Shown: one piece after another, positions 1 through 43,895 of the stretch
How the letters are laid out: each line of letters begins with the position of its first letter
Position numbering within the stretch: the first letter of the stretch is position 1
DNA from: Roseburia sp.
GTDB lineage: Bacteria > Bacillota > Clostridia > Lachnospirales > Lachnospiraceae
Direction of reading: 5' to 3'
Assembly: GCA_014804775.1 (NCBI GenBank)
Contig: JAAUZB010000032.1
Location: forward strand, 29,518 to 73,412
Length of the DNA: 43,895 nt
Notes under the pieces: generated by a model
What the model was told of the DNA's origin: nothing
The model's input: only the letters and a program-made list of their open reading frames with translations
Database searches by the model: none
Position numbers and translations under genes: made by a program

Positions 1-70
1 TCTGCTCCGGTGAATTCCTCTCCATCGCTGCCCTGATATAACGCTGATTCTCGTCTTCCCAAATGTTCAT
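1..70 (-). CDS. 5' end of an unidentified gene (partial)
   Basis: An ATG on the minus strand at 68-70 opens a frame that runs off the left edge and reads MNIWEDENQRYIRAAMERNS. A purine-rich Shine-Dalgarno (GGGGGAGCAGGAGCA) lies directly upstream, and the gap to the stop of the YitT gene is only 30 bases, so the two are probably co-transcribed. Only 23 residues are visible; they are hydrophilic and I do not recognise the family. The start call rests on the ribosome site and the open frame. Confidence 0.55.
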   Translation of the reverse strand, partial: MNIWEDENQRYIRAAMERNSPEQ

Positions 71-100
71 TGCTCCTGCTCCCCCTTTTCATGTTATCCG

Positions 101-967
101 CTAATTAAATCCCCGAAAGCCTTTTCCAATGATCTCGCTGCTGTTAGTGATCGCGATAAATGCCGTCGGCTGATTCTTTCTGATGAAGTTGCGAAGCTCC
201 ACTGCCTGGCTTCGCTTCATGATCGTAATGATCACCGTCTTCGGGCTGTGCTCATAAGCCCCCTCCGCATGGTACACCGTGGCACTCCTCTTTAACTCGT
301 GTGTGATAAAATCACAGATAGGCTCCGGCTCACTGCAGATGATCGTAAAATATTTGCAGCGGTTGATACTCTCAATCACGTTGTCCACCACCAACGATTT
401 TGCCAGCAGACCGCAAAGTGAAAACAGACCTGTCTGCGCATCAAAGACCATACAGGACGATATTACGATGATGAGATCGACCACAAACAGCGCCGTGCCT
501 ATGTTCAGCACCGTATGCTTCTTCAAAATCATGGCGATAATATCCGTTCCTCCGCCGGACGCCCCGATGTTGAACAAAATAGCGGAGCTGAACGCGGGCA
601 GTACAATGGCATAGATTAGCTCCAGTACCGGCTGCTCCGTCAGCGCATGCTCCATCGGGAACCAGAGTTCAGCCGCCTTCAGTCCCGCCGACATCAGTAC
701 GCTGACATAGACCGTTCTCGTCCCAAACTCCTTTCCCAAAAAGAGATATCCGAACACTAAAAGAGCCATATTGATAATGAAATTAATACTTCCGGGGCTT
801 GCAGGCACAACTGCACTCAGCACAATTGCAATACCTGACACTCCTCCAAACGAAAAATTATTTGGAAACTTAAACGCATAGATTCCCACCACCATAATCA
901 GCGAAGCCACTGTCAGCACTGCGTATTCTTCTGCCGTTCTTTTCAATTTTCCTATGTTTTTATGCAT
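101..967 (-). CDS. YitT family membrane protein (DUF161 + DUF2179)
   Basis: 288 residues, the usual length for YitT/YpjC-type proteins. After a short basic N-terminus (MHKNIGKLKR) there are about five hydrophobic segments, roughly residues 17-32, 42-55, 60-77, 118-135 and 155-175. The membrane part contains FSFGGVSGIAIVLS and the glycine-rich GASGGGTDIIAMIL typical of this family. The last ~80 residues (KYFTIICSEPEPICDFI to the end) form the soluble DUF2179 domain, which resembles a small ligand-binding alpha/beta fold. Function is not established; family members are often described as putative transporters. It lies downstream of pta with a hairpin between them, so it may be transcribed separately or by read-through. 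Confidence 0.85.
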   Translation of the reverse strand: MHKNIGKLKRTAEEYAVLTVASLIMVVGIYAFKFPNNFSFGGVSGIAIVLSAVVPASPGSINFIINMALLVFGYLFLGKEFGTRTVYVSVLMSAGLKAAELWFPMEHALTEQPVLELIYAIVLPAFSSAILFNIGASGGGTDIIAMILKKHTVLNIGTALFVVDLIIVISSCMVFDAQTGLFSLCGLLAKSLVVDNVIESINRCKYFTIICSEPEPICDFITHELKRSATVYHAEGAYEHSPKTVIITIMKRSQAVELRNFIRKNQPTAFIAITNSSEIIGKGFRGFN

Positions 968-996
968 CCCATCAATACCTCAATCGGATTTAAAAT

Positions 997-1020
997 GTGG
1001 CATAGCCCATGCTATGCCAC
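997..1020 (-). terminator. Hairpin between pta and the yitT-like gene
   Basis: GTGGCATAG, a six-base loop and CTATGCCAC form a perfect 9-bp stem 26 bases beyond the pta stop. On the minus strand it is followed by ATTTTAAATC, a weak T-rich tail. It probably works as a leaky rho-independent terminator or processing hairpin after pta. Confidence 0.5.
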
Positions 1021-1045
1021 AAATATCTGCTGTTATTCCGGCAGG

Positions 1046-2029
1046 CTATGCCAATGCCGCCGTAATGATCGCCATGGAGTACACCTCGGAGGCAGTACAT
1101 CCGCGGGACAGATCGTTGATCGGCGCATTCAAGCCCAGCAGGATCGGTCCGTATGCGTCAAAGTTACCCATACGCTGTGCAATCTTATAGCCAATATTCC
1201 CTGCACTGATGTCAGGGAAAATAAATGTATTTACATGTCCTGCAACTTCATTGCCCGGACATTTCGTACGCGCTACACGAGGAGATACTGCCGCGTCAAA
1301 CTGCACCTCTCCTACGATCGGAAGGGACGGATATTTCGCTTTTGCCTTCTCTGCCGCGTTGCGCATCTTATCCACATCCTCGCCCGCACCGGAGCCAAAG
1401 GTCGAATAGCTTAAAAATGCCACTCTGGGGTCGATACCGAAAATCTTCGCACACTCCGCAGTCGCACCTGCAATTTCTACCAGTTCGTCCTCCGTCGGTT
1501 TGATGTTGATCGCGCAGTCACCCATCGCAAGCACCTCATTCTCACCGGTTGCAGACGGACGCACCAGAATAAAGCAGGATGATACAATTGAATTTCCCGG
1601 TCTTGTCTTGATCAGCTGAAGCGCCGGACGCACCGTATCGGCAGTTGAATAGGTCGCTCCGCCAAGAAGCGCATGTGCAACACCCATCTTTACCAGCATC
1701 GTTCCAAAATAGTTGGTCTGCATCAGCGTCTTTCTCGCCTGCTCCGGTGTGACTCCCTTGCCCTTTCTCAGCTCGCAGAACAATTCCACCATCTCATCCA
1801 TTCTGTCATAATCAGTAGGATCGATAATCTCTGCCCCGCGGATATTAAATGCGCTCTCTTCCGCCGCTTCCGCGATCTCCTCCGGATCGCCAACCAGCAC
1901 CGGACTCAAAAAGGTTCCTGCAAGCAGACGGGAAGCCGCCTCCAAAACACGGGGATCCGTACCCTCTGTAAAAACAATTTTCTTCGGATTTTTCTTTAGC
2001 ATACCGATCAACTGACCAAATCCAAACAT
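1046..2029 (-). CDS. pta: Phosphate acetyltransferase
   Basis: 327 residues, matching the short (catalytic-domain-only) Pta of Clostridia. It catalyses acetyl-CoA + phosphate <-> acetyl phosphate + CoA (EC 2.3.1.8), the first step of acetate and ATP formation in fermentation, in the cytosol. The N-terminus KIVFTEGTDPRVLEAA, the central GGATYSTADTVRPALQLI and the C-terminal GCTASEVYSMAIITA are characteristic of the PTA_PTB family. The start ATG is preceded by AAAGGAGAGGG at good spacing. Acetate kinase, its usual partner, is not in the window; the next gene downstream is the YitT-type protein. It has its own promoter just upstream. Confidence 0.96.
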   Translation of the reverse strand: MFGFGQLIGMLKKNPKKIVFTEGTDPRVLEAASRLLAGTFLSPVLVGDPEEIAEAAEESAFNIRGAEIIDPTDYDRMDEMVELFCELRKGKGVTPEQARKTLMQTNYFGTMLVKMGVAHALLGGATYSTADTVRPALQLIKTRPGNSIVSSCFILVRPSATGENEVLAMGDCAINIKPTEDELVEIAGATAECAKIFGIDPRVAFLSYSTFGSGAGEDVDKMRNAAEKAKAKYPSLPIVGEVQFDAAVSPRVARTKCPGNEVAGHVNTFIFPDISAGNIGYKIAQRMGNFDAYGPILLGLNAPINDLSRGCTASEVYSMAIITAALA

Positions 2030-2058
2030 ATATTTTCCCTCTCCTTTGATATAAAATT

Positions 2059-2095
2059 AATAAAGGCATCTCAGAATGCCTGACATGCCTTTATT
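2059..2095 (-). promoter_or_regulatory. 11-bp perfect inverted repeat in the pta leader
   Basis: AATAAAGGCAT at 2059-2069 is perfectly complementary to ATGCCTTTATT at 2085-2095, with a 15-base loop. It overlaps the predicted -10 of pta, so it falls at the very 5' end of the pta transcript. It also sits downstream of the ABC-ATPase stop, with an A/T-rich tail. It could be the terminator of the ABC operon, a 5' stabilising hairpin, or an operator. The sequence alone does not decide. Confidence 0.5.
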
Positions 2096-2120
2096 ATATA
2101 ATAGTTTGGACAGATTTCAA
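2093..2120 (-). promoter_or_regulatory. Sigma-A-type promoter of pta
   Basis: On the minus strand TTGAAA (2115-2120) and a perfect TATAAT (2093-2098) are separated by 16 bases. The predicted start of transcription is about 55 bases before the pta ATG. Confidence 0.7.
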
Positions 2121-2167
2121 TATGTGTTTTCAAATAAATGCAGAATTTGTAAGCGCTTTTTCCACCG

Positions 2168-2962
2168 CTATCCAAGGATCGCCTTGTCGCTTGCAAACTC
2201 TTCTCCGCTCGCCTCCTCGAACTTGTGCAGCAGATCGGAAACAGTAAGCCGTTTCTTCTCTTCGCCCCGGATATCGAGGATGATATTGCCGTCCATCATC
2301 ATAATGAGACGGTTTCCGTGAGCAATGGCGTCTTTCATATTGTGGGTGATCATAAGCGTCGTCAGACGGTCACGGTTGACGATCATGTCCGTCGTCTCGA
2401 GCACTTTTGCCGCAGTCTTCGGGTCAAGCGCTGCCGTATGCTCATCCAGAAGCAGAAGTTTCGGCTTCTTCAATGTCGCCATCAGAAGCGTAAGCGCCTG
2501 TCTCTGTCCTCCGGACAGCAACCCCACCTTTGAGGTCAGACGGTTCTCAAGTCCCAGACCAAGTGTAGAGAGCATGCTGCGGTACTGCTGCCGCTCCTTA
2601 TCCTTGATCCCCCTGCGCAGCGTCCGGCTGTCTCCACGCCGCATGGCGAGCGCAAGGTTTTCCTCAATCTCCATGGTAGCCGCCGTTCCGGTCATCGGGT
2701 CCTGAAACACGCGTCCGAGAAACTTTGCACGTTTGTACTCCGGCAGCTTCGTCACATCCGCACCGTCAATCATGATCGTTCCGGCATCCACCGGCCACAC
2801 GCCTGCAATCGCGTTGAGCATTGTCGACTTGCCCGCACCGTTGCCTCCGATCACGGTCACAAAGTCGCCGTCCTCAAGCGTAAGCGACAACCCCTTTAGC
2901 GCCATCTTCTCATTTACGGTGCCTGCATTGAAGGTCTTATAAATACTGTTCAACTGTAGCAT
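2168..2962 (-). CDS. ABC transporter ATP-binding protein
   Basis: 264 residues from the chosen ATG (MLQLNSIYKTF). The ORF track starts seven codons earlier, but GGAGGG lies seven bases before this ATG, which makes it the better start. It is the cytosolic ATPase of an importer. Walker A is GGNGAGKST near residue 40, the signature is LLSGGQRQALTLL near 150, and Walker B is KLLLLDEHTAALDP near 170. The inserted helix with DPMTGTAATMEIEENLALA is typical of the COG1101 group that pairs with COG4120 permeases and COG2984 binding proteins, some of which take up tryptophan-like amino acids. It begins one base after the permease stop, so the three genes form one operon. Confidence 0.92.
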   Translation of the reverse strand: MLQLNSIYKTFNAGTVNEKMALKGLSLTLEDGDFVTVIGGNGAGKSTMLNAIAGVWPVDAGTIMIDGADVTKLPEYKRAKFLGRVFQDPMTGTAATMEIEENLALAMRRGDSRTLRRGIKDKERQQYRSMLSTLGLGLENRLTSKVGLLSGGQRQALTLLMATLKKPKLLLLDEHTAALDPKTAAKVLETTDMIVNRDRLTTLMITHNMKDAIAHGNRLIMMMDGNIILDIRGEEKKRLTVSDLLHKFEEASGEEFASDKAILG

Positions 2963-2963
2963 A

Positions 2964-3896
2964 TTATTCTCCCTCCTTTGCAATCCCGGTCACACGCTTC
3001 GGCTTGCTGAAATATTTTTCCTTCCAATAAGGAATTGCCAGAAATACCGCAACAACCAACGCCTGGAACAGTTTTAAGAGGTCAGTGTCAATACCACACC
3101 AGATGACGATCTGAAGCACAATAAAGTAGATCGCACCGCCGAGCGCCACTGCAAAAAGCTTTGCCGCGAAATTTTTAAAAATCTTACCGAAGATCGCTTC
3201 GCCTATGATGACCGCTGCAAGTCCGATGACGATCGCACCTTTTCCCATGTTGATATCCGCAAAACCCTGATACTGTCCGAGCAGCGCACTTGAGAGCGCT
3301 ACCAGTCCGTTGGAGATCATCAGTCCGAGCACCTTGTTAAAGTTCGTGTTGATACCCTGTGCTCTCGCCATATTCTCGTTGCATCCGGTCGCGCGGATAC
3401 TGCTTCCCAGCTCCGTCCCGAAAAACCAGTACAGGATCGCAATAATCACAATGATAAAGAGAATGATGACCACGATCGTATTCTTGTCCAGAATCGAATT
3501 CTTTACATAACGCAGGGAAACGAGGAGATTGTATTTATCTACGTTGATCGCCTGATTGGATTTTCCCATAATCTTTAAGTTCACGCCCCACAGCCCAAGC
3601 TGTGTCAAGATACCGGCAAGAATCGCCGGTATCCCCATCAGCGTATGGAAAATACCTGTAGCAAGTCCCACCAGCATTCCTGCCAGCGTCGCCACGAGAA
3701 GCGCCACCCACACATTCGCACCGCCCTGCATCATCATAATACAGACTGCCGCGCCGGTACACATCGTACCGTCTACAGACAGATCCGCAATATCCATAAT
3801 GCGGAAAGTGATATACACGCCGATCGCCATGATTCCCCAGATAAGCCCCTGTGCCATCGCTCCCGGCATGGCGCCCAATAAGCTGCTGATATCCAT
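2964..3896 (-). CDS. ABC transporter permease (COG4120 type)
   Basis: 310 residues with eight or more hydrophobic segments and a basic, soluble C-terminus (YWKEKYFSKPKRVTG). The segment AIGVYITFRIMDIADLSVDGT is the hallmark of this branched-chain-permease-like family. It forms the membrane channel for the binding protein encoded just upstream and the ATPase just downstream. The substrate cannot be read from the sequence; relatives include the tryptophan (TrpXYZ-type) importers. Spacing to the lipoprotein gene is 42 bases and to the ATPase one base. Confidence 0.9.
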   Translation of the reverse strand: MDISSLLGAMPGAMAQGLIWGIMAIGVYITFRIMDIADLSVDGTMCTGAAVCIMMMQGGANVWVALLVATLAGMLVGLATGIFHTLMGIPAILAGILTQLGLWGVNLKIMGKSNQAINVDKYNLLVSLRYVKNSILDKNTIVVIILFIIVIIAILYWFFGTELGSSIRATGCNENMARAQGINTNFNKVLGLMISNGLVALSSALLGQYQGFADINMGKGAIVIGLAAVIIGEAIFGKIFKNFAAKLFAVALGGAIYFIVLQIVIWCGIDTDLLKLFQALVVAVFLAIPYWKEKYFSKPKRVTGIAKEGE

Positions 3897-3938
3897 TGTT
3901 ACCTCCCCAGTTCCCTTACTCGATTCTCATTTGCCTGA

Positions 3939-4928
3939 TTACTCAATGACTTCATAGCCGTCCGGAATCGTGATCCCGAGCTCGTCACAAATTTCCTTAT
4001 TGTATTTCTTCACAAAATTCGGCGCATACTCGATTGGCATCTCCTCGATCTTCGCCTCGCCCTTTAAAATCTTTGCCGCCATCTTTCCGGTTGCCGTACC
4101 GATGTCATAGTAGCTGATGGAAAGAGTCGCAACTCCACATCCACCGCAGATGCCTTCCTCGCCTGCGATCACCGGAACCTTTGCCGGCATGCAGACATTG
4201 CGGATGATCTCTGTGTTATTTGCACATGTATTGTCTGTAGGTACATAGATCACATCGCTGTTATCCGCCGCCTGTGTCACAACCGCAGACAGATCGTTGG
4301 AGTCAGAAAATGCATAGTACTCACAGGTATAACCTTTCTCCTCGAGGAAGCCCTTCACCGTATCCACCTGATACTGGGAATTCGCCTCTCCGGAGCAGTA
4401 CAGCAGACCAACTGTCTTCGCCTCCGGGAAAAGCTCCTGAACCATATCTGCCTGCTCGCTCAGCGGAGCAAGATCCGATGTACCGGAAATATTTCTGCCG
4501 ACCGTTCCGTTGAAATCGTCAAGCTCTAATGCCACACCGTACTCAGTCACCGAGGTTCCTAAGATCGGAATCGTATCTGTTCCCGCTGCCGCAGCCTGAA
4601 GGGCAGGCGTCGCATTTGCAAGAATCAAGTCCACATTGGCAGCGACAAATCCGTTGACGATTGTTGAACAGGTATTGGAATCGTTCTGTGCATTCTGCTC
4701 ATCGAACTTCACGTTCTCCTCACCGAGCTCTTCGATCAGGGCATCCTTAAATCCCTGTGTCGCTGCATCCAGCGCATCATGCTGTACCAGCTGGCAGATA
4801 CCGATCTGATACACTTTGTCGGAAGACGCATCTCCTCCGTTTGCACCCGATGGCTCATTGCCACCGCACGCACCGAGTGAAACCACCATTGCTGCCGCCA
4901 TAAGGGCAGCTAAGATTTTCTTTTTCAT
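3939..4928 (-). CDS. ABC transporter substrate-binding lipoprotein (COG2984 type)
   Basis: 329 residues. A type II signal peptide is evident: MKKKILAALMAAAMVVSLGAC, with the lipobox LGAC placing the lipidated cysteine at residue 21. A low-complexity GGNEPSGANGG linker follows. The mature part contains IGICQLVQHDALDAATQGF, IPILGTSVTEYG and LLYCSGEANSQYQV, typical of the COG2984 periplasmic-binding fold. It is anchored outside the membrane and delivers the solute to the permease encoded downstream. It is the first gene of a three-gene operon with a strong promoter. The ligand is unknown; an aromatic amino acid is a guess from relatives. Confidence 0.92.
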   Translation of the reverse strand: MKKKILAALMAAAMVVSLGACGGNEPSGANGGDASSDKVYQIGICQLVQHDALDAATQGFKDALIEELGEENVKFDEQNAQNDSNTCSTIVNGFVAANVDLILANATPALQAAAAGTDTIPILGTSVTEYGVALELDDFNGTVGRNISGTSDLAPLSEQADMVQELFPEAKTVGLLYCSGEANSQYQVDTVKGFLEEKGYTCEYYAFSDSNDLSAVVTQAADNSDVIYVPTDNTCANNTEIIRNVCMPAKVPVIAGEEGICGGCGVATLSISYYDIGTATGKMAAKILKGEAKIEEMPIEYAPNFVKKYNKEICDELGITIPDGYEVIE

Positions 4929-5010
4929 AATAATCTCCTTTTCTTTCCTTATATCTTCGCCCTGAGGTCTGACGCTTCAACGCGTTACAGAGCTAATTCT
5001 ATATTAAGTG

Positions 5011-5039
5011 ATTAAACCATGTTTGCATGAAAATGTCAA
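5011..5039 (-). promoter_or_regulatory. Sigma-A promoter of the ABC transporter operon
   Basis: On the minus strand a perfect TTGACA (5034-5039) and TTTAAT (5011-5016) are exactly 17 bases apart, about 80 bases before the lipoprotein start. It directly follows the terminator of the upstream gene. Confidence 0.82.
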
Positions 5040-5042
5040 GAA

Positions 5043-5086
5043 AAGCGCTCTGTAAAACAAGAACGTGCAAATTTTACAGAGCGCTT
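5043..5086 (-). terminator. Rho-independent terminator after the DUF1062 gene
   Basis: AAGCGCTCTGTAAAA and its perfect 15-base complement TTTTACAGAGCGCTT enclose a 14-base loop, starting four bases after the stop of the 110-residue gene. On the minus strand the stem runs into TTTTCTT. It separates this gene from the ABC operon promoter. Confidence 0.85.
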
Positions 5087-5089
5087 CCA

Positions 5090-5422
5090 TTATTTTATTT
5101 CCATTTTATTACGTTTCAGGAATCCCCTGTCATTTCCGTAAGAAATAGCAAGTCCTTCATCGTTATCCATCAGCAGCTGATATTCCTCCACTGAAATCTG
5201 TCCCGGCCTTTTTCTTTCATATACCGTAAGGTTCAGTGTATGCTTGCATTTTTCACATTGATAGATCAGCCAAACGTCAACCCTGTTTCCGTTTGCGTTC
5301 ACTCTGAACTTCCCGGTATTTACAAAAATCTTTTTCTTCCCACAGCCGGAACATCTGTGCCATACTTTTATTGTGTTTAAATAGCTCACCTTAATCTCCT
5401 GCATATATGGATATTCATCCAC
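5090..5422 (-). CDS. DUF1062 family protein, short form
   Basis: 110 residues with two zinc-ribbon-like CxxC pairs (CSGCGKKK near residue 25, CEKCKH near 56) and the block KFRVNANGNRVDVWLIYQC, which I recognise as DUF1062. Full-length family members are, from memory, nearly twice as long, so this copy probably lacks the C-terminal half. It stops right before a strong terminator, so if truncated it is a stable allele. No good ribosome site precedes the first ATG; a second ATG at codon 7 (MQEIKVSYL) is possible. Function unknown; cytosolic. Confidence 0.7.
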   Translation of the reverse strand: MDEYPYMQEIKVSYLNTIKVWHRCSGCGKKKIFVNTGKFRVNANGNRVDVWLIYQCEKCKHTLNLTVYERKRPGQISVEEYQLLMDNDEGLAISYGNDRGFLKRNKMEIK

Positions 5423-5523
5423 GGACGATGCGCGAGCTATTACAGTATTAAGTTAGATTTGCAATAGCCACGCTATGCAAAGTAATAAGGTTTCAGCATA
5501 TTCGGTCTCCTCTTTTATTAATC

Positions 5524-5762
5524 CTGATTCGGATATCAAAAGCTCTGCGCCAAAGCAATTGACAATAAATTGCACAAAAAAGTTGTGCGCACTCCGTTGC
5601 ACCAAACATTCCAATGAGCCTCTTAGAGCGAAAATCGTGTTCAGCAAAGGCTTCCACGATTTTTGAGTCTCATTTCCATGGCGCAAAAGTCGTTTGCACA
5701 ATCTTCTTTTGTGCAATTTACTGACCAATATTTTTCCCCAGAGCTTTTCATCCCCGAATCAG
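5524..5762. repeat. 239-bp imperfect palindrome (MITE-like or structured RNA)
   Basis: The outer arms begin CTGATTCGG (5524-5532) and end CCGAATCAG (5754-5762). Inside them AAAAGCTCTG, AAATTGCACAAAA and GTTGTGC on the left recur in inverted, slightly diverged form on the right. The inner arms 5613-5639 (AATGAGCCTCTTAGAGCG...) and 5655-5674 (CACGATTTTTGAGTCTCATT) close on a 15-base loop. The whole stretch can fold into one long hairpin. Its right end contains the stop codon of the CD3324-type gene, so it could act as that gene's 3' structure. The ORFs the track lists here are by-products of the palindrome. Confidence 0.65.
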
Positions 5763-6025
5763 TCTTTATAGTTTCTGATGATACGTTGTACGCTTTTTTC
5801 TGTCAGGTAGTATCGGTCAGCGAGTTCACGAACCGTGACCCCTGACTGGTAATCCGCGTACATCTGATCGTTTCTTCTGGTCAGTTCCTGACGTATGCAG
5901 GTTCCGGAGCCCCAGCTTCTCTTGTCCCCTTTTCTGGGAATGTAAAGCATCTCTCCGTCCACATACTGCTGTACCAACGCCAGTACACTTTCCGGCAGCA
6001 CGTCCTCTGCCCTTATATAGCCCAT
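5759..6025 (-). CDS. CD3324 family small HTH protein
   Basis: 88 residues from the ATG at 6023-6025, chosen because GGAGGG lies about seven bases upstream; the longer ORF in the track has no such site. MGYIRAEDVLPESVLALVQQ, then GEMLYIPRKGDKRSWG, then a C-terminal helix-turn-helix (TVRELADRYYLTEKSVQRII, about residues 65-84) match the Clostridial CD3324 family, distantly related to Mor-type activators. A DNA-binding regulatory role is likely but unproven. It is transcribed from a clear promoter about 150 bases upstream. The leader holds a strongly initiated nine-codon ORF (MRKRDVIVA, 6105-6134), either a leader peptide or a broken gene start. Confidence 0.8.
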   Translation of the reverse strand: MGYIRAEDVLPESVLALVQQYVDGEMLYIPRKGDKRSWGSGTCIRQELTRRNDQMYADYQSGVTVRELADRYYLTEKSVQRIIRNYKD

Positions 6026-6174
6026 GGTTGCCCTCCTAATCAATATTTTTCTAGGATTCGCCGGGCTTATACAATCACGTTTTCCTATGTTTGCATAGCC
6101 TCGGCTAAGCAACAATTACATCTCTCTTTCTCATGCAAAATACCTCCTGTTTATTTCATAGCTACGGTATTTTT

Positions 6175-6203
6175 AGCATATATAAAATATCTGTGTGTGT
6201 CAA
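6175..6203 (-). promoter_or_regulatory. Promoter upstream of the CD3324-type gene
   Basis: On the minus strand TTGACA (6198-6203), a 17-base spacer and TATGCT (6175-6180). ACAGGAGGT and an ATG (6132-6134) follow 30-40 bases downstream, initiating only a nine-codon ORF before the CD3324 gene. Confidence 0.65.
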
Positions 6204-6376
6204 TCTCATAGTTGCTTAGAATCAATTATGTTCCAGTGCTGGACACCTCAAAGAAAAGCAAGAAAATTATCGTCTTTACAAACTTTATTCTTGGCATCTG
6301 TCTGTCCCCATAACTTCTACCAGGCGTTTCGCCAATATTCCTAGTGCAGAGAGCTCCTTGATAATTGAATAAAGGC

Positions 6377-6405
6377 TTTACACCTTTTCAAAAAGTCCTT
6401 ATAAT
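6377..6405 (+). promoter_or_regulatory. Promoter of cassette A
   Basis: TTTACA (6377-6382), 17 bases, perfect TATAAT (6400-6405). It starts inside the left inverted repeat and lies 35 bases before the small ORF. Confidence 0.75.
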
Positions 6406-6440
6406 ATAAATATCTTTTATATAAGGACGGTGAAAAGAAA

Positions 6441-6578
6441 GTGAGCGATGAATGTATGACTGGTAAAGAAATACTGAACCTCATATATAAGTTAAGAAGT
6501 GAGGGCAAGACAGATACAGAAATCATAGAATTTATAATCTATCTTGAAACACACGATCCACATAAAAACAACACTTGA
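6441..6578 (+). CDS. Small protein of cassette A (45 aa)
   Basis: A GTG at 6441 opens a 45-residue frame (MSDECMTGKEILNLIYKLRS...), below the cut-off of the ORF track. It is preceded by GGACGGTGAAAAGAAA and by a consensus promoter, and followed by the cassette's right inverted repeat and a terminator. The sequence (GKEILNLIYKLRSEGKTDTE) looks like an amphipathic alpha-helical, acidic protein with no membrane segment. I do not recognise a family. It occupies the same place as the unrelated small ORFs of cassettes B and C, which supports its being a real gene. Confidence 0.5.
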   Translation: MSDECMTGKEILNLIYKLRSEGKTDTEIIEFIIYLETHDPHKNNT

Positions 6579-6687
6579 CAATATAACGTAACCAACAAAC
6601 CAAGGTGTAAAGTCTTTATTGAATGATCAGATGCGACAGATTATTGCAGATAACCTTTACATGTCCCCAAGGTACTGTGTAAATTTC

Positions 6688-6710
6688 TGCCCCAATTTGG
6701 GGCATTTTTT
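6688..6710 (+). terminator. Terminator of cassette A
   Basis: TGCCCC-AATTT-GGGGCA followed by six T: a compact rho-independent terminator, repeated almost unchanged behind cassettes B and C. Confidence 0.88.
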
Positions 6711-6743
6711 CTGCCTCTAATAGTTCTGTCTGCTTCTCCAAAT

Positions 6744-6839
6744 AATTTACAGGGCAAAGAAATTCAGCGAGAACAGTACACCTGTCCCCGCTGTGGCGCT
6801 CGCCTTGTGAAACGCAACGGAAACTTTCGGGGATTCTGA
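6744..6839 (+). pseudogene. Zinc-ribbon C-terminal scrap of a UvrD-type helicase (copy 1)
   Basis: One frame reads NLQGKEIQREQYTCPRCGARL and then VKRNGNFRGF before a stop. CPRCGARLVKRNG is the first half of a topoisomerase-type C4 zinc ribbon, found at the C-terminus of some UvrD/HelD-like helicases. The second Cys pair is missing. There is no start of its own; it is a fragment carried with the repeated module. Confidence 0.6.
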
Positions 6840-7066
6840 ATAGTTACCTAAAGTTTTATAATTATTTTATTGCTTTTCGACAACGACAATGCTATTATCG
6901 TTTTTACAAACTCTATCCTTGCCATCTGATCCCAATACAGGCTTACATCGACAATCACACGCGTTCGCCTACTTGTTCTTTTTGTCATGTTTTCATTTCA
7001 TAACTTCTATCAGGCGCTTCGCAAATATTCCTAGTACAGAGAGCTCATTGATAATTGAATAAAGGC

Positions 7067-7095
7067 TTTACTCCTTTTCGCAAATCCGCTATACT
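7067..7095 (+). promoter_or_regulatory. Promoter of cassette B
   Basis: TTTACT (7067-7072), 17 bases, TATACT (7090-7095), at the same place relative to the inverted repeat as in cassette A. Confidence 0.65.
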
Positions 7096-7132
7096 GGTAT
7101 TATTAAATCAATATCAGAAAGGCGGTGAGAGG

Positions 7133-7312
7133 ATGGAACAAGATATGACGGATAAAGAGCTAATCACAGTAATTATTGATAAGTACACAGATTTGCAAAG
7201 AATAAAAAAAGCAAATGGTAACACCGAAAATGCAGAGCTTGACTATCAAATTAAAGTAGCTGCTGCAAAGCTATCCTCTTTAGGCGTGAATGTTGAAGAT
7301 ATAACACTTTAA
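7133..7312 (+). CDS. Small protein of cassette B (59 aa)
   Basis: The track gives an 85-residue ORF from 7055, but that start lies inside the inverted repeat and upstream of the promoter. The ATG at 7133 has AAAGGCGGTGAGAGG directly before it and is the likely start: MEQDMTDKELITVIIDKYTD onward, 59 residues. The protein is soluble, acidic and predicted helical (KELITVIIDKYTDLQRIKKA, then KVAAAKLSSLGVN). No family recognised. Its ribosome-site sequence is identical to that of the cassette C gene although the proteins are not alike. Confidence 0.6.
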   Translation: MEQDMTDKELITVIIDKYTDLQRIKKANGNTENAELDYQIKVAAAKLSSLGVNVEDITL

Positions 7313-7433
7313 TTACAACTGAATAACAACCACATAACCAACAAACCAAGGCGTAAAGTCTTTATTGAAGAATCATCTGCGACAGATTATTGCAGACAAT
7401 CTTTATATGTCCCCAAGGTACTGTGTAAATTTC

Positions 7434-7455
7434 TGCCCCAATTTGGGGCATTTTT
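7434..7455 (+). terminator. Terminator of cassette B
   Basis: TGCCCC-AATTT-GGGGCA followed by TTTTT, the same terminator as after cassettes A and C. Confidence 0.88.
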
Positions 7456-7507
7456 CTGTCTCTGAGAATTCTTTCAGCTTCTCCAAACATGAGTAAAGAA
7501 AAATGGC

Positions 7508-7620
7508 TTTCCTTCTGCTGAGGAGCGCCGACTGTTTTATGTTGCCATCACAAGGGCAAAGAAAAAGGTCTGGCTTGTCACAGTAGAAGGAAATGAGTCA
7601 GTATTTATTAAAGAAATCAT
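7508..7620 (+). pseudogene. Motif VI fragment of a UvrD-type helicase
   Basis: One frame reads FPSAEERRLFYVAITRAKKK and then VWLVTVEGNESVFIKEI. EERRLFYVAITRAK is superfamily 1 (UvrD/PcrA) helicase motif VI. It has no upstream helicase body and runs straight into the duplicated desulfoferrodoxin fragment. With the zinc-ribbon scraps at 6744 and 8384 it probably derives from the C-terminal third of one helicase gene. Confidence 0.7.
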
Positions 7621-7730
7621 TACATTGATACTTTCCATAAACCGTGAAGATTACAGTATGCGTACACCGCAACCGGCTTTTCATCAGAAAGTGCAAATGT
7701 GACAACCGGCTCCGTACCCACCTCCAAACT
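7621..7730 (-). pseudogene. Duplicated 3' fragment of the desulfoferrodoxin gene
   Basis: About 110 bases match the last ~36 codons of the intact gene at 8474-8854 (TACATTGATACTTTCCATAA..., ACAACCGGCTCCGTACCCA...) with a handful of substitutions. The reading direction is the same (minus). The match ends abruptly at about 7730. Confidence 0.85.
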
Positions 7731-7996
7731 GACGAATCAGTTTATCCAATTTTCGGGGGTTCTAAATAGTTACCTAAAGTTTTATAATTATTTTATTGCT
7801 TTTCGGCAACGACAATGCTATTATCGTCTTTACAAACTCTATCCTTGCCATCTGTCTGCCCCAGCACGGGCTTACATCGGCAATCACACGCGTTCGCCTA
7901 CTTATTCTATTTGTCACGTTTCCATTTCATAACTTCTATGCAGGCGCTTCGCCAGTATTCCTTGTACAGAGAGCTCATTGATAATTGAATAAAGAC

Positions 7997-8025
7997 TTTA
8001 CTCCTTTTCGCAAATCCGCTATACT
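7997..8025 (+). promoter_or_regulatory. Promoter of cassette C
   Basis: TTTACT (7997-8002), 17 bases, TATACT (8020-8025); identical to that of cassette B. Confidence 0.65.
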
Positions 8026-8055
8026 GATTGTATCAATCAGAAAGGCGGTGAGAGG

Positions 8056-8208
8056 ATGGCAGCAGATATGGGCATGACAAATAAACAATTCCAAGGGTTT
8101 ATCCGACTTGCTTTAGGATGGCTTGAAAAAGCATTACAAAAATCACCTGATAATGAAGACCTAAAAAAGCTAAAAGATATTTTTCAATCAATGCTTGAAG
8201 ATGATTAA
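8056..8208 (+). CDS. Small protein of cassette C (50 aa)
   Basis: An ATG at 8056 with AAAGGCGGTGAGAGG upstream opens a 50-residue frame missing from the ORF track: MAADMGMTNKQFQGFIRLAL onward, ending in LEDD. The sequence is predicted helical and acidic, with a hydrophobic helix around FIRLALGWLEKAL. I do not recognise a family. Its ribosome site and promoter are shared with cassette B while the protein is unrelated, so the core, not the frame, has been replaced. Confidence 0.6.
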   Translation: MAADMGMTNKQFQGFIRLALGWLEKALQKSPDNEDLKKLKDIFQSMLEDD

Positions 8209-8330
8209 CAACTACACAACAACCGCATAAGTAACCAACAAACCAAGGCGTAAAGTCTTTATTGAAAGATCAGATGCGACAGGTTATTGCGAATAACCTT
8301 TATATGTCCTCAAAGTACGCTGTAGATTTC

Positions 8331-8353
8331 TGCCCCAATTTGGGGCATTTTTT
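8331..8353 (+). terminator. Terminator of cassette C
   Basis: TGCCCC-AATTT-GGGGCA followed by six T; third copy of the module terminator. Confidence 0.88.
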
Positions 8354-8383
8354 CTGTCTCCAATAGTTCTGTCTACTTCTCCA

Positions 8384-8473
8384 AATAGTTTACAGGGAAA
8401 AGAAACTCAGCAGGAACAGTTTACCTGTCCCCGCTGTGGCGCCCGCCTTGTGAAACGTAACGGAAAGTATTCA
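8384..8473 (+). pseudogene. Zinc-ribbon scrap of a UvrD-type helicase (copy 2)
   Basis: The frame reads NSLQGKETQQEQFTCPRCGA and then RLVKRNGKY, a close relative of the fragment at 6744-6839. It breaks off where the 3' end of the desulfoferrodoxin gene begins on the other strand. No start codon or helicase body. Confidence 0.6.
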
Positions 8474-8854
8474 CTACATTGATACTTTCCATAAACCGTG
8501 AAGATTACAGTATGCATATACCGCAACCGGCTTTTCATCGGAGAGTGCGAATGTGACAACCGGCTCCGTACCCACCTCCAGACTTTTCCTCTGCCCGCCT
8601 TTATCGGTCTGCAGATATACCCATAAAATGCTGTGCTCTTCCTGCATGGGATGCTCTGTCGATCCGACTTTTACCTTTACCGTATTTCCTTCAACGGAAA
8701 CTTTCGGGACATGCTTTTCATGGCTCGCGTCTACAGTTCCCGGCTCCAACCTCGTCATCTTCTGACCGCAGCACATAATCGGCACTCCTGCGTCATAAAT
8801 CATTTCCACAATATTCCTGCAATGCTCACAAACATAAAACCCAGGGTCACACAT
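8474..8854 (-). CDS. dfx: Desulfoferrodoxin / superoxide reductase
   Basis: 126 residues, the usual 2Fe-SOR length. It reduces superoxide to hydrogen peroxide in the cytosol of anaerobes without making oxygen, using electrons from rubredoxin. Center I ligands are C9, C12, C28 and C29 (CEHC...MCCGQ). Center II ligands are H48 (EKHVP), H68, H74, C116 and H119 (YCNLHG), with the conserved Glu-Lys pair before H48. All ligands are present, so the enzyme should be active. GGGAGG precedes the ATG. Its 3' end abuts the repeated small-gene modules, and a second partial copy of that 3' end lies at 7621-7730, showing that the module duplication reached into this gene. Confidence 0.95.
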   Translation of the reverse strand: MCDPGFYVCEHCRNIVEMIYDAGVPIMCCGQKMTRLEPGTVDASHEKHVPKVSVEGNTVKVKVGSTEHPMQEEHSILWVYLQTDKGGQRKSLEVGTEPVVTFALSDEKPVAVYAYCNLHGLWKVSM

Positions 8855-8927
8855 AGTTCATTCCTCCCATTCTTATCAATGTTTTTTGTTTATTAGGGTT
8901 TCCCATTTTCATAAAAAAATACGGGTT

Positions 8928-8996
8928 TTATGTATTCTCTGTGTATCTTCGACGGTAATATTCCACTGTGCGGTACTCGAGAATATCCTTCATATA
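8928..8996 (-). pseudogene. Helicase 3'-end fragment, copy 1 (shortest)
   Basis: On the minus strand it reads MKDILEYRTVEYYRRRYTEN and stops. It matches the C-terminus of the helicase remnant at 13229-14803 (MKDILGYRTVEYYRRRY) nearly base for base over about 55 bases. The region 8855-9053 holds nothing else that I can recognise. Confidence 0.85.
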
Positions 8997-9053
8997 TTCA
9001 CAAAATTGTTATGGGTTGTTTGCAAAAAAAATGTGGATAGCCATCTTCACATC

Positions 9054-10805
9054 TCAATCTCCAAATTTTCTATCCAACGACTTCCTTATTGCATCGGCCA
9101 CAGTCATACAATCCTCTGGCATAAAACCAGGAGCTTCAAAAGATCTTGAAAAAACTTTCGATATTGCTCTTGCTATCTGCCCAACAGATGAGGTTAACTT
9201 AATATGACGCGCTATTTCTTCACTTTCTCCGTTAAATTCATCATGCGGTGCATATGGAAGCAGGCTATAAGGATTCCACTTATCAATCTCGACTTTAACA
9301 ATCCTATAAATCTGATGTCTGTCTCCAAGAACTTCATTTCTTTTTTCTGCTGCAACTCTGTAGCCTTCAATTACTGCTTCAATATCTTCCATATCGGGTT
9401 CACACCATATGTCAGAGACTTTATACCAGTCATGGTTCAAGCAAATACCATCTATCAGTTCTGCTTCAAATAAAGAATCTAAATCTTCATAATCATACTC
9501 TCCACTTGCGTCTGATTCTCCGCATCGCTGAAATGAAACATGACCAGAGTATCCAATGATCATATATTCAGATTTTTTACCCCTCAACTTCAACCGCATC
9601 TCTGGTTCAATATCATTGCTTACGAATATCGTTATAATCCTTTTTATATCCTCTATAGAATAAGGATTATGTATATCCTGTCCTCTAAATGCCCTATAGA
9701 ATTCTTCTCCCTTTAGCTGCTGTAGCCCGGAAACCTGGCCGTCCCCAAATTCCACTATAATCAAACTTCCGTCTTCTTTTCTCGCCAAATCAACTGTGAC
9801 AAAGTTGCTCTGTATTCTTTTAGCAATAGATTCTACCCAAATATATTCTTCGTGTGTAAGACTTACTTCCTTTTTATCTGTCCAATAGTCATCAATCGCA
9901 AGTATCCGTCCGGCATACACAAATACTCTGTACTCCTCAGATAATGGTATGCCAGTATTTTCATGAAACCCAATCTGTTTAAGCATTTCATATTTTCTTA
10001 ATACAATGCCGCCTACAAGACAGTCTGCCTGACGCTCAATAAAATTCCCGATTATCTTTGAAGCATCCTCTTCATTCTGAATATTCTTTATAAAACAGGC
10101 ATCATACCATTCATGTTTCCTGCTTTTAACAAAATCCTTTACTATGAACGATCCTTTCAATCCCTTTGTCAAAGACATAGCATCTTTAATCTCATTGGTA
10201 GTGCTCCAAACACTTTTAGCCGTTTCTGTTTCAAAATCCTTATACCATCCAGGCAACAGATGATACTTATCATACTCTTGTGGGCTGTTAATAAGAATGA
10301 CTCCTCTCTTTTCGAGCGCATCGTAGAAATTCCGATACATCTCCGGTGTCATCATCCATCCACGGTAAATAGTCAATCCTGATATCTCCTCTCCGTATAA
10401 TGACAATTTGCCCACCTGCATATCCTCATAACTGAATAATGCACATGTATGATCAATCCCCGCTGCCTGATACTCTTCCTCATAGTCCATGTCAACCCTA
10501 TACGGATATAACGGGTGATTACAGAACAAGAAATTAATATCCATCAAGTCCTTGACCAATATATTTCCAGATACTTCAATACCATCCACTAATTCAAACA
10601 GCAGACACATCGGCATGTCCTCAAGACATTTACTATCTGGAACTCCCCTAAACATTTCTATACCCTTAACCTTAAAATGATTTCCCCTAAGATCAAGAAG
10701 AATATCTCCAATATGGACAGTTGTACCTTTACCGATATCTACTATATAAACAATTCCCCTGCCTGTTACTTTAAATCTGTCTTTTATTCTAAAAACTTCA
10801 CACAT
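9054..10805 (-). CDS. Multidomain protein: EF-Tu-like beta-barrel, R2K-like ATP-grasp, DUF1871-like tail
   Basis: 583 residues. The N-terminus (FKVTGRGIVYIVDIGKGTTV..IGDILL, about 1-50) resembles domain II of translation GTPases. Residues ~130-375 contain YRGWMMTPEMYRNFYDAL, GSFIVKDFVKSRKHEW, EYRVFVYAGRILAIDDYW and LIIVEFGDGQVSGLQ, which fit an ATP-grasp enzyme of the divergent R2K clade; the acidic metal/ATP residues are in the IVEFGDGQ block. Residues ~475-540 (IDKWNPYSLLPYAPHDEFN) look like DUF1871. R2K enzymes are predicted to ligate amino acids or peptides onto proteins and occur in phage and conflict contexts; the target here is unknown. A monocistronic gene between two copies of a helicase 3' end, so it is cargo of an accessory insertion. 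A weak AAAGGA lies upstream of the ATG. Confidence 0.7.
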   Translation of the reverse strand: MCEVFRIKDRFKVTGRGIVYIVDIGKGTTVHIGDILLDLRGNHFKVKGIEMFRGVPDSKCLEDMPMCLLFELVDGIEVSGNILVKDLMDINFLFCNHPLYPYRVDMDYEEEYQAAGIDHTCALFSYEDMQVGKLSLYGEEISGLTIYRGWMMTPEMYRNFYDALEKRGVILINSPQEYDKYHLLPGWYKDFETETAKSVWSTTNEIKDAMSLTKGLKGSFIVKDFVKSRKHEWYDACFIKNIQNEEDASKIIGNFIERQADCLVGGIVLRKYEMLKQIGFHENTGIPLSEEYRVFVYAGRILAIDDYWTDKKEVSLTHEEYIWVESIAKRIQSNFVTVDLARKEDGSLIIVEFGDGQVSGLQQLKGEEFYRAFRGQDIHNPYSIEDIKRIITIFVSNDIEPEMRLKLRGKKSEYMIIGYSGHVSFQRCGESDASGEYDYEDLDSLFEAELIDGICLNHDWYKVSDIWCEPDMEDIEAVIEGYRVAAEKRNEVLGDRHQIYRIVKVEIDKWNPYSLLPYAPHDEFNGESEEIARHIKLTSSVGQIARAISKVFSRSFEAPGFMPEDCMTVADAIRKSLDRKFGD

Positions 10806-10893
10806 TTCTTCGTTTCCTTTTATAAACTTTTAAACATATCAGCAAACCCAATAGACTAGCCCTGAAAAGAGAGTTCAAGTACTCCGAAATGGG

Positions 10894-11177
10894 TCACGCT
10901 TTCTCTGTATACCTTCGACGGTAATATTCCACTGTGCGGTACTCGAGAATATCCTTCGTATGATATTTGAACGCTTCATTTTTAATGCAATCCTTCAAGT
11001 CTTCCCTCAGAGCAATCGCATATCCTTCTTTATCTATAAAGAAGCCTTTGCCGGAAGCCTTCAAAAACCTGATCGGCATCGTTTTTGCTTTATTTAGGTG
11101 CTGCCGGTCTGTCATATTTTGGTATTCTTCATAAGATATGTCCGCCGAAAAGTCCTTCCAGTTTGTTCCTGTGAAAC
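10894..11177 (-). pseudogene. Helicase 3'-end fragment, copy 2
   Basis: About 270 bases repeat the 3' end of the helicase at 13229 onward, with roughly a dozen substitutions (MTDRQHLNKAKTMPIRFLKA ... TVEYYRRRYTEKA). Identity begins abruptly near 11175 (TTTGTTCCTGTG) and ends at the stop. The tail RRRYTEKA resembles copy 1 (RRRYTENT) and so is probably the ancestral ending. It has no promoter or good start and is most likely not expressed as a functional protein. Confidence 0.85.
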
Positions 11178-11189
11178 ACCTGCTTTCCC

Positions 11190-11870
11190 TTATTCTTCTT
11201 CATCCTCATCATCGTCATGCATCCAATCAGGTTCCTTGACGGTATGAGGAAGCGCATAATAATCAAACACTTCCGGCTCTACACCCAGAACATCTTTTAT
11301 CCACTCAACTGATTTTGCTACATCTTCCTTAGTATTAAATCTTGGGATATTGGGTATTCTTATATGTAATCTCTCTACCGGAACAGCATCTTTTATTTTA
11401 AAGAGATTCTGCATAACCTTTTCATTGTTTACCCCGGTATATTTTTCGTAGATAAATCTATCCATATCCTTAATATCAATGATCCATTCATCCATATCTT
11501 CCAGGAGCGGTTCCACACATCTCCACGGTACATTCAGAGATGTCTCAATTCTCTTAGCCCATCTTGAATCCATCAGCTGACATACATCATGAATAAATGC
11601 TGATTGAAGCAAAGGCTCTCCACCGCCAAATACTACACCGCCACCTGTCATCAGATAGTATATTTCATCCTTCTCAAGTACTTCCAATAACTCTTCTGGC
11701 TTATATGCTGCCCTTGGAGTCGGTGAAAGAAAATCCTTGCCCTCATGGCAGGAATTGTTTATGCAGTACTTACATTGTAAAGGACAATCAAAAAATGCAA
11801 CCAGCGTGGAAACACCTTGACCATCCGTAGCCATTCGTAATCTTGAAACAGACATTATATCGCCAATCAT
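11190..11870 (-). CDS. Radical SAM enzyme, PflA/activase-like
   Basis: 226 residues from the ATG at 11868-11870, chosen because GGAGGT lies six bases upstream and the ATGA overlap with the preceding gene implies coupled translation. The cluster motif CPLQCKYC (CX3CX2C, near residue 33) binds the 4Fe-4S cluster that cleaves S-adenosylmethionine. VVFGGGEPLL near 85 is the SAM-binding GGE motif, and WIIDIKDMDRFIYEKYTG is typical of glycyl-radical-enzyme activases. No glycyl radical enzyme is nearby, so the substrate may be the cysteine-rich partner encoded just upstream or another molecule. The C-terminus is strongly acidic (DDDEDEEE). The length is slightly short of typical activases (about 245). 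Confidence 0.85.
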   Translation of the reverse strand: MIGDIMSVSRLRMATDGQGVSTLVAFFDCPLQCKYCINNSCHEGKDFLSPTPRAAYKPEELLEVLEKDEIYYLMTGGGVVFGGGEPLLQSAFIHDVCQLMDSRWAKRIETSLNVPWRCVEPLLEDMDEWIIDIKDMDRFIYEKYTGVNNEKVMQNLFKIKDAVPVERLHIRIPNIPRFNTKEDVAKSVEWIKDVLGVEPEVFDYYALPHTVKEPDWMHDDDEDEEE

Positions 11871-12865
11871 GCTTCCACCTCCCATTTTGTCAGTGTAAAA
11901 TCTGGAATAATTCTATCCTCAGCAGGAATGGCAGCCAATTTAGCTCTTAAATATGCAGATTCCTGGTCACACTTAGCACAGGTTCCAGCGCACGGTCCGA
12001 TTGATGGACATTCTTCTGATGAAAACTCTATTCCATTAACCCTTGCCAGCTCAATTCTTTGTTTTCTCAAATACTCACAAATCTTCTTACCATCTATTCT
12101 GGCTGGAACTCTCTCTATTTCTTCCTTTATTCTATCATTTTCTTCTAGATAATCAGGTGGAATAATCTCTCCCAAAGTACTAAAGCTTCTGTATAACTCA
12201 GCCTCAAAGACTGTATCTAATTGATTCTTCTTTGATAAGTCAATTCCATTAAAGCCCTCTTCAATAGCAACATATGAATTTGATGCAAAATCAAAATAGT
12301 ATCTTCCATACAACTCTCCGATACTATTCACTACAGTCGGCAATAATGCACCATAATCTGATTCCAGTTTCTGCATTACCTCTTTCATAGTGGCATCCTT
12401 CTCTAAGTTCAAGAGATATTTATTGCTATCTATATACAGAATCGAAGTGAGTTGTGATAAATCCGATAACAAATTCTTGTGTCCTTGGATACGTCTCTTA
12501 CTTTCAAATTTCCATGGCGATACAGCACATAGATGAAGGCTGTTAAACTCATTCCTATCCTTAATCACATAAAACGGATATAAGCTTTCTAGATTGCCAT
12601 CCGTCAAAAACAAAATATCATCATGATATCCCAGATTTCTGTTAAGGTCATCTGCTACAGATTCCAATGCTTTATATCGCTGATCATCTACTCCAAATGT
12701 ATCAATTCCCATTCCAACATGTTTATATGGGCTTATAAAGCATTCGTATTTATCCGTTACGGCTTTTCCTTCAAGACAAACAACCAGCAGCACATCTTTG
12801 AACACTTCCAATGCCGGATTGTCATGATTCCATATAAACGCTGTATCAGTTATAATAACTCTCAT
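11867..12865 (-). CDS. Cys-motif partner of the radical SAM enzyme, unknown function
   Basis: 332 residues; no family recognised with confidence. The N-terminus MRVIITDTAFIWNHDNPALE and the following ~100 residues look like a mixed alpha/beta domain. The C-terminal ~80 residues hold a tight cysteine motif, CPSIGPCAGTCAKCDQE, followed by AYLRAKLAAIPAEDRIIPDF. The four cysteines could bind Zn or Fe-S. The stop overlaps the start of the radical SAM gene by four bases (ATGA), so the two products are made together and probably act together. GGAGGTTGTCTC precedes the ATG. It might be the substrate, a scaffold or an Fe-S electron donor; the sequence does not decide. Confidence 0.6.
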   Translation of the reverse strand: MRVIITDTAFIWNHDNPALEVFKDVLLVVCLEGKAVTDKYECFISPYKHVGMGIDTFGVDDQRYKALESVADDLNRNLGYHDDILFLTDGNLESLYPFYVIKDRNEFNSLHLCAVSPWKFESKRRIQGHKNLLSDLSQLTSILYIDSNKYLLNLEKDATMKEVMQKLESDYGALLPTVVNSIGELYGRYYFDFASNSYVAIEEGFNGIDLSKKNQLDTVFEAELYRSFSTLGEIIPPDYLEENDRIKEEIERVPARIDGKKICEYLRKQRIELARVNGIEFSSEECPSIGPCAGTCAKCDQESAYLRAKLAAIPAEDRIIPDFTLTKWEVEA

Positions 12866-13023
12866 GAGACAACCTCCTTACGCTTTTCGTTTTCTTTATG
12901 ATAAATGATGTGCTGTCCTAAAAAACGGACTTGTAACAACAAATTTGCGCGTGATTGTCAAAAATGCACAAAAACTCAAAATATATTCTATCACAATTTC
13001 AGAGTTACTTCCACAAGAATAAA

Positions 13024-13047
13024 CCGGCGAGGCATCGCCTCACCGGT
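13024..13047. terminator. GC-rich hairpin beside the recombinase remnant
   Basis: ACCGGCGAGGC-ATC-GCCTCACCGGT forms a strong stem with one mismatch, 24 bases beyond the stop of the recombinase fragment (minus strand). There is no clear T-tract; it may be the former terminator of the recombinase gene. The rest of 12866-13071 shows no gene. Confidence 0.4.
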
Positions 13048-13071
13048 CTATCACATCATCAATATTCATTT

Positions 13072-13237
13072 TATTTTTCCAACAGTATCTTCATCAGCTT
13101 CTCTGACAAGTTCCACCTAATCTCAATCTTATCTGGCTTAAACATAAGAACCCGGTCGATAAATGCTCTCACCATTTCATTTGTGAATTCTGTGTTGCCG
13201 GAATATTTGTCCAAGGCATCTTTCAGCTTTACAATCT
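13072..13237 (-). pseudogene. C-terminal remnant of a large serine recombinase
   Basis: The frame reads IVKLKDALDKYSGNTEFTNE, then MVRAFIDRVLMFKPDKIEIRW and ends ILLEK-stop. This is the C-terminal (DUF4368-like) end of a resolvase/recombinase of the kind found on Clostridial integrative elements (LT-x-MVxxFID...KIEIxW). The catalytic domain is absent. It runs directly into, and shares bases with, the 3' end of the helicase remnant, whose last residues (EGDVRL) come from this junction. Confidence 0.7.
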
Positions 13238-14803
13238 GACATCCCCCTCATACCTTCGACGGTAATATTCCACTGTGCGGTACCCGAGAATATCCTTCAT
13301 ATGGTATTTGAACGCTTCATTTTTAATGCGATCCTTCAAGTCTTCCCTCAGAGCAATCGCATATCCTTCTTTATCAATAAAGAAGCCTTTGCCGGAAGCT
13401 TTCAAAAACCGGATCGGCATCGTTTTCGCTTTATTTAAGTGCTGCCGGTCTGTCATATTTTGGTATTCTTCATAAGATATGTCCGCCGAAAAATCCTTCC
13501 AGTTTGTTCCTGTGTCAAAAAACTGCTTCCAGCTTTTTAATACTTCTTCCTCTGTCACCGCCAGTCGTATATCACCGTCATTGTAAAAGCTGTACAGAAT
13601 CGGCATTTTGTAAACCTTCTGCATATCCGTTGTCTCGATCACCGATATAAATTCCCGACCGATTCCCGTATACAGTATCTCTTCTTCTGCCGAAAGTTCA
13701 TGTAAATCATACAAGAAATCCAAGTACCTGCGGAACGGATTTTCTTTCGCATGCTTCACGCAGTACTGATATATTTCATCATCCATATAGGTGAACAGTT
13801 CCATTCTGGTTGGCACTTTTCCGTCCAGCAATTCTTTGATGCGGTAATATTCACGGTTAATCTGCTCTTTTACAGATAATGATTTTTTATCCAACTCCTT
13901 GAACAGATCTATCAGGCGCATATCAAAATCTACAATGCAGTCATCCGGATATTCTATGTCACTGTAGTCATAGGATTTCTTGCCGCTAAAAGATTTCTCT
14001 CCTCCGAGCAGCAACGGCGCCTTTCCTGCCTTTTCATAATTTCCGATAAAGTCAAGAACGTTCAGGTATTCTTTCCCTTTATAGGTGCGGAGTCCGCGCC
14101 CCAACTGCTGCAAAAAAACGGTCGGAGACTCCGTCGGTCGAAGGAACATGACCGTATCAAGTGAGGCAATATCTAATCCTTCATTAAACATGTCTACAGA
14201 AAAAATCACCTTGATTTCCTGATGCTTCAACTGCTCAATCGCCCTGTCCCTATCCTCCGAAAATTCTCCGTCTGCATTGCTGTATACCGCAACAGAGGGA
14301 ATCCCCCTTTTGCAGAATTCCTTTGCCATAATTTCCGCATGCTGTCTGGAACAGCAAAATCCTAATGCCCTTCTGGAGCGGTACTTCATGTAGTATTTAT
14401 AGATAAGGTCGAATCTCTTATCACTGTTGCTGTATATTTCCGTCAATTCCCTTTCATCATAACGCCCCTTCACAAGACGCAGACCTGAGTAATCTGTCTC
14501 ATCATAGATGCCGTAATAATGAAACGGAACCAACATGCCTTTGTTTATCGCTTCTTTTAGCGAAATCTCATACGGAACATTATAATCACACAGCTCGTAA
14601 ATATTTTTCCCGTCCATCCGTTCCGGTGTCGCTGTAAGACCCAGCATGAACTTCGGCTTGAAATAATCTACGATTCTTTTATACTGATCATTTACTGCAT
14701 GGTGAAATTCATCAATTACAATATAGTCAAAGTAGTCTTCCGCGAAATACTCATTTTTCAAATATTCGGCTCTGCCCAGCGTCGCAAAATATCGGATTCT
14801 GCG
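13229..14803 (-). pseudogene. N-terminally truncated DEAD/DEAH (SSL2/DUF3427-like) helicase
   Basis: A 510-residue ORF begins at helicase motif II (DYIVIDEFHHA) and continues through LGLTATPERMDG (III), RRALGFCCSRQHAE (IV), VDMFNEGLDIASLDTVMFLRPT (V) and FLQQLGRGLRTYKGK (VI). The Walker A motif and all that precedes it are missing, so it cannot hydrolyse ATP as it stands. The frame can be followed about 14 codons further upstream (RIRYFATLGRAEYLKNEYF) to a stop. A lost T near 14788 seems to have shifted the frame, because the other frame reads AESDI where relatives have DI-FAT. The normal C-terminus YRRRYTE.. is replaced here by EGDVRL from a recombinase scrap. Two further copies of the 3' end lie at 8928 and 10894. 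Confidence 0.85.
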
Positions 14804-14877
14804 TTACCTTCTTACCTGATCCTATTTGCATCAGATCTCCGAAAAAAGAAGGATAAAGCCGCCTTTGACTCTATGGT

Positions 14878-15009
14878 TTACCATGAATGAAGTATAGCAC
14901 GCGTTTTCCTGCGTGCATTATAAAATACATTATTCAATTCCACAAATATCAGTTTATTTCCTTTTATAATCTCATCTATCTCTTCAATCTTGATATCTAA
15001 AACAGACAT
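14878..15009 (-). CDS. Short ORF upstream of the dnd operon (43 aa), doubtful
   Basis: ATG at 15007-15009 with AGGAGTTGTTGAGA upstream gives MSVLDIKIEEIDEIIKGNKL and a further 23 residues ending in a stop. It is divergent from dndB and read towards the decayed helicase. It may be the start of a gene whose remainder was lost at the helicase junction (sequence after the stop stays coding-like in other frames). No family recognised. Confidence 0.35.
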   Translation of the reverse strand: MSVLDIKIEEIDEIIKGNKLIFVELNNVFYNARRKTRAILHSW

Positions 15010-15120
15010 TCTCAACAACTCCTATCATTTTTTACATAATGTCATTCATTTTCTATTTCGTATACATACTTTTATTATTTTACATTTCTTTTAGGCCAAC
15101 ACACATGGAATTATATTTTT

Positions 15121-15152
15121 TAGACTTCCACTAATATTATCATAGACTTCCA
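15121..15152 (+). promoter_or_regulatory. Two direct repeats TAGACTTCCA upstream of dndB
   Basis: TAGACTTCCA occurs at 15121-15130 and 15143-15152, 22 bases apart (two helical turns), 68-99 bases before the dndB start. DndB is known as a repressor of its own operon in other bacteria, so these are candidate operator half-sites. I could not settle on a clear promoter in this AT-rich leader. Confidence 0.4.
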
Positions 15153-15219
15153 TCTCTCTTTGTGTTAATATACATACTGTGGACTTGTAAGTTATTTTAA
15201 TAGATTTAAGGAGATCAAA

Positions 15220-16236
15220 ATGAATTCAGCCCGCTTTAGTTTTCCTGCAGTAAAAGGAATTCAAGCCAATATGGAATATTATGTCACAATGGTTCCCCTT
15301 GATTGCATACCAAAACTTTTTACTTTTAGCGACGAAAATATGCCACCAGAAATACGATCACAGCGAACACTAAATAAATCTAGAATTCCTGAAATGAGCA
15401 ATTATATACTTCAGAATCCTAACTCTTATGTTTTCTCTGCTCTGACTGCATCTGTAGACGGGGAACTACTATTTGAGTCAGCTGATTCAGACAGCAACCA
15501 TGGAATGCTTTCAATATCAATGTCATCTAAATTGCTCATTAATGATGGTCAGCATAGGCGTGCAGCTATTGAAGTAGCATTAAAAAAGAATCCAAACTTA
15601 AAATATGAACATATTTCGATGGTTTTATATCACGATATAGGCTTAAAACGTTCTCAGCAAATGTTTTCTGACTTAAATCGTTTTGCAATAAGACCTACCC
15701 AATCACTAAACATACTTTATGATAATCGTGACAGCCTATCGCTTATAGTAAAAAATGTAATTGAAGAGATTCCTGAATTTTCATATTTAATAGATAAGGA
15801 ACACACTTCTATTCCTAATCGCTCTATTGCTCTTTTTACATTAAGTGCTCTTTATAGAGGAACAGTATCATTGTTAGATGGATTAGAATTAAACCTTAAT
15901 GAGCAAAAAGATTTCGCTATTATGTTTTGGTCAGCGGTTTATGCAAATATGCCTGAATGGCAAGATGTTTACAAGCAAAAGGTAAAATCCTCTTCCGTTC
16001 GAAAAGAGTCATTATCTCCTTTGAGTATTACTATTAAAGCTCTTGGCGAAATAGGTAATGCCTTATACAAGAACAATTCCGCCACTTTAGAGTCTACTCT
16101 TTCAAATTTAAAAGAAATAAATTGGCAAAAAAGCAACCCTACCTGGAACAATGGAATCATTGTAAATGGTAGTGTCCAATTATCTCATGCAACTCAACAA
16201 TTAATGATTAATGAGATTAAAAAAATAATAATGTAG
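15220..16236 (+). CDS. dndB: DNA sulfur modification regulator DndB (DGQHR protein)
   Basis: 338 residues. The signature DGQHR is at residues 109-113 (KLLINDGQHRRAAIEVAL), followed by DIGLKRSQQMFSDLNRFAI, where the QMFSDLNR block is also family-typical; both belong to the DGQHR/ParB-like DndB family. In other dnd clusters DndB is not needed for modification; it represses transcription and tunes the number of phosphorothioates. AAGGAGATCAAA precedes the ATG. It is the first gene of a tight five-gene operon (gaps of 12 bases or less or overlaps), with two direct repeats in its leader as possible operator. No defect seen. Confidence 0.93.
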   Translation: MNSARFSFPAVKGIQANMEYYVTMVPLDCIPKLFTFSDENMPPEIRSQRTLNKSRIPEMSNYILQNPNSYVFSALTASVDGELLFESADSDSNHGMLSISMSSKLLINDGQHRRAAIEVALKKNPNLKYEHISMVLYHDIGLKRSQQMFSDLNRFAIRPTQSLNILYDNRDSLSLIVKNVIEEIPEFSYLIDKEHTSIPNRSIALFTLSALYRGTVSLLDGLELNLNEQKDFAIMFWSAVYANMPEWQDVYKQKVKSSSVRKESLSPLSITIKALGEIGNALYKNNSATLESTLSNLKEINWQKSNPTWNNGIIVNGSVQLSHATQQLMINEIKKIIM

Positions 16237-16248
16237 CAGGTGAAATCA

Positions 16249-17796
16249 ATGGCAAATATATTAACTAAAGAATTTCTTCAAGAAACTATAGAGACCATTA
16301 AGCAAGTATATATGGAAGACAATATCCCTTGGATATGCGGATATAGCGGAGGAAAAGATTCTTCCGCAGTTGTTCAGCTTGTCTGGATGGCTTTACAGCA
16401 ATTGCCAAAAGAAAAAAGGACCAAAACAGTTCATGTAATTAGTACTGATACTATGGTCGAATCGCCTGTAGTAGCTTTATGGGCTAGTCAGTCCTTAAAA
16501 AAAATGACCGACGCTGCAAAATCTGATGATCTTCCTATCATTCCTCACAGATTAACTCCTCAGATCCAGAATACATTCTGGGTAAATTTAATTGGACGTG
16601 GTTACCCTTGCCCAAGAGTTAATTTTAGATGGTGTACAGATAGACTAAAAATTGATGCTTCAAACCAATTCATAAAATGTATTCTTGCTGCTGAAAGTGA
16701 AGCAATTTTAGTTCTCGGATCCAGAAAAGCAGAAAGTGCTACTAGGCGTAAAGTAATGGAAGGCTATGAAGAAAAACGTTATCGTGAACACCTTAGCCCT
16801 AATGGATCTTACCCTAATACATATGTATTCACCCCAATCGAAAACTGGGAAGATTCAATGGTATGGCAATTCTTAATGCAGCACTCAAACCCATGGGGGC
16901 ATTCTAATAAAGATCTTCTTGCAATGTACCGTGGAGCTTCTGCAGACAATGAATGCCCTATGGTCGTAGAGAGCGGTACCCCTTCTTGTGGCGGAAGCAG
17001 AATGGGGTGTTGGGTTTGTACTATGGTAACAGAAGACAAGTCCCTTTCTGCCATGATCCAAAACGATGAAGAAAAAGCTTGGATGTTGCCGCTTTTAGAT
17101 TTCCGTAATTATATTGCCGCGTATAGTCAAAACGGCGACATGACACAAAATGAAATAGACAGAAGTAGAAGAGATTTCCGTCGTATGACTGGCAATCTTA
17201 CATGGCACAATAATCGATTAGTTCATGGACCTTATACAAAGGAAGTGAGAGAAGACTTTCTAAGACGACTTCTTAAACTTCAATTATTCATCCAGAAAAC
17301 TGGGCCTGAAGAAGTTAGGGACTCTGAGCTCATTACTATGGATGAATTAAGATATATAAGAAAAATATGGTTGGATGACAAGCATGAATTTGATGATATG
17401 GTTCCTCAGATTTACAAAGAAATCATCGGAAAAGACTTTGAGGATCACAGTATTCTTAGCAACAAATACTATGGCAAGGAAGAATGGGATCTTTTAGCTG
17501 AGGTTTGTAAGGATTTATATCCTGATTATGAACTAATGCTAGAAATGCAAAGCAGCTTACTAGATATGGAGGCCAAAAATTCTGCTATAAGTTCAACCAA
17601 AAACGTAGTCAAAAATTTAGAAGCAAAAATAAAGCACTCTTACTATAAGGATGAAGATGATGCTGAAGATATGCTCAGAATGAGAAGAAAACGTCAGGGA
17701 TTAGTCGACGACAGTATATATGCTCAAGAAGATGAATCTGATACAGATGAACCTCTAAACACTTCTCCGGCAGGCTACGAAGAGGAGGATTGTTAA
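16249..17796 (+). CDS. dndC: Phosphorothioation protein DndC (PP-loop ATPase with Fe-S cluster)
   Basis: 515 residues from the ATG at 16249 (MANILTKEF), preferred over the GTG at 16240 because AGGTGA then sits six bases upstream. It carries the PP-loop SGGKDSS (residues 33-39) of the adenylyl-sulfate-reductase/ATP pyrophosphatase superfamily. CPRVNFRWCTDRLKI (121-135) and the cysteines C236, C247, C254 and C257 (NECP...SCGGSRMGCWVC) are the expected 4Fe-4S ligands. DndC is thought to activate the DNA backbone with ATP and take sulfur from the cysteine desulfurase. The acidic C-terminus (EDEDDAEDM..., QEDESDTDE) is normal for the family. Two bases separate it from dndD (ATG at 17798). Confidence 0.95.
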   Translation: MANILTKEFLQETIETIKQVYMEDNIPWICGYSGGKDSSAVVQLVWMALQQLPKEKRTKTVHVISTDTMVESPVVALWASQSLKKMTDAAKSDDLPIIPHRLTPQIQNTFWVNLIGRGYPCPRVNFRWCTDRLKIDASNQFIKCILAAESEAILVLGSRKAESATRRKVMEGYEEKRYREHLSPNGSYPNTYVFTPIENWEDSMVWQFLMQHSNPWGHSNKDLLAMYRGASADNECPMVVESGTPSCGGSRMGCWVCTMVTEDKSLSAMIQNDEEKAWMLPLLDFRNYIAAYSQNGDMTQNEIDRSRRDFRRMTGNLTWHNNRLVHGPYTKEVREDFLRRLLKLQLFIQKTGPEEVRDSELITMDELRYIRKIWLDDKHEFDDMVPQIYKEIIGKDFEDHSILSNKYYGKEEWDLLAEVCKDLYPDYELMLEMQSSLLDMEAKNSAISSTKNVVKNLEAKIKHSYYKDEDDAEDMLRMRRKRQGLVDDSIYAQEDESDTDEPLNTSPAGYEEEDC

Positions 17797-17797
17797 T

Positions 17798-19792
17798 ATG
17801 CATTTTTCAAGTATAGAATTATACAATTACGGTATATATAAAGGCAAACATGTTATTTCACTGGCAAATCAAGAGGGCGCAAAAAACGTTACTCTTGTTG
17901 GTGGGATGAACGGACGTGGAAAGACTACCATCTTAGACTCCGTTTTCCTGTGCCTGTACGGAAGAAAATCAACGGAATACATAACTGGAAAAAAGGAAGC
18001 ATACAATAAGCTCCTAAAAGACCACATCAATAAATCTGCAGATGATAAGTCCACTCATATCAAGCTCACAATGGAAATGGATGATGACGAAGGCACCATC
18101 ATCACCATCACACGAGCATGGAACATGAATGGCAAAAAAATCGATACCTCTCTATTGGTTGAAAAGAATGGTATTGAAGATAGTTATCTATCAGAAAACT
18201 GGGAATATTATGTTGAAGAACTAATTCCATTTGGTATTGCCAAGTTTTTCTTCTTCGATAATGAGAAAATAAGTCAAATTGCCGACGATGATGCATTTGA
18301 TAAGATCAAAGATTCCATCAAATCGGTCATGGGTGTTACCACCATTGAGTCTCTATGTGCTCATATTGAAAAAATACGAAAAGAAAAAAATGCTAATTTA
18401 AAAAAATCTGGAAGCAATTTACTAACAAAAGAATCAGAGGAATTAAGTCAAAGCATCGAAGATGCTGAAACAAAAATTAGAAATCTTTATGCTCAAAAAG
18501 CAGCTTTAGTCCCAGAACTCGCTAAACTGAATGACAAATTAGAACAAACTGAACAGGCTTTTTGGAAAAAAGGCGGCAATCTTGGTCTAAATCATGATGA
18601 TATTATAAGAGACCAGCATGCACTTAAAGAACAAGCTGCCTCGCTAAAAGAAGAGGCAATTACATTAGCTTCAAATCCAGCTGTTCCTCTGTGCCTTTGT
18701 AAGTCACTTACAATTTCCGCATATAACAAAATCTGTTCCGAGGAAAATGCAAGAGCGAAGAAATATTCTCTTCCCGTAGTTTCAACATTGTATGATTCAC
18801 TTCTCAAAAAATTTCAGGGTGAGTTCTCTGAAACATCAGACTCATACAAATTGCTTGCAACAATCATTGAGCAGCAATTAGATGAATTGAAACAAGAAGC
18901 CCAGAGTGATAATTCTGGTTCCCTTACTCCTCTTGCTAAAACCTTGGTTGAAAAATTTGTAAGCGAAGATTCTTTAGCACTACGGCAGAAATCTTCAACG
19001 ATTGTAGTTGAAAGCAAAAAAGTTCTTACAGCTTTGCAGCAACTTGAAGTACATTTAAGCAGCAGTGCTGAAAAGAATGACACAATCAAGCTCTTGAATG
19101 AGATAAAAGACTTGCAGTCTCAAAAAACACAGCTTGAATCAGATATCAATAAATGCGAAGACCAAATCCGCTCTGCCCAGTATGGAAAAGAACAATTGGA
19201 GCGACAGTTAAATAAAGTTCTTCTTAAGATAGCCGCTGATGCAGATACAAGTGATGATAATGTACGAATCATTGAGTACTCAACAATGACTTTAGAGATA
19301 ATGCAAGAATTTGTACATCGCTTACAAGCTCAAAAAGTAAATCAGTTAGAAAAAAACATAACATCATGCTTCGAATTCCTAGCGCAAAAACAGGCAATAA
19401 TTACATCCATTTCTATCGACTCAGAAACATTAGATATAACATTAAAGGATTATAACGGTGGTGTTCTTCTCAAAGACCAGCTGTCAGCTGGCGAAAAGCA
19501 AATGTTTGCCATCTCAATATTATGGGGATTAGCTTTATCATCTGGATATAAGCTTCCTGTAATAATTGATACTCCAATGGCACGATTGGATTCAGCTCAC
19601 AGAAGTAATTTCATCAATAAATATTTGCCTAACGCAAGTTCGCAGGTAATAGTTCTTTCTACGGACGAAGAAATAAATGGCAAATATCTTGAAAATATTC
19701 GTGAGTATGTAAACACGTCCTATACTCTCGTATACGATGAGGTCGAAAAATGTAGCAGCATTCAGCGCGGATATTTTGGAGGTACCGTATAA
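17798..19792 (+). CDS. dndD: DNA sulfur modification ATPase DndD (SMC-like)
   Basis: 664 residues with an SMC/Rad50 plan. Walker A is GMNGRGKT at 36-43, and a long coiled-coil-rich middle spans about 190-540. The ABC signature LSAGEKQM lies near 562, followed by Walker B VIIDTPMARLDS near 588. It is expected to nick or remodel DNA and to couple ATP hydrolysis to sulfur insertion, in complex with DndC and DndE. The motif set is complete. The stop overlaps the dndE start (TAATG). A CLCK element near residue 300 lies where hinge-like structures occur, but it is not a CxxC zinc hook. Confidence 0.95.
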   Translation: MHFSSIELYNYGIYKGKHVISLANQEGAKNVTLVGGMNGRGKTTILDSVFLCLYGRKSTEYITGKKEAYNKLLKDHINKSADDKSTHIKLTMEMDDDEGTIITITRAWNMNGKKIDTSLLVEKNGIEDSYLSENWEYYVEELIPFGIAKFFFFDNEKISQIADDDAFDKIKDSIKSVMGVTTIESLCAHIEKIRKEKNANLKKSGSNLLTKESEELSQSIEDAETKIRNLYAQKAALVPELAKLNDKLEQTEQAFWKKGGNLGLNHDDIIRDQHALKEQAASLKEEAITLASNPAVPLCLCKSLTISAYNKICSEENARAKKYSLPVVSTLYDSLLKKFQGEFSETSDSYKLLATIIEQQLDELKQEAQSDNSGSLTPLAKTLVEKFVSEDSLALRQKSSTIVVESKKVLTALQQLEVHLSSSAEKNDTIKLLNEIKDLQSQKTQLESDINKCEDQIRSAQYGKEQLERQLNKVLLKIAADADTSDDNVRIIEYSTMTLEIMQEFVHRLQAQKVNQLEKNITSCFEFLAQKQAIITSISIDSETLDITLKDYNGGVLLKDQLSAGEKQMFAISILWGLALSSGYKLPVIIDTPMARLDSAHRSNFINKYLPNASSQVIVLSTDEEINGKYLENIREYVNTSYTLVYDEVEKCSSIQRGYFGGTV

Positions 19793-20175
19793 TGATTTGT
19801 AAACAATTTAAGTTATCACAGCCTGAAAAAGAAAAACTCATAAGAATAAAATCTAGAACTGGAATTCAAAACTGGAACGTCATCTGCCGTTGGGCACTTT
19901 GTTGGTCATTGAACGAAGATACTATACCAGGCGGCGTAGACCCTCAATCAGATAGTAATGTTGAAATGTCGTGGCTTACTTTTGCAGGTGAATATCACGA
20001 AATATATGAGGAATTAATCCGTGTGCGTTGCTTAAACGACGGTCTAGGTGATGATCCGGATACATTATTAAGATATTTCAGATTACATCTGAATAGAGGT
20101 ATCAACTATTATAGTTCAAGAGATGTGTTAAAAAATATTCACGATTTGCTTAACACTCTTCCAAGTGAGGAATAA
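19792..20175 (+). CDS. dndE: DNA sulfur modification protein DndE
   Basis: 127 residues, the usual DndE size. The N-terminal block FKLSQPEKEKLIRIKSRTGI and NWNVICRWALCWSLNE are typical for the family, which forms a helical tetramer binding nicked DNA in the DndCDE modification complex. It begins on the last base of dndD and ends three bases before dndA, consistent with translational coupling. Its identity is supported more by its position between dndD and the desulfurase than by long motifs. Confidence 0.92.
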   Translation: MICKQFKLSQPEKEKLIRIKSRTGIQNWNVICRWALCWSLNEDTIPGGVDPQSDSNVEMSWLTFAGEYHEIYEELIRVRCLNDGLGDDPDTLLRYFRLHLNRGINYYSSRDVLKNIHDLLNTLPSEE

Positions 20176-20178
20176 GAT

Positions 20179-21309
20179 ATGTCACTATACTTAGATTACA
20201 ATGCATCTGCTCCTATCTTACCAAAGGTTCTAGATGTTATGATTGAAGCATATAAGCAAACTCCTGGTAATGCAGATAGCCGAACCCACATTTATGGAAC
20301 AAACGCCCAAAAATTGGTTCAGTCATGTCGTAATACCATAGCAGAAGTGTTGGGTGTCAATCAAGCCGAAGTTATTTTTACCAGCGGTTCAACAGAAAGC
20401 AATAATACAGTTATTCTTGGAATTAAAGAATATGCTGAAAAAGCAAGTAAAAAACATATAATCACCTCTTCAATTGAACATAAATCCATTCTTCAACCAC
20501 TTAAATATCTCGAAGAAAAGGGCTTTCAGGTAGATTATGTATCTCCAGATGAATCAGGCAGGGTTAATTCAGAAGAGGTCTTATCACTTATTACAGACAA
20601 AACTTGTCTAGTTTCAATAATGTTTGTTAACAGTGAAACCGGCATAATTCAACCTGTCAAAGAAATTGGCAGTGCCTTAAAGGAAACCGACATAATGTTC
20701 CACGTCGATGCAACGCAAGCTCTCGGTAAGCTTAATAATGAAATTCGTTCACTTGATTACAATATGATGAGTATTGCAAGTCATAAAATAGGCGGTCCTC
20801 AAGGAATCGGTGCTTTAGTTCTGAAACGTGGAAAAGATTACAAAAAGCCAGCTATTAAGCAGTTAATGTATGGTGGCTCTCAAGAGCGTGGTTTTCGTCC
20901 AGGCACAACCCCTGTTGCTTTAGTTGTTGGGTTTGCAAAAGCTGTCGAAATATGTGAGAAGGAATTGGAATCAAATCATAAGAAATGTTTACAAATTAAA
21001 GAACGATTTTTGAACGCAGTCAAAGATCTGCCATACACCATTAATGGAGATCCTAATTATTGCTTACCTTCAACAATAAACATTAGCTTTGATGGTTTAG
21101 ATGCCGAAGCAGCTTTTCTATGCCTTGGTGATGGCTATTCATTTTCCAATGGTTCCGCCTGCAATTCGTCATCTCATACTCTTAGTTATGTTCTGGAAGC
21201 CATGGGACTAGACGAAAAAAGAAAATCTGAAGCAATTCGTTTGTCATGGAACGGAAATACAGCTGTTGATTTTACAGATTTCGTTTCCATCGTTTCTAGT
21301 ATGATATAG
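20179..21309 (+). CDS. dndA: Cysteine desulfurase DndA (NifS/IscS-like)
   Basis: 376 residues. It releases sulfur from L-cysteine as an enzyme-bound persulfide for DndC. PLP lysine K203 lies in SIASHKIGGPQGIG, H101 (SSIEHKS) stacks on the cofactor, and the persulfide cysteine C328 lies in FSNGSACNSSSH. The SGSTESNN motif near 69-76 holds the PLP phosphate. It is the last gene of the operon; the order B-C-D-E-A, with the desulfurase at the end, differs from the separate or leading dndA of several known clusters and resembles the dndCDEA order reported in archaea. A bidirectional terminator follows ten bases later. Confidence 0.95.
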   Translation: MSLYLDYNASAPILPKVLDVMIEAYKQTPGNADSRTHIYGTNAQKLVQSCRNTIAEVLGVNQAEVIFTSGSTESNNTVILGIKEYAEKASKKHIITSSIEHKSILQPLKYLEEKGFQVDYVSPDESGRVNSEEVLSLITDKTCLVSIMFVNSETGIIQPVKEIGSALKETDIMFHVDATQALGKLNNEIRSLDYNMMSIASHKIGGPQGIGALVLKRGKDYKKPAIKQLMYGGSQERGFRPGTTPVALVVGFAKAVEICEKELESNHKKCLQIKERFLNAVKDLPYTINGDPNYCLPSTINISFDGLDAEAAFLCLGDGYSFSNGSACNSSSHTLSYVLEAMGLDEKRKSEAIRLSWNGNTAVDFTDFVSIVSSMI

Positions 21310-21318
21310 TTCAAAAAC

Positions 21319-21346
21319 AGCGGAATGGGTAATCTGCCCTTCCGCT
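21319..21346. terminator. Bidirectional terminator between the convergent operons
   Basis: AGCGGAAtGGG, a loop and CCCTTCCGCT form a strong stem between the dndA stop and the stop of the minus-strand operon. On the minus strand it is followed by GTTTTTG, on the plus strand by a weaker ATCTTCTT, so it can serve both operons. Confidence 0.75.
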
Positions 21347-21352
21347 ATCTTC

Positions 21353-22015
21353 TTAAAATCTGACTTTCATCGTATTCATTAAATCGTTTGCTTTTAACCA
21401 CTCTAATACATGCGGCGTCAAATCACTAACAGTAGCTTTCTGCAACTTCACTTTATTGATAAACTTCTCTACTTCATCATCAAGATGTAATCCATCAACT
21501 ATTTCCTTACCACGAATAACTTTACTCAAAAACTCGTCGATACCCTTTGCCGATGTAGGCATTTTAATTTTCGCATTCCCCAAGGCTTCGAGTAGATCAT
21601 CTGCCTCCTTTTTATCCGGCAGCAAGCTTTTAAGGGAAGTTAACGAATCAATTACAGTAGTACAATGTTTATCTGCAGCATCCCTCCATGCGCTTTCAGT
21701 AGCAGTTTTGCATAAATCAATTGCATTCTTTAGTGCTTGAACCGTTGTAGCATCTAATGTATGGTCATTTGTTTTCTCTCCACAATTATCTACTGTCATC
21801 TGTAGCGTCTCTTTTAATTCTGCAGTTAATATTTCTGGTGCAATCTGCTTGTTCTTTAACGCTGTAATAACATTGAGTAACTGCTCTAATGTAGGAGCAC
21901 ATAATCCCAAAGCAATAACCTGCTCTTTAAATGTTTTGGCAGCATATTTATTATTTGTCACTTGAATAGAATCAAGCATTACACTATTTGTTGCTTTCAG
22001 TGTATCTAAAATCAT
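21353..22015 (-). CDS. Helical protein of unknown function, last gene of the effector operon
   Basis: 220 residues, predicted almost entirely alpha-helical (LGLCAPTLEQLLNVITALKN, SWRDAADKHC-type repeats of heptads), with no membrane segment and no catalytic motif that I can see. It overlaps the large ATPase gene by four bases (ATGA), so it is made together with that protein and may be its subunit or an accessory coiled-coil protein. No known family recognised. Some segments (KEADDLLEALGNAKIKMP) resemble the style of the ATPase's own C-terminal helical region, raising the possibility that this is a split-off C-terminal domain. Confidence 0.75.
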   Translation of the reverse strand: MILDTLKATNSVMLDSIQVTNNKYAAKTFKEQVIALGLCAPTLEQLLNVITALKNKQIAPEILTAELKETLQMTVDNCGEKTNDHTLDATTVQALKNAIDLCKTATESAWRDAADKHCTTVIDSLTSLKSLLPDKKEADDLLEALGNAKIKMPTSAKGIDEFLSKVIRGKEIVDGLHLDDEVEKFINKVKLQKATVSDLTPHVLEWLKANDLMNTMKVRF

Positions 22016-25000
22016 TCTGCCACCTCCATTTTCTCAATTTTATTGCTAAGTTCTTCCAATTTTGCAAGAGCCGCTTCAAGCATCAGTGGATCTACAGTCT
22101 CTACATCTCCAAGCAAATTACTATGAGTTGTATGAAGACGATTCGCAAAAGATTCCACATCATTAAGTGATTTAATGATAGCAGATAATTTTTCAATTGG
22201 TCGCTGGGAAAACAATGTCAGTAATTCAATCATGTCATCCGATGCTACTGCGTTTTTTAATGCATCATACTGTGCTATAGCATACTTTGCCTGCTCGGCA
22301 GGTGCATCATCAAATTTACTTTTCAAATCACTCGTAAAATGTTCATGCGCTGTTCCACAAATCTTGTAAAATTCTTGTATCTCTGCGGCAACGGCCTGAT
22401 AATCAGCCTCTGTTGGATTCTTACCAATTAAGCCTTCAAATTCTTTAATTTTTGAAATAGCCAATTTCTTCTCACTATCAATGACCGCATCGATTTTTTG
22501 ATAAAGAGCCTGTAAATACTTTCTGATATTTTCATATTGGTCACCATTATATGCTTCCAGTTCTACAGAAATATCCCAATTTAGCTTCTGAAGGTGAACA
22601 ATAGAATTAATCAGCTCGTTTGTTCTAAAAAACGGAACTTTTCCTTCTGCCTTTTCACCAACAATACCCATTACGGTTTTACTTCCCGAAATAAGACTTG
22701 CATTTATCTGTTCTTTAACAGATTTCTGGTTACCAAGGTATATAAGCACATCCTTCCATGCTTGATTCTCTCTATCATCTATCTTTGTAGGTGGATTTGT
22801 TCTCATAAGAATGCGTAGAAGTTCCTCATTCTTTTTACCCGCGAGTTTTTGTCCATATAAAAGTCGCTGCAAATATTCAATTGCTAAACACCAAGTAATA
22901 ACTGGGTGTTCATTATCACCCACAGTCTGTCCGAACAGCTTATCAATAAATGTCTTCTTATTCGCTTCTATCCAATTTATCAATACAAGCTGATAATATG
23001 CTGCATTTTCAAAATCCCATTTCTTATAGTAGTCAAACAAAGTCAGACCCATAAGTATTGTTCGTGCTTTGGAAGAACGCTTCAAAACTACAATCGCTTT
23101 ATTTTTGTTAATATCAAGTTTTGAATCTTCAATGTCAACAAAGTTACCATTTCTTAAGCGCTGTGTAACAAAATCACCTGGTAATCCTTCGTCCTGCCAT
23201 GCTATTGACTGAACAACAAAATTACCTACCCATTTATTATAATCCGATGAATACTCTAGCGTTTTCTTCGATTCAAACCACGCCTCAATATCTTCCTTCT
23301 TTCGATTAAATGCAATTTCCTGAAGAGACCGCTTTGGCGGATTTACTGTCGTTCCTGCATTACCGCCATTTGATGGTGGCGTAGCTAGAGTTGAAGCTGT
23401 AGTTGAGGGAGCTGATACACCACTATTTACACCTGCAAAAGCTCCTAGCCCTATCTCTACCAGGAATTTTTTACTAATACCACCTATTGTATCATCCACC
23501 ACTTCAGTAGTGCCATTTCCCCATACATTAAACAGCACTTTCATTCGAGTTTTATCCTCGTCAGATAAGCTTGAATTTTCAACGCTATCAGCATATGGAG
23601 GTTGAAGTGTTACAGAGGATATGTAAGAAGGCGTTTCTGGGAATCTCCAATTATCACCATATTCCATGCCATCAGCAAATTGAGCAAAGAAATGCTGAAT
23701 TACATGTGTTAAAAAGTTTCTAGGTGTCTTATGCTTTAGTTTGTCATACAGAGCAAGTAAGCTTTGCCTATTAAATGGATACAATGTATATGATTGATCC
23801 CCGATTTCAACTTTATCCCATTCAAAATCAGGAACATACTCAGCAGTCGGCATAGTATCCCCTACAGCACTACTTTTGTACCAATCTTTCACAGAATCAG
23901 TTGATGAGTATATGGCATTAATATAACGAGCTGCCATTTCAAGAAGGAAATCATCTCCGCCATATGATTGCTCTGTTACCTTAATCTGCTTTGTAACTCG
24001 ATCCTTAAAATTGTCTCTAAACGAGTCATAATATCCATCGGTAATGCCAATAACAGATGTAACGCGACATAAATCACTATACTTACCACCATTTTCAACT
24101 GATAGCGCTGTAATAAGCTCACTTTCAACGATACTAAACGACGTAAAATCCTCAATGAATATTGTCAGGTTCTTACCTTCTTTATAAAGAGACTTCCTCA
24201 AATTAACAAATAAATCTCTCGCATTTTCACTGGTAATATTTGCACAACTTTGCATTACTCCTGAAGTAAAATGATTCAGATATACAACTAGTTTTGCAAC
24301 TGCGCTCTCATCTTCATCTTTTAGCTCATACAAATAGAAGCTCTTTACTTCTTCTGCGGAATCCATTTTAATTGCTCTTTCAACTTCACGTGGCAATTTA
24401 AAATCATCTGCAGTAAAAATGGTTTCTGTTTCATCTGTGACAATTGTTTTTGCACCAGCAGTAATCATCTGATAGCACTTATCGATAGGGCCTTCAGGTC
24501 TCATCATATATTCCTGCACTCTCAAATCATATAAAAATGCTGCTATATTTTTACAAGTAACATGCTTATAGACCGAATTTGAGCTATCAGTCTGCACTCT
24601 TCTCACATACTCATTATAGATAGATGCCTTAAATTCTTCTTCATTTTGAGATTCTTCTGCAAAACAAAACTTTTTAAACTTTTCCTGAAGTTCCGAATCT
24701 TGAACCAGTCCTTCGTCCAACATCTGTTGTACTGCACCACGAACTGTATTACCAAGTCTCTGGAGAAAAATAACCTTCTCTTTACTCTCATTGTAACTCT
24801 CTTTATCACTTATAAAACGATTATGTAGCCAACATATTAAATGTGATTTTCCAGTACCATTTGTACCCCTGACAATAAGCATTTGATGCTTGTTGGCCCT
24901 GTTAACAATATATTGGTCATAAATCTGGTTTTCATTCAAGTGAATTGCATTAGCCTGAGTGTCGCCAAATTCTATAAATTCCAAATCACGAAAAGGAACA

Positions 25001-25092
25001 TGTGTAGCCATAAAATATTCTATATCAACAGCTGTTCCATCTTTTTTGATAACATACTGATCCATGTGATCAGAACAGTCTATCCACTTCAT
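22012..25092 (-). CDS. Large P-loop ATPase, DpdH-like
   Basis: 1026 residues. The Walker A motif GTNGTGKS is at 76-83 (LIVRGTNGTGKSHLICWLH) and a probable Walker B IFIEDFTSF is at 311-319; the fold is AAA+/STAND-like. The middle has a low-complexity linker near 575-600 (SGVSAPSTTASTLATPPSNGG). The last ~200 residues are a long helical, coiled-coil-like tail ending LEELSNKIEKMEVAE. Size, motif placement and gene order next to DpdG-, DpdF- and DpdE-like genes suggest the DpdH family of 7-deazaguanine DNA systems, or the corresponding Pbe protein of archaeal dnd loci. A sensor or motor role in restriction is an inference. Two bases separate it from the upstream gene. Confidence 0.75.
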   Translation of the reverse strand: MKWIDCSDHMDQYVIKKDGTAVDIEYFMATHVPFRDLEFIEFGDTQANAIHLNENQIYDQYIVNRANKHQMLIVRGTNGTGKSHLICWLHNRFISDKESYNESKEKVIFLQRLGNTVRGAVQQMLDEGLVQDSELQEKFKKFCFAEESQNEEEFKASIYNEYVRRVQTDSSNSVYKHVTCKNIAAFLYDLRVQEYMMRPEGPIDKCYQMITAGAKTIVTDETETIFTADDFKLPREVERAIKMDSAEEVKSFYLYELKDEDESAVAKLVVYLNHFTSGVMQSCANITSENARDLFVNLRKSLYKEGKNLTIFIEDFTSFSIVESELITALSVENGGKYSDLCRVTSVIGITDGYYDSFRDNFKDRVTKQIKVTEQSYGGDDFLLEMAARYINAIYSSTDSVKDWYKSSAVGDTMPTAEYVPDFEWDKVEIGDQSYTLYPFNRQSLLALYDKLKHKTPRNFLTHVIQHFFAQFADGMEYGDNWRFPETPSYISSVTLQPPYADSVENSSLSDEDKTRMKVLFNVWGNGTTEVVDDTIGGISKKFLVEIGLGAFAGVNSGVSAPSTTASTLATPPSNGGNAGTTVNPPKRSLQEIAFNRKKEDIEAWFESKKTLEYSSDYNKWVGNFVVQSIAWQDEGLPGDFVTQRLRNGNFVDIEDSKLDINKNKAIVVLKRSSKARTILMGLTLFDYYKKWDFENAAYYQLVLINWIEANKKTFIDKLFGQTVGDNEHPVITWCLAIEYLQRLLYGQKLAGKKNEELLRILMRTNPPTKIDDRENQAWKDVLIYLGNQKSVKEQINASLISGSKTVMGIVGEKAEGKVPFFRTNELINSIVHLQKLNWDISVELEAYNGDQYENIRKYLQALYQKIDAVIDSEKKLAISKIKEFEGLIGKNPTEADYQAVAAEIQEFYKICGTAHEHFTSDLKSKFDDAPAEQAKYAIAQYDALKNAVASDDMIELLTLFSQRPIEKLSAIIKSLNDVESFANRLHTTHSNLLGDVETVDPLMLEAALAKLEELSNKIEKMEVAE

Positions 25093-25093
25093 G

Positions 25094-25867
25094 CTATGCC
25101 CCCTTTATAATTATTTCAGAAAAGTCATTAAATGAAACACCAACCAACTTAAATAGACCAACTTTCGCTGCATCCATGGTCGAAATCAGTTCAACAGTTC
25201 CTTCTTCGTGCAATGTCCTAAGACCATTTGATACCGCTAAAGATAGCCCTTGATTAGTACATGATGCTGCAGCTTCAGGAACATTTTCTTTTAACCAAGT
25301 CACAAACTGTACTGCAGTCATTTTTGTTCCTGGTTCAACGGCCTCAAGAGCATCCCCTAACCTAACTTTCATATTCGGAATAAGCGTTTTATTGTACTGA
25401 TAAGCATGTCCCAAGAATCTCATCCAAAATCGCCATCCTAATACATCATTTTCGCTTATTGACTCTATACCGTTCTTGGCTGACATAGCTGCAAAATCAT
25501 CAAATCTGTTAATCTCTTGCGTCATATCAGAGTTTGCAATATACCATTCTGTAAGCCTAAAAAAGGTAGATTTCTTGTTGGCAAATATAATAGGACTTAT
25601 AGCCTTTCGAAATGCTGTTGCTGATTTAAACGAAGCATCTGGTATATTAATTAAATATTTATCTCCACTCTTCATAATCAATTTCAACTCTTCAGCTGCT
25701 TCTACAGATCGTCTTATTGCTTCTTCTTCAAATTTGCTATCCGGATCCAATTCTGATAATTTAAACAAATCTTGGCTTGAATAATTGCCTTGATTAACCA
25801 GTCTACAAATTGCCAATACTCTTTCAGGAGTAGGTCCTGGTCGCATATTATCATTTTCCTTAAACAT
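25094..25867 (-). CDS. DpdG-like protein, winged-helix-like N-terminus
   Basis: 257 residues. The first ~70 residues (RPGPTPERVLAICRLVNQG, then EEEAIRRSVEAAEELKLIMK) look like a winged-helix DNA-binding or protein-contact domain. The rest is helical, with WRFWMRFLGHAYQ near 145 and a second possible winged helix at the end (NGLRTLHEEGTVELIS). I identify it mainly by place and size: a ~260-residue protein between a large P-loop ATPase and a RecQ-like helicase matches DpdG in dpd clusters. No enzymatic motif seen. The start could also be the internal MRPGPTP. It lies 12 bases after the helicase gene. Confidence 0.65.
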   Translation of the reverse strand: MFKENDNMRPGPTPERVLAICRLVNQGNYSSQDLFKLSELDPDSKFEEEAIRRSVEAAEELKLIMKSGDKYLINIPDASFKSATAFRKAISPIIFANKKSTFFRLTEWYIANSDMTQEINRFDDFAAMSAKNGIESISENDVLGWRFWMRFLGHAYQYNKTLIPNMKVRLGDALEAVEPGTKMTAVQFVTWLKENVPEAAASCTNQGLSLAVSNGLRTLHEEGTVELISTMDAAKVGLFKLVGVSFNDFSEIIIKGA

Positions 25868-25879
25868 TCCTTTTCTCCT

Positions 25880-28375
25880 TTACAAGCTAGATAAATTGCA
25901 TGAACGACAATTTAAAAATTCGTTTAACGGTCTGTTTTTTGAAACTATTCTTGTATTTGGCTTACAACACCAAACCTTCTTATATTTCAAAAAATTTCCA
26001 TTTTCTGCTATTTCAAATATCTTATTGTTTATAGCTACGTCATCACTTAATAAAAACAATATTCCGTTACGTATCACCCATTCAATATCATTAGCAATAG
26101 TAATGAACTCACTATGCGTAAGTCCTAAGCATCCGCCAGTATTAAGCTCTGAATACTTATCTGGAATTACAACGCAACCCACGTTGAGCTTATTAGCCTT
26201 TTCAATGACAATTTTAATATCTACATTATTGTAATCATCAACTGGAATCATTAAATCATTCAGGCATCCAATATATCTTTTAAGTGCCACAGATGGTACT
26301 GATGGTTCTACATTAACAATAGATTTATCTCTGATGCATATGGCATCCTCTTTCACAGATGTACCTTCTGGATGAACTGGACACCCATTACAAATTGGCT
26401 GTGCATAAGGATATAAAGAAACAAAATGTTTTCCCCAACACTTTGCTTTCGGTCTGTGAATTAAGTCAGCCATCTTATGATAACCTGCCACACGCATATC
26501 GTATTCTTTTTGTCTATCCTCTGAGATCGCCTCTGTCAATTTTTCAGAATTTTTTATCAATTCTATATCGTTAATCTTAAAAGAAAATAAGTACGTTTTC
26601 TTTACTGCATCATATTTTGCCTCAACAATTTCTATATATCCCTGTCTATGAAGCAATAACAAAGTATTTGCATTCCAACACATATTTCTCATGCCAGCAT
26701 GCACTGCTTCTTCAGCTGTAAATGACTTTGGAACTGTATTCAAGTCAGCTATGACAATTTCACCATCTATAATTGTCTTATCATCCGATAATAAGCTATC
26801 CAATCGAATGATAATATTTTCGGGCTTTAATATGCTCTTATTAACAAGCCCAAACGCTACAGATAAATCATTTCTGCCATCATCTCTACTCATAAAATAT
26901 GACATAACACTCAATGATGGGAGTCCGTCTCTTCCTGCTCGTCCAACCTCCTGATAAAATCTGCTAAGATTTTCGGGAACACATGAATGGATGATCGTTC
27001 TTACATTGCTTTTATCTACTCCCATTCCAAATGCGGAAGTTGCAATCATTATATCGAACTCGTTATTTTTCCAGGCTTCAAGCAGGGCTTCTCTATCTCT
27101 TTCTCCAGTTTCTCCTGTATAGGAATGAACATTAGTGAAACCTAATTTATTCAATTTCTTACAATATCGATTAGCTATAGCAGGTTCAATCACATAAACA
27201 ATTAAAGGCTTAGGTAAGTACTTAATCATCTCTATTACATCGCTCTCACGGCCTTCATAATTATGATTTTCAGAAACAGCATATCTTGGTTCTTGCCTTA
27301 GAGCATCACATCTAAATTGAACATTTTTGCCTTTTGATCCAAATAGATCAAAAAGCACTTCAACCACATCATCTGACAGGGTTGCAGACAGCAGGTATGT
27401 TCTGATATATCGGCCTGATACCTTTTTCATTTCATTTAATACAACTGAAAAAATTTGGAAATCTGGTCTGAAATGAACCCCCCAATCAGGCACAATATGC
27501 GCTTCATCAATTACAACATTATGAAGGTATTGGTCTTCTGCTGCTTTTCTAAGTTCCTTATTAAATCTATCGCTCTTCAATATTGCTTCTGGGGATGTAA
27601 AAATCAATCTTGCCGTCTTATTTTTTATTCCAGAAATAATTGCATCATTATCAGAATCCGCCCGATAACACAACACTTTTCCCTTCGCACCTTCATCCGC
27701 CAAGGAGCTTAGTGCTTGCAAATACTGATCTTTTGCAAGCGAGACGGTAGGAACTACTACTAATGTTAGTTTCTGCTCAACAGCCGACAAAAGTTGTGTT
27801 ATTAAACTTTTACCCCCACCAGTAGGAAGTGAAATCATTAACGTATAATCATTCGGCAATTCGACTGCACTATGTACTGCAATTTTCTGTTCCAAAGATC
27901 TATATTTTTTAAATTTTGTAAATCGACATAAATATGCATCACCAGAAGATTCCTTACATGAGCCCAACTCTTCTGCTCCCAACCCATATACTTGCTGAAT
28001 AAAATGCTTATTACCCAACAATGTTTTTGGGCATTTGTCCGCTACGTCAATGGCTCCATCTTGCGCAACAACAACACCTAACTCATCTCCACACCTCTCT
28101 ACTGCATCCGTAATAAGTCTTGGAAGTTTAAATCGTCCCATAAACAATATAAAATCTCTAATAAAAATCAACAAATCTTTGGGGCTGATTTTACCCGAAT
28201 TATACTGCTTATATCTTTGAAAATAAGTTCTGCAAAGCGAAGCTTTTGCGTACTCTTTTACTAATCCGCTTTCCAATAACACTGGAAGCATTTTTTCAAT
28301 TTTCAAATCTGCAGTTGTTACACTTATTTCATCATTCAAATAACTATTAAATACTTCCATGTAATTCATACACAT
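25880..28375 (-). CDS. RecQ-like superfamily 2 DNA helicase, DpdF-like
   Basis: 831 residues. The helicase core covers about 160-500: motif I LPTGGGKS (183-190), motif II DEAH (290-293, VIDEAHIVPDWGVHFRPDF), motif III LLSATLS, motif V SAFGMGVDKSNVRTIIH and motif VI QEVGRAGRDG (475-484), all of RecQ type. A cysteine cluster CWGKHFVSLYPYAQPICNGC near 650 and CRSCNLSSL at the C-terminus may bind zinc. The N-terminal 150 residues are unfamiliar. By architecture and neighbours it is the best match for DpdF. It should unwind or translocate on DNA in the effector step. The ATG is one base from the previous stop, with AAGGCGG overlapping that gene's end. Confidence 0.8.
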   Translation of the reverse strand: MCMNYMEVFNSYLNDEISVTTADLKIEKMLPVLLESGLVKEYAKASLCRTYFQRYKQYNSGKISPKDLLIFIRDFILFMGRFKLPRLITDAVERCGDELGVVVAQDGAIDVADKCPKTLLGNKHFIQQVYGLGAEELGSCKESSGDAYLCRFTKFKKYRSLEQKIAVHSAVELPNDYTLMISLPTGGGKSLITQLLSAVEQKLTLVVVPTVSLAKDQYLQALSSLADEGAKGKVLCYRADSDNDAIISGIKNKTARLIFTSPEAILKSDRFNKELRKAAEDQYLHNVVIDEAHIVPDWGVHFRPDFQIFSVVLNEMKKVSGRYIRTYLLSATLSDDVVEVLFDLFGSKGKNVQFRCDALRQEPRYAVSENHNYEGRESDVIEMIKYLPKPLIVYVIEPAIANRYCKKLNKLGFTNVHSYTGETGERDREALLEAWKNNEFDIMIATSAFGMGVDKSNVRTIIHSCVPENLSRFYQEVGRAGRDGLPSLSVMSYFMSRDDGRNDLSVAFGLVNKSILKPENIIIRLDSLLSDDKTIIDGEIVIADLNTVPKSFTAEEAVHAGMRNMCWNANTLLLLHRQGYIEIVEAKYDAVKKTYLFSFKINDIELIKNSEKLTEAISEDRQKEYDMRVAGYHKMADLIHRPKAKCWGKHFVSLYPYAQPICNGCPVHPEGTSVKEDAICIRDKSIVNVEPSVPSVALKRYIGCLNDLMIPVDDYNNVDIKIVIEKANKLNVGCVVIPDKYSELNTGGCLGLTHSEFITIANDIEWVIRNGILFLLSDDVAINNKIFEIAENGNFLKYKKVWCCKPNTRIVSKNRPLNEFLNCRSCNLSSL

Positions 28376-31300
28376 TTACCGCCTTGTTAAGAACATTAAA
28401 CTGATTGAATCCAATGACAAAATCGGATTTGACAATGCATAATATACCGCTTCATACTTCCGCTTAATCTTTACTATCTTTTCCATATCTTTGCCTAGAT
28501 ATATGTACTCAGATTCATATCCGCTAACAATTCTGTCAATCTCTCGCCTCGCTAACTCTAAATCTGCAAGTTCCATAGCTTGTTTGCGGGCCTTATCTCT
28601 TGAAATTTTCGATACCTTAGCGAGTGTGGCTTCCCATTCATCTTTAGGGTATTTTTCCATAAATCTTTCGAGAGCCGAAATATGTCCCCTTTTTCCAGAT
28701 CTTTCTCCCATATGATCTGCATTAATTACATTTCGTTTATCAAATAAATAGTCTACCAGTTCATTATCTAAAACAGCATCACATTTTCCAAATGGAACAA
28801 AAACAAATATTTGCTTCATCGGTAAGTACATTCTAAACTGCGATAACAACTGAATAGAAATCTTATTCTCAATTAAATGGTTTATTTTGGGTTCAACATT
28901 ATATACACAAACAAACCCTGTATAATTAAATGGAGCCAACGCAGAGAATGCACAACATCTTCCTCTTCCACTATCAATCGCATTACCAATTATACTGTTA
29001 AAAACAGGATCTCCTGGTGCATAAAACAGTAGATCTTCTCGCTTTATAGCAGTAGAACGATTAAAGGTTCCTAGAATTCGTCCTTCCTTTCTCACTATGG
29101 CTGTATTTTCATACAGATTCCAATCAGGTGGAACAAAAAGCGACTGTATCGCGGCCCTTGCAGAGAACATTGAATCTGCAAACTGAACTATTTCATTTTT
29201 ATTTACAGTACTTTTCAAACCAGCCTGGTTCGCCCATCCCAACATTGACGATTGGAATAGATCGTTCTCTCCACCTCTGTAGGTCTGTAGCATCTGCTTT
29301 ACTGCAATAGAGAGTGGTCGATAAATAACACTGCCTGAATCATATAACTGTTCTTCTTCAACAGCATCTCGAGTATCCTCTGTCATATCTATAATGCCAT
29401 CAATTGCATTCTCAAGACCTGTATAGACATCGTCCTGCAAAGCTTCTTCAATTCTTTCATTAAGCTCCCCAGTTATAATTTCAAGTCCACTTAATGATCT
29501 TTCAAAAAGATTCAATCCCTCATTCCAAATCCTAAATAGCTGCTCCTCTATCGTATTCTCTGCAACCAAAACAAGCGAATTCACTTCTAAATGCTCTTCA
29601 TCCCTACCCAAACGATCTAATCGTCCAATTCTTTGCTCTATGGCATTAGCAGTCCAAGGCAGATCTAAATGTATTATCCAATCAGCATTTTGAAAATTAC
29701 GCCCCTCTCCTCCGGTAGCATCACATAGAATAACACGTACATTTTCATAATTTTGGAATTCATATACACTATCTTCCAACTCATCCTTAAGCATATTACT
29801 CATAAAACAAACACATGGTATATCACGCTTTTCAAGCATTTCCCCAAACTTCCATAACGTTTCTGGAAATTCAGAGAACACAACAACTTTTCCATTATTA
29901 TCATTGCTTACTGTAACTTCTTGCTCAATAAAATCTACCGTCTTTAATAGTCTCCCCTTAATATCATCAGGATTTTCATCCATGAAGTAATCAATTTGAG
30001 ATAATTCATCATCCGCTTGTGATATCCATAATTTTAGCAGTTCTTTTAGTTCTATATCATCCGCTTCAATATCTTCTAAAACATGGTCTAACGCCCAAGG
30101 TGAACTGAACATTCCTTGCAAAAGCTTAAAGATATCCTGCATGCTTATTTTTTCTTCTTGAATTGCAAATGAAACATATTCAAGAAGAGCAAAATACACA
30201 TTACGCTCACAATAATTATCATCTGCATTTTTCATGCTATAAAATATAGTCTCTAATCGTCGCTTTCCTAATGTTTCAGAAACATATTCTCTTCGGTTTC
30301 TAACAATATTTCTTTCTATTCTGTAATTCTCTGAAATATATGAAAGAGACTGTTCCATAGCAGATCTGCCTTGATTGTCATCTTCCAAATCTATTCCAGC
30401 TACAATCTCAGATAAGTTAGGATCTCCCAAATCATCTGCTAATTCTCTTAATTTCTCTAACGAATCCTCTTTGTATTCCTCATACTGATTCATATGAGAA
30501 ATCATGCCATTTACTCGTCTCTGTATTTTCTTCTGTTTAGATAGTATTGAAGAAAAGGTTGAAATTGACATCCTGCAATACTGTTCTGGTTGAAGTAATG
30601 ATAATAGCTTGAGATATTCTTCTTTTCGATTTTGGATAGGCGTAGCACTTAAAAACAAAGCATTCTCTGTTCTTTTGCTAAGCTGAAGAATCAAATCATA
30701 CTTAGCAGCCATACCCAGCAATCGATGAGTTTCATCAACTATAATTATATCCCAATTTAACGCAGTGGCTTCACAATACTCATCCAACTCCTCTAATGAT
30801 AAAATTACATGATTAGAATATACAGCTATCGCAAGATTCTGTGTCGCAGTTATCTCAAACTTGTACCTTAATTCATTTTCCCACTGCTGTGCCAATGCCC
30901 CTGGAACAATGTATAATACCCTCAAATCTTTCTTTTCAGAATTAAGAATCTTCACAATTGAACATGCCTCAATTGTTTTTCCAAGTCCTACCTCATCAGC
31001 AAGCATGTATCGAATAGGTCTCGACTCAAAGGCTCTGACTATTGTGCTAATCTGATGTGCCATTAAAAATGTACGGCATCCCACTAACTCCTTAAATCCG
31101 TATACTGTATTATTAACCATATGCATATTACTGCTAACTTGCAGTCTATTAGCGTACCAAGAAGGATTCTGGAATTCATATTGCATCATCTGCTTTATTG
31201 GCTGATAGTCTGCAGCAGAATATTCTATCTCTATCATATTTTCAAAAAATGAAGCTATCTTGCCCGAATCAAGCATCACAAAATATTCATAGAATGCGTC

Positions 31301-31588
31301 TACTTTCTTTTCAATTCGCCTAGAAAGTATCTTTCCTGGCCCCATCGATGTATTAACAGGCGCATCTTTAGCAGCACCGCAACGGTTTACTTTTTCAATC
31401 GGAAACTGGCCTTTTTCAAAAGCATGGGCATAAAAACGCTTGCTATTCTTTAAGTCATATAGCTTTACATTTACTTCGCCAGAAAGTTCATTTATGCTGG
31501 TTATTTTCCCCAATACAAAGCTTCTAGGAAAATAATTATCATTTTCCTCAAGAACTATAGGGCATCGTACATACTGTCCTACTTTCAC
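28376..31588 (-). CDS. SNF2/RapA-like helicase, DpdE-like
   Basis: 1070 residues. Motif I DEVGLGKT (198-205), motif II DETH (285-288, IIIVDETHRLLG), motif III FLSATPIQNRKEEYLKLL, motif V ATGGEGRNFQNADWIIHLDLP and motif VI EQRIGRLDRLGR belong to the SNF2/RapA group, which translocates on double-stranded DNA. An N-terminal beta-rich domain (YVRCPIVLEENDNYF..) and a long C-terminal region without known motifs complete the protein. Size and neighbours match DpdE; the SNF2-type subunit of archaeal Pbe would be the alternative. AGGAGG precedes the ATG. Together with the RecQ-like and UvrD-like proteins it makes three helicases from three families in one operon. Confidence 0.8.
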   Translation of the reverse strand: MKVGQYVRCPIVLEENDNYFPRSFVLGKITSINELSGEVNVKLYDLKNSKRFYAHAFEKGQFPIEKVNRCGAAKDAPVNTSMGPGKILSRRIEKKVDAFYEYFVMLDSGKIASFFENMIEIEYSAADYQPIKQMMQYEFQNPSWYANRLQVSSNMHMVNNTVYGFKELVGCRTFLMAHQISTIVRAFESRPIRYMLADEVGLGKTIEACSIVKILNSEKKDLRVLYIVPGALAQQWENELRYKFEITATQNLAIAVYSNHVILSLEELDEYCEATALNWDIIIVDETHRLLGMAAKYDLILQLSKRTENALFLSATPIQNRKEEYLKLLSLLQPEQYCRMSISTFSSILSKQKKIQRRVNGMISHMNQYEEYKEDSLEKLRELADDLGDPNLSEIVAGIDLEDDNQGRSAMEQSLSYISENYRIERNIVRNRREYVSETLGKRRLETIFYSMKNADDNYCERNVYFALLEYVSFAIQEEKISMQDIFKLLQGMFSSPWALDHVLEDIEADDIELKELLKLWISQADDELSQIDYFMDENPDDIKGRLLKTVDFIEQEVTVSNDNNGKVVVFSEFPETLWKFGEMLEKRDIPCVCFMSNMLKDELEDSVYEFQNYENVRVILCDATGGEGRNFQNADWIIHLDLPWTANAIEQRIGRLDRLGRDEEHLEVNSLVLVAENTIEEQLFRIWNEGLNLFERSLSGLEIITGELNERIEEALQDDVYTGLENAIDGIIDMTEDTRDAVEEEQLYDSGSVIYRPLSIAVKQMLQTYRGGENDLFQSSMLGWANQAGLKSTVNKNEIVQFADSMFSARAAIQSLFVPPDWNLYENTAIVRKEGRILGTFNRSTAIKREDLLFYAPGDPVFNSIIGNAIDSGRGRCCAFSALAPFNYTGFVCVYNVEPKINHLIENKISIQLLSQFRMYLPMKQIFVFVPFGKCDAVLDNELVDYLFDKRNVINADHMGERSGKRGHISALERFMEKYPKDEWEATLAKVSKISRDKARKQAMELADLELARREIDRIVSGYESEYIYLGKDMEKIVKIKRKYEAVYYALSNPILSLDSISLMFLTRR

Positions 31589-31604
31589 GTGCGCCTCCTA
31601 TTTT

Positions 31605-31934
31605 TTACATCAGAATGTAAATAATATTTAATCCAAGTTTATCCTCACTGGTAATGCCATCTATACCACCATCATGTGCCTTTTCGAAAACCTGGCTTGA
31701 CTTATCGTCGCACCCATACTCCATAGCTAAAAGCACATCAACAACTAGTTTTTCAAAAAAGCTCGGATGACAGACCTTCACTTGTTCCAACAACGTAAAC
31801 CTTAAATCAGTCAAATAGTGCTGATATGCCAAGACCATTTTTCCCTCAGGTAATTGCTCGTCTTCAATATCTAAAACATAATCAATCTTCTCTCTTGATA
31901 TCACTCCTTTGACTGAGCAAATGATTCCAAGCAA
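31605..31934 (-). pseudogene. Truncated Mrr-type restriction endonuclease fragment
   Basis: 109 residues. LEQVKVCHPSFFEKLVVDVLLAMEYG followed by KAHDGGIDGITSEDKLGLNIIYI is the first half of the Mrr_cat domain: the FE..V..LL..MGYG helix and the catalytic DGGIDG. Full-length Mrr continues IYIQAKRW, which supplies the catalytic Q-x-K; here the frame ends IYILM-stop. The N-terminal winged helix is also missing. The ORF overlaps the 3' end of the AddB-like gene by 34 bases and its true start may be internal. It is probably an inactive remnant left when the operon was assembled, although the clean placement between two genes with intact ribosome sites leaves room for a retained DNA-binding role. 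Confidence 0.7.
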
Positions 31935-34789
31935 AGATTTCTATTAGGGCAAAAAACACACCAACTACCAACTCGCTCCATATTTCCATCTGCTTCGTTC
32001 ATGTACGCTAGAGTACTCTGTGCTAACCTCTTGTCCTCTTCCTTAGGCGGAACCTTATGCATTGAATATATCTTCTTTCCTTCCTCAAAAGACGCCAACT
32101 CTTCAAATACCACATACATATGTTTTGAAGGTGCATCTTGCAAATCTTCTTTAAACCAGGCGTCACCAAATGTCTTTCTCAACTGCATATGTGATGCAAC
32201 AAGTGGACGTACATTTTTATTCTGATTTTCATCAAGAAACACTTTTGCTTTAATATAGTTTTCTACTCGCCTTTGAATATCTAATATTTCTGTTTCATTG
32301 AAAAACTTAAAGTATCTGCTCAATCTCATCGTTTCTTGAGATACATATTGGGCCAGTCTTTCTTCAGCCTGATTTTGCGTAATGTTCTGAGATGCTAACG
32401 TTCTCCATGTATTTTCAATCAAAATGTTCTCAAGGCATTTTGAAATCATAAACGAACCTGCAAAAATGGGTTGAGGATTTAATACATAATCTAAAAGATA
32501 CTTATATGGGCATAAGAACATTGCTGCCATTTGCTCCCTAACATATGGCATAGCTTCAACCTTCTTAGCCTTGATAACAGTAGACATACTATACTCGTCA
32601 AATTCTGACTTAGATGGACCATCTTGTTTCTCAAGGCCTATCAGTTTTAACATTTCATAGTAGTCAGTTGTATCTTCGCCGTATCTCTTTACAAAGCTTA
32701 TTTTTATATCACACTGGTTAAAATATAAGCCATAAAATAATGCATATCTTAAGAAATTGCTTCTTTCTCCCAATGCCGCATAGTACACCTGGAACTGCAA
32801 ATCTTTTGGATTATATGCTTTTTCAATAAACTGTTCTGATAGTGGCCATGGCAAAAGCTCATTAATCGACTTATTCATATCCTTATCAGACACACAAGCA
32901 AAATGATAAACTTTCTTTCGCCCATAAGTGTTCTGAGCTTTGCTATTTAAAACGTCACCATCAATCTGTTCAAAGTTCTTAACAAACCAATCTGAAAGCG
33001 GTTCTTCTTTTTGTTTTAGGAAAAAGTATAATCCGCTTCTTAAGTCGTCAAAAGTACCTTTATTATCCGATTCCATCATCTGAATTAGATCGAGTTTTGT
33101 CAAAAGATCGGTTATGAGTTTTTTCTCTTCTTCACTAGCTAAAGATGCTCGTCTCTCTCTAACAAATTCATTGAGTCGTTCAAAATGCTTCTTAAACTCA
33201 AATCGCTCATCAGGTTCTATACTTGAAAAAAGTCCCGTTGCAATACCATTTAATTCAGAAACAGCACTGCACAAATCATCTATTTCTTCTTTTGTAACTT
33301 TGTATGAATTATATATATTCAAAATTCGTAGCGAAAAAATAGCCGCCTGCGCATTTGATTCTGCTACCTGCACATAATTTGTTCTATATTCTTCAAATAG
33401 CTTCGTAAATTCTGTAAATGTTTCTACATTTGCAAATAATGGTTCCAAATTCATTAATGTTTTTAGTAAGCGTTCTGCGCTATACTTGGACATAATCCCA
33501 GAATTTAAACACTCTCTAAGTAACGCAAATTCAATGTCAATCTCTCCTCTTTCAACATTCCAAAGAGAATAAATCGCTGAAAAAAATTGACCAATCGGAT
33601 ATGCTAAAAAATGTCTGTTTCTCGAATACTCCGGATGGTAAACTTGCAGAAGCTCGTCTACATCCTTGTTTGCTGTATAGACAATTTCATCCATTCTTGC
33701 AAGAACAGCTGCAGTAGTTGCCTTCTTTTGCATAGGTTTTTCGTACAAAGGATCCTCTCCTTGCATAGTTCTTTCAGTTTCCATGAATTCGTCTGATATG
33801 TAGCCAGCAAATTCAGATACATTATCAAACTCTTGGACTTTTTGTGTATTATATAAAGAATAATTTGCTTTTATTCTTGCGTCAGTTCTAGACACTTTAT
33901 CCTCACACACCAACCCTATGTTACTTGCGATTGCATTTCCTATCTTCTGCAATTGACCTATAGGAATGTATGCTTTAACCTTTGTATCATGATGAATCGG
34001 TGCATCAAATTGTTGGTAGATATAACTCCATGATGAATAAATCTCTTTATATTCCGGCAAATAATTGAACATAAAGATAACTTCCACACCAAGCTTGTCC
34101 AAATGCTTTATAAACTTAAGTTGTAAAGGTGTAAACTGATGTATTCCATGAATCACAACATGCTTAGCATCCCACTGCTTTGTTGTTGCTATCATGCGAT
34201 CAATTAATTCTAAGTCCCTTTTTAAAAATTCATCATTTGGTTGTTCTCCGTGTAAGCGCTCCTTTTCATTCTTTTCCTGCTGAGCCTGCTGATTAAGCAA
34301 CACTTTAAGTTCGTCTCTTGAAGGCATTTTAGGCAATGAAAATGTTTTCTCTTTACCGAGCAATTTCAGCATATACACAAACATCCTATGTTCCATGTTA
34401 AGCTGTCTTGCATCGAGTACTGTTGGATCTATATCCAATTCAATAAATAATCGCAATGCATCTAACATTGAATCCTTATTATGCGAAAGAGCACTATAAT
34501 AATTAAAATCTAACCCATTCTTAACATTCCATGTTTTATAAACTTCTGTAAGTGCACTGTATTGCTGAATTCTAAGACCAATGCCATTTGCCCATTGCTT
34601 AAAAATTTTTTCATTCACAATATCATCCAATGGGCACATTAATGCACTGATGTCATCTCTCATAACACTAATCAAACCATTAACCAATGTTCTTGCAGCA
34701 CATAAATGAGGATAATTCTTTATCTCATCCCAAAAATCTGTCTCTGCTATTCTATATGGGTCTGCATATGTATAAATTTTATAAGCCAT
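31901..34789 (-). CDS. AddB-like protein with Fe-S cysteines, nuclease motif not seen
   Basis: 962 residues. The body resembles an inactivated UvrD-type helicase of the AddB/RexB kind: KHVVIHGIHQFTPLQLKFIKHLDKLGVEVIFMFNYLPEY near 215-255, in the position of motif II. The C-terminal part has AAMFLCPYKYLLDYVL, and the end carries WCVFCPNRNLC (CX2CX5C); these four cysteines match the Fe-S staple of AddB and Cas4-like PD-(D/E)XK nucleases. I cannot find the GxxDR..DYK residues a nuclease would need. It lies directly before the NERD-UvrD helicase gene in the operon order (stop-to-start gap zero), so the two probably form an AddAB-like heterodimer. Which DNA end or modification it acts on is unknown. 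Confidence 0.7.
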   Translation of the reverse strand: MAYKIYTYADPYRIAETDFWDEIKNYPHLCAARTLVNGLISVMRDDISALMCPLDDIVNEKIFKQWANGIGLRIQQYSALTEVYKTWNVKNGLDFNYYSALSHNKDSMLDALRLFIELDIDPTVLDARQLNMEHRMFVYMLKLLGKEKTFSLPKMPSRDELKVLLNQQAQQEKNEKERLHGEQPNDEFLKRDLELIDRMIATTKQWDAKHVVIHGIHQFTPLQLKFIKHLDKLGVEVIFMFNYLPEYKEIYSSWSYIYQQFDAPIHHDTKVKAYIPIGQLQKIGNAIASNIGLVCEDKVSRTDARIKANYSLYNTQKVQEFDNVSEFAGYISDEFMETERTMQGEDPLYEKPMQKKATTAAVLARMDEIVYTANKDVDELLQVYHPEYSRNRHFLAYPIGQFFSAIYSLWNVERGEIDIEFALLRECLNSGIMSKYSAERLLKTLMNLEPLFANVETFTEFTKLFEEYRTNYVQVAESNAQAAIFSLRILNIYNSYKVTKEEIDDLCSAVSELNGIATGLFSSIEPDERFEFKKHFERLNEFVRERRASLASEEEKKLITDLLTKLDLIQMMESDNKGTFDDLRSGLYFFLKQKEEPLSDWFVKNFEQIDGDVLNSKAQNTYGRKKVYHFACVSDKDMNKSINELLPWPLSEQFIEKAYNPKDLQFQVYYAALGERSNFLRYALFYGLYFNQCDIKISFVKRYGEDTTDYYEMLKLIGLEKQDGPSKSEFDEYSMSTVIKAKKVEAMPYVREQMAAMFLCPYKYLLDYVLNPQPIFAGSFMISKCLENILIENTWRTLASQNITQNQAEERLAQYVSQETMRLSRYFKFFNETEILDIQRRVENYIKAKVFLDENQNKNVRPLVASHMQLRKTFGDAWFKEDLQDAPSKHMYVVFEELASFEEGKKIYSMHKVPPKEEDKRLAQSTLAYMNEADGNMERVGSWCVFCPNRNLCLESFAQSKE

Positions 34790-37700
34790 TTATTTTTCCT
34801 CCCATATAAGATTTTGCCAGCTTTTGGATTTTTTGTTCTCTAACTCAATCCATGCAAAAGATCTAATTGCTCGAGTCATTGCAACATAGAGAATTCGTGC
34901 TTCTTCTCGCATTCTTTCATTCTTTTCAAGATCTTCATTGAAGAAATCATTTTGGTATATATCCGTAGTCCCATCAGAGTTTACTTTTATCTGATACCCC
35001 ACCTGTAATCGCTCTCTATGTGCAACAGACACATTCATGTCCACCCGTTTCATCATATTTATTGGCGATGAACAATATGGTAATATAACAGCACCATATT
35101 CTAGTCCCTTAGATTTATGAACTGTAACGCATCGTATAATAATTTCTTCACCTTTTATTTCTGGCATTCGACTGTTAACATTTTTCTGGCTGACAATATT
35201 CGCCGTAAGAATATCAACTAATAAATTAATCGTAACCGAATCCATATTTGCTGCATTAATTAATTCTTCAAACAGCAAATCAACATTTAATCTATAATTA
35301 TCTTGTTTGAGCTTTCTGTCCTCGCCATATTGCACCCATGGCTTAAGTATGTAATAGAGTTTTCTTATAACCTGTAAAACCGGCATTGTTCTAAGCGAAC
35401 GTATAACACTATTCCAATCTTTCCATCTATCATCATCAGTCGCAGAAAGAGCTCTATTAATCATAGCTTGTAGTTCTTTAGATTGGCTCGTGTCAGTGCT
35501 CTTTGATTTTTTCCAACCACTTTTCTTTTCACCTTCACGAATACTATACATTCTTGCCTTGCTCATTCCACCATCAATAAAATTCGATGAAACAAATGCG
35601 TAAAGATAATCGGCTTCATCATAATGAAGAAGCGCATTGGCTAATTTAAGCATATCCAAGGCTGGCTCTGACATATACAAGTCACCACCTGTATTTGTAA
35701 CTACCTCAAATCCAAGCAATTTGCCTTTCTTTTTTATTATCTCCGCCTGCCAATTTTCTCTAACAAGAATTGCGATTTCCCTATCCTTATCTGACAATTT
35801 CTTTCCTGTTTCTTTTTCAATTTTCTTTATTAAAGCAATCTGCCTTCTTACTTCTTCAAAGAGCGCTGGAACTCTCATATTTTCTTCCGAAATAGATACT
35901 TTATGATAGTATTCGGAAATAGCCAATGAGTGGTTATAGTCCTTCGTTCCGATTAGCCTATCTGAATTATCTGACTCTGAATCGCTATACATAAGAAGCA
36001 TTTCATCATCAACACGTTGTCTTCCCATTGAAGAAAAAGATTCATGGAATATATCAAGCAGATGCCCATCAGTACGATAGTTTTTATAAAGTGCATATGT
36101 CTCCCACACAGATGAGTCTTTGTACTTTAATTGATAAAAAGCGTTCTCTTTAGCACCTCTAAATCGGTAAATGCACTGCTTAACATCTCCAACTACAAAC
36201 AATCTATACTGAAGCAATTTTGCAATCTGCGAAAGAGCTTCAATCTGAACATCATCTGTATCCTGGAACTCGTCAACAAACATAAACTGAGGTCTTCCAG
36301 TCTGCATCTTGATTAACCTTTTTACATTTTCTTCATTTGAAATACATGCTAGGAGCATTGACATCATGTTATTAAGATGTAATTTATTCTGCTCCTTCAA
36401 ATATACTTCATATTCCTGTTCAACTTTTGGGACTACCTCTGATAACAGTTCATGCAATTCCCCATTTTCACTTCCTGAAATTGCTTGCCCAAAATTTTCT
36501 CTTTCAAGTGCTGCGATATCAACACTCTGATTATGAAGTCTATTAAGCAAATTCAATATATCTTTATTAATTAAATACACCGGAAGCCCAAGTTTTTTTA
36601 CATAATCTGATCCAAACTTCTTTTGTCCAGTAACTATATATTCATTAACGGCCTTCGCAATAATCTGTTTACACTTATACTCACCTGATGTAATCCCCAA
36701 ATCCACACCATATCCAAACTCAAACCCTAATTGCGATATAATCTTTTTCGCGTAAGAATGAATTGTGCTGATCTGCATACCCTCTATCTGGTTAACAAAT
36801 GCTAAACAGTCAGTATCTCCTGTCAATAAATAATAGTTATTAAAATACTGTTTTATCTTATCTTCCATCTGATTTGCAGCATCGTCCGTAAAAGTAATCA
36901 TGACAATTCTGTTAGCCATCTCTTTCATGGCACAATTTTGCATATGACAAATAAAAGCAATTCTAGAAATCATAGTAAATGTCTTACCTGTTCCCGCTCC
37001 TGCTCTTACGATAATATTTTTCTTCAAATCGGAATGCTCAACCTTATACTGTTCAATATTAAAATTGCTTTCTTTATCAGCAAACTTCAAAAATGGCTCA
37101 TACTTTGCTTCGCTTTTGCCATCAACGATAGTGAAGAATTCAATCTTTTCTTCATACTTCGGAAGCAAATATGCCGAACAGTTAAATACCATGTATGAAT
37201 CTGCAAGACCAGTTGTTTTCTGTTCCTGTTTTCCCATAAAGTCAATCTTCAGATCGAGTTTATCTGCAATCAGTCCTTTTTCTACGAGAATACTATTTAT
37301 CTCTCGACTGATGGCTAAAAGTTCATCGGAACTATCAACTGTTAAATAAAGTTTAGTTCCCTTTGCATACTCTATAGCAATATCTTTTATCCTGTTCTCT
37401 GCATCATTATCATGTGGAATGTATGCAAAAATAGAATATGCACTTTTATATGGTACCTGTTCTCCTTCCACTAAATCAGTATCTTCTACTGACATATCTT
37501 CTAATTTCAAATTTGATTCAAATATTTGACGAGTTCTAAACATTAAATCCTCATCAAAATCTGATGAATGAGCACGCTGTCCCTTTCTATTTTTCATGGC
37601 CAGGTTCATCTTGTCATGGAAGCTTGCTTTACTTGCCAAATCTTCTTTTGTAATTGTAATTTCACTCTCGCAAACTGGCTCTAAACCAGTGTCATCATAT

Positions 37701-38101
37701 TCTTTCTTTGTTAAATTAGGGAAACAAACCATTTCATAAATTAACGGATTCTTTCCCGTCTTTGTACGGACCTTTTGACGCATTTTATATACATAGCCAC
37801 GTGCCTGATCTGTTGGGTTTTCAAATGTTTCTTCCTCTTTTTGAGTCTCCTCATTAAAAGACTTGATAACAATCCTGTCGCCATTTTCAACGCGTAGTAT
37901 TGTCTCTCTTTTCCAAGCCTTTACTTCGAAAATAATAATTCCGATATTAGGAGCTAAAAGGCAAACATCAAATTGTGCACCAAAAACTGGACGATTCCTG
38001 TAAATAACATATGAATCATCAAAATACTCCATCAACTTTTTTATAAAATAATCTTCGCCCCAATTATCTGTTTTGAGCTGAGATCCAATAAATTTCGCCA
38101 T
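34790..38101 (-). CDS. NERD-UvrD helicase, first gene of the effector operon
   Basis: 1103 residues. An N-terminal nuclease-related (NERD) domain shows the PD-(D/E)XK residues D45, E59 and K61 (FDVCLLAPNIGIIIFEVKAW). The SF1 helicase core follows: motif I AGAGTGKT (367-374), motif II FVDEFQDTDDVQIE, motif III VVGDVKQCIYRFRGAK, motif V VTVHKSKGLEYGAVILP and motif VI EEARILYVAMTRAI. It thus combines a 3'-5' motor with a possible nuclease at the opposite end from AddA, whose nuclease is C-terminal. AGGAGAGTGTC precedes the ATG. With the AddB-like neighbour it probably forms a processive helicase-nuclease; action on DNA lacking or bearing phosphorothioates is an inference. The promoter was not located; the operon may once have started with the HTH gene whose scrap lies upstream. 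Confidence 0.88.
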   Translation of the reverse strand: MAKFIGSQLKTDNWGEDYFIKKLMEYFDDSYVIYRNRPVFGAQFDVCLLAPNIGIIIFEVKAWKRETILRVENGDRIVIKSFNEETQKEEETFENPTDQARGYVYKMRQKVRTKTGKNPLIYEMVCFPNLTKKEYDDTGLEPVCESEITITKEDLASKASFHDKMNLAMKNRKGQRAHSSDFDEDLMFRTRQIFESNLKLEDMSVEDTDLVEGEQVPYKSAYSIFAYIPHDNDAENRIKDIAIEYAKGTKLYLTVDSSDELLAISREINSILVEKGLIADKLDLKIDFMGKQEQKTTGLADSYMVFNCSAYLLPKYEEKIEFFTIVDGKSEAKYEPFLKFADKESNFNIEQYKVEHSDLKKNIIVRAGAGTGKTFTMISRIAFICHMQNCAMKEMANRIVMITFTDDAANQMEDKIKQYFNNYYLLTGDTDCLAFVNQIEGMQISTIHSYAKKIISQLGFEFGYGVDLGITSGEYKCKQIIAKAVNEYIVTGQKKFGSDYVKKLGLPVYLINKDILNLLNRLHNQSVDIAALERENFGQAISGSENGELHELLSEVVPKVEQEYEVYLKEQNKLHLNNMMSMLLACISNEENVKRLIKMQTGRPQFMFVDEFQDTDDVQIEALSQIAKLLQYRLFVVGDVKQCIYRFRGAKENAFYQLKYKDSSVWETYALYKNYRTDGHLLDIFHESFSSMGRQRVDDEMLLMYSDSESDNSDRLIGTKDYNHSLAISEYYHKVSISEENMRVPALFEEVRRQIALIKKIEKETGKKLSDKDREIAILVRENWQAEIIKKKGKLLGFEVVTNTGGDLYMSEPALDMLKLANALLHYDEADYLYAFVSSNFIDGGMSKARMYSIREGEKKSGWKKSKSTDTSQSKELQAMINRALSATDDDRWKDWNSVIRSLRTMPVLQVIRKLYYILKPWVQYGEDRKLKQDNYRLNVDLLFEELINAANMDSVTINLLVDILTANIVSQKNVNSRMPEIKGEEIIIRCVTVHKSKGLEYGAVILPYCSSPINMMKRVDMNVSVAHRERLQVGYQIKVNSDGTTDIYQNDFFNEDLEKNERMREEARILYVAMTRAIRSFAWIELENKKSKSWQNLIWEEK

Positions 38102-38150
38102 GACACTCTCCTATGTACAAGTACTATTTGTTAAAATCTATATTACACAT

Positions 38151-38279
38151 TTAACTGTCTTTCTTTCCTTCTTCAACTTCATATACATATGTATATTTCG
38201 GCTTTATTGCACCTGCAGGAATCAAATAATTTGTTCCAACTTTTTGAATTCCATTGATGCGACCATTTTTACAATGATT
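38151..38279 (-). pseudogene. C-terminal scrap of an excisionase/MerR-like HTH protein
   Basis: The frame NHCKNGRINGIQKVGTNYLI, then PAGAIKPKYTYVYEVEEGKKDS-stop, reads like the recognition helix and wing of small excisionase-type HTH proteins (C..GRI.G..K.G..WLIP..A.KP). The frame has no start; it is cut off where the IS256-type fragment begins. It is in the same direction as, and 50 bases before, the NERD-UvrD helicase gene, so it may have been the regulator of that operon. Confidence 0.55.
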
Positions 38280-38526
38280 CTGCACTTGACGTGTCGACAA
38301 TGTCCCTCTCGCTCATCCCACGGGCATACATGGACAACACTTTCCCCTCAATACTGCTGACATCCTTTGTCCGTTTGGGGACTACCTGCGGCTCAAAGGT
38401 GACGTCACAGTCTCTTGGGACAGCGATTTCAACATCGCCATAAGTTGTTTTGAGGCTCTTGTGCCCGTATCCGTTGCGGCGGTTGGACGTGTCTTTACTG
38501 CCGTGGTCGTTCAGTAACTTACACAC
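38269..38526 (-). pseudogene. IS256-family transposase fragment
   Basis: 85 residues: NDHGSKDTSNRRNGYGHKSL, TTYGDVEIAVPRD, FEPQVVPKRTKDVSSIEGKV and LSMYARGMSERDI are the well-known N-terminal part of IS256-type mutator transposases. The first ~50 residues and the whole DDE catalytic domain are absent, so it is inactive. It marks the right edge of the defence island and breaks the HTH gene next to it. Confidence 0.9.
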
Positions 38527-38586
38527 TTTATATTACACTCCCCCTCAGGTTCGGCCACAATCTATATATGGTAGCAATCATATATC

Positions 38587-39003
38587 TTATATCGCTCCCT
38601 CCGCTTCCCCAAACTCATACATCCCCATCGTCTCCCTATCCCTATACTCATGCTTCTCATAATAGCCAATCAACTTCTCCCCATCCCTGAGCGCCACCAT
38701 ATACACGTCCTTGTTCTGCTTTTCATTATGAAATGTATAGATCAGGTTATGTTCCTTCGACTCCGCGAACCACTGAACCACCTGCTCGATCCGCTCTCTC
38801 GATTTCGGATTATGGCAGTTCAGCAGATTCTTCCCCATCAGCTGATCCCCGCCGAACCGTTCATAATTCTTGACCGCCGCCGCATTCATATAAATAATCT
38901 CATGCTGAAGGTTGCAGATCACAATTGCACTTCTGTCCTGATCCAGAACACTCTTATAAAAAGAAACATACTTCTTATATCCTGTCTTTTCTGCATCGCT
39001 CAT
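38587..39003 (-). CDS. PAS domain protein
   Basis: 138 residues made almost entirely of one PAS domain: VLDQDRSAIVICNLQHEIIYMN, AAAVKNYERFGGDQLMGKNL, then a beta-rich half with YTFHNEKQNKDVYMVALRDGEKLIGYYE. No output domain is attached, so it would act as a small sensor by partnering with another protein. AAAGGAGATAGAG precedes the ATG. The sequence is moderately GC-rich like the window flanks, so this gene belongs to the host backbone rather than to the island. Ligand unknown. Confidence 0.82.
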   Translation of the reverse strand: MSDAEKTGYKKYVSFYKSVLDQDRSAIVICNLQHEIIYMNAAAVKNYERFGGDQLMGKNLLNCHNPKSRERIEQVVQWFAESKEHNLIYTFHNEKQNKDVYMVALRDGEKLIGYYEKHEYRDRETMGMYEFGEAEGAI

Positions 39004-39024
39004 CTTCTCTATCTCCTTTTCTCA

Positions 39025-39216
39025 TTACTCCTCATAATAATCTGTGCAAAACCCTGCATTGATCTCCGCGATTTCCCTCTTCCCGTCTATGTAATCCCGG
39101 TACATATCCCAAAGGTCAATCTCGCAGTCCTCAAGTCCATCTTCATCAGGTATCCACTGTCTGATAAGTGCAATGCGCTCTTCCTTGGTTGTGTCTTTGA
39201 TCAGTGTACTTTTCAT
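39025..39216 (-). CDS. Conserved small acidic protein, unknown function
   Basis: 63 residues ([20 protein letters not shown], then [33 protein letters not shown]). The sequence is compact, acidic and helical, with no membrane segment. I have the impression of close relatives in Lachnospiraceae but cannot name a family. Its start overlaps the stop of the macrodomain gene by four bases (ATGA), with GGGAGTGAGGG upstream, so the two are coupled and may act together. The PAS gene follows 21 bases after its stop. Confidence 0.7.
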
Positions 39217-39743
39217 TGCAATCCCTCACTCCCTATTAACAGGTTAAGTTCTGACCGGTATGCCGATTCTGTTTTATCATCAAAAAGTACCCACATGACC
39301 GCATCAAACTGCCCCGGATTTTCCGTCAAAAAATCATTTACGGTATTGATTGCAATTTTCGCAGCTCTGTCCACCGGAAACGAGTAGATTCCTGTGGATA
39401 TCGAGGGAAATGCAATTGTCCGGATACCGTTCTCTGCCGCCAACGTTAGAGAACTTCTATAACAGCTTTCCAGCAGCGCATCTTCATTATGGCTGCCTCC
39501 GTTCCATACCGGTCCGACCGTATGAATAATGTATTTGCAGGGCAGTTGATAGGCTTTTGTGATCTTAGCATGCCCTGTCTTACAGCCGCCCAGCAGACGG
39601 CACTCAAACAGCAATTCCGGTCCCGCTGCCCGGTGGATTGCACCGTCCACACCGCCACCTCCAAGCAGACTGCTGTTTGCGGCATTTACAATGGCGTCTA
39701 CAGAGTCAATCTTTGTGATATCGCCCTTTTCTAATTTTATCAT
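39213..39743 (-). CDS. Macrodomain protein, O-acetyl-ADP-ribose deacetylase-like
   Basis: 176 residues from the ATG at 39741-39743 ([13 protein letters not shown]), chosen over the ORF-track start because GGGAGAGG lies five to six bases upstream. Macro-domain motifs are complete: [30 protein letters not shown] and IIHTVGP, then the C-terminal [19 protein letters not shown] that closes on the ADP-ribose. Such proteins hydrolyse O-acetyl-ADP-ribose or remove ADP-ribose from targets in the cytosol (YmdB type). It is coupled to a small acidic protein downstream. Confidence 0.92.
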
Positions 39744-39780
39744 TATATCCTCTCCCGACATTTTTCACAGTTTTAATCTT

Positions 39781-39809
39781 ATTTTATTACAATATGAGGA
39801 ATAAAACAA
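39781..39809 (-). promoter_or_regulatory. Possible promoter of the macrodomain gene
   Basis: On the minus strand TTGTTT (39804-39809), a 17-base spacer and TAAAAT (39781-39786), about 38 bases before the ATG. Confidence 0.4.
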
Positions 39810-39851
39810 TTACATCTGACAATTTTTTTTCAAACAGTGCTTTACGGCTTC

Positions 39852-39971
39852 CTACTCTAAAACATTATCATTTTTACAGATTTCATAATACCGACATGTG
39901 ACGCAAAACCTATGGCAATACTTCCAATTCATGTTTAAAGATTTTCTGATCCAATACATTAACCGCTCCAT
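39852..39971 (-). CDS. Very small Cys-rich protein (39 aa)
   Basis: Not in the ORF track. An ATG at 39969-39971 follows AAAGGAGTGGAGAGATAT, one of the better ribosome sites of the region. The product begins MERLMYWIRKSLNMNWKY and contains CHRFCVTCRYYEIC, four cysteines and a histidine within 14 residues, which suggests metal binding. It starts 17 bases after the HIRAN gene stop, so the two are likely co-transcribed. No family recognised. Confidence 0.55.
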   Translation of the reverse strand: MERLMYWIRKSLNMNWKYCHRFCVTCRYYEICKNDNVLE

Positions 39972-39988
39972 ATATCTCTCCACTCCTT

Positions 39989-40333
39989 TCAAAAGAACGC
40001 GAGTTCAACATCATGCTCTTTTTCATCCTGTTCTTTTAAACCTTCCACTACCCGACAAATCACTTTCGAGGATGTGATGAACATAACCTCCACGATAAAT
40101 TTCTTTTTTACCTTTTCGTAAATTCTTCCTGCACTCAATGTACCGGTTGCTGCCGTATAAGGCGAATTAGCAACATACCCCACCGTGCCGATTTCTTTCA
40201 TAACAACTTTGATTGCCTCATCATCATACGGATTATTCTTCTCCTTGATGCATTTCACCCTTTTTCCAACTGAAAATGGCCTTATGCCATAATAATGATT
40301 CATTCCTGTAATTGTAATGTACTTTTCCTTCAT
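39989..40333 (-). CDS. HIRAN domain protein
   Basis: 114 residues from the ATG at 40331-40333 (MKEKYITITGMNHYYG), preferred because AGGGTGA lies six bases upstream and the longer frame reaches back into the preceding terminator. TGMNHYYGIRPFSVGKRVKCIKEKNNPYDDEAIKV and GTVGYVANSPYT are the HIRAN signature, a small beta-barrel that binds 3' DNA ends in SNF2 and other repair proteins. As a stand-alone domain in bacteria its role is not well established. Co-transcribed with the tiny Cys-rich protein. Confidence 0.88.
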   Translation of the reverse strand: MKEKYITITGMNHYYGIRPFSVGKRVKCIKEKNNPYDDEAIKVVMKEIGTVGYVANSPYTAATGTLSAGRIYEKVKKKFIVEVMFITSSKVICRVVEGLKEQDEKEHDVELAFF

Positions 40334-40424
40334 AGAGTTCACCCTGCCTTTCATCCCCAAATCGGTATTTTTATAAAAGCTATAATTTGCAGCTGCGGGT
40401 ATATTCTCACCGCACGTTGCGCAC

Positions 40425-40464
40425 AAAAAAAGAATTAAGATAAGGAAAATACCTTATCCTAATT
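40425..40464 (-). terminator. Rho-independent terminator after the Fic gene
   Basis: AATTAAGATAAGG (40433-40445) pairs with CCTTATCCTAATT (40452-40464) with one mismatch, and on the minus strand is followed by CTTTTTTTG. It isolates the HIRAN gene from the Fic gene about 190 bases upstream. Confidence 0.85.
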
Positions 40465-40584
40465 CCTATTATAAATACTTTGCTGTCCCAAAAACCGGTC
40501 TCGTAGTCAGAACGTTTGTTTGCGGGCTATTCTTATATACTTACTGTAATTGTATCGCCGCCCCCCCTGGTCCATCCTGCTCAC

Positions 40585-40609
40585 TTGAGGTCGCAATTTG
40601 CGACCTCAA
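40585..40609. repeat. Perfect 12-bp inverted repeat with a 1-base centre
   Basis: TTGAGGTCGCAA-T-TTGCGACCTCAA is a perfect palindrome between the Fic stop and its terminator. The one-base centre and lack of a T-tract argue against a terminator; it looks like a binding site or recombination site. The rest of 40334-40651 holds no gene, only this repeat, the terminator and a run of seven C near 40561. Confidence 0.6.
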
Positions 40610-40651
40610 AATAATAATCTCCTCATTTGAAAGCTGGAAACAATATCGTTC

Positions 40652-41476
40652 TTACAGCTTACCGCTAATGTGCATACGTCTATTATGCAGTTCATTCTGC
40701 TCATCAAGAAGCAAATTTCTTAAAAACAATTCTAAAAATTCCGTCGTTTCGTGAACTCCGTTTTTCAGGTCATTATAATTTGCACGGACAAGCGCGTTTC
40801 TGAAATACCATGCGTTTTCAGCAAAAATATCATTCGTCACTTCGAATCCCAGTGTTCTAAGATATTTAATAAAAAATACTGCCGTGGTTCTGGTGTTTCC
40901 TTCACCGAAAACATGAATCTGCCAAAGCCTTGATATAAAAACAGCAAGATGGCGGATGATCCCATCCATCGATAAGCCTTTATAGCTATAATCCCGTTCC
41001 TGTGCAAAATCGTACTCTAAGGTTTCGCGTAATTCTGATGCACTTCCGTAAAGAACTGTAGCTCCGTCAAGAACCCATTCTTTCTTAGTAATATTATAAT
41101 CCCGCATCTTGCCCGCATGACTGTATATGCCAGTGAACAACTTCTTATGAATTGAAATGTACTCATTTGGAGTAAAACTGAACGCCTTCTCAGAAATCAG
41201 CTTTGCCATACGGACTGAAACCTTATCCGCCTCCTCCGTCCGGTCATCTTCCTCTCCGGCTTTCGGATTCTCTTCATAATATTTGTCTAGAAGCTTCTGC
41301 GCTTCATCTATTGTAATCTTCCCTTCAATATTCTGAATGGCAGTTTCTATCAAATACTTTGACGGTTTTAGCCCATCAACAGCCTGCAGACCGATGGCGG
41401 TATTCCAAGCATATCCTTTGTCACGTTTATTCGGTTCCGATTGCTTAAGATATTCTTTAAAAGGATCTTGATTCAT
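40652..41476 (-). CDS. Fic-domain protein with N-terminal antitoxin-like helix
   Basis: 274 residues from the ATG at 41474-41476 (MNQDPFKEYL), chosen because AGGTAGGTGA lies directly upstream; the ORF track starts 19 codons earlier without a ribosome site. Fic proteins transfer AMP or other nucleotides from NTPs to target proteins. The catalytic loop is IHVFGEGNTRTTAVFF (His188), which keeps HxFxEGN-R, with T in place of the usual G. The N-terminal KYLIETAIQNIEGKITIDEAQKLLDKYY resembles the inhibitory VbhA-type antitoxin helix fused to the toxin, so activity is probably self-restrained. FTGIYSHAGKMRDYNI is the usual flap region. Confidence 0.88.
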   Translation of the reverse strand: MNQDPFKEYLKQSEPNKRDKGYAWNTAIGLQAVDGLKPSKYLIETAIQNIEGKITIDEAQKLLDKYYEENPKAGEEDDRTEEADKVSVRMAKLISEKAFSFTPNEYISIHKKLFTGIYSHAGKMRDYNITKKEWVLDGATVLYGSASELRETLEYDFAQERDYSYKGLSMDGIIRHLAVFISRLWQIHVFGEGNTRTTAVFFIKYLRTLGFEVTNDIFAENAWYFRNALVRANYNDLKNGVHETTEFLELFLRNLLLDEQNELHNRRMHISGKL

Positions 41477-41638
41477 TGAGTCACCTACCTTATATACACT
41501 AACAATCTCTCTGACATCTTCTTTATAAATCATGTTTATCTCGTCTTTTTGCTGCTTCTTTGTAAACCTGTTCGTCTGTCCGGGCAGAAATAATGATAAT
41601 TTTCATAAGGTTTGTAAGATTAGTTCCACTTTTATTGC

Positions 41639-41797
41639 CTAAAGGTTTTCCGTATCCGATATCTCATCCTCATTGATTCCCAAGTTATTCATTACAGAAT
41701 CAAATGAAATTGTTTCATTATTTCCATTACCTTCCATGCGCCTGTTAGCCTCTAAATAATTTGTTGTTTCTCTTCCATCGCAACAAGCAAAATCTCC
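41639..41797 (-). pseudogene. Remnant of a small antitoxin-like gene
   Basis: The stretch 41477-41797 has no full gene. One frame reads NYLEANRRMEGNGNNETISF, then DSVMNNLGINEDEISD and a stop; the ISF..V...LGI.E.E.. ending is typical of small RelB-like antitoxins of Clostridia. The preceding part (REILLVAMEEKQQII) is in another frame, so the gene appears frameshifted. A second scrap, MKIIIISARTDEQVYKEAAKRRDKHD (41544 area), ends at the ATG of the track's Fic ORF. Both are low-certainty readings. Confidence 0.3.
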
Positions 41798-43078
41798 CTA
41801 TAAGTCTTTCATATATAACATGACGTCCACTTCAAAATGTCTGCCGTCGCACGTGATTTCCATATCACCGTGATATTTTTCTATGATCGCCTGTACATTT
41901 TTCATCCCTATGCCATGGCGGGATTTATCCGTTTTCGTCGTTTTTCCAATGCCTTTCTTCCCCGAAAACTTCTCATTATAGCTGTTGCCGATCTCAAGAA
42001 ACATCATCCCTTTTTCTGCACTCATCTGTATGCTCAGTTCCTTTTCCTCTGTCTGCGCCGCAGCCTCAAGTGCATTGTCCAATAGATTTCCCAAAACAAC
42101 ATTCAGGTCAAAAGAATTCAGATTTAATTTCTCCGGGATGCTGATTCTGGTTTCTACCGCGTTCAGCAGTTCTCTGGCTTTTCTGATCTTATAGTTGAGC
42201 ACACTGTCGATATTTTCATTGCCGGTCATCACGGACTCGTCCGGATTTACCATAAATTCCTGCATTTTCCGCAGATACTCCTGCACTTCCTCCTTACTGC
42301 CGTTCCCTGCGACCGCCTGCAATGCCAACATATGATTTTTCATATCATGCCGCAAAGCCCGTATGCGGCTCTGCGATTCCGTAATGACCTCCATCTGATT
42401 CCGATACAGTTCTGTCTGCTGTTTGTAGATATCCCTTTCCCTTATATGTACATAGCTTCTCAGCATTTCGTGATATAAATAAAAAATGCTCAGATTGCTG
42501 ACCAGCATACAGACACAGACAATGGCTGCCGTCTTAGTGTATCCCGTTTTTGTGTATAGCATAGAAAATAATACTATAACGCCTGCCACTGGCGTAACGG
42601 ATAATAACAGCGTCTGTTTTTTGTCAAATACCGCATATCTGAAATCGTCCGGGTCGAAAATATGGCTGATCGCCGTCACACTGATGAGCAGCAGTAAAAC
42701 GCCGGCTGCCGTCTCCATATACAAACTGGCTCCGTACGCATTTCTTCCGAACGAAAAAATTGCAACTGACAGACATGCCAGATCCATGCCAAACAGTGTC
42801 GTCGCCGTCCACAGTCTCTTTTTCCATGTGTCACCATAGCAGCACGTTATGCCTAAAATTCCGGCAAAGCTGCAAATCTCATACGGCCATGACACTCCCC
42901 ATGCGCAGTATACTGCGGAAGACACCAGATAAAAGATTCCATATGCTGACTTGAAAATTCTCTCATCCTTATCTCCTCTTGTCAAAAATGTTTCTATTGC
43001 CTGTTTGATCAGCGCAACCCGCAGAATATTTATGATGAATTCTATTGCCATATCGCATACTATTTCATATTGAAGCAT
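41798..43078 (-). CDS. GHKL sensor histidine kinase, AgrC-like
   Basis: 426 residues. The first ~205 form six to seven hydrophobic segments, the membrane sensor part. A helix with the phosphoacceptor follows (ALRHDMKNHMLAL, H244). The C-terminal GHKL ATPase has the N-box GNLLDNALEAA (N335 region) and the G-box KSRHGIGMKNVQAIIEKYHG. It lacks a classical H-box DHP dimer like other AgrC-family kinases, which usually sense peptides. It overlaps the LytTR regulator gene by 14 bases and forms a two-component pair with it. Confidence 0.93.
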   Translation of the reverse strand: MLQYEIVCDMAIEFIINILRVALIKQAIETFLTRGDKDERIFKSAYGIFYLVSSAVYCAWGVSWPYEICSFAGILGITCCYGDTWKKRLWTATTLFGMDLACLSVAIFSFGRNAYGASLYMETAAGVLLLLISVTAISHIFDPDDFRYAVFDKKQTLLLSVTPVAGVIVLFSMLYTKTGYTKTAAIVCVCMLVSNLSIFYLYHEMLRSYVHIRERDIYKQQTELYRNQMEVITESQSRIRALRHDMKNHMLALQAVAGNGSKEEVQEYLRKMQEFMVNPDESVMTGNENIDSVLNYKIRKARELLNAVETRISIPEKLNLNSFDLNVVLGNLLDNALEAAAQTEEKELSIQMSAEKGMMFLEIGNSYNEKFSGKKGIGKTTKTDKSRHGIGMKNVQAIIEKYHGDMEITCDGRHFEVDVMLYMKDL

Positions 43079-43793
43079 CCATTCTCTCTTTTCTGTCCTG
43101 TATTACTCTGGTGCGGACCTCTTTTCGATAAGGTTTACTGATATTTAACTCTTCACCATCTTTCATTTTTACAGTCTCGTAGGAGTACTCACTGATAAAA
43201 TCCTGATTTACAATATATGACTGATGGATCATTACAAAGTATTCCGGCAGCTGCTTTGCGATATCTTTCAGCTTTCCGTAAAACTCTTCCCGTCCGTTCC
43301 CTGTCACGATCACAATCTTTTTATCCGTGCTCATGAAGTAGGCAATATCACTCATAAGAACCCTGAAATATGTGCCTCCTTTGCGGTATTCGAAATAGGC
43401 AGCTTCACTCCTTTTTTGTTTTATGCTTCTGAGCAGAACCTCCTTCAGCTGTTCTTCCGCCACGGGCTTGATCAGAAAGTCAAGCGGCTGCACCTTAAAT
43501 AACTGCATCGCATAATTTTGCTTGGAAGAGATGTAGACGATGTGGGTCCGCATATCCTCCATCTCGTTGCGGATAAACCGGCCCACTTCTATCCCGTTCC
43601 TCTGAACTAACTCGATGTCCAAAAATATCAGGTCAAGACGGATTCCTTTATCCAGATCATTCTGTATGCTTTCCCCCGAATACCATACCTCTATTTCCAC
43701 CTTCACTGACAACTCTTTTGAAATTCGGTAGATCTGCTCTTCCAGTCCGGCACATAAAACCTTATCATCATCGCAGATTCCAATTTTGTACAT
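43065..43793 (-). CDS. LytTR-family response regulator, AgrA-like
   Basis: 242 residues from the second ATG (MYKIGICDDD); AAAGGA lies six bases before it but abuts the first ATG, so the second is preferred. The receiver domain has the acidic pocket CDDD near residue 10, the phosphoacceptor in LIFLDIEL (about D59) and the lysine in PLDFLIKPV. The C-terminal LytTR DNA-binding domain (YFEYRKGGTYFRVLMSDIAYFMS...FVMIHQSYIVNQDFI) binds direct repeats upstream of target genes. First gene of a two-gene operon with the kinase; it follows closely after an SGNH hydrolase. Confidence 0.93.
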   Translation of the reverse strand: MYKIGICDDDKVLCAGLEEQIYRISKELSVKVEIEVWYSGESIQNDLDKGIRLDLIFLDIELVQRNGIEVGRFIRNEMEDMRTHIVYISSKQNYAMQLFKVQPLDFLIKPVAEEQLKEVLLRSIKQKRSEAAYFEYRKGGTYFRVLMSDIAYFMSTDKKIVIVTGNGREEFYGKLKDIAKQLPEYFVMIHQSYIVNQDFISEYSYETVKMKDGEELNISKPYRKEVRTRVIQDRKERMDASI

Positions 43794-43819
43794 AGGCATT
43801 CCTTTCTGTCCCCTCTTCG

Positions 43820-43895
43820 CTAAGGGAAACAGATTTCTTTCAGTTCCTCCGCCAATTTCTTATGCGCTTCCGGTGACAAATGCAGGGAATCCTCT
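43820..43895 (-). CDS. C-terminus of an SGNH/GDSL hydrolase (partial)
   Basis: The frame reads DSLHLSPEAHKKLAEELKEI and then CFP-stop and runs off the right edge. D-x-x-H followed by L(S/N)xxGH-like PEAH and an amphipathic helix is block V of SGNH hydrolases, giving the catalytic Asp and His. Only 24 codons are visible, and the substrate (ester, acyl or peptidoglycan-linked) cannot be told. Confidence 0.6.
   Translation of the reverse strand, partial: EDSLHLSPEAHKKLAEELKEICFP

Follow-up and report, generated by a model that had tools for sequence, protein, structure and literature searches.

By every model applied, the activases of glycyl radical enzymes (GREs) are the closest relatives of the radical SAM enzyme described here. 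The pyruvate formate-lyase (PFL) activase holds its peptide substrate at Gly734 and Ala736 through Asp16 and Asn38 (PMC9326890), and the loop of GREs has the consensus RVxG[FWY] (PMC11528403). Other systems bearing comparison are the SPASM-type RiPP maturases, the prokaryotic viperins (pVips) and the bacterial R2K ATP-grasp ligases. The R2K ligases are relatives of the eukaryotic translation factor CDC123, and their targets have been reported as unknown (PMC4431377). Operons of the form R2K.2-ARG-R2K.3 have been described in Firmicutes and were stated to have no other linked genes (Burroughs et al., 2015, PMC4431377).

We analyzed a 43,895-nt stretch (the window) of Roseburia sp. contig JAAUZB010000032.1 (GCA_014804775.1; positions 29,518–73,412), in which an activase-like enzyme is encoded together with a protein that has an FtsZ-like domain. 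We found no paper on a pair of a radical SAM enzyme and an FtsZ-like protein in a literature search of an open library. Since the enzyme is related to enzymes that place radicals on glycine and the partner looks like its built-in target, we think it probable that the two form an undescribed system for protein modification that moves between genomes. If so, the chemistry of glycyl-radical activases has found a use besides the activation of GREs, with a recognizable docking domain and substrate motif that make this reuse testable. The bacterial R2K ATP-grasp ligases would also gain candidate partners and, within mobile defence islands, a link to an FtsZ-like protein.

Results

A radical SAM enzyme gene is coupled to the gene for an FtsZ-like partner

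The pair is encoded on the minus strand of the window. A 332-aa partner protein (11867–12865; delimited from its open reading frame and homologues) consists of an FtsZ-like domain, a linker with a glycine motif and a C-terminal Cys domain, and is followed by a minimal, 226-aa radical SAM enzyme of the glycyl-radical-activase type with D16 and N38 kept (11190–11870). The two genes share the sequence ATGA at 11867–11870, as the first-pass annotation had noted in describing them as translationally coupled, and a GGAGGT ribosome-binding site (11877–11882, minus strand) is located within the final codons of the partner gene, just 5' of the overlapping ATG. Counted from that ATG the enzyme has 226 aa; an in-frame upstream ATG at 11885 would give 231 aa.

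The same coupling recurs in homologous loci. The long type comprises 14 loci (the window, L007, L008, L009, L010, L011, L019, L020, L024 [G118], L055, L069, L070, L096 and L099), which are diverged and come from Clostridia; an FtsZ variant (L095) was counted beside these, for a total of 15. The enzyme gene lies 3' of the partner gene in all 15 loci, with ATGA or TAATG coupling in 11, and a GGAGGT-type site is in register at most of the other loci. Comparisons between close pairs indicated purifying selection on both the partner gene (dN/dS of ~0.14 to 0.3) and the enzyme gene (~0.12 to 0.15). Recurrence in this coupled form and purifying selection show that the association of the two genes is not due to chance. 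Frameshifts were observed in metagenome assemblies, in the enzyme copy of L007 and in L011, where the partner gene is present as two tandem copies and the first is affected.

The partner falls outside any Pfam or NCBIfam family. Its sole NCBIfam match, to YvyF (5e-4), is below the cut-off and covers only the Cys region, and we rejected that identity. We observed no match to the partner in phage, plasmid and PHROG collections, no match to its profile among viral contigs, and no homologue among the solved structures searched. The enzyme profile detected one full pair among the viral contigs, on a prophage contig; among the long-type loci, L055 is on such a contig.

The enzyme is closest to glycyl-radical activases but has no GRE

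The enzyme contains a CX3CX2C motif (C29, C33, C36) and matches Radical_SAM (PF04055) at 7e-12. A resemblance to glycyl-radical activases had been proposed from the window alone, and our comparisons agree: the enzyme matches TIGR02494 at 1.8e-36 (126 bits, below the curated cut-off of 174) and TIGR02493 at 7e-21 (75 bits, below the curated cut-off of 232). In an alignment of 12 members, D16, G17, G19 and N38 are invariant, and D16 and N38 correspond position by position to Asp16 and Asn38 in the PFL activase. The DGPGxR loop is reduced to DGxG in most members, with loss of the Pro and Arg, and is full in two basal enzymes that are fused to a Cys domain (L076 and L104). In a tree of the enzymes, those with long and short partner types (described below) are apart and the fused L076 and L104 enzymes lie outside both, with only moderate support (86/73) for the fork that unites the long-type enzymes. 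The enzyme shares with the activases (PFL-AE, TIGR02493/TIGR02494) the CX3CX2C motif, the D16/N38 anchors and the DG-x-G of the DGPGxR loop. Unlike PFL-AE-type activases, it scores well under the curated cut-offs, occupies its own branch of the tree, and is accompanied not by a GRE but by a Cys-domain protein that is FtsZ-like or lipoprotein-like. In its own genome, the family is represented by the window enzyme alone, besides a remote activase on contig C3 (5e-18).

The first-pass annotation had also stated that no GRE is present, and had named a GRE as the usual third member in other genomes as the observation that would speak against its reading. We found no GRE near the pair in the window or in the homologous loci, and a GRE fingerprint scan of 32 loci (418 kb) detected no GRE-like protein with the fingerprint. 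The Roseburia genome itself encodes two Gly_radical proteins, of the PFL and NrdD types; both are on contigs other than that of the pair, and each has an activase of its own next to it. A GRE partner was sought in the own genome and in the loci, and none accompanies the pair. The partner itself has no glycyl radical motif; its Cys domain has a near match, RVNGIEF, which is not conserved.

Like SPASM-type RiPP maturases such as PapB and the geopeptide maturase, the enzyme is encoded beside a protein whose recognition domain is conserved, and the short partner type has repeated core-like motifs. Unlike those maturases, the 226-aa enzyme is a core only, with no SPASM or auxiliary-cluster domain and only weak scores (SPASM-type models reached ~25 bits at most, far below their cut-offs), and its partner is a full protein rather than a small precursor. 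In further contrast to RiPP maturase systems, we noticed no exporter or protease in the loci read. The enzyme shares with pVips a radical SAM domain in a defence context. PADLOC returned no match to the 332-aa partner and only a weak pVip match to the enzyme (4.5e-4); we rejected a viperin identity on the weakness of this match. The activases are much closer, and no features of nucleotide dehydratases are apparent.

The partner N-terminal domain is predicted to adopt an FtsZ fold

We modeled the partner with AlphaFold2 from seven sequences; confidence was modest (pLDDT 56, pTM 0.44). With the N-terminal part of this modest-confidence model in the Foldseek search, all 49 PDB matches at E ≤ 1e-3 are FtsZ, the best at 1.2e-5; a profile comparison of the partner with FtsZ alone was weak (17% probability). 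Two observations support the fold independently of the model. A first homology search had matched an FtsZ, L006 (7.5e-4), and in a sister locus, L095, the protein that carries this Cys domain and accompanies the enzyme has a true FtsZ domain (PF00091, 1e-23; TIGR00065, 2e-42). With moderate confidence, based on the model, we assign an FtsZ/tubulin fold with a degenerate G-loop to residues ~1–200 of the partner (12266–12865, minus strand). The partner resembles the FtsZ/tubulin superfamily (PF00091, TIGR00065) in the fold of these residues and, in L095, has a true FtsZ domain. Unlike FtsZ, it has no GGGTGTG nucleotide loop, which is replaced by LTDGNLESLYP in long-type partners, and no FtsZ C-terminal domain or tail; the form GLGGNTGAG is present only in the sister L095.

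Two weak matches of the first search were not counted as homologues, L004 being unrelated and L006 being FtsZ itself. A VWA reading of the LTDG segment was superseded by the FtsZ fold from AlphaFold2 and Foldseek. We also note that the L095 protein (7889–9109), an FtsZ-domain protein fused to a five-Cys domain and found with a radical SAM enzyme, comes from a genome of another class in the same phylum.

A five-cysteine domain is shared with a second partner type and can be fused to the enzyme

The Cys domain spans residues ~256–313 (11927–12100, minus strand) with the pattern K-x2-C, C-x3-GxC-xGTC-x2-C. Previously the partner had been described as a Cys-motif protein that ends in its motif. 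The Cys stretch is real, at residues 286–302, and belongs to a domain common to a wider family, but 30 residues follow it, and the description had missed the FtsZ-like domain and the glycine motif. In the AlphaFold2 model, two better-predicted helices surround the Cys motif in the C-terminal domain.

Searches with Cys-domain profiles led to a second, shorter partner type in Clostridia, again with an enzyme of this kind encoded after it (L021, L022, L023, L025, L071, L072, L074, L075, L077, L098, L100, L101 and L103). These short partners consist of the Cys domain, a membrane or lipobox segment, and an acidic lipoprotein-like tail. In L076, the Cys domain and the enzyme form one chain, and a separate 81-aa lipoprotein ending in VVGMMIAPTFTPNPDID is encoded downstream; in L104, the N-domain, Cys domain and enzyme form a single chain. 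The five Cys and the K, L, R, G and GT of the domain are invariant across both partner types and an enzyme-fused copy (alignment A6). Because of the fusions in L076 and L104, we conclude that the Cys domain goes with the enzyme.

A glycine motif is conserved in the linker and repeated in short-partner tails

Residues 212–257 of the partner are predicted to be disordered (low pLDDT in AlphaFold2). Within them lies a predicted substrate motif, STLGEIIPPDYL (residues 229–240, Gly232; 12146–12181, minus strand), identified by conservation, tail enrichment and its position in the low-pLDDT linker. Gly232 is conserved in 13 of the 14 long partners, and every other linker column from 205 to 254 reaches at most 11 of 14. 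The long partner has a single copy of the motif, in the linker (STLGEIIPPDY; compare IMGKILPPDY in the short partner of L071).

In the short-partner tails the motif is repeated, as hydrophobic-x-Gly-x-hydrophobic. We counted 68 occurrences of [LIVM]xG; 2000 shuffles gave an expectation of 26.5 ± 4.5, with a maximum of 42. Tail glycines have one of L, I, V or M at −2 in 48% of cases and at +2 in 39%, against a background of 19%. The tail in L101 has approximately seven tandem repeats of the motif. The motif is short and degenerate, with Thr instead of a hydrophobic residue at −2 in most long partners. The linker and Gly motif are lost in G118 (L002/L024), where the enzyme reading is intact, and the all-in-one fusion in L104 has no clear motif.

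The lipoprotein-like protein of L101, with its approximately seven tandem LxGD(V/I) units beside a radical SAM enzyme (4903–5454 and 4275–4895), has no Pfam or NCBIfam family and is a possible new class of modified peptide.

An R2K.3 ligase is a frequent third gene

An R2K.3 ATP-grasp ligase of 583 aa (9054–10805, minus strand; PF14243, 1.3e-32) adjoins the pair in the window. R2K.3 genes are linked to the pair in five of the 14 long-type loci: the window; L019, L020 and L096, where the gene is directly upstream; and L099, where it is two genes beyond, with RlaP. The window R2K.3 protein is 59–63% identical to those in L020 and L019. Among 392 sampled genomes of the order, a long-type pair occurs in three and a close R2K.3 in four, and all three pairs (two of the genomes being of one genus) are beside R2K.3. 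The ligase is a frequent third gene of the pair loci and a probable third member of the system. L019 and L020 hold exactly the R2K.2, ADP-ribosylglycohydrolase (ARG) and R2K.3 genes of the published operons (PMC4431377), and the window holds the R2K.3 member; unlike in those operons, FtsZ-like and radical SAM genes directly follow R2K.3 here.

By eye, residues 1–90 of the R2K.3 protein (window 9054–10805) look like an EF-Tu domain 2 barrel, as they do in L096, in both cases without Pfam support. CDC123, an R2K protein, binds eIF2gamma, which makes the EF-Tu-like look of this N-terminus worth noting.

Other neighbours vary. We observed RtcB in L010 and L020, Nudix in L020, RlaP and microbial PARG in the prophage locus L055, and RlaP on the conjugative contig of L099. 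Vsr and a cytosine methyltransferase neighbour the pair in L096, and a Tn916-type integrase in L011. The pair in L007, L024, L069 and L070 lies among ordinary genes. In L008 and L009 the neighbours are Wadjet jetD and jetA, the pair being located between these two type-3 Wadjet-like genes, with a truncated jetA in L009. By context only, the neighbours make a role for the pair in conflict with invading DNA, or in an RNA-damage response, plausible. The defence role hinted at in the first-pass annotation is likewise suggested by context, namely Dnd, Wadjet, Vsr/methyltransferase, and the prophage and conjugative loci.

Discussion

A built-in glycine substrate

We consider it somewhat more likely than not that the two genes encode an enzyme and its own built-in substrate protein, for which glycine-targeted modification is the most likely reaction. 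Two observations make the motif glycine the probable substrate: the Cys domain is fused to the enzyme in L076 while the glycine motif sits on a separate lipoprotein, and the enzyme has kept D16 and N38, matching the peptide anchors of the PFL activase. From the wider set of loci, including the short partners and L076, we propose docking or assistance of the enzyme as the task of the Cys domain, and the motif glycine as the substrate; for the window pair, we infer that this is Gly232 and that the Cys domain binds metal. Several observations run against a built-in substrate: G118 has no motif and L104 no clear one, the motif is degenerate, the DGPGxR loop is reduced, and the AlphaFold model is weak.

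As we envisage the mechanism, a radical SAM enzyme descended from GRE activases would use SAM and a [4Fe-4S] cluster to abstract the alpha-hydrogen of a glycine, here Gly232, in a [hydrophobic or Thr]-x-Gly-x-hydrophobic motif of the partner's disordered linker. The five-Cys domain would bind metal, as an Fe-S cluster or zinc, and dock the enzyme beside the motif; possibly it is the auxiliary cluster absent from the minimal enzyme. The outcome would most likely be a stable post-translational modification of the partner, whose N-terminal FtsZ-fold domain would act as an effector or sensor with its behaviour controlled by the modification. The R2K.3 ATP-grasp ligase may extend or read the modification. 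The modifying role suggested at first for the pair is borne out as probable, on activase ancestry and a substrate-like partner; for the synthesis of a small molecule, also suggested, we found no evidence.

More tentatively, and with rather more doubt than confidence, we suggest a new class of radical SAM enzymes for protein maturation, descended from activases, in which the glycine of short hydrophobic-x-Gly-x-hydrophobic motifs is modified under the guidance of a portable five-Cys docking domain. One branch would act on lipoprotein-like tails with tandem motifs, and the other on an FtsZ-like protein that works together with R2K ligases, in a mobile conflict or RNA-damage system.

Alternative roles for the glycine motif and the Cys domain

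The best-placed alternative, which we regard as unlikely, is that the pair acts in trans on some other target, such as RNA, a nucleotide or a protein of the host or a phage, with the partner only a targeting subunit and the glycine motif a dock. RtcB, RlaP, ARG, PARG and Nudix neighbours, which act on RNA ends or ADP-ribose, are consistent with such a target, as is G118, where the motif is absent and the enzyme apparently intact. However, these neighbours differ between loci, and the motif repeats in the tails and the arrangement in L076 suit a substrate better than a dock.

Radical SAM enzymes often act on Cys-rich peptides, and the Cys domain could itself be the substrate, receiving thioether or other cross-links on its five invariant cysteines as in sactipeptides and ranthipeptides. 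We give this slightly less credence than a target in trans: in L076 the Cys domain is within the enzyme chain and the glycine-motif lipoprotein is separate, core peptides are variable, whereas this domain is partly helical and strongly conserved, and the enzyme lacks the SPASM/auxiliary-cluster domain of such maturases.

Lower again, and improbable, we place a miniature glycyl radical protein, in which a radical stored at Gly232 would be used by the FtsZ-fold and Cys domains as a catalyst or as a sensor of oxygen or damage. Activase ancestry and both retained peptide anchors fit such a protein, the glycine is the best-conserved residue of the linker, and a hydrophobic residue at −2 is common to the GRE loop RVxG[FWY] (PMC11528403). 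Nevertheless, the partner has neither a GRE barrel nor that loop, and its glycine lies in a predicted disordered linker, whereas the radicals of GREs are buried. Related partners, moreover, bear many motif copies on apparently exported tails, a place in which storing a radical would serve no purpose.

That a degenerate activase and an unrelated passenger gene are merely joint mobile cargo, as the patchy distribution and the frameshifted copies in L007 and L011 might suggest, is very improbable given the coupling, the purifying selection, the presence of both genes at each long-type locus read, and the single-chain fusions, which already disfavour it.

The pair is part of an accessory segment in a defence island

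The annotation had placed the pair as cargo in an accessory segment, and this is the case: it is flanked by 265-bp direct repeats and neighbours both a serine-recombinase remnant and a Dnd operon, in a defence island. One repeat copy (13242–13514) is the 3' end of a helicase gene; a second (10901–11173; 96% over 265 nt) separates the pair from the R2K gene, and a third, of 61 nt (8935–8995), lies after the R2K gene. The remnant, just upstream of the pair, is the C-terminus of a large serine recombinase (13074–13238, minus strand; DUF4368-like, PF14287 8e-5, 23.2 bits against a cut-off of 25). The copies look like tandem integration scars at one target, which the recombinase remnant fits. Each of the three copies follows one gene unit (helicase, pair, R2K).

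The helicase is a restriction-type SF2 enzyme (13229–14761, minus strand; ResIII, Helicase_C) that is truncated on its 5' side, starting at a DEFHH motif, and its mREase_IV match (1e-67) covers only profile positions from 329. It is next to the Dnd phosphorothioation operon dndB-C-D-E-A (15220–21309, plus strand), a defence neighbour of the pair. Directly beside the complete Dnd operon, a block of large genes (21353–38101, minus strand) has DpdE, DpdF and DpdH-like matches and a NERD-UvrD helicase, and gave no match to DndFGH. Near the far end of the defence island are a protein that looks macro-domain-like by eye (39213–39761) and a Fic protein (40652–41533; Pfam, 9e-11). At the other side, a desulfoferrodoxin gene (8474–8854) adjoins the accessory segment.

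Follow-up and report, generated by a model that had tools for sequence, protein, structure and literature searches.

AddAB and RecBCD resect double-strand breaks, and RecC is not known to have the Fe-S cysteines of the AddB type.

Among phosphorothioate (PT) systems, DndABCDE-DndFGH, DndCDEA-PbeABCD, SspABCD-SspE/FGH and IscS-DndBCDE-DndI each combine a PT module with a dedicated effector module (PMC8569181, PMC6459918, PMC8092258, PMC11662687). Dnd clusters that lack DndFGH have been called solitary, and epigenetic roles have been invoked to explain them (PMC8569181, PMC11931770). The locus analyzed here shares with the above systems the combination of a PT module with a dedicated effector module, but the effector module is a different one. 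No DndFGH genes were found in the window (the whole stretch of DNA that was analyzed, 43,895 nucleotides), and the TIGR03238 (dnd_assoc_3) family is present in just 5 of 50 genomes.

A complete Dnd operon (DndBCDE and DndA; 15220-21309, plus strand) is convergent with an effector operon of seven intact genes. As the preliminary description had proposed, the effector operon is headed by an AddA-like and an AddB-like gene; homologues of DpdE, DpdF, DpdG, DpdH and DpdI make up the remainder. Thus, the window joins a writer of PT to a restriction set of the Dpd type, a setting that the preliminary description had not named. The AddA-like and AddB-like ORFs abut with a 0-nt gap at 34789/34790 (minus strand), and gaps elsewhere in the operon do not exceed about a dozen bases, except for a degenerate gene between the AddB-like and DpdE genes. 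The features are as follows.

34790..38101, minus strand: AddA-like SF1A helicase with an N-terminal NERD nuclease, 1103 aa, gene 1 of the effector operon (Pfam and PDB matches)
37718..38065, minus strand: NERD nuclease domain, residues 13-128 of the AddA-like protein (Pfam PF08378, structure model)
34868..37054, minus strand: UvrD/AddA helicase core, residues 350-1078 of the AddA-like protein; Walker A AGAGTGKT, DEFQD and motif VI conserved, C-terminal nuclease missing
31901..34789, minus strand: partner with the AddB/RecC fold, 962 aa; four Fe-S cysteines retained, no nuclease motifs, no Walker A
32510..32512, minus strand: Fe-S cysteine C760 (LCPYK) of the AddB-like protein, from the sequence (100% of 70)
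31931..31960, minus strand: Fe-S cysteines C944, C947 and C953 (CVFCPNRNLC) of the AddB-like protein, from the sequence (96-97% of 70)
31605..31934, minus strand: remnant of a HARE-HTH and Mrr restriction endonuclease gene; HTH and catalytic half gone
28376..31588, minus strand: DpdE homologue, SNF2-type helicase, 1070 aa (NF041062, 363.7 bits, cut-off 500)
25880..28375, minus strand: DpdF homologue, RecQ-type helicase, 831 aa (NF041063, 476.5 bits, cut-off 550)
25094..25867, minus strand: DpdG homologue, 257 aa (NF041064, 27.4 bits, E 2e-6)
22012..25092, minus strand: DpdH homologue, P-loop ATPase, 1026 aa (NF041065, 266.5 bits)
21353..22015, minus strand: DpdI homologue, 220 aa (NF041066, 23.4 bits, E 5e-5); position conserved
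15220..16236, plus strand: DndB (TIGR03233, 392 bits, above cut-off)
16240..17796, plus strand: DndC, phosphorothioation sulfurtransferase (TIGR03183, 603 bits, above cut-off)
17798..19792, plus strand: DndD (TIGR03185, 448 bits, above cut-off)
19792..20175, plus strand: DndE (TIGR03184, 113.5 bits, above cut-off)
20179..21309, plus strand: DndA-type cysteine desulfurase adjoining DndE (TIGR03235, 428 bits, cut-off 480)

Other ORFs flank the two operons. Next to dndB lies the C-terminal part of an SF2 helicase (13229-14761, minus strand), which looks truncated because a 49%-identical region occurs in a 1052-aa ORF of genome G277 (L032/L033) that has more N-terminal sequence. Upstream of the effector operon, all on the minus strand, are what we take to be a fragment resembling an IS256-type transposase (38269-38526, just upstream), a macro-domain-like ORF (39213-39761) and a Fic-like ORF (40652-41533).

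Like the Dpd (7-deazaguanine) system, the locus has DpdE, F, G, H and I homologues in identical order. It differs in that (i) PT takes the place of the base modification, and the genes annotated in the locus include no match to the DpdA, B, C, D, J or K families, (ii) the AddAB-like pair is present, and (iii) all five Dpd-type matches, although significant, fall below the NCBI curated cut-offs. The DpdE, F and H homologues match their NCBIfam families near full length, and PADLOC concurs on these three identities; the DpdG and DpdI matches are weak. The YprA helicase DpdJ was above cut-off in 0 of 30 genomes, and the phospholipase-D nuclease DpdK was not found among the genes of the locus. No recognized nuclease domain besides NERD was found in the other intact genes of the block in the window.

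The preliminary description had recognized a UvrD-type protein with an N-terminal NERD domain and had placed D45, E59 and K61 in PD-(D/E)XK positions, and both assignments held. Pfam finds NERD (PF08378) at residues 13-128 (1.8e-11) and UvrD at residues 350-659 (3.5e-43). In an alignment of 67 AddA-like homologues, E16, D45, E59 and K61 are 100% conserved, which argues that the residue pattern is not due to chance. Q99 and Y103 of the NERD domain and the SF1 motifs AGAGTGKT, DEFQD, GDxKQxIYRFRG and motif VI are practically invariant in the same alignment. In the structure model (pLDDT 86.3), the first 126 residues run helix-strand-strand-strand-helix-strand, the order expected for a PD-(D/E)XK fold; the NERD region alone gave no match in a PDB sequence search. 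The protein as a whole is closest to AddA both in sequence (top PDB match 3u44_A, 1.8e-16) and in fold (top match 4cei_A, 3.1e-27, with RecB and UvrD ranking lower), and it reaches 129.7 bits against the AddA model TIGR02785, short of the curated cut-off of 707.65. In 67 of 67 homologues the chain stops 25-41 residues past motif VI. Thus, the C-terminal nuclease of AddA is missing from this subunit too, which goes beyond the preliminary description.

The AddB-like protein is much harder to place. As a single sequence it matched nothing in Pfam, PADLOC, NCBIfam or the PDB sequences, its profile gave only chance matches to PDB sequences, and the AddB model that describes housekeeping AddB gave no match to it. 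Its structure model is confident (pLDDT 87.2, pTM 0.75), and the top PDB fold matches are RecC (8b1t_C, 3.4e-11) and AddB (4cei_B, 3.5e-11), both over the full length. The AddB structures match at 3.5e-11 to 6.4e-11, the RecC and AddB alignments span ~1040 columns, and the TM-scores are moderate (0.42-0.47), as expected of a flexible multidomain chain. An independent profile-profile comparison of the AddB-like family with 20 housekeeping AddB sequences found two collinear segments, located around a DGFxxFTP motif and around the C-terminal cysteines, which score 48.7 and 40.3 (unrelated profiles and a reversed profile score ≤29) at modest probabilities of 40% and 11%. Given this modest match and the absence of a PDB sequence match, the claim of an AddB fold rests mainly on the structure model.

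Conservation shows what the AddB-like protein has kept and what it has lost. The four Fe-S cysteines noted in the preliminary description (C760, C944, C947 and C953, in the AddB-type arrangement C...CxxCx5C) are conserved in 96-100% of 70 sequences. The lack of nuclease residues was likewise upheld: the motif GRIDR is present in 20 of 20 housekeeping AddB proteins and DYK in 18 of 20, versus 3 and 5 stray matches, respectively, in the 70 AddB-like proteins. The N-terminal Walker A, a trait of Gram-positive AddB, is found in 19 of 20 housekeeping AddB proteins and in 0 of 70 AddB-like proteins. On these grounds, the AddB-like protein is a scaffold-type subunit that resembles RecC in what it has lost and AddB in the Fe-S staple it has kept. 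An intact PD-(D/E)XK site in this protein or the absence of an AddB fold would have refuted the reading given in the preliminary description; both were sought, and neither was the case.

Taken together, the data support an AddAB-like heterodimer, the formation of which is inferred, in which both C-terminal nucleases are lost or dead and a single NERD domain sits at the N terminus of the helicase. The pair resembles AddAB in its adjacent genes for an SF1 helicase subunit and an AddB-fold subunit, in the Fe-S cysteines and in AddAB structures being the best or near-best fold match for both chains. In contrast to AddAB, it has one nuclease at the opposite end and no C-terminal nuclease in either chain, its AddB-like subunit has no Walker A, it falls outside the AddA and AddB models, and it sits in a defense operon separate from housekeeping AddAB. 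With RecBCD it shares a subunit that has neither an active helicase nor an active nuclease, that resembles RecC in role and whose fold is as close to RecC as to AddB; this subunit, however, retains the AddB-type Fe-S cysteines, which are not known from RecC, and the operon has no RecD gene. Gabija GajB and other UvrD-type defense helicases also join a UvrD helicase with a nuclease in defense, and the PADLOC candidate C3a187 also joins NERD with UvrD. The GajB and C3a187 models, however, describe single proteins without an AddB-like partner, and their score is confined to the helicase core or the NERD domain.

Some loci carry additional ORFs or domains. The HARE-HTH/Mrr gene between the AddB-like and DpdE genes is decayed in genome G337 (L019) as well as in the window, and an intact 301-aa ORF of this type occupies the same position in L051; since only a truncated remnant of it is left in the window and in G337, we rejected a role of the Mrr ORF in the mechanism. 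Two extra ORFs of ~190-216 and 260-385 aa lie between the AddB-like and DpdE genes in G156, G246, L095, L096, L098, L100, L101 and L104, and those of L100 have no family match above a curated cut-off. Long AddB-like ORFs of 1393-1415 aa with a C-terminal extension occur in L039, L040, L041, L049 and L050; PIN_4 was confirmed in the extension of L039 and L050, making it a second potential nuclease on the scaffold subunit. A fused PIN domain as the general effector was rejected because the long form accounts for only 5 of the 70 aligned sequences. The Mrr gene and the PIN-type extension present in a few loci are accessory predicted nucleases.

A scan of about 85,000 genomes, one per species, found 75 loci with the block (NERD-AddA-like, AddB-like, DpdE, F, G, H and I), mostly in Bacillota, with a few metagenome-assembled genomes (MAGs) labeled otherwise. 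Of the 72 loci that include upstream sequence, 68 have the AddA-like gene directly upstream of the AddB-like gene, NERD-AddA is present in 67 of the 71 with enough sequence, and DpdE is downstream of the pair in 67 of 71. DpdE, F, G and H are all present in 61 of 62 loci that have >7 kb of downstream sequence. In L091 and L097 the pair sits beside other genes without DpdE even though downstream sequence is present, suggesting that the pair can work in other company. L097, in a MAG labeled Thermosipho, has Dnd genes adjoining the NERD-AddAB pair, and another AddAB-like pair (978 and 712 aa) comes after it. A search of viral contigs found no relative, and the plasmid search returned a single partial match (23% identity, Geobacillus).

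Genomes G230, G277 and G369 (L030-L034) encode AddAB-like pairs that are shorter (819-825 and 855-886 aa), have no NERD and adjoin another UvrD-type ORF; the G230 neighborhood adds SNF2, methylase-like and PglZ-like ORFs. These pairs possibly belong to another defense system that uses an AddAB-like pair and were left out of the system counts.

A check for a separate housekeeping addAB was positive: the genome of the window has an AddA of 1228 aa and an AddB that carries the motifs GRIDRVD, IIDYK and CxYCPYHxVC. This addB (L160; G000:C19:183937-187393) is read as two overlapping ORFs, and since the stretch has many ambiguous bases the split may be an assembly artifact. A housekeeping AddB match was also found in 29 of 30 other carrier genomes. 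In 20 genomes, the pairwise distances of the AddA-like, AddB-like, DpdE, DpdF and DpdG proteins correlate at r 0.95-0.99, but their correlation with the housekeeping AddB of the same hosts is r 0.11-0.14 and not significant. The pair is therefore part of the module rather than of the repair set of the host, and it is together with the restriction module that it moves between hosts. The suggestion in the preliminary description that the pair is specialized for the system is sustained in this sense, its function in defense being inferred. DndC correlates less tightly with the block genes (r 0.72-0.75); for example, the DndC proteins of L066 and L106 are 96% identical and their AddB-like proteins 43% identical. 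The two halves of the system, PT writer and restriction block, behave as if partly interchangeable.

Because NERD is the sole conserved predicted nuclease of the block, we infer that the pair degrades DNA, and we consider it probable that it is the helicase-nuclease effector of a PT-based restriction system. Also in favor of this reading are the invariant NERD and SF1 residues, the folds of the two chains, the Fe-S cysteines retained where nuclease motifs and Walker A are lost, the conserved gene order, the co-inheritance of the block, its linkage to DndC (see below) and the lack of DpdJ. The analysis shows domain content, active-site residues kept and lost, predicted folds, gene order, co-inheritance, the linkage to Dnd and a separate housekeeping AddAB; the heterodimer, its activity, the order of events and the role in defense are all inferences with no experiment behind them. 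To our knowledge, not every NERD domain has been shown to be an active nuclease, which counts against the effector reading, as do the weak DpdG and DpdI matches, the modest profile-profile match to AddB, the looser co-evolution of DndC and the two loci that hold the pair without DpdE.

We considered three other explanations. The pair could resect or repair Dpd-type breaks, or protect the host from its own restriction, without attacking invaders. This would fit the known activity of AddAB and RecBCD, and with housekeeping AddB in nearly all carriers a second copy could be a repair tool specific to the system. However, without NERD there is no recognized conserved nuclease in the block of the window and hence nothing to make the breaks, and an AddB-like protein that lacks Walker A in 70 of 70 sequences and has no nuclease site is unlike a repair AddB. 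We find this explanation unlikely, though it deserves to be kept in mind.

We give much less credence to an ordinary Dpd system with its modification genes at another site and with the adjoining Dnd operon a coincidence of a defense island. The DpdE-I homologues do match Dpd families, and for E, F and H the match covers most of the protein, but neither DpdJ nor the other missing families were found in the searches described above, and DndC accompanies the block too regularly. DndC is in view in 12 loci and is above cut-off in 46 of 50 further genomes with the block; in the four genomes without it, the loci are at or near contig ends. For about 40 of the 46, the DndC coordinates are within about 10 kb of the locus, a figure given as approximate because 3 of the 43 counted as near (L084, L091 and L094) are probably on other contigs; the contigs of 17 fetched DndC genes agree in size with those of their loci. 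In the taxonomic order of the window, all 7 genomes that encode a full-length homologue have DndC, versus 6 of 385 others (Fisher P 6e-12), and at the six other Dnd loci none of the block was found within the stretches read.

Finally, it is scarcely credible that the AddB-like protein hides a C-terminal nuclease with a changed motif, giving two nuclease sites as in AddAB: it does retain the Fe-S staple by which AddB holds its nuclease domain, but the GRIDR and DYK motifs are absent, none of the D, E or K residues from C760 to C944 reaches 90% conservation in the 70 sequences, and this interval (~184 residues in the window protein) is longer in those housekeeping AddB proteins that were inspected.

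If the pair is the effector, the system might work as follows. DndBCDE and DndA would mark self DNA with sulfur, and the co-inherited block would attack unmarked or incoming DNA. The helicase/ATPase set DpdE-H, which is akin to the restriction part of the Dpd system, may survey DNA and detect missing PT or some other state of infection (how PT is read is unknown) and may then pass a DNA end or opened duplex to the AddAB-like heterodimer. There, the AddA-like subunit would unwind the DNA, the AddB-like subunit, an inactive helicase with a dead nuclease held by the Fe-S staple, would act as a RecC-like scaffold or strand channel, and the single NERD site would cut the unwound DNA.

A further idea, which is no more than a hypothesis and in our view rather improbable, is that the AddB-like subunit reads PT as RecC or AddB reads Chi, PT being a "chemical Chi." The AddAB-like machine would then enter at ends, degrade processively and be switched off at PT, leaving self DNA resistant. 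If true, this would explain why a moving helicase with one nuclease is paired with sparse PT marks.

Dnd genes together with DpdE-I or an AddAB-like pair are not described in the literature searched (including PMC10853773, PMC12839542, PMC12458937, PMC8569181, PMC11931770, PMC6459918, PMC11888242 and PMC12904381); subscription papers were mostly outside the scope of the search, and a description there is possible. PT self-marking, attack genes of the Dpd family and a fixed AddAB-like component thus apparently constitute an undescribed bacterial defense system.

Such a system brings together PT modification, the Dpd restriction set and the RecBCD/AddAB enzymes, three machineries that have been considered separately. 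It points to a route by which AddAB can be rebuilt for defense, with both C-terminal nuclease sites lost, NERD gained at the opposite end and the Fe-S scaffold retained. The restriction block moves as a unit, and the DndC that goes with it is partly exchanged. The PT writer here has a different and far larger restriction partner, and hence some Bacillota Dnd systems that appear solitary may have an unrecognized effector and may be full restriction systems.
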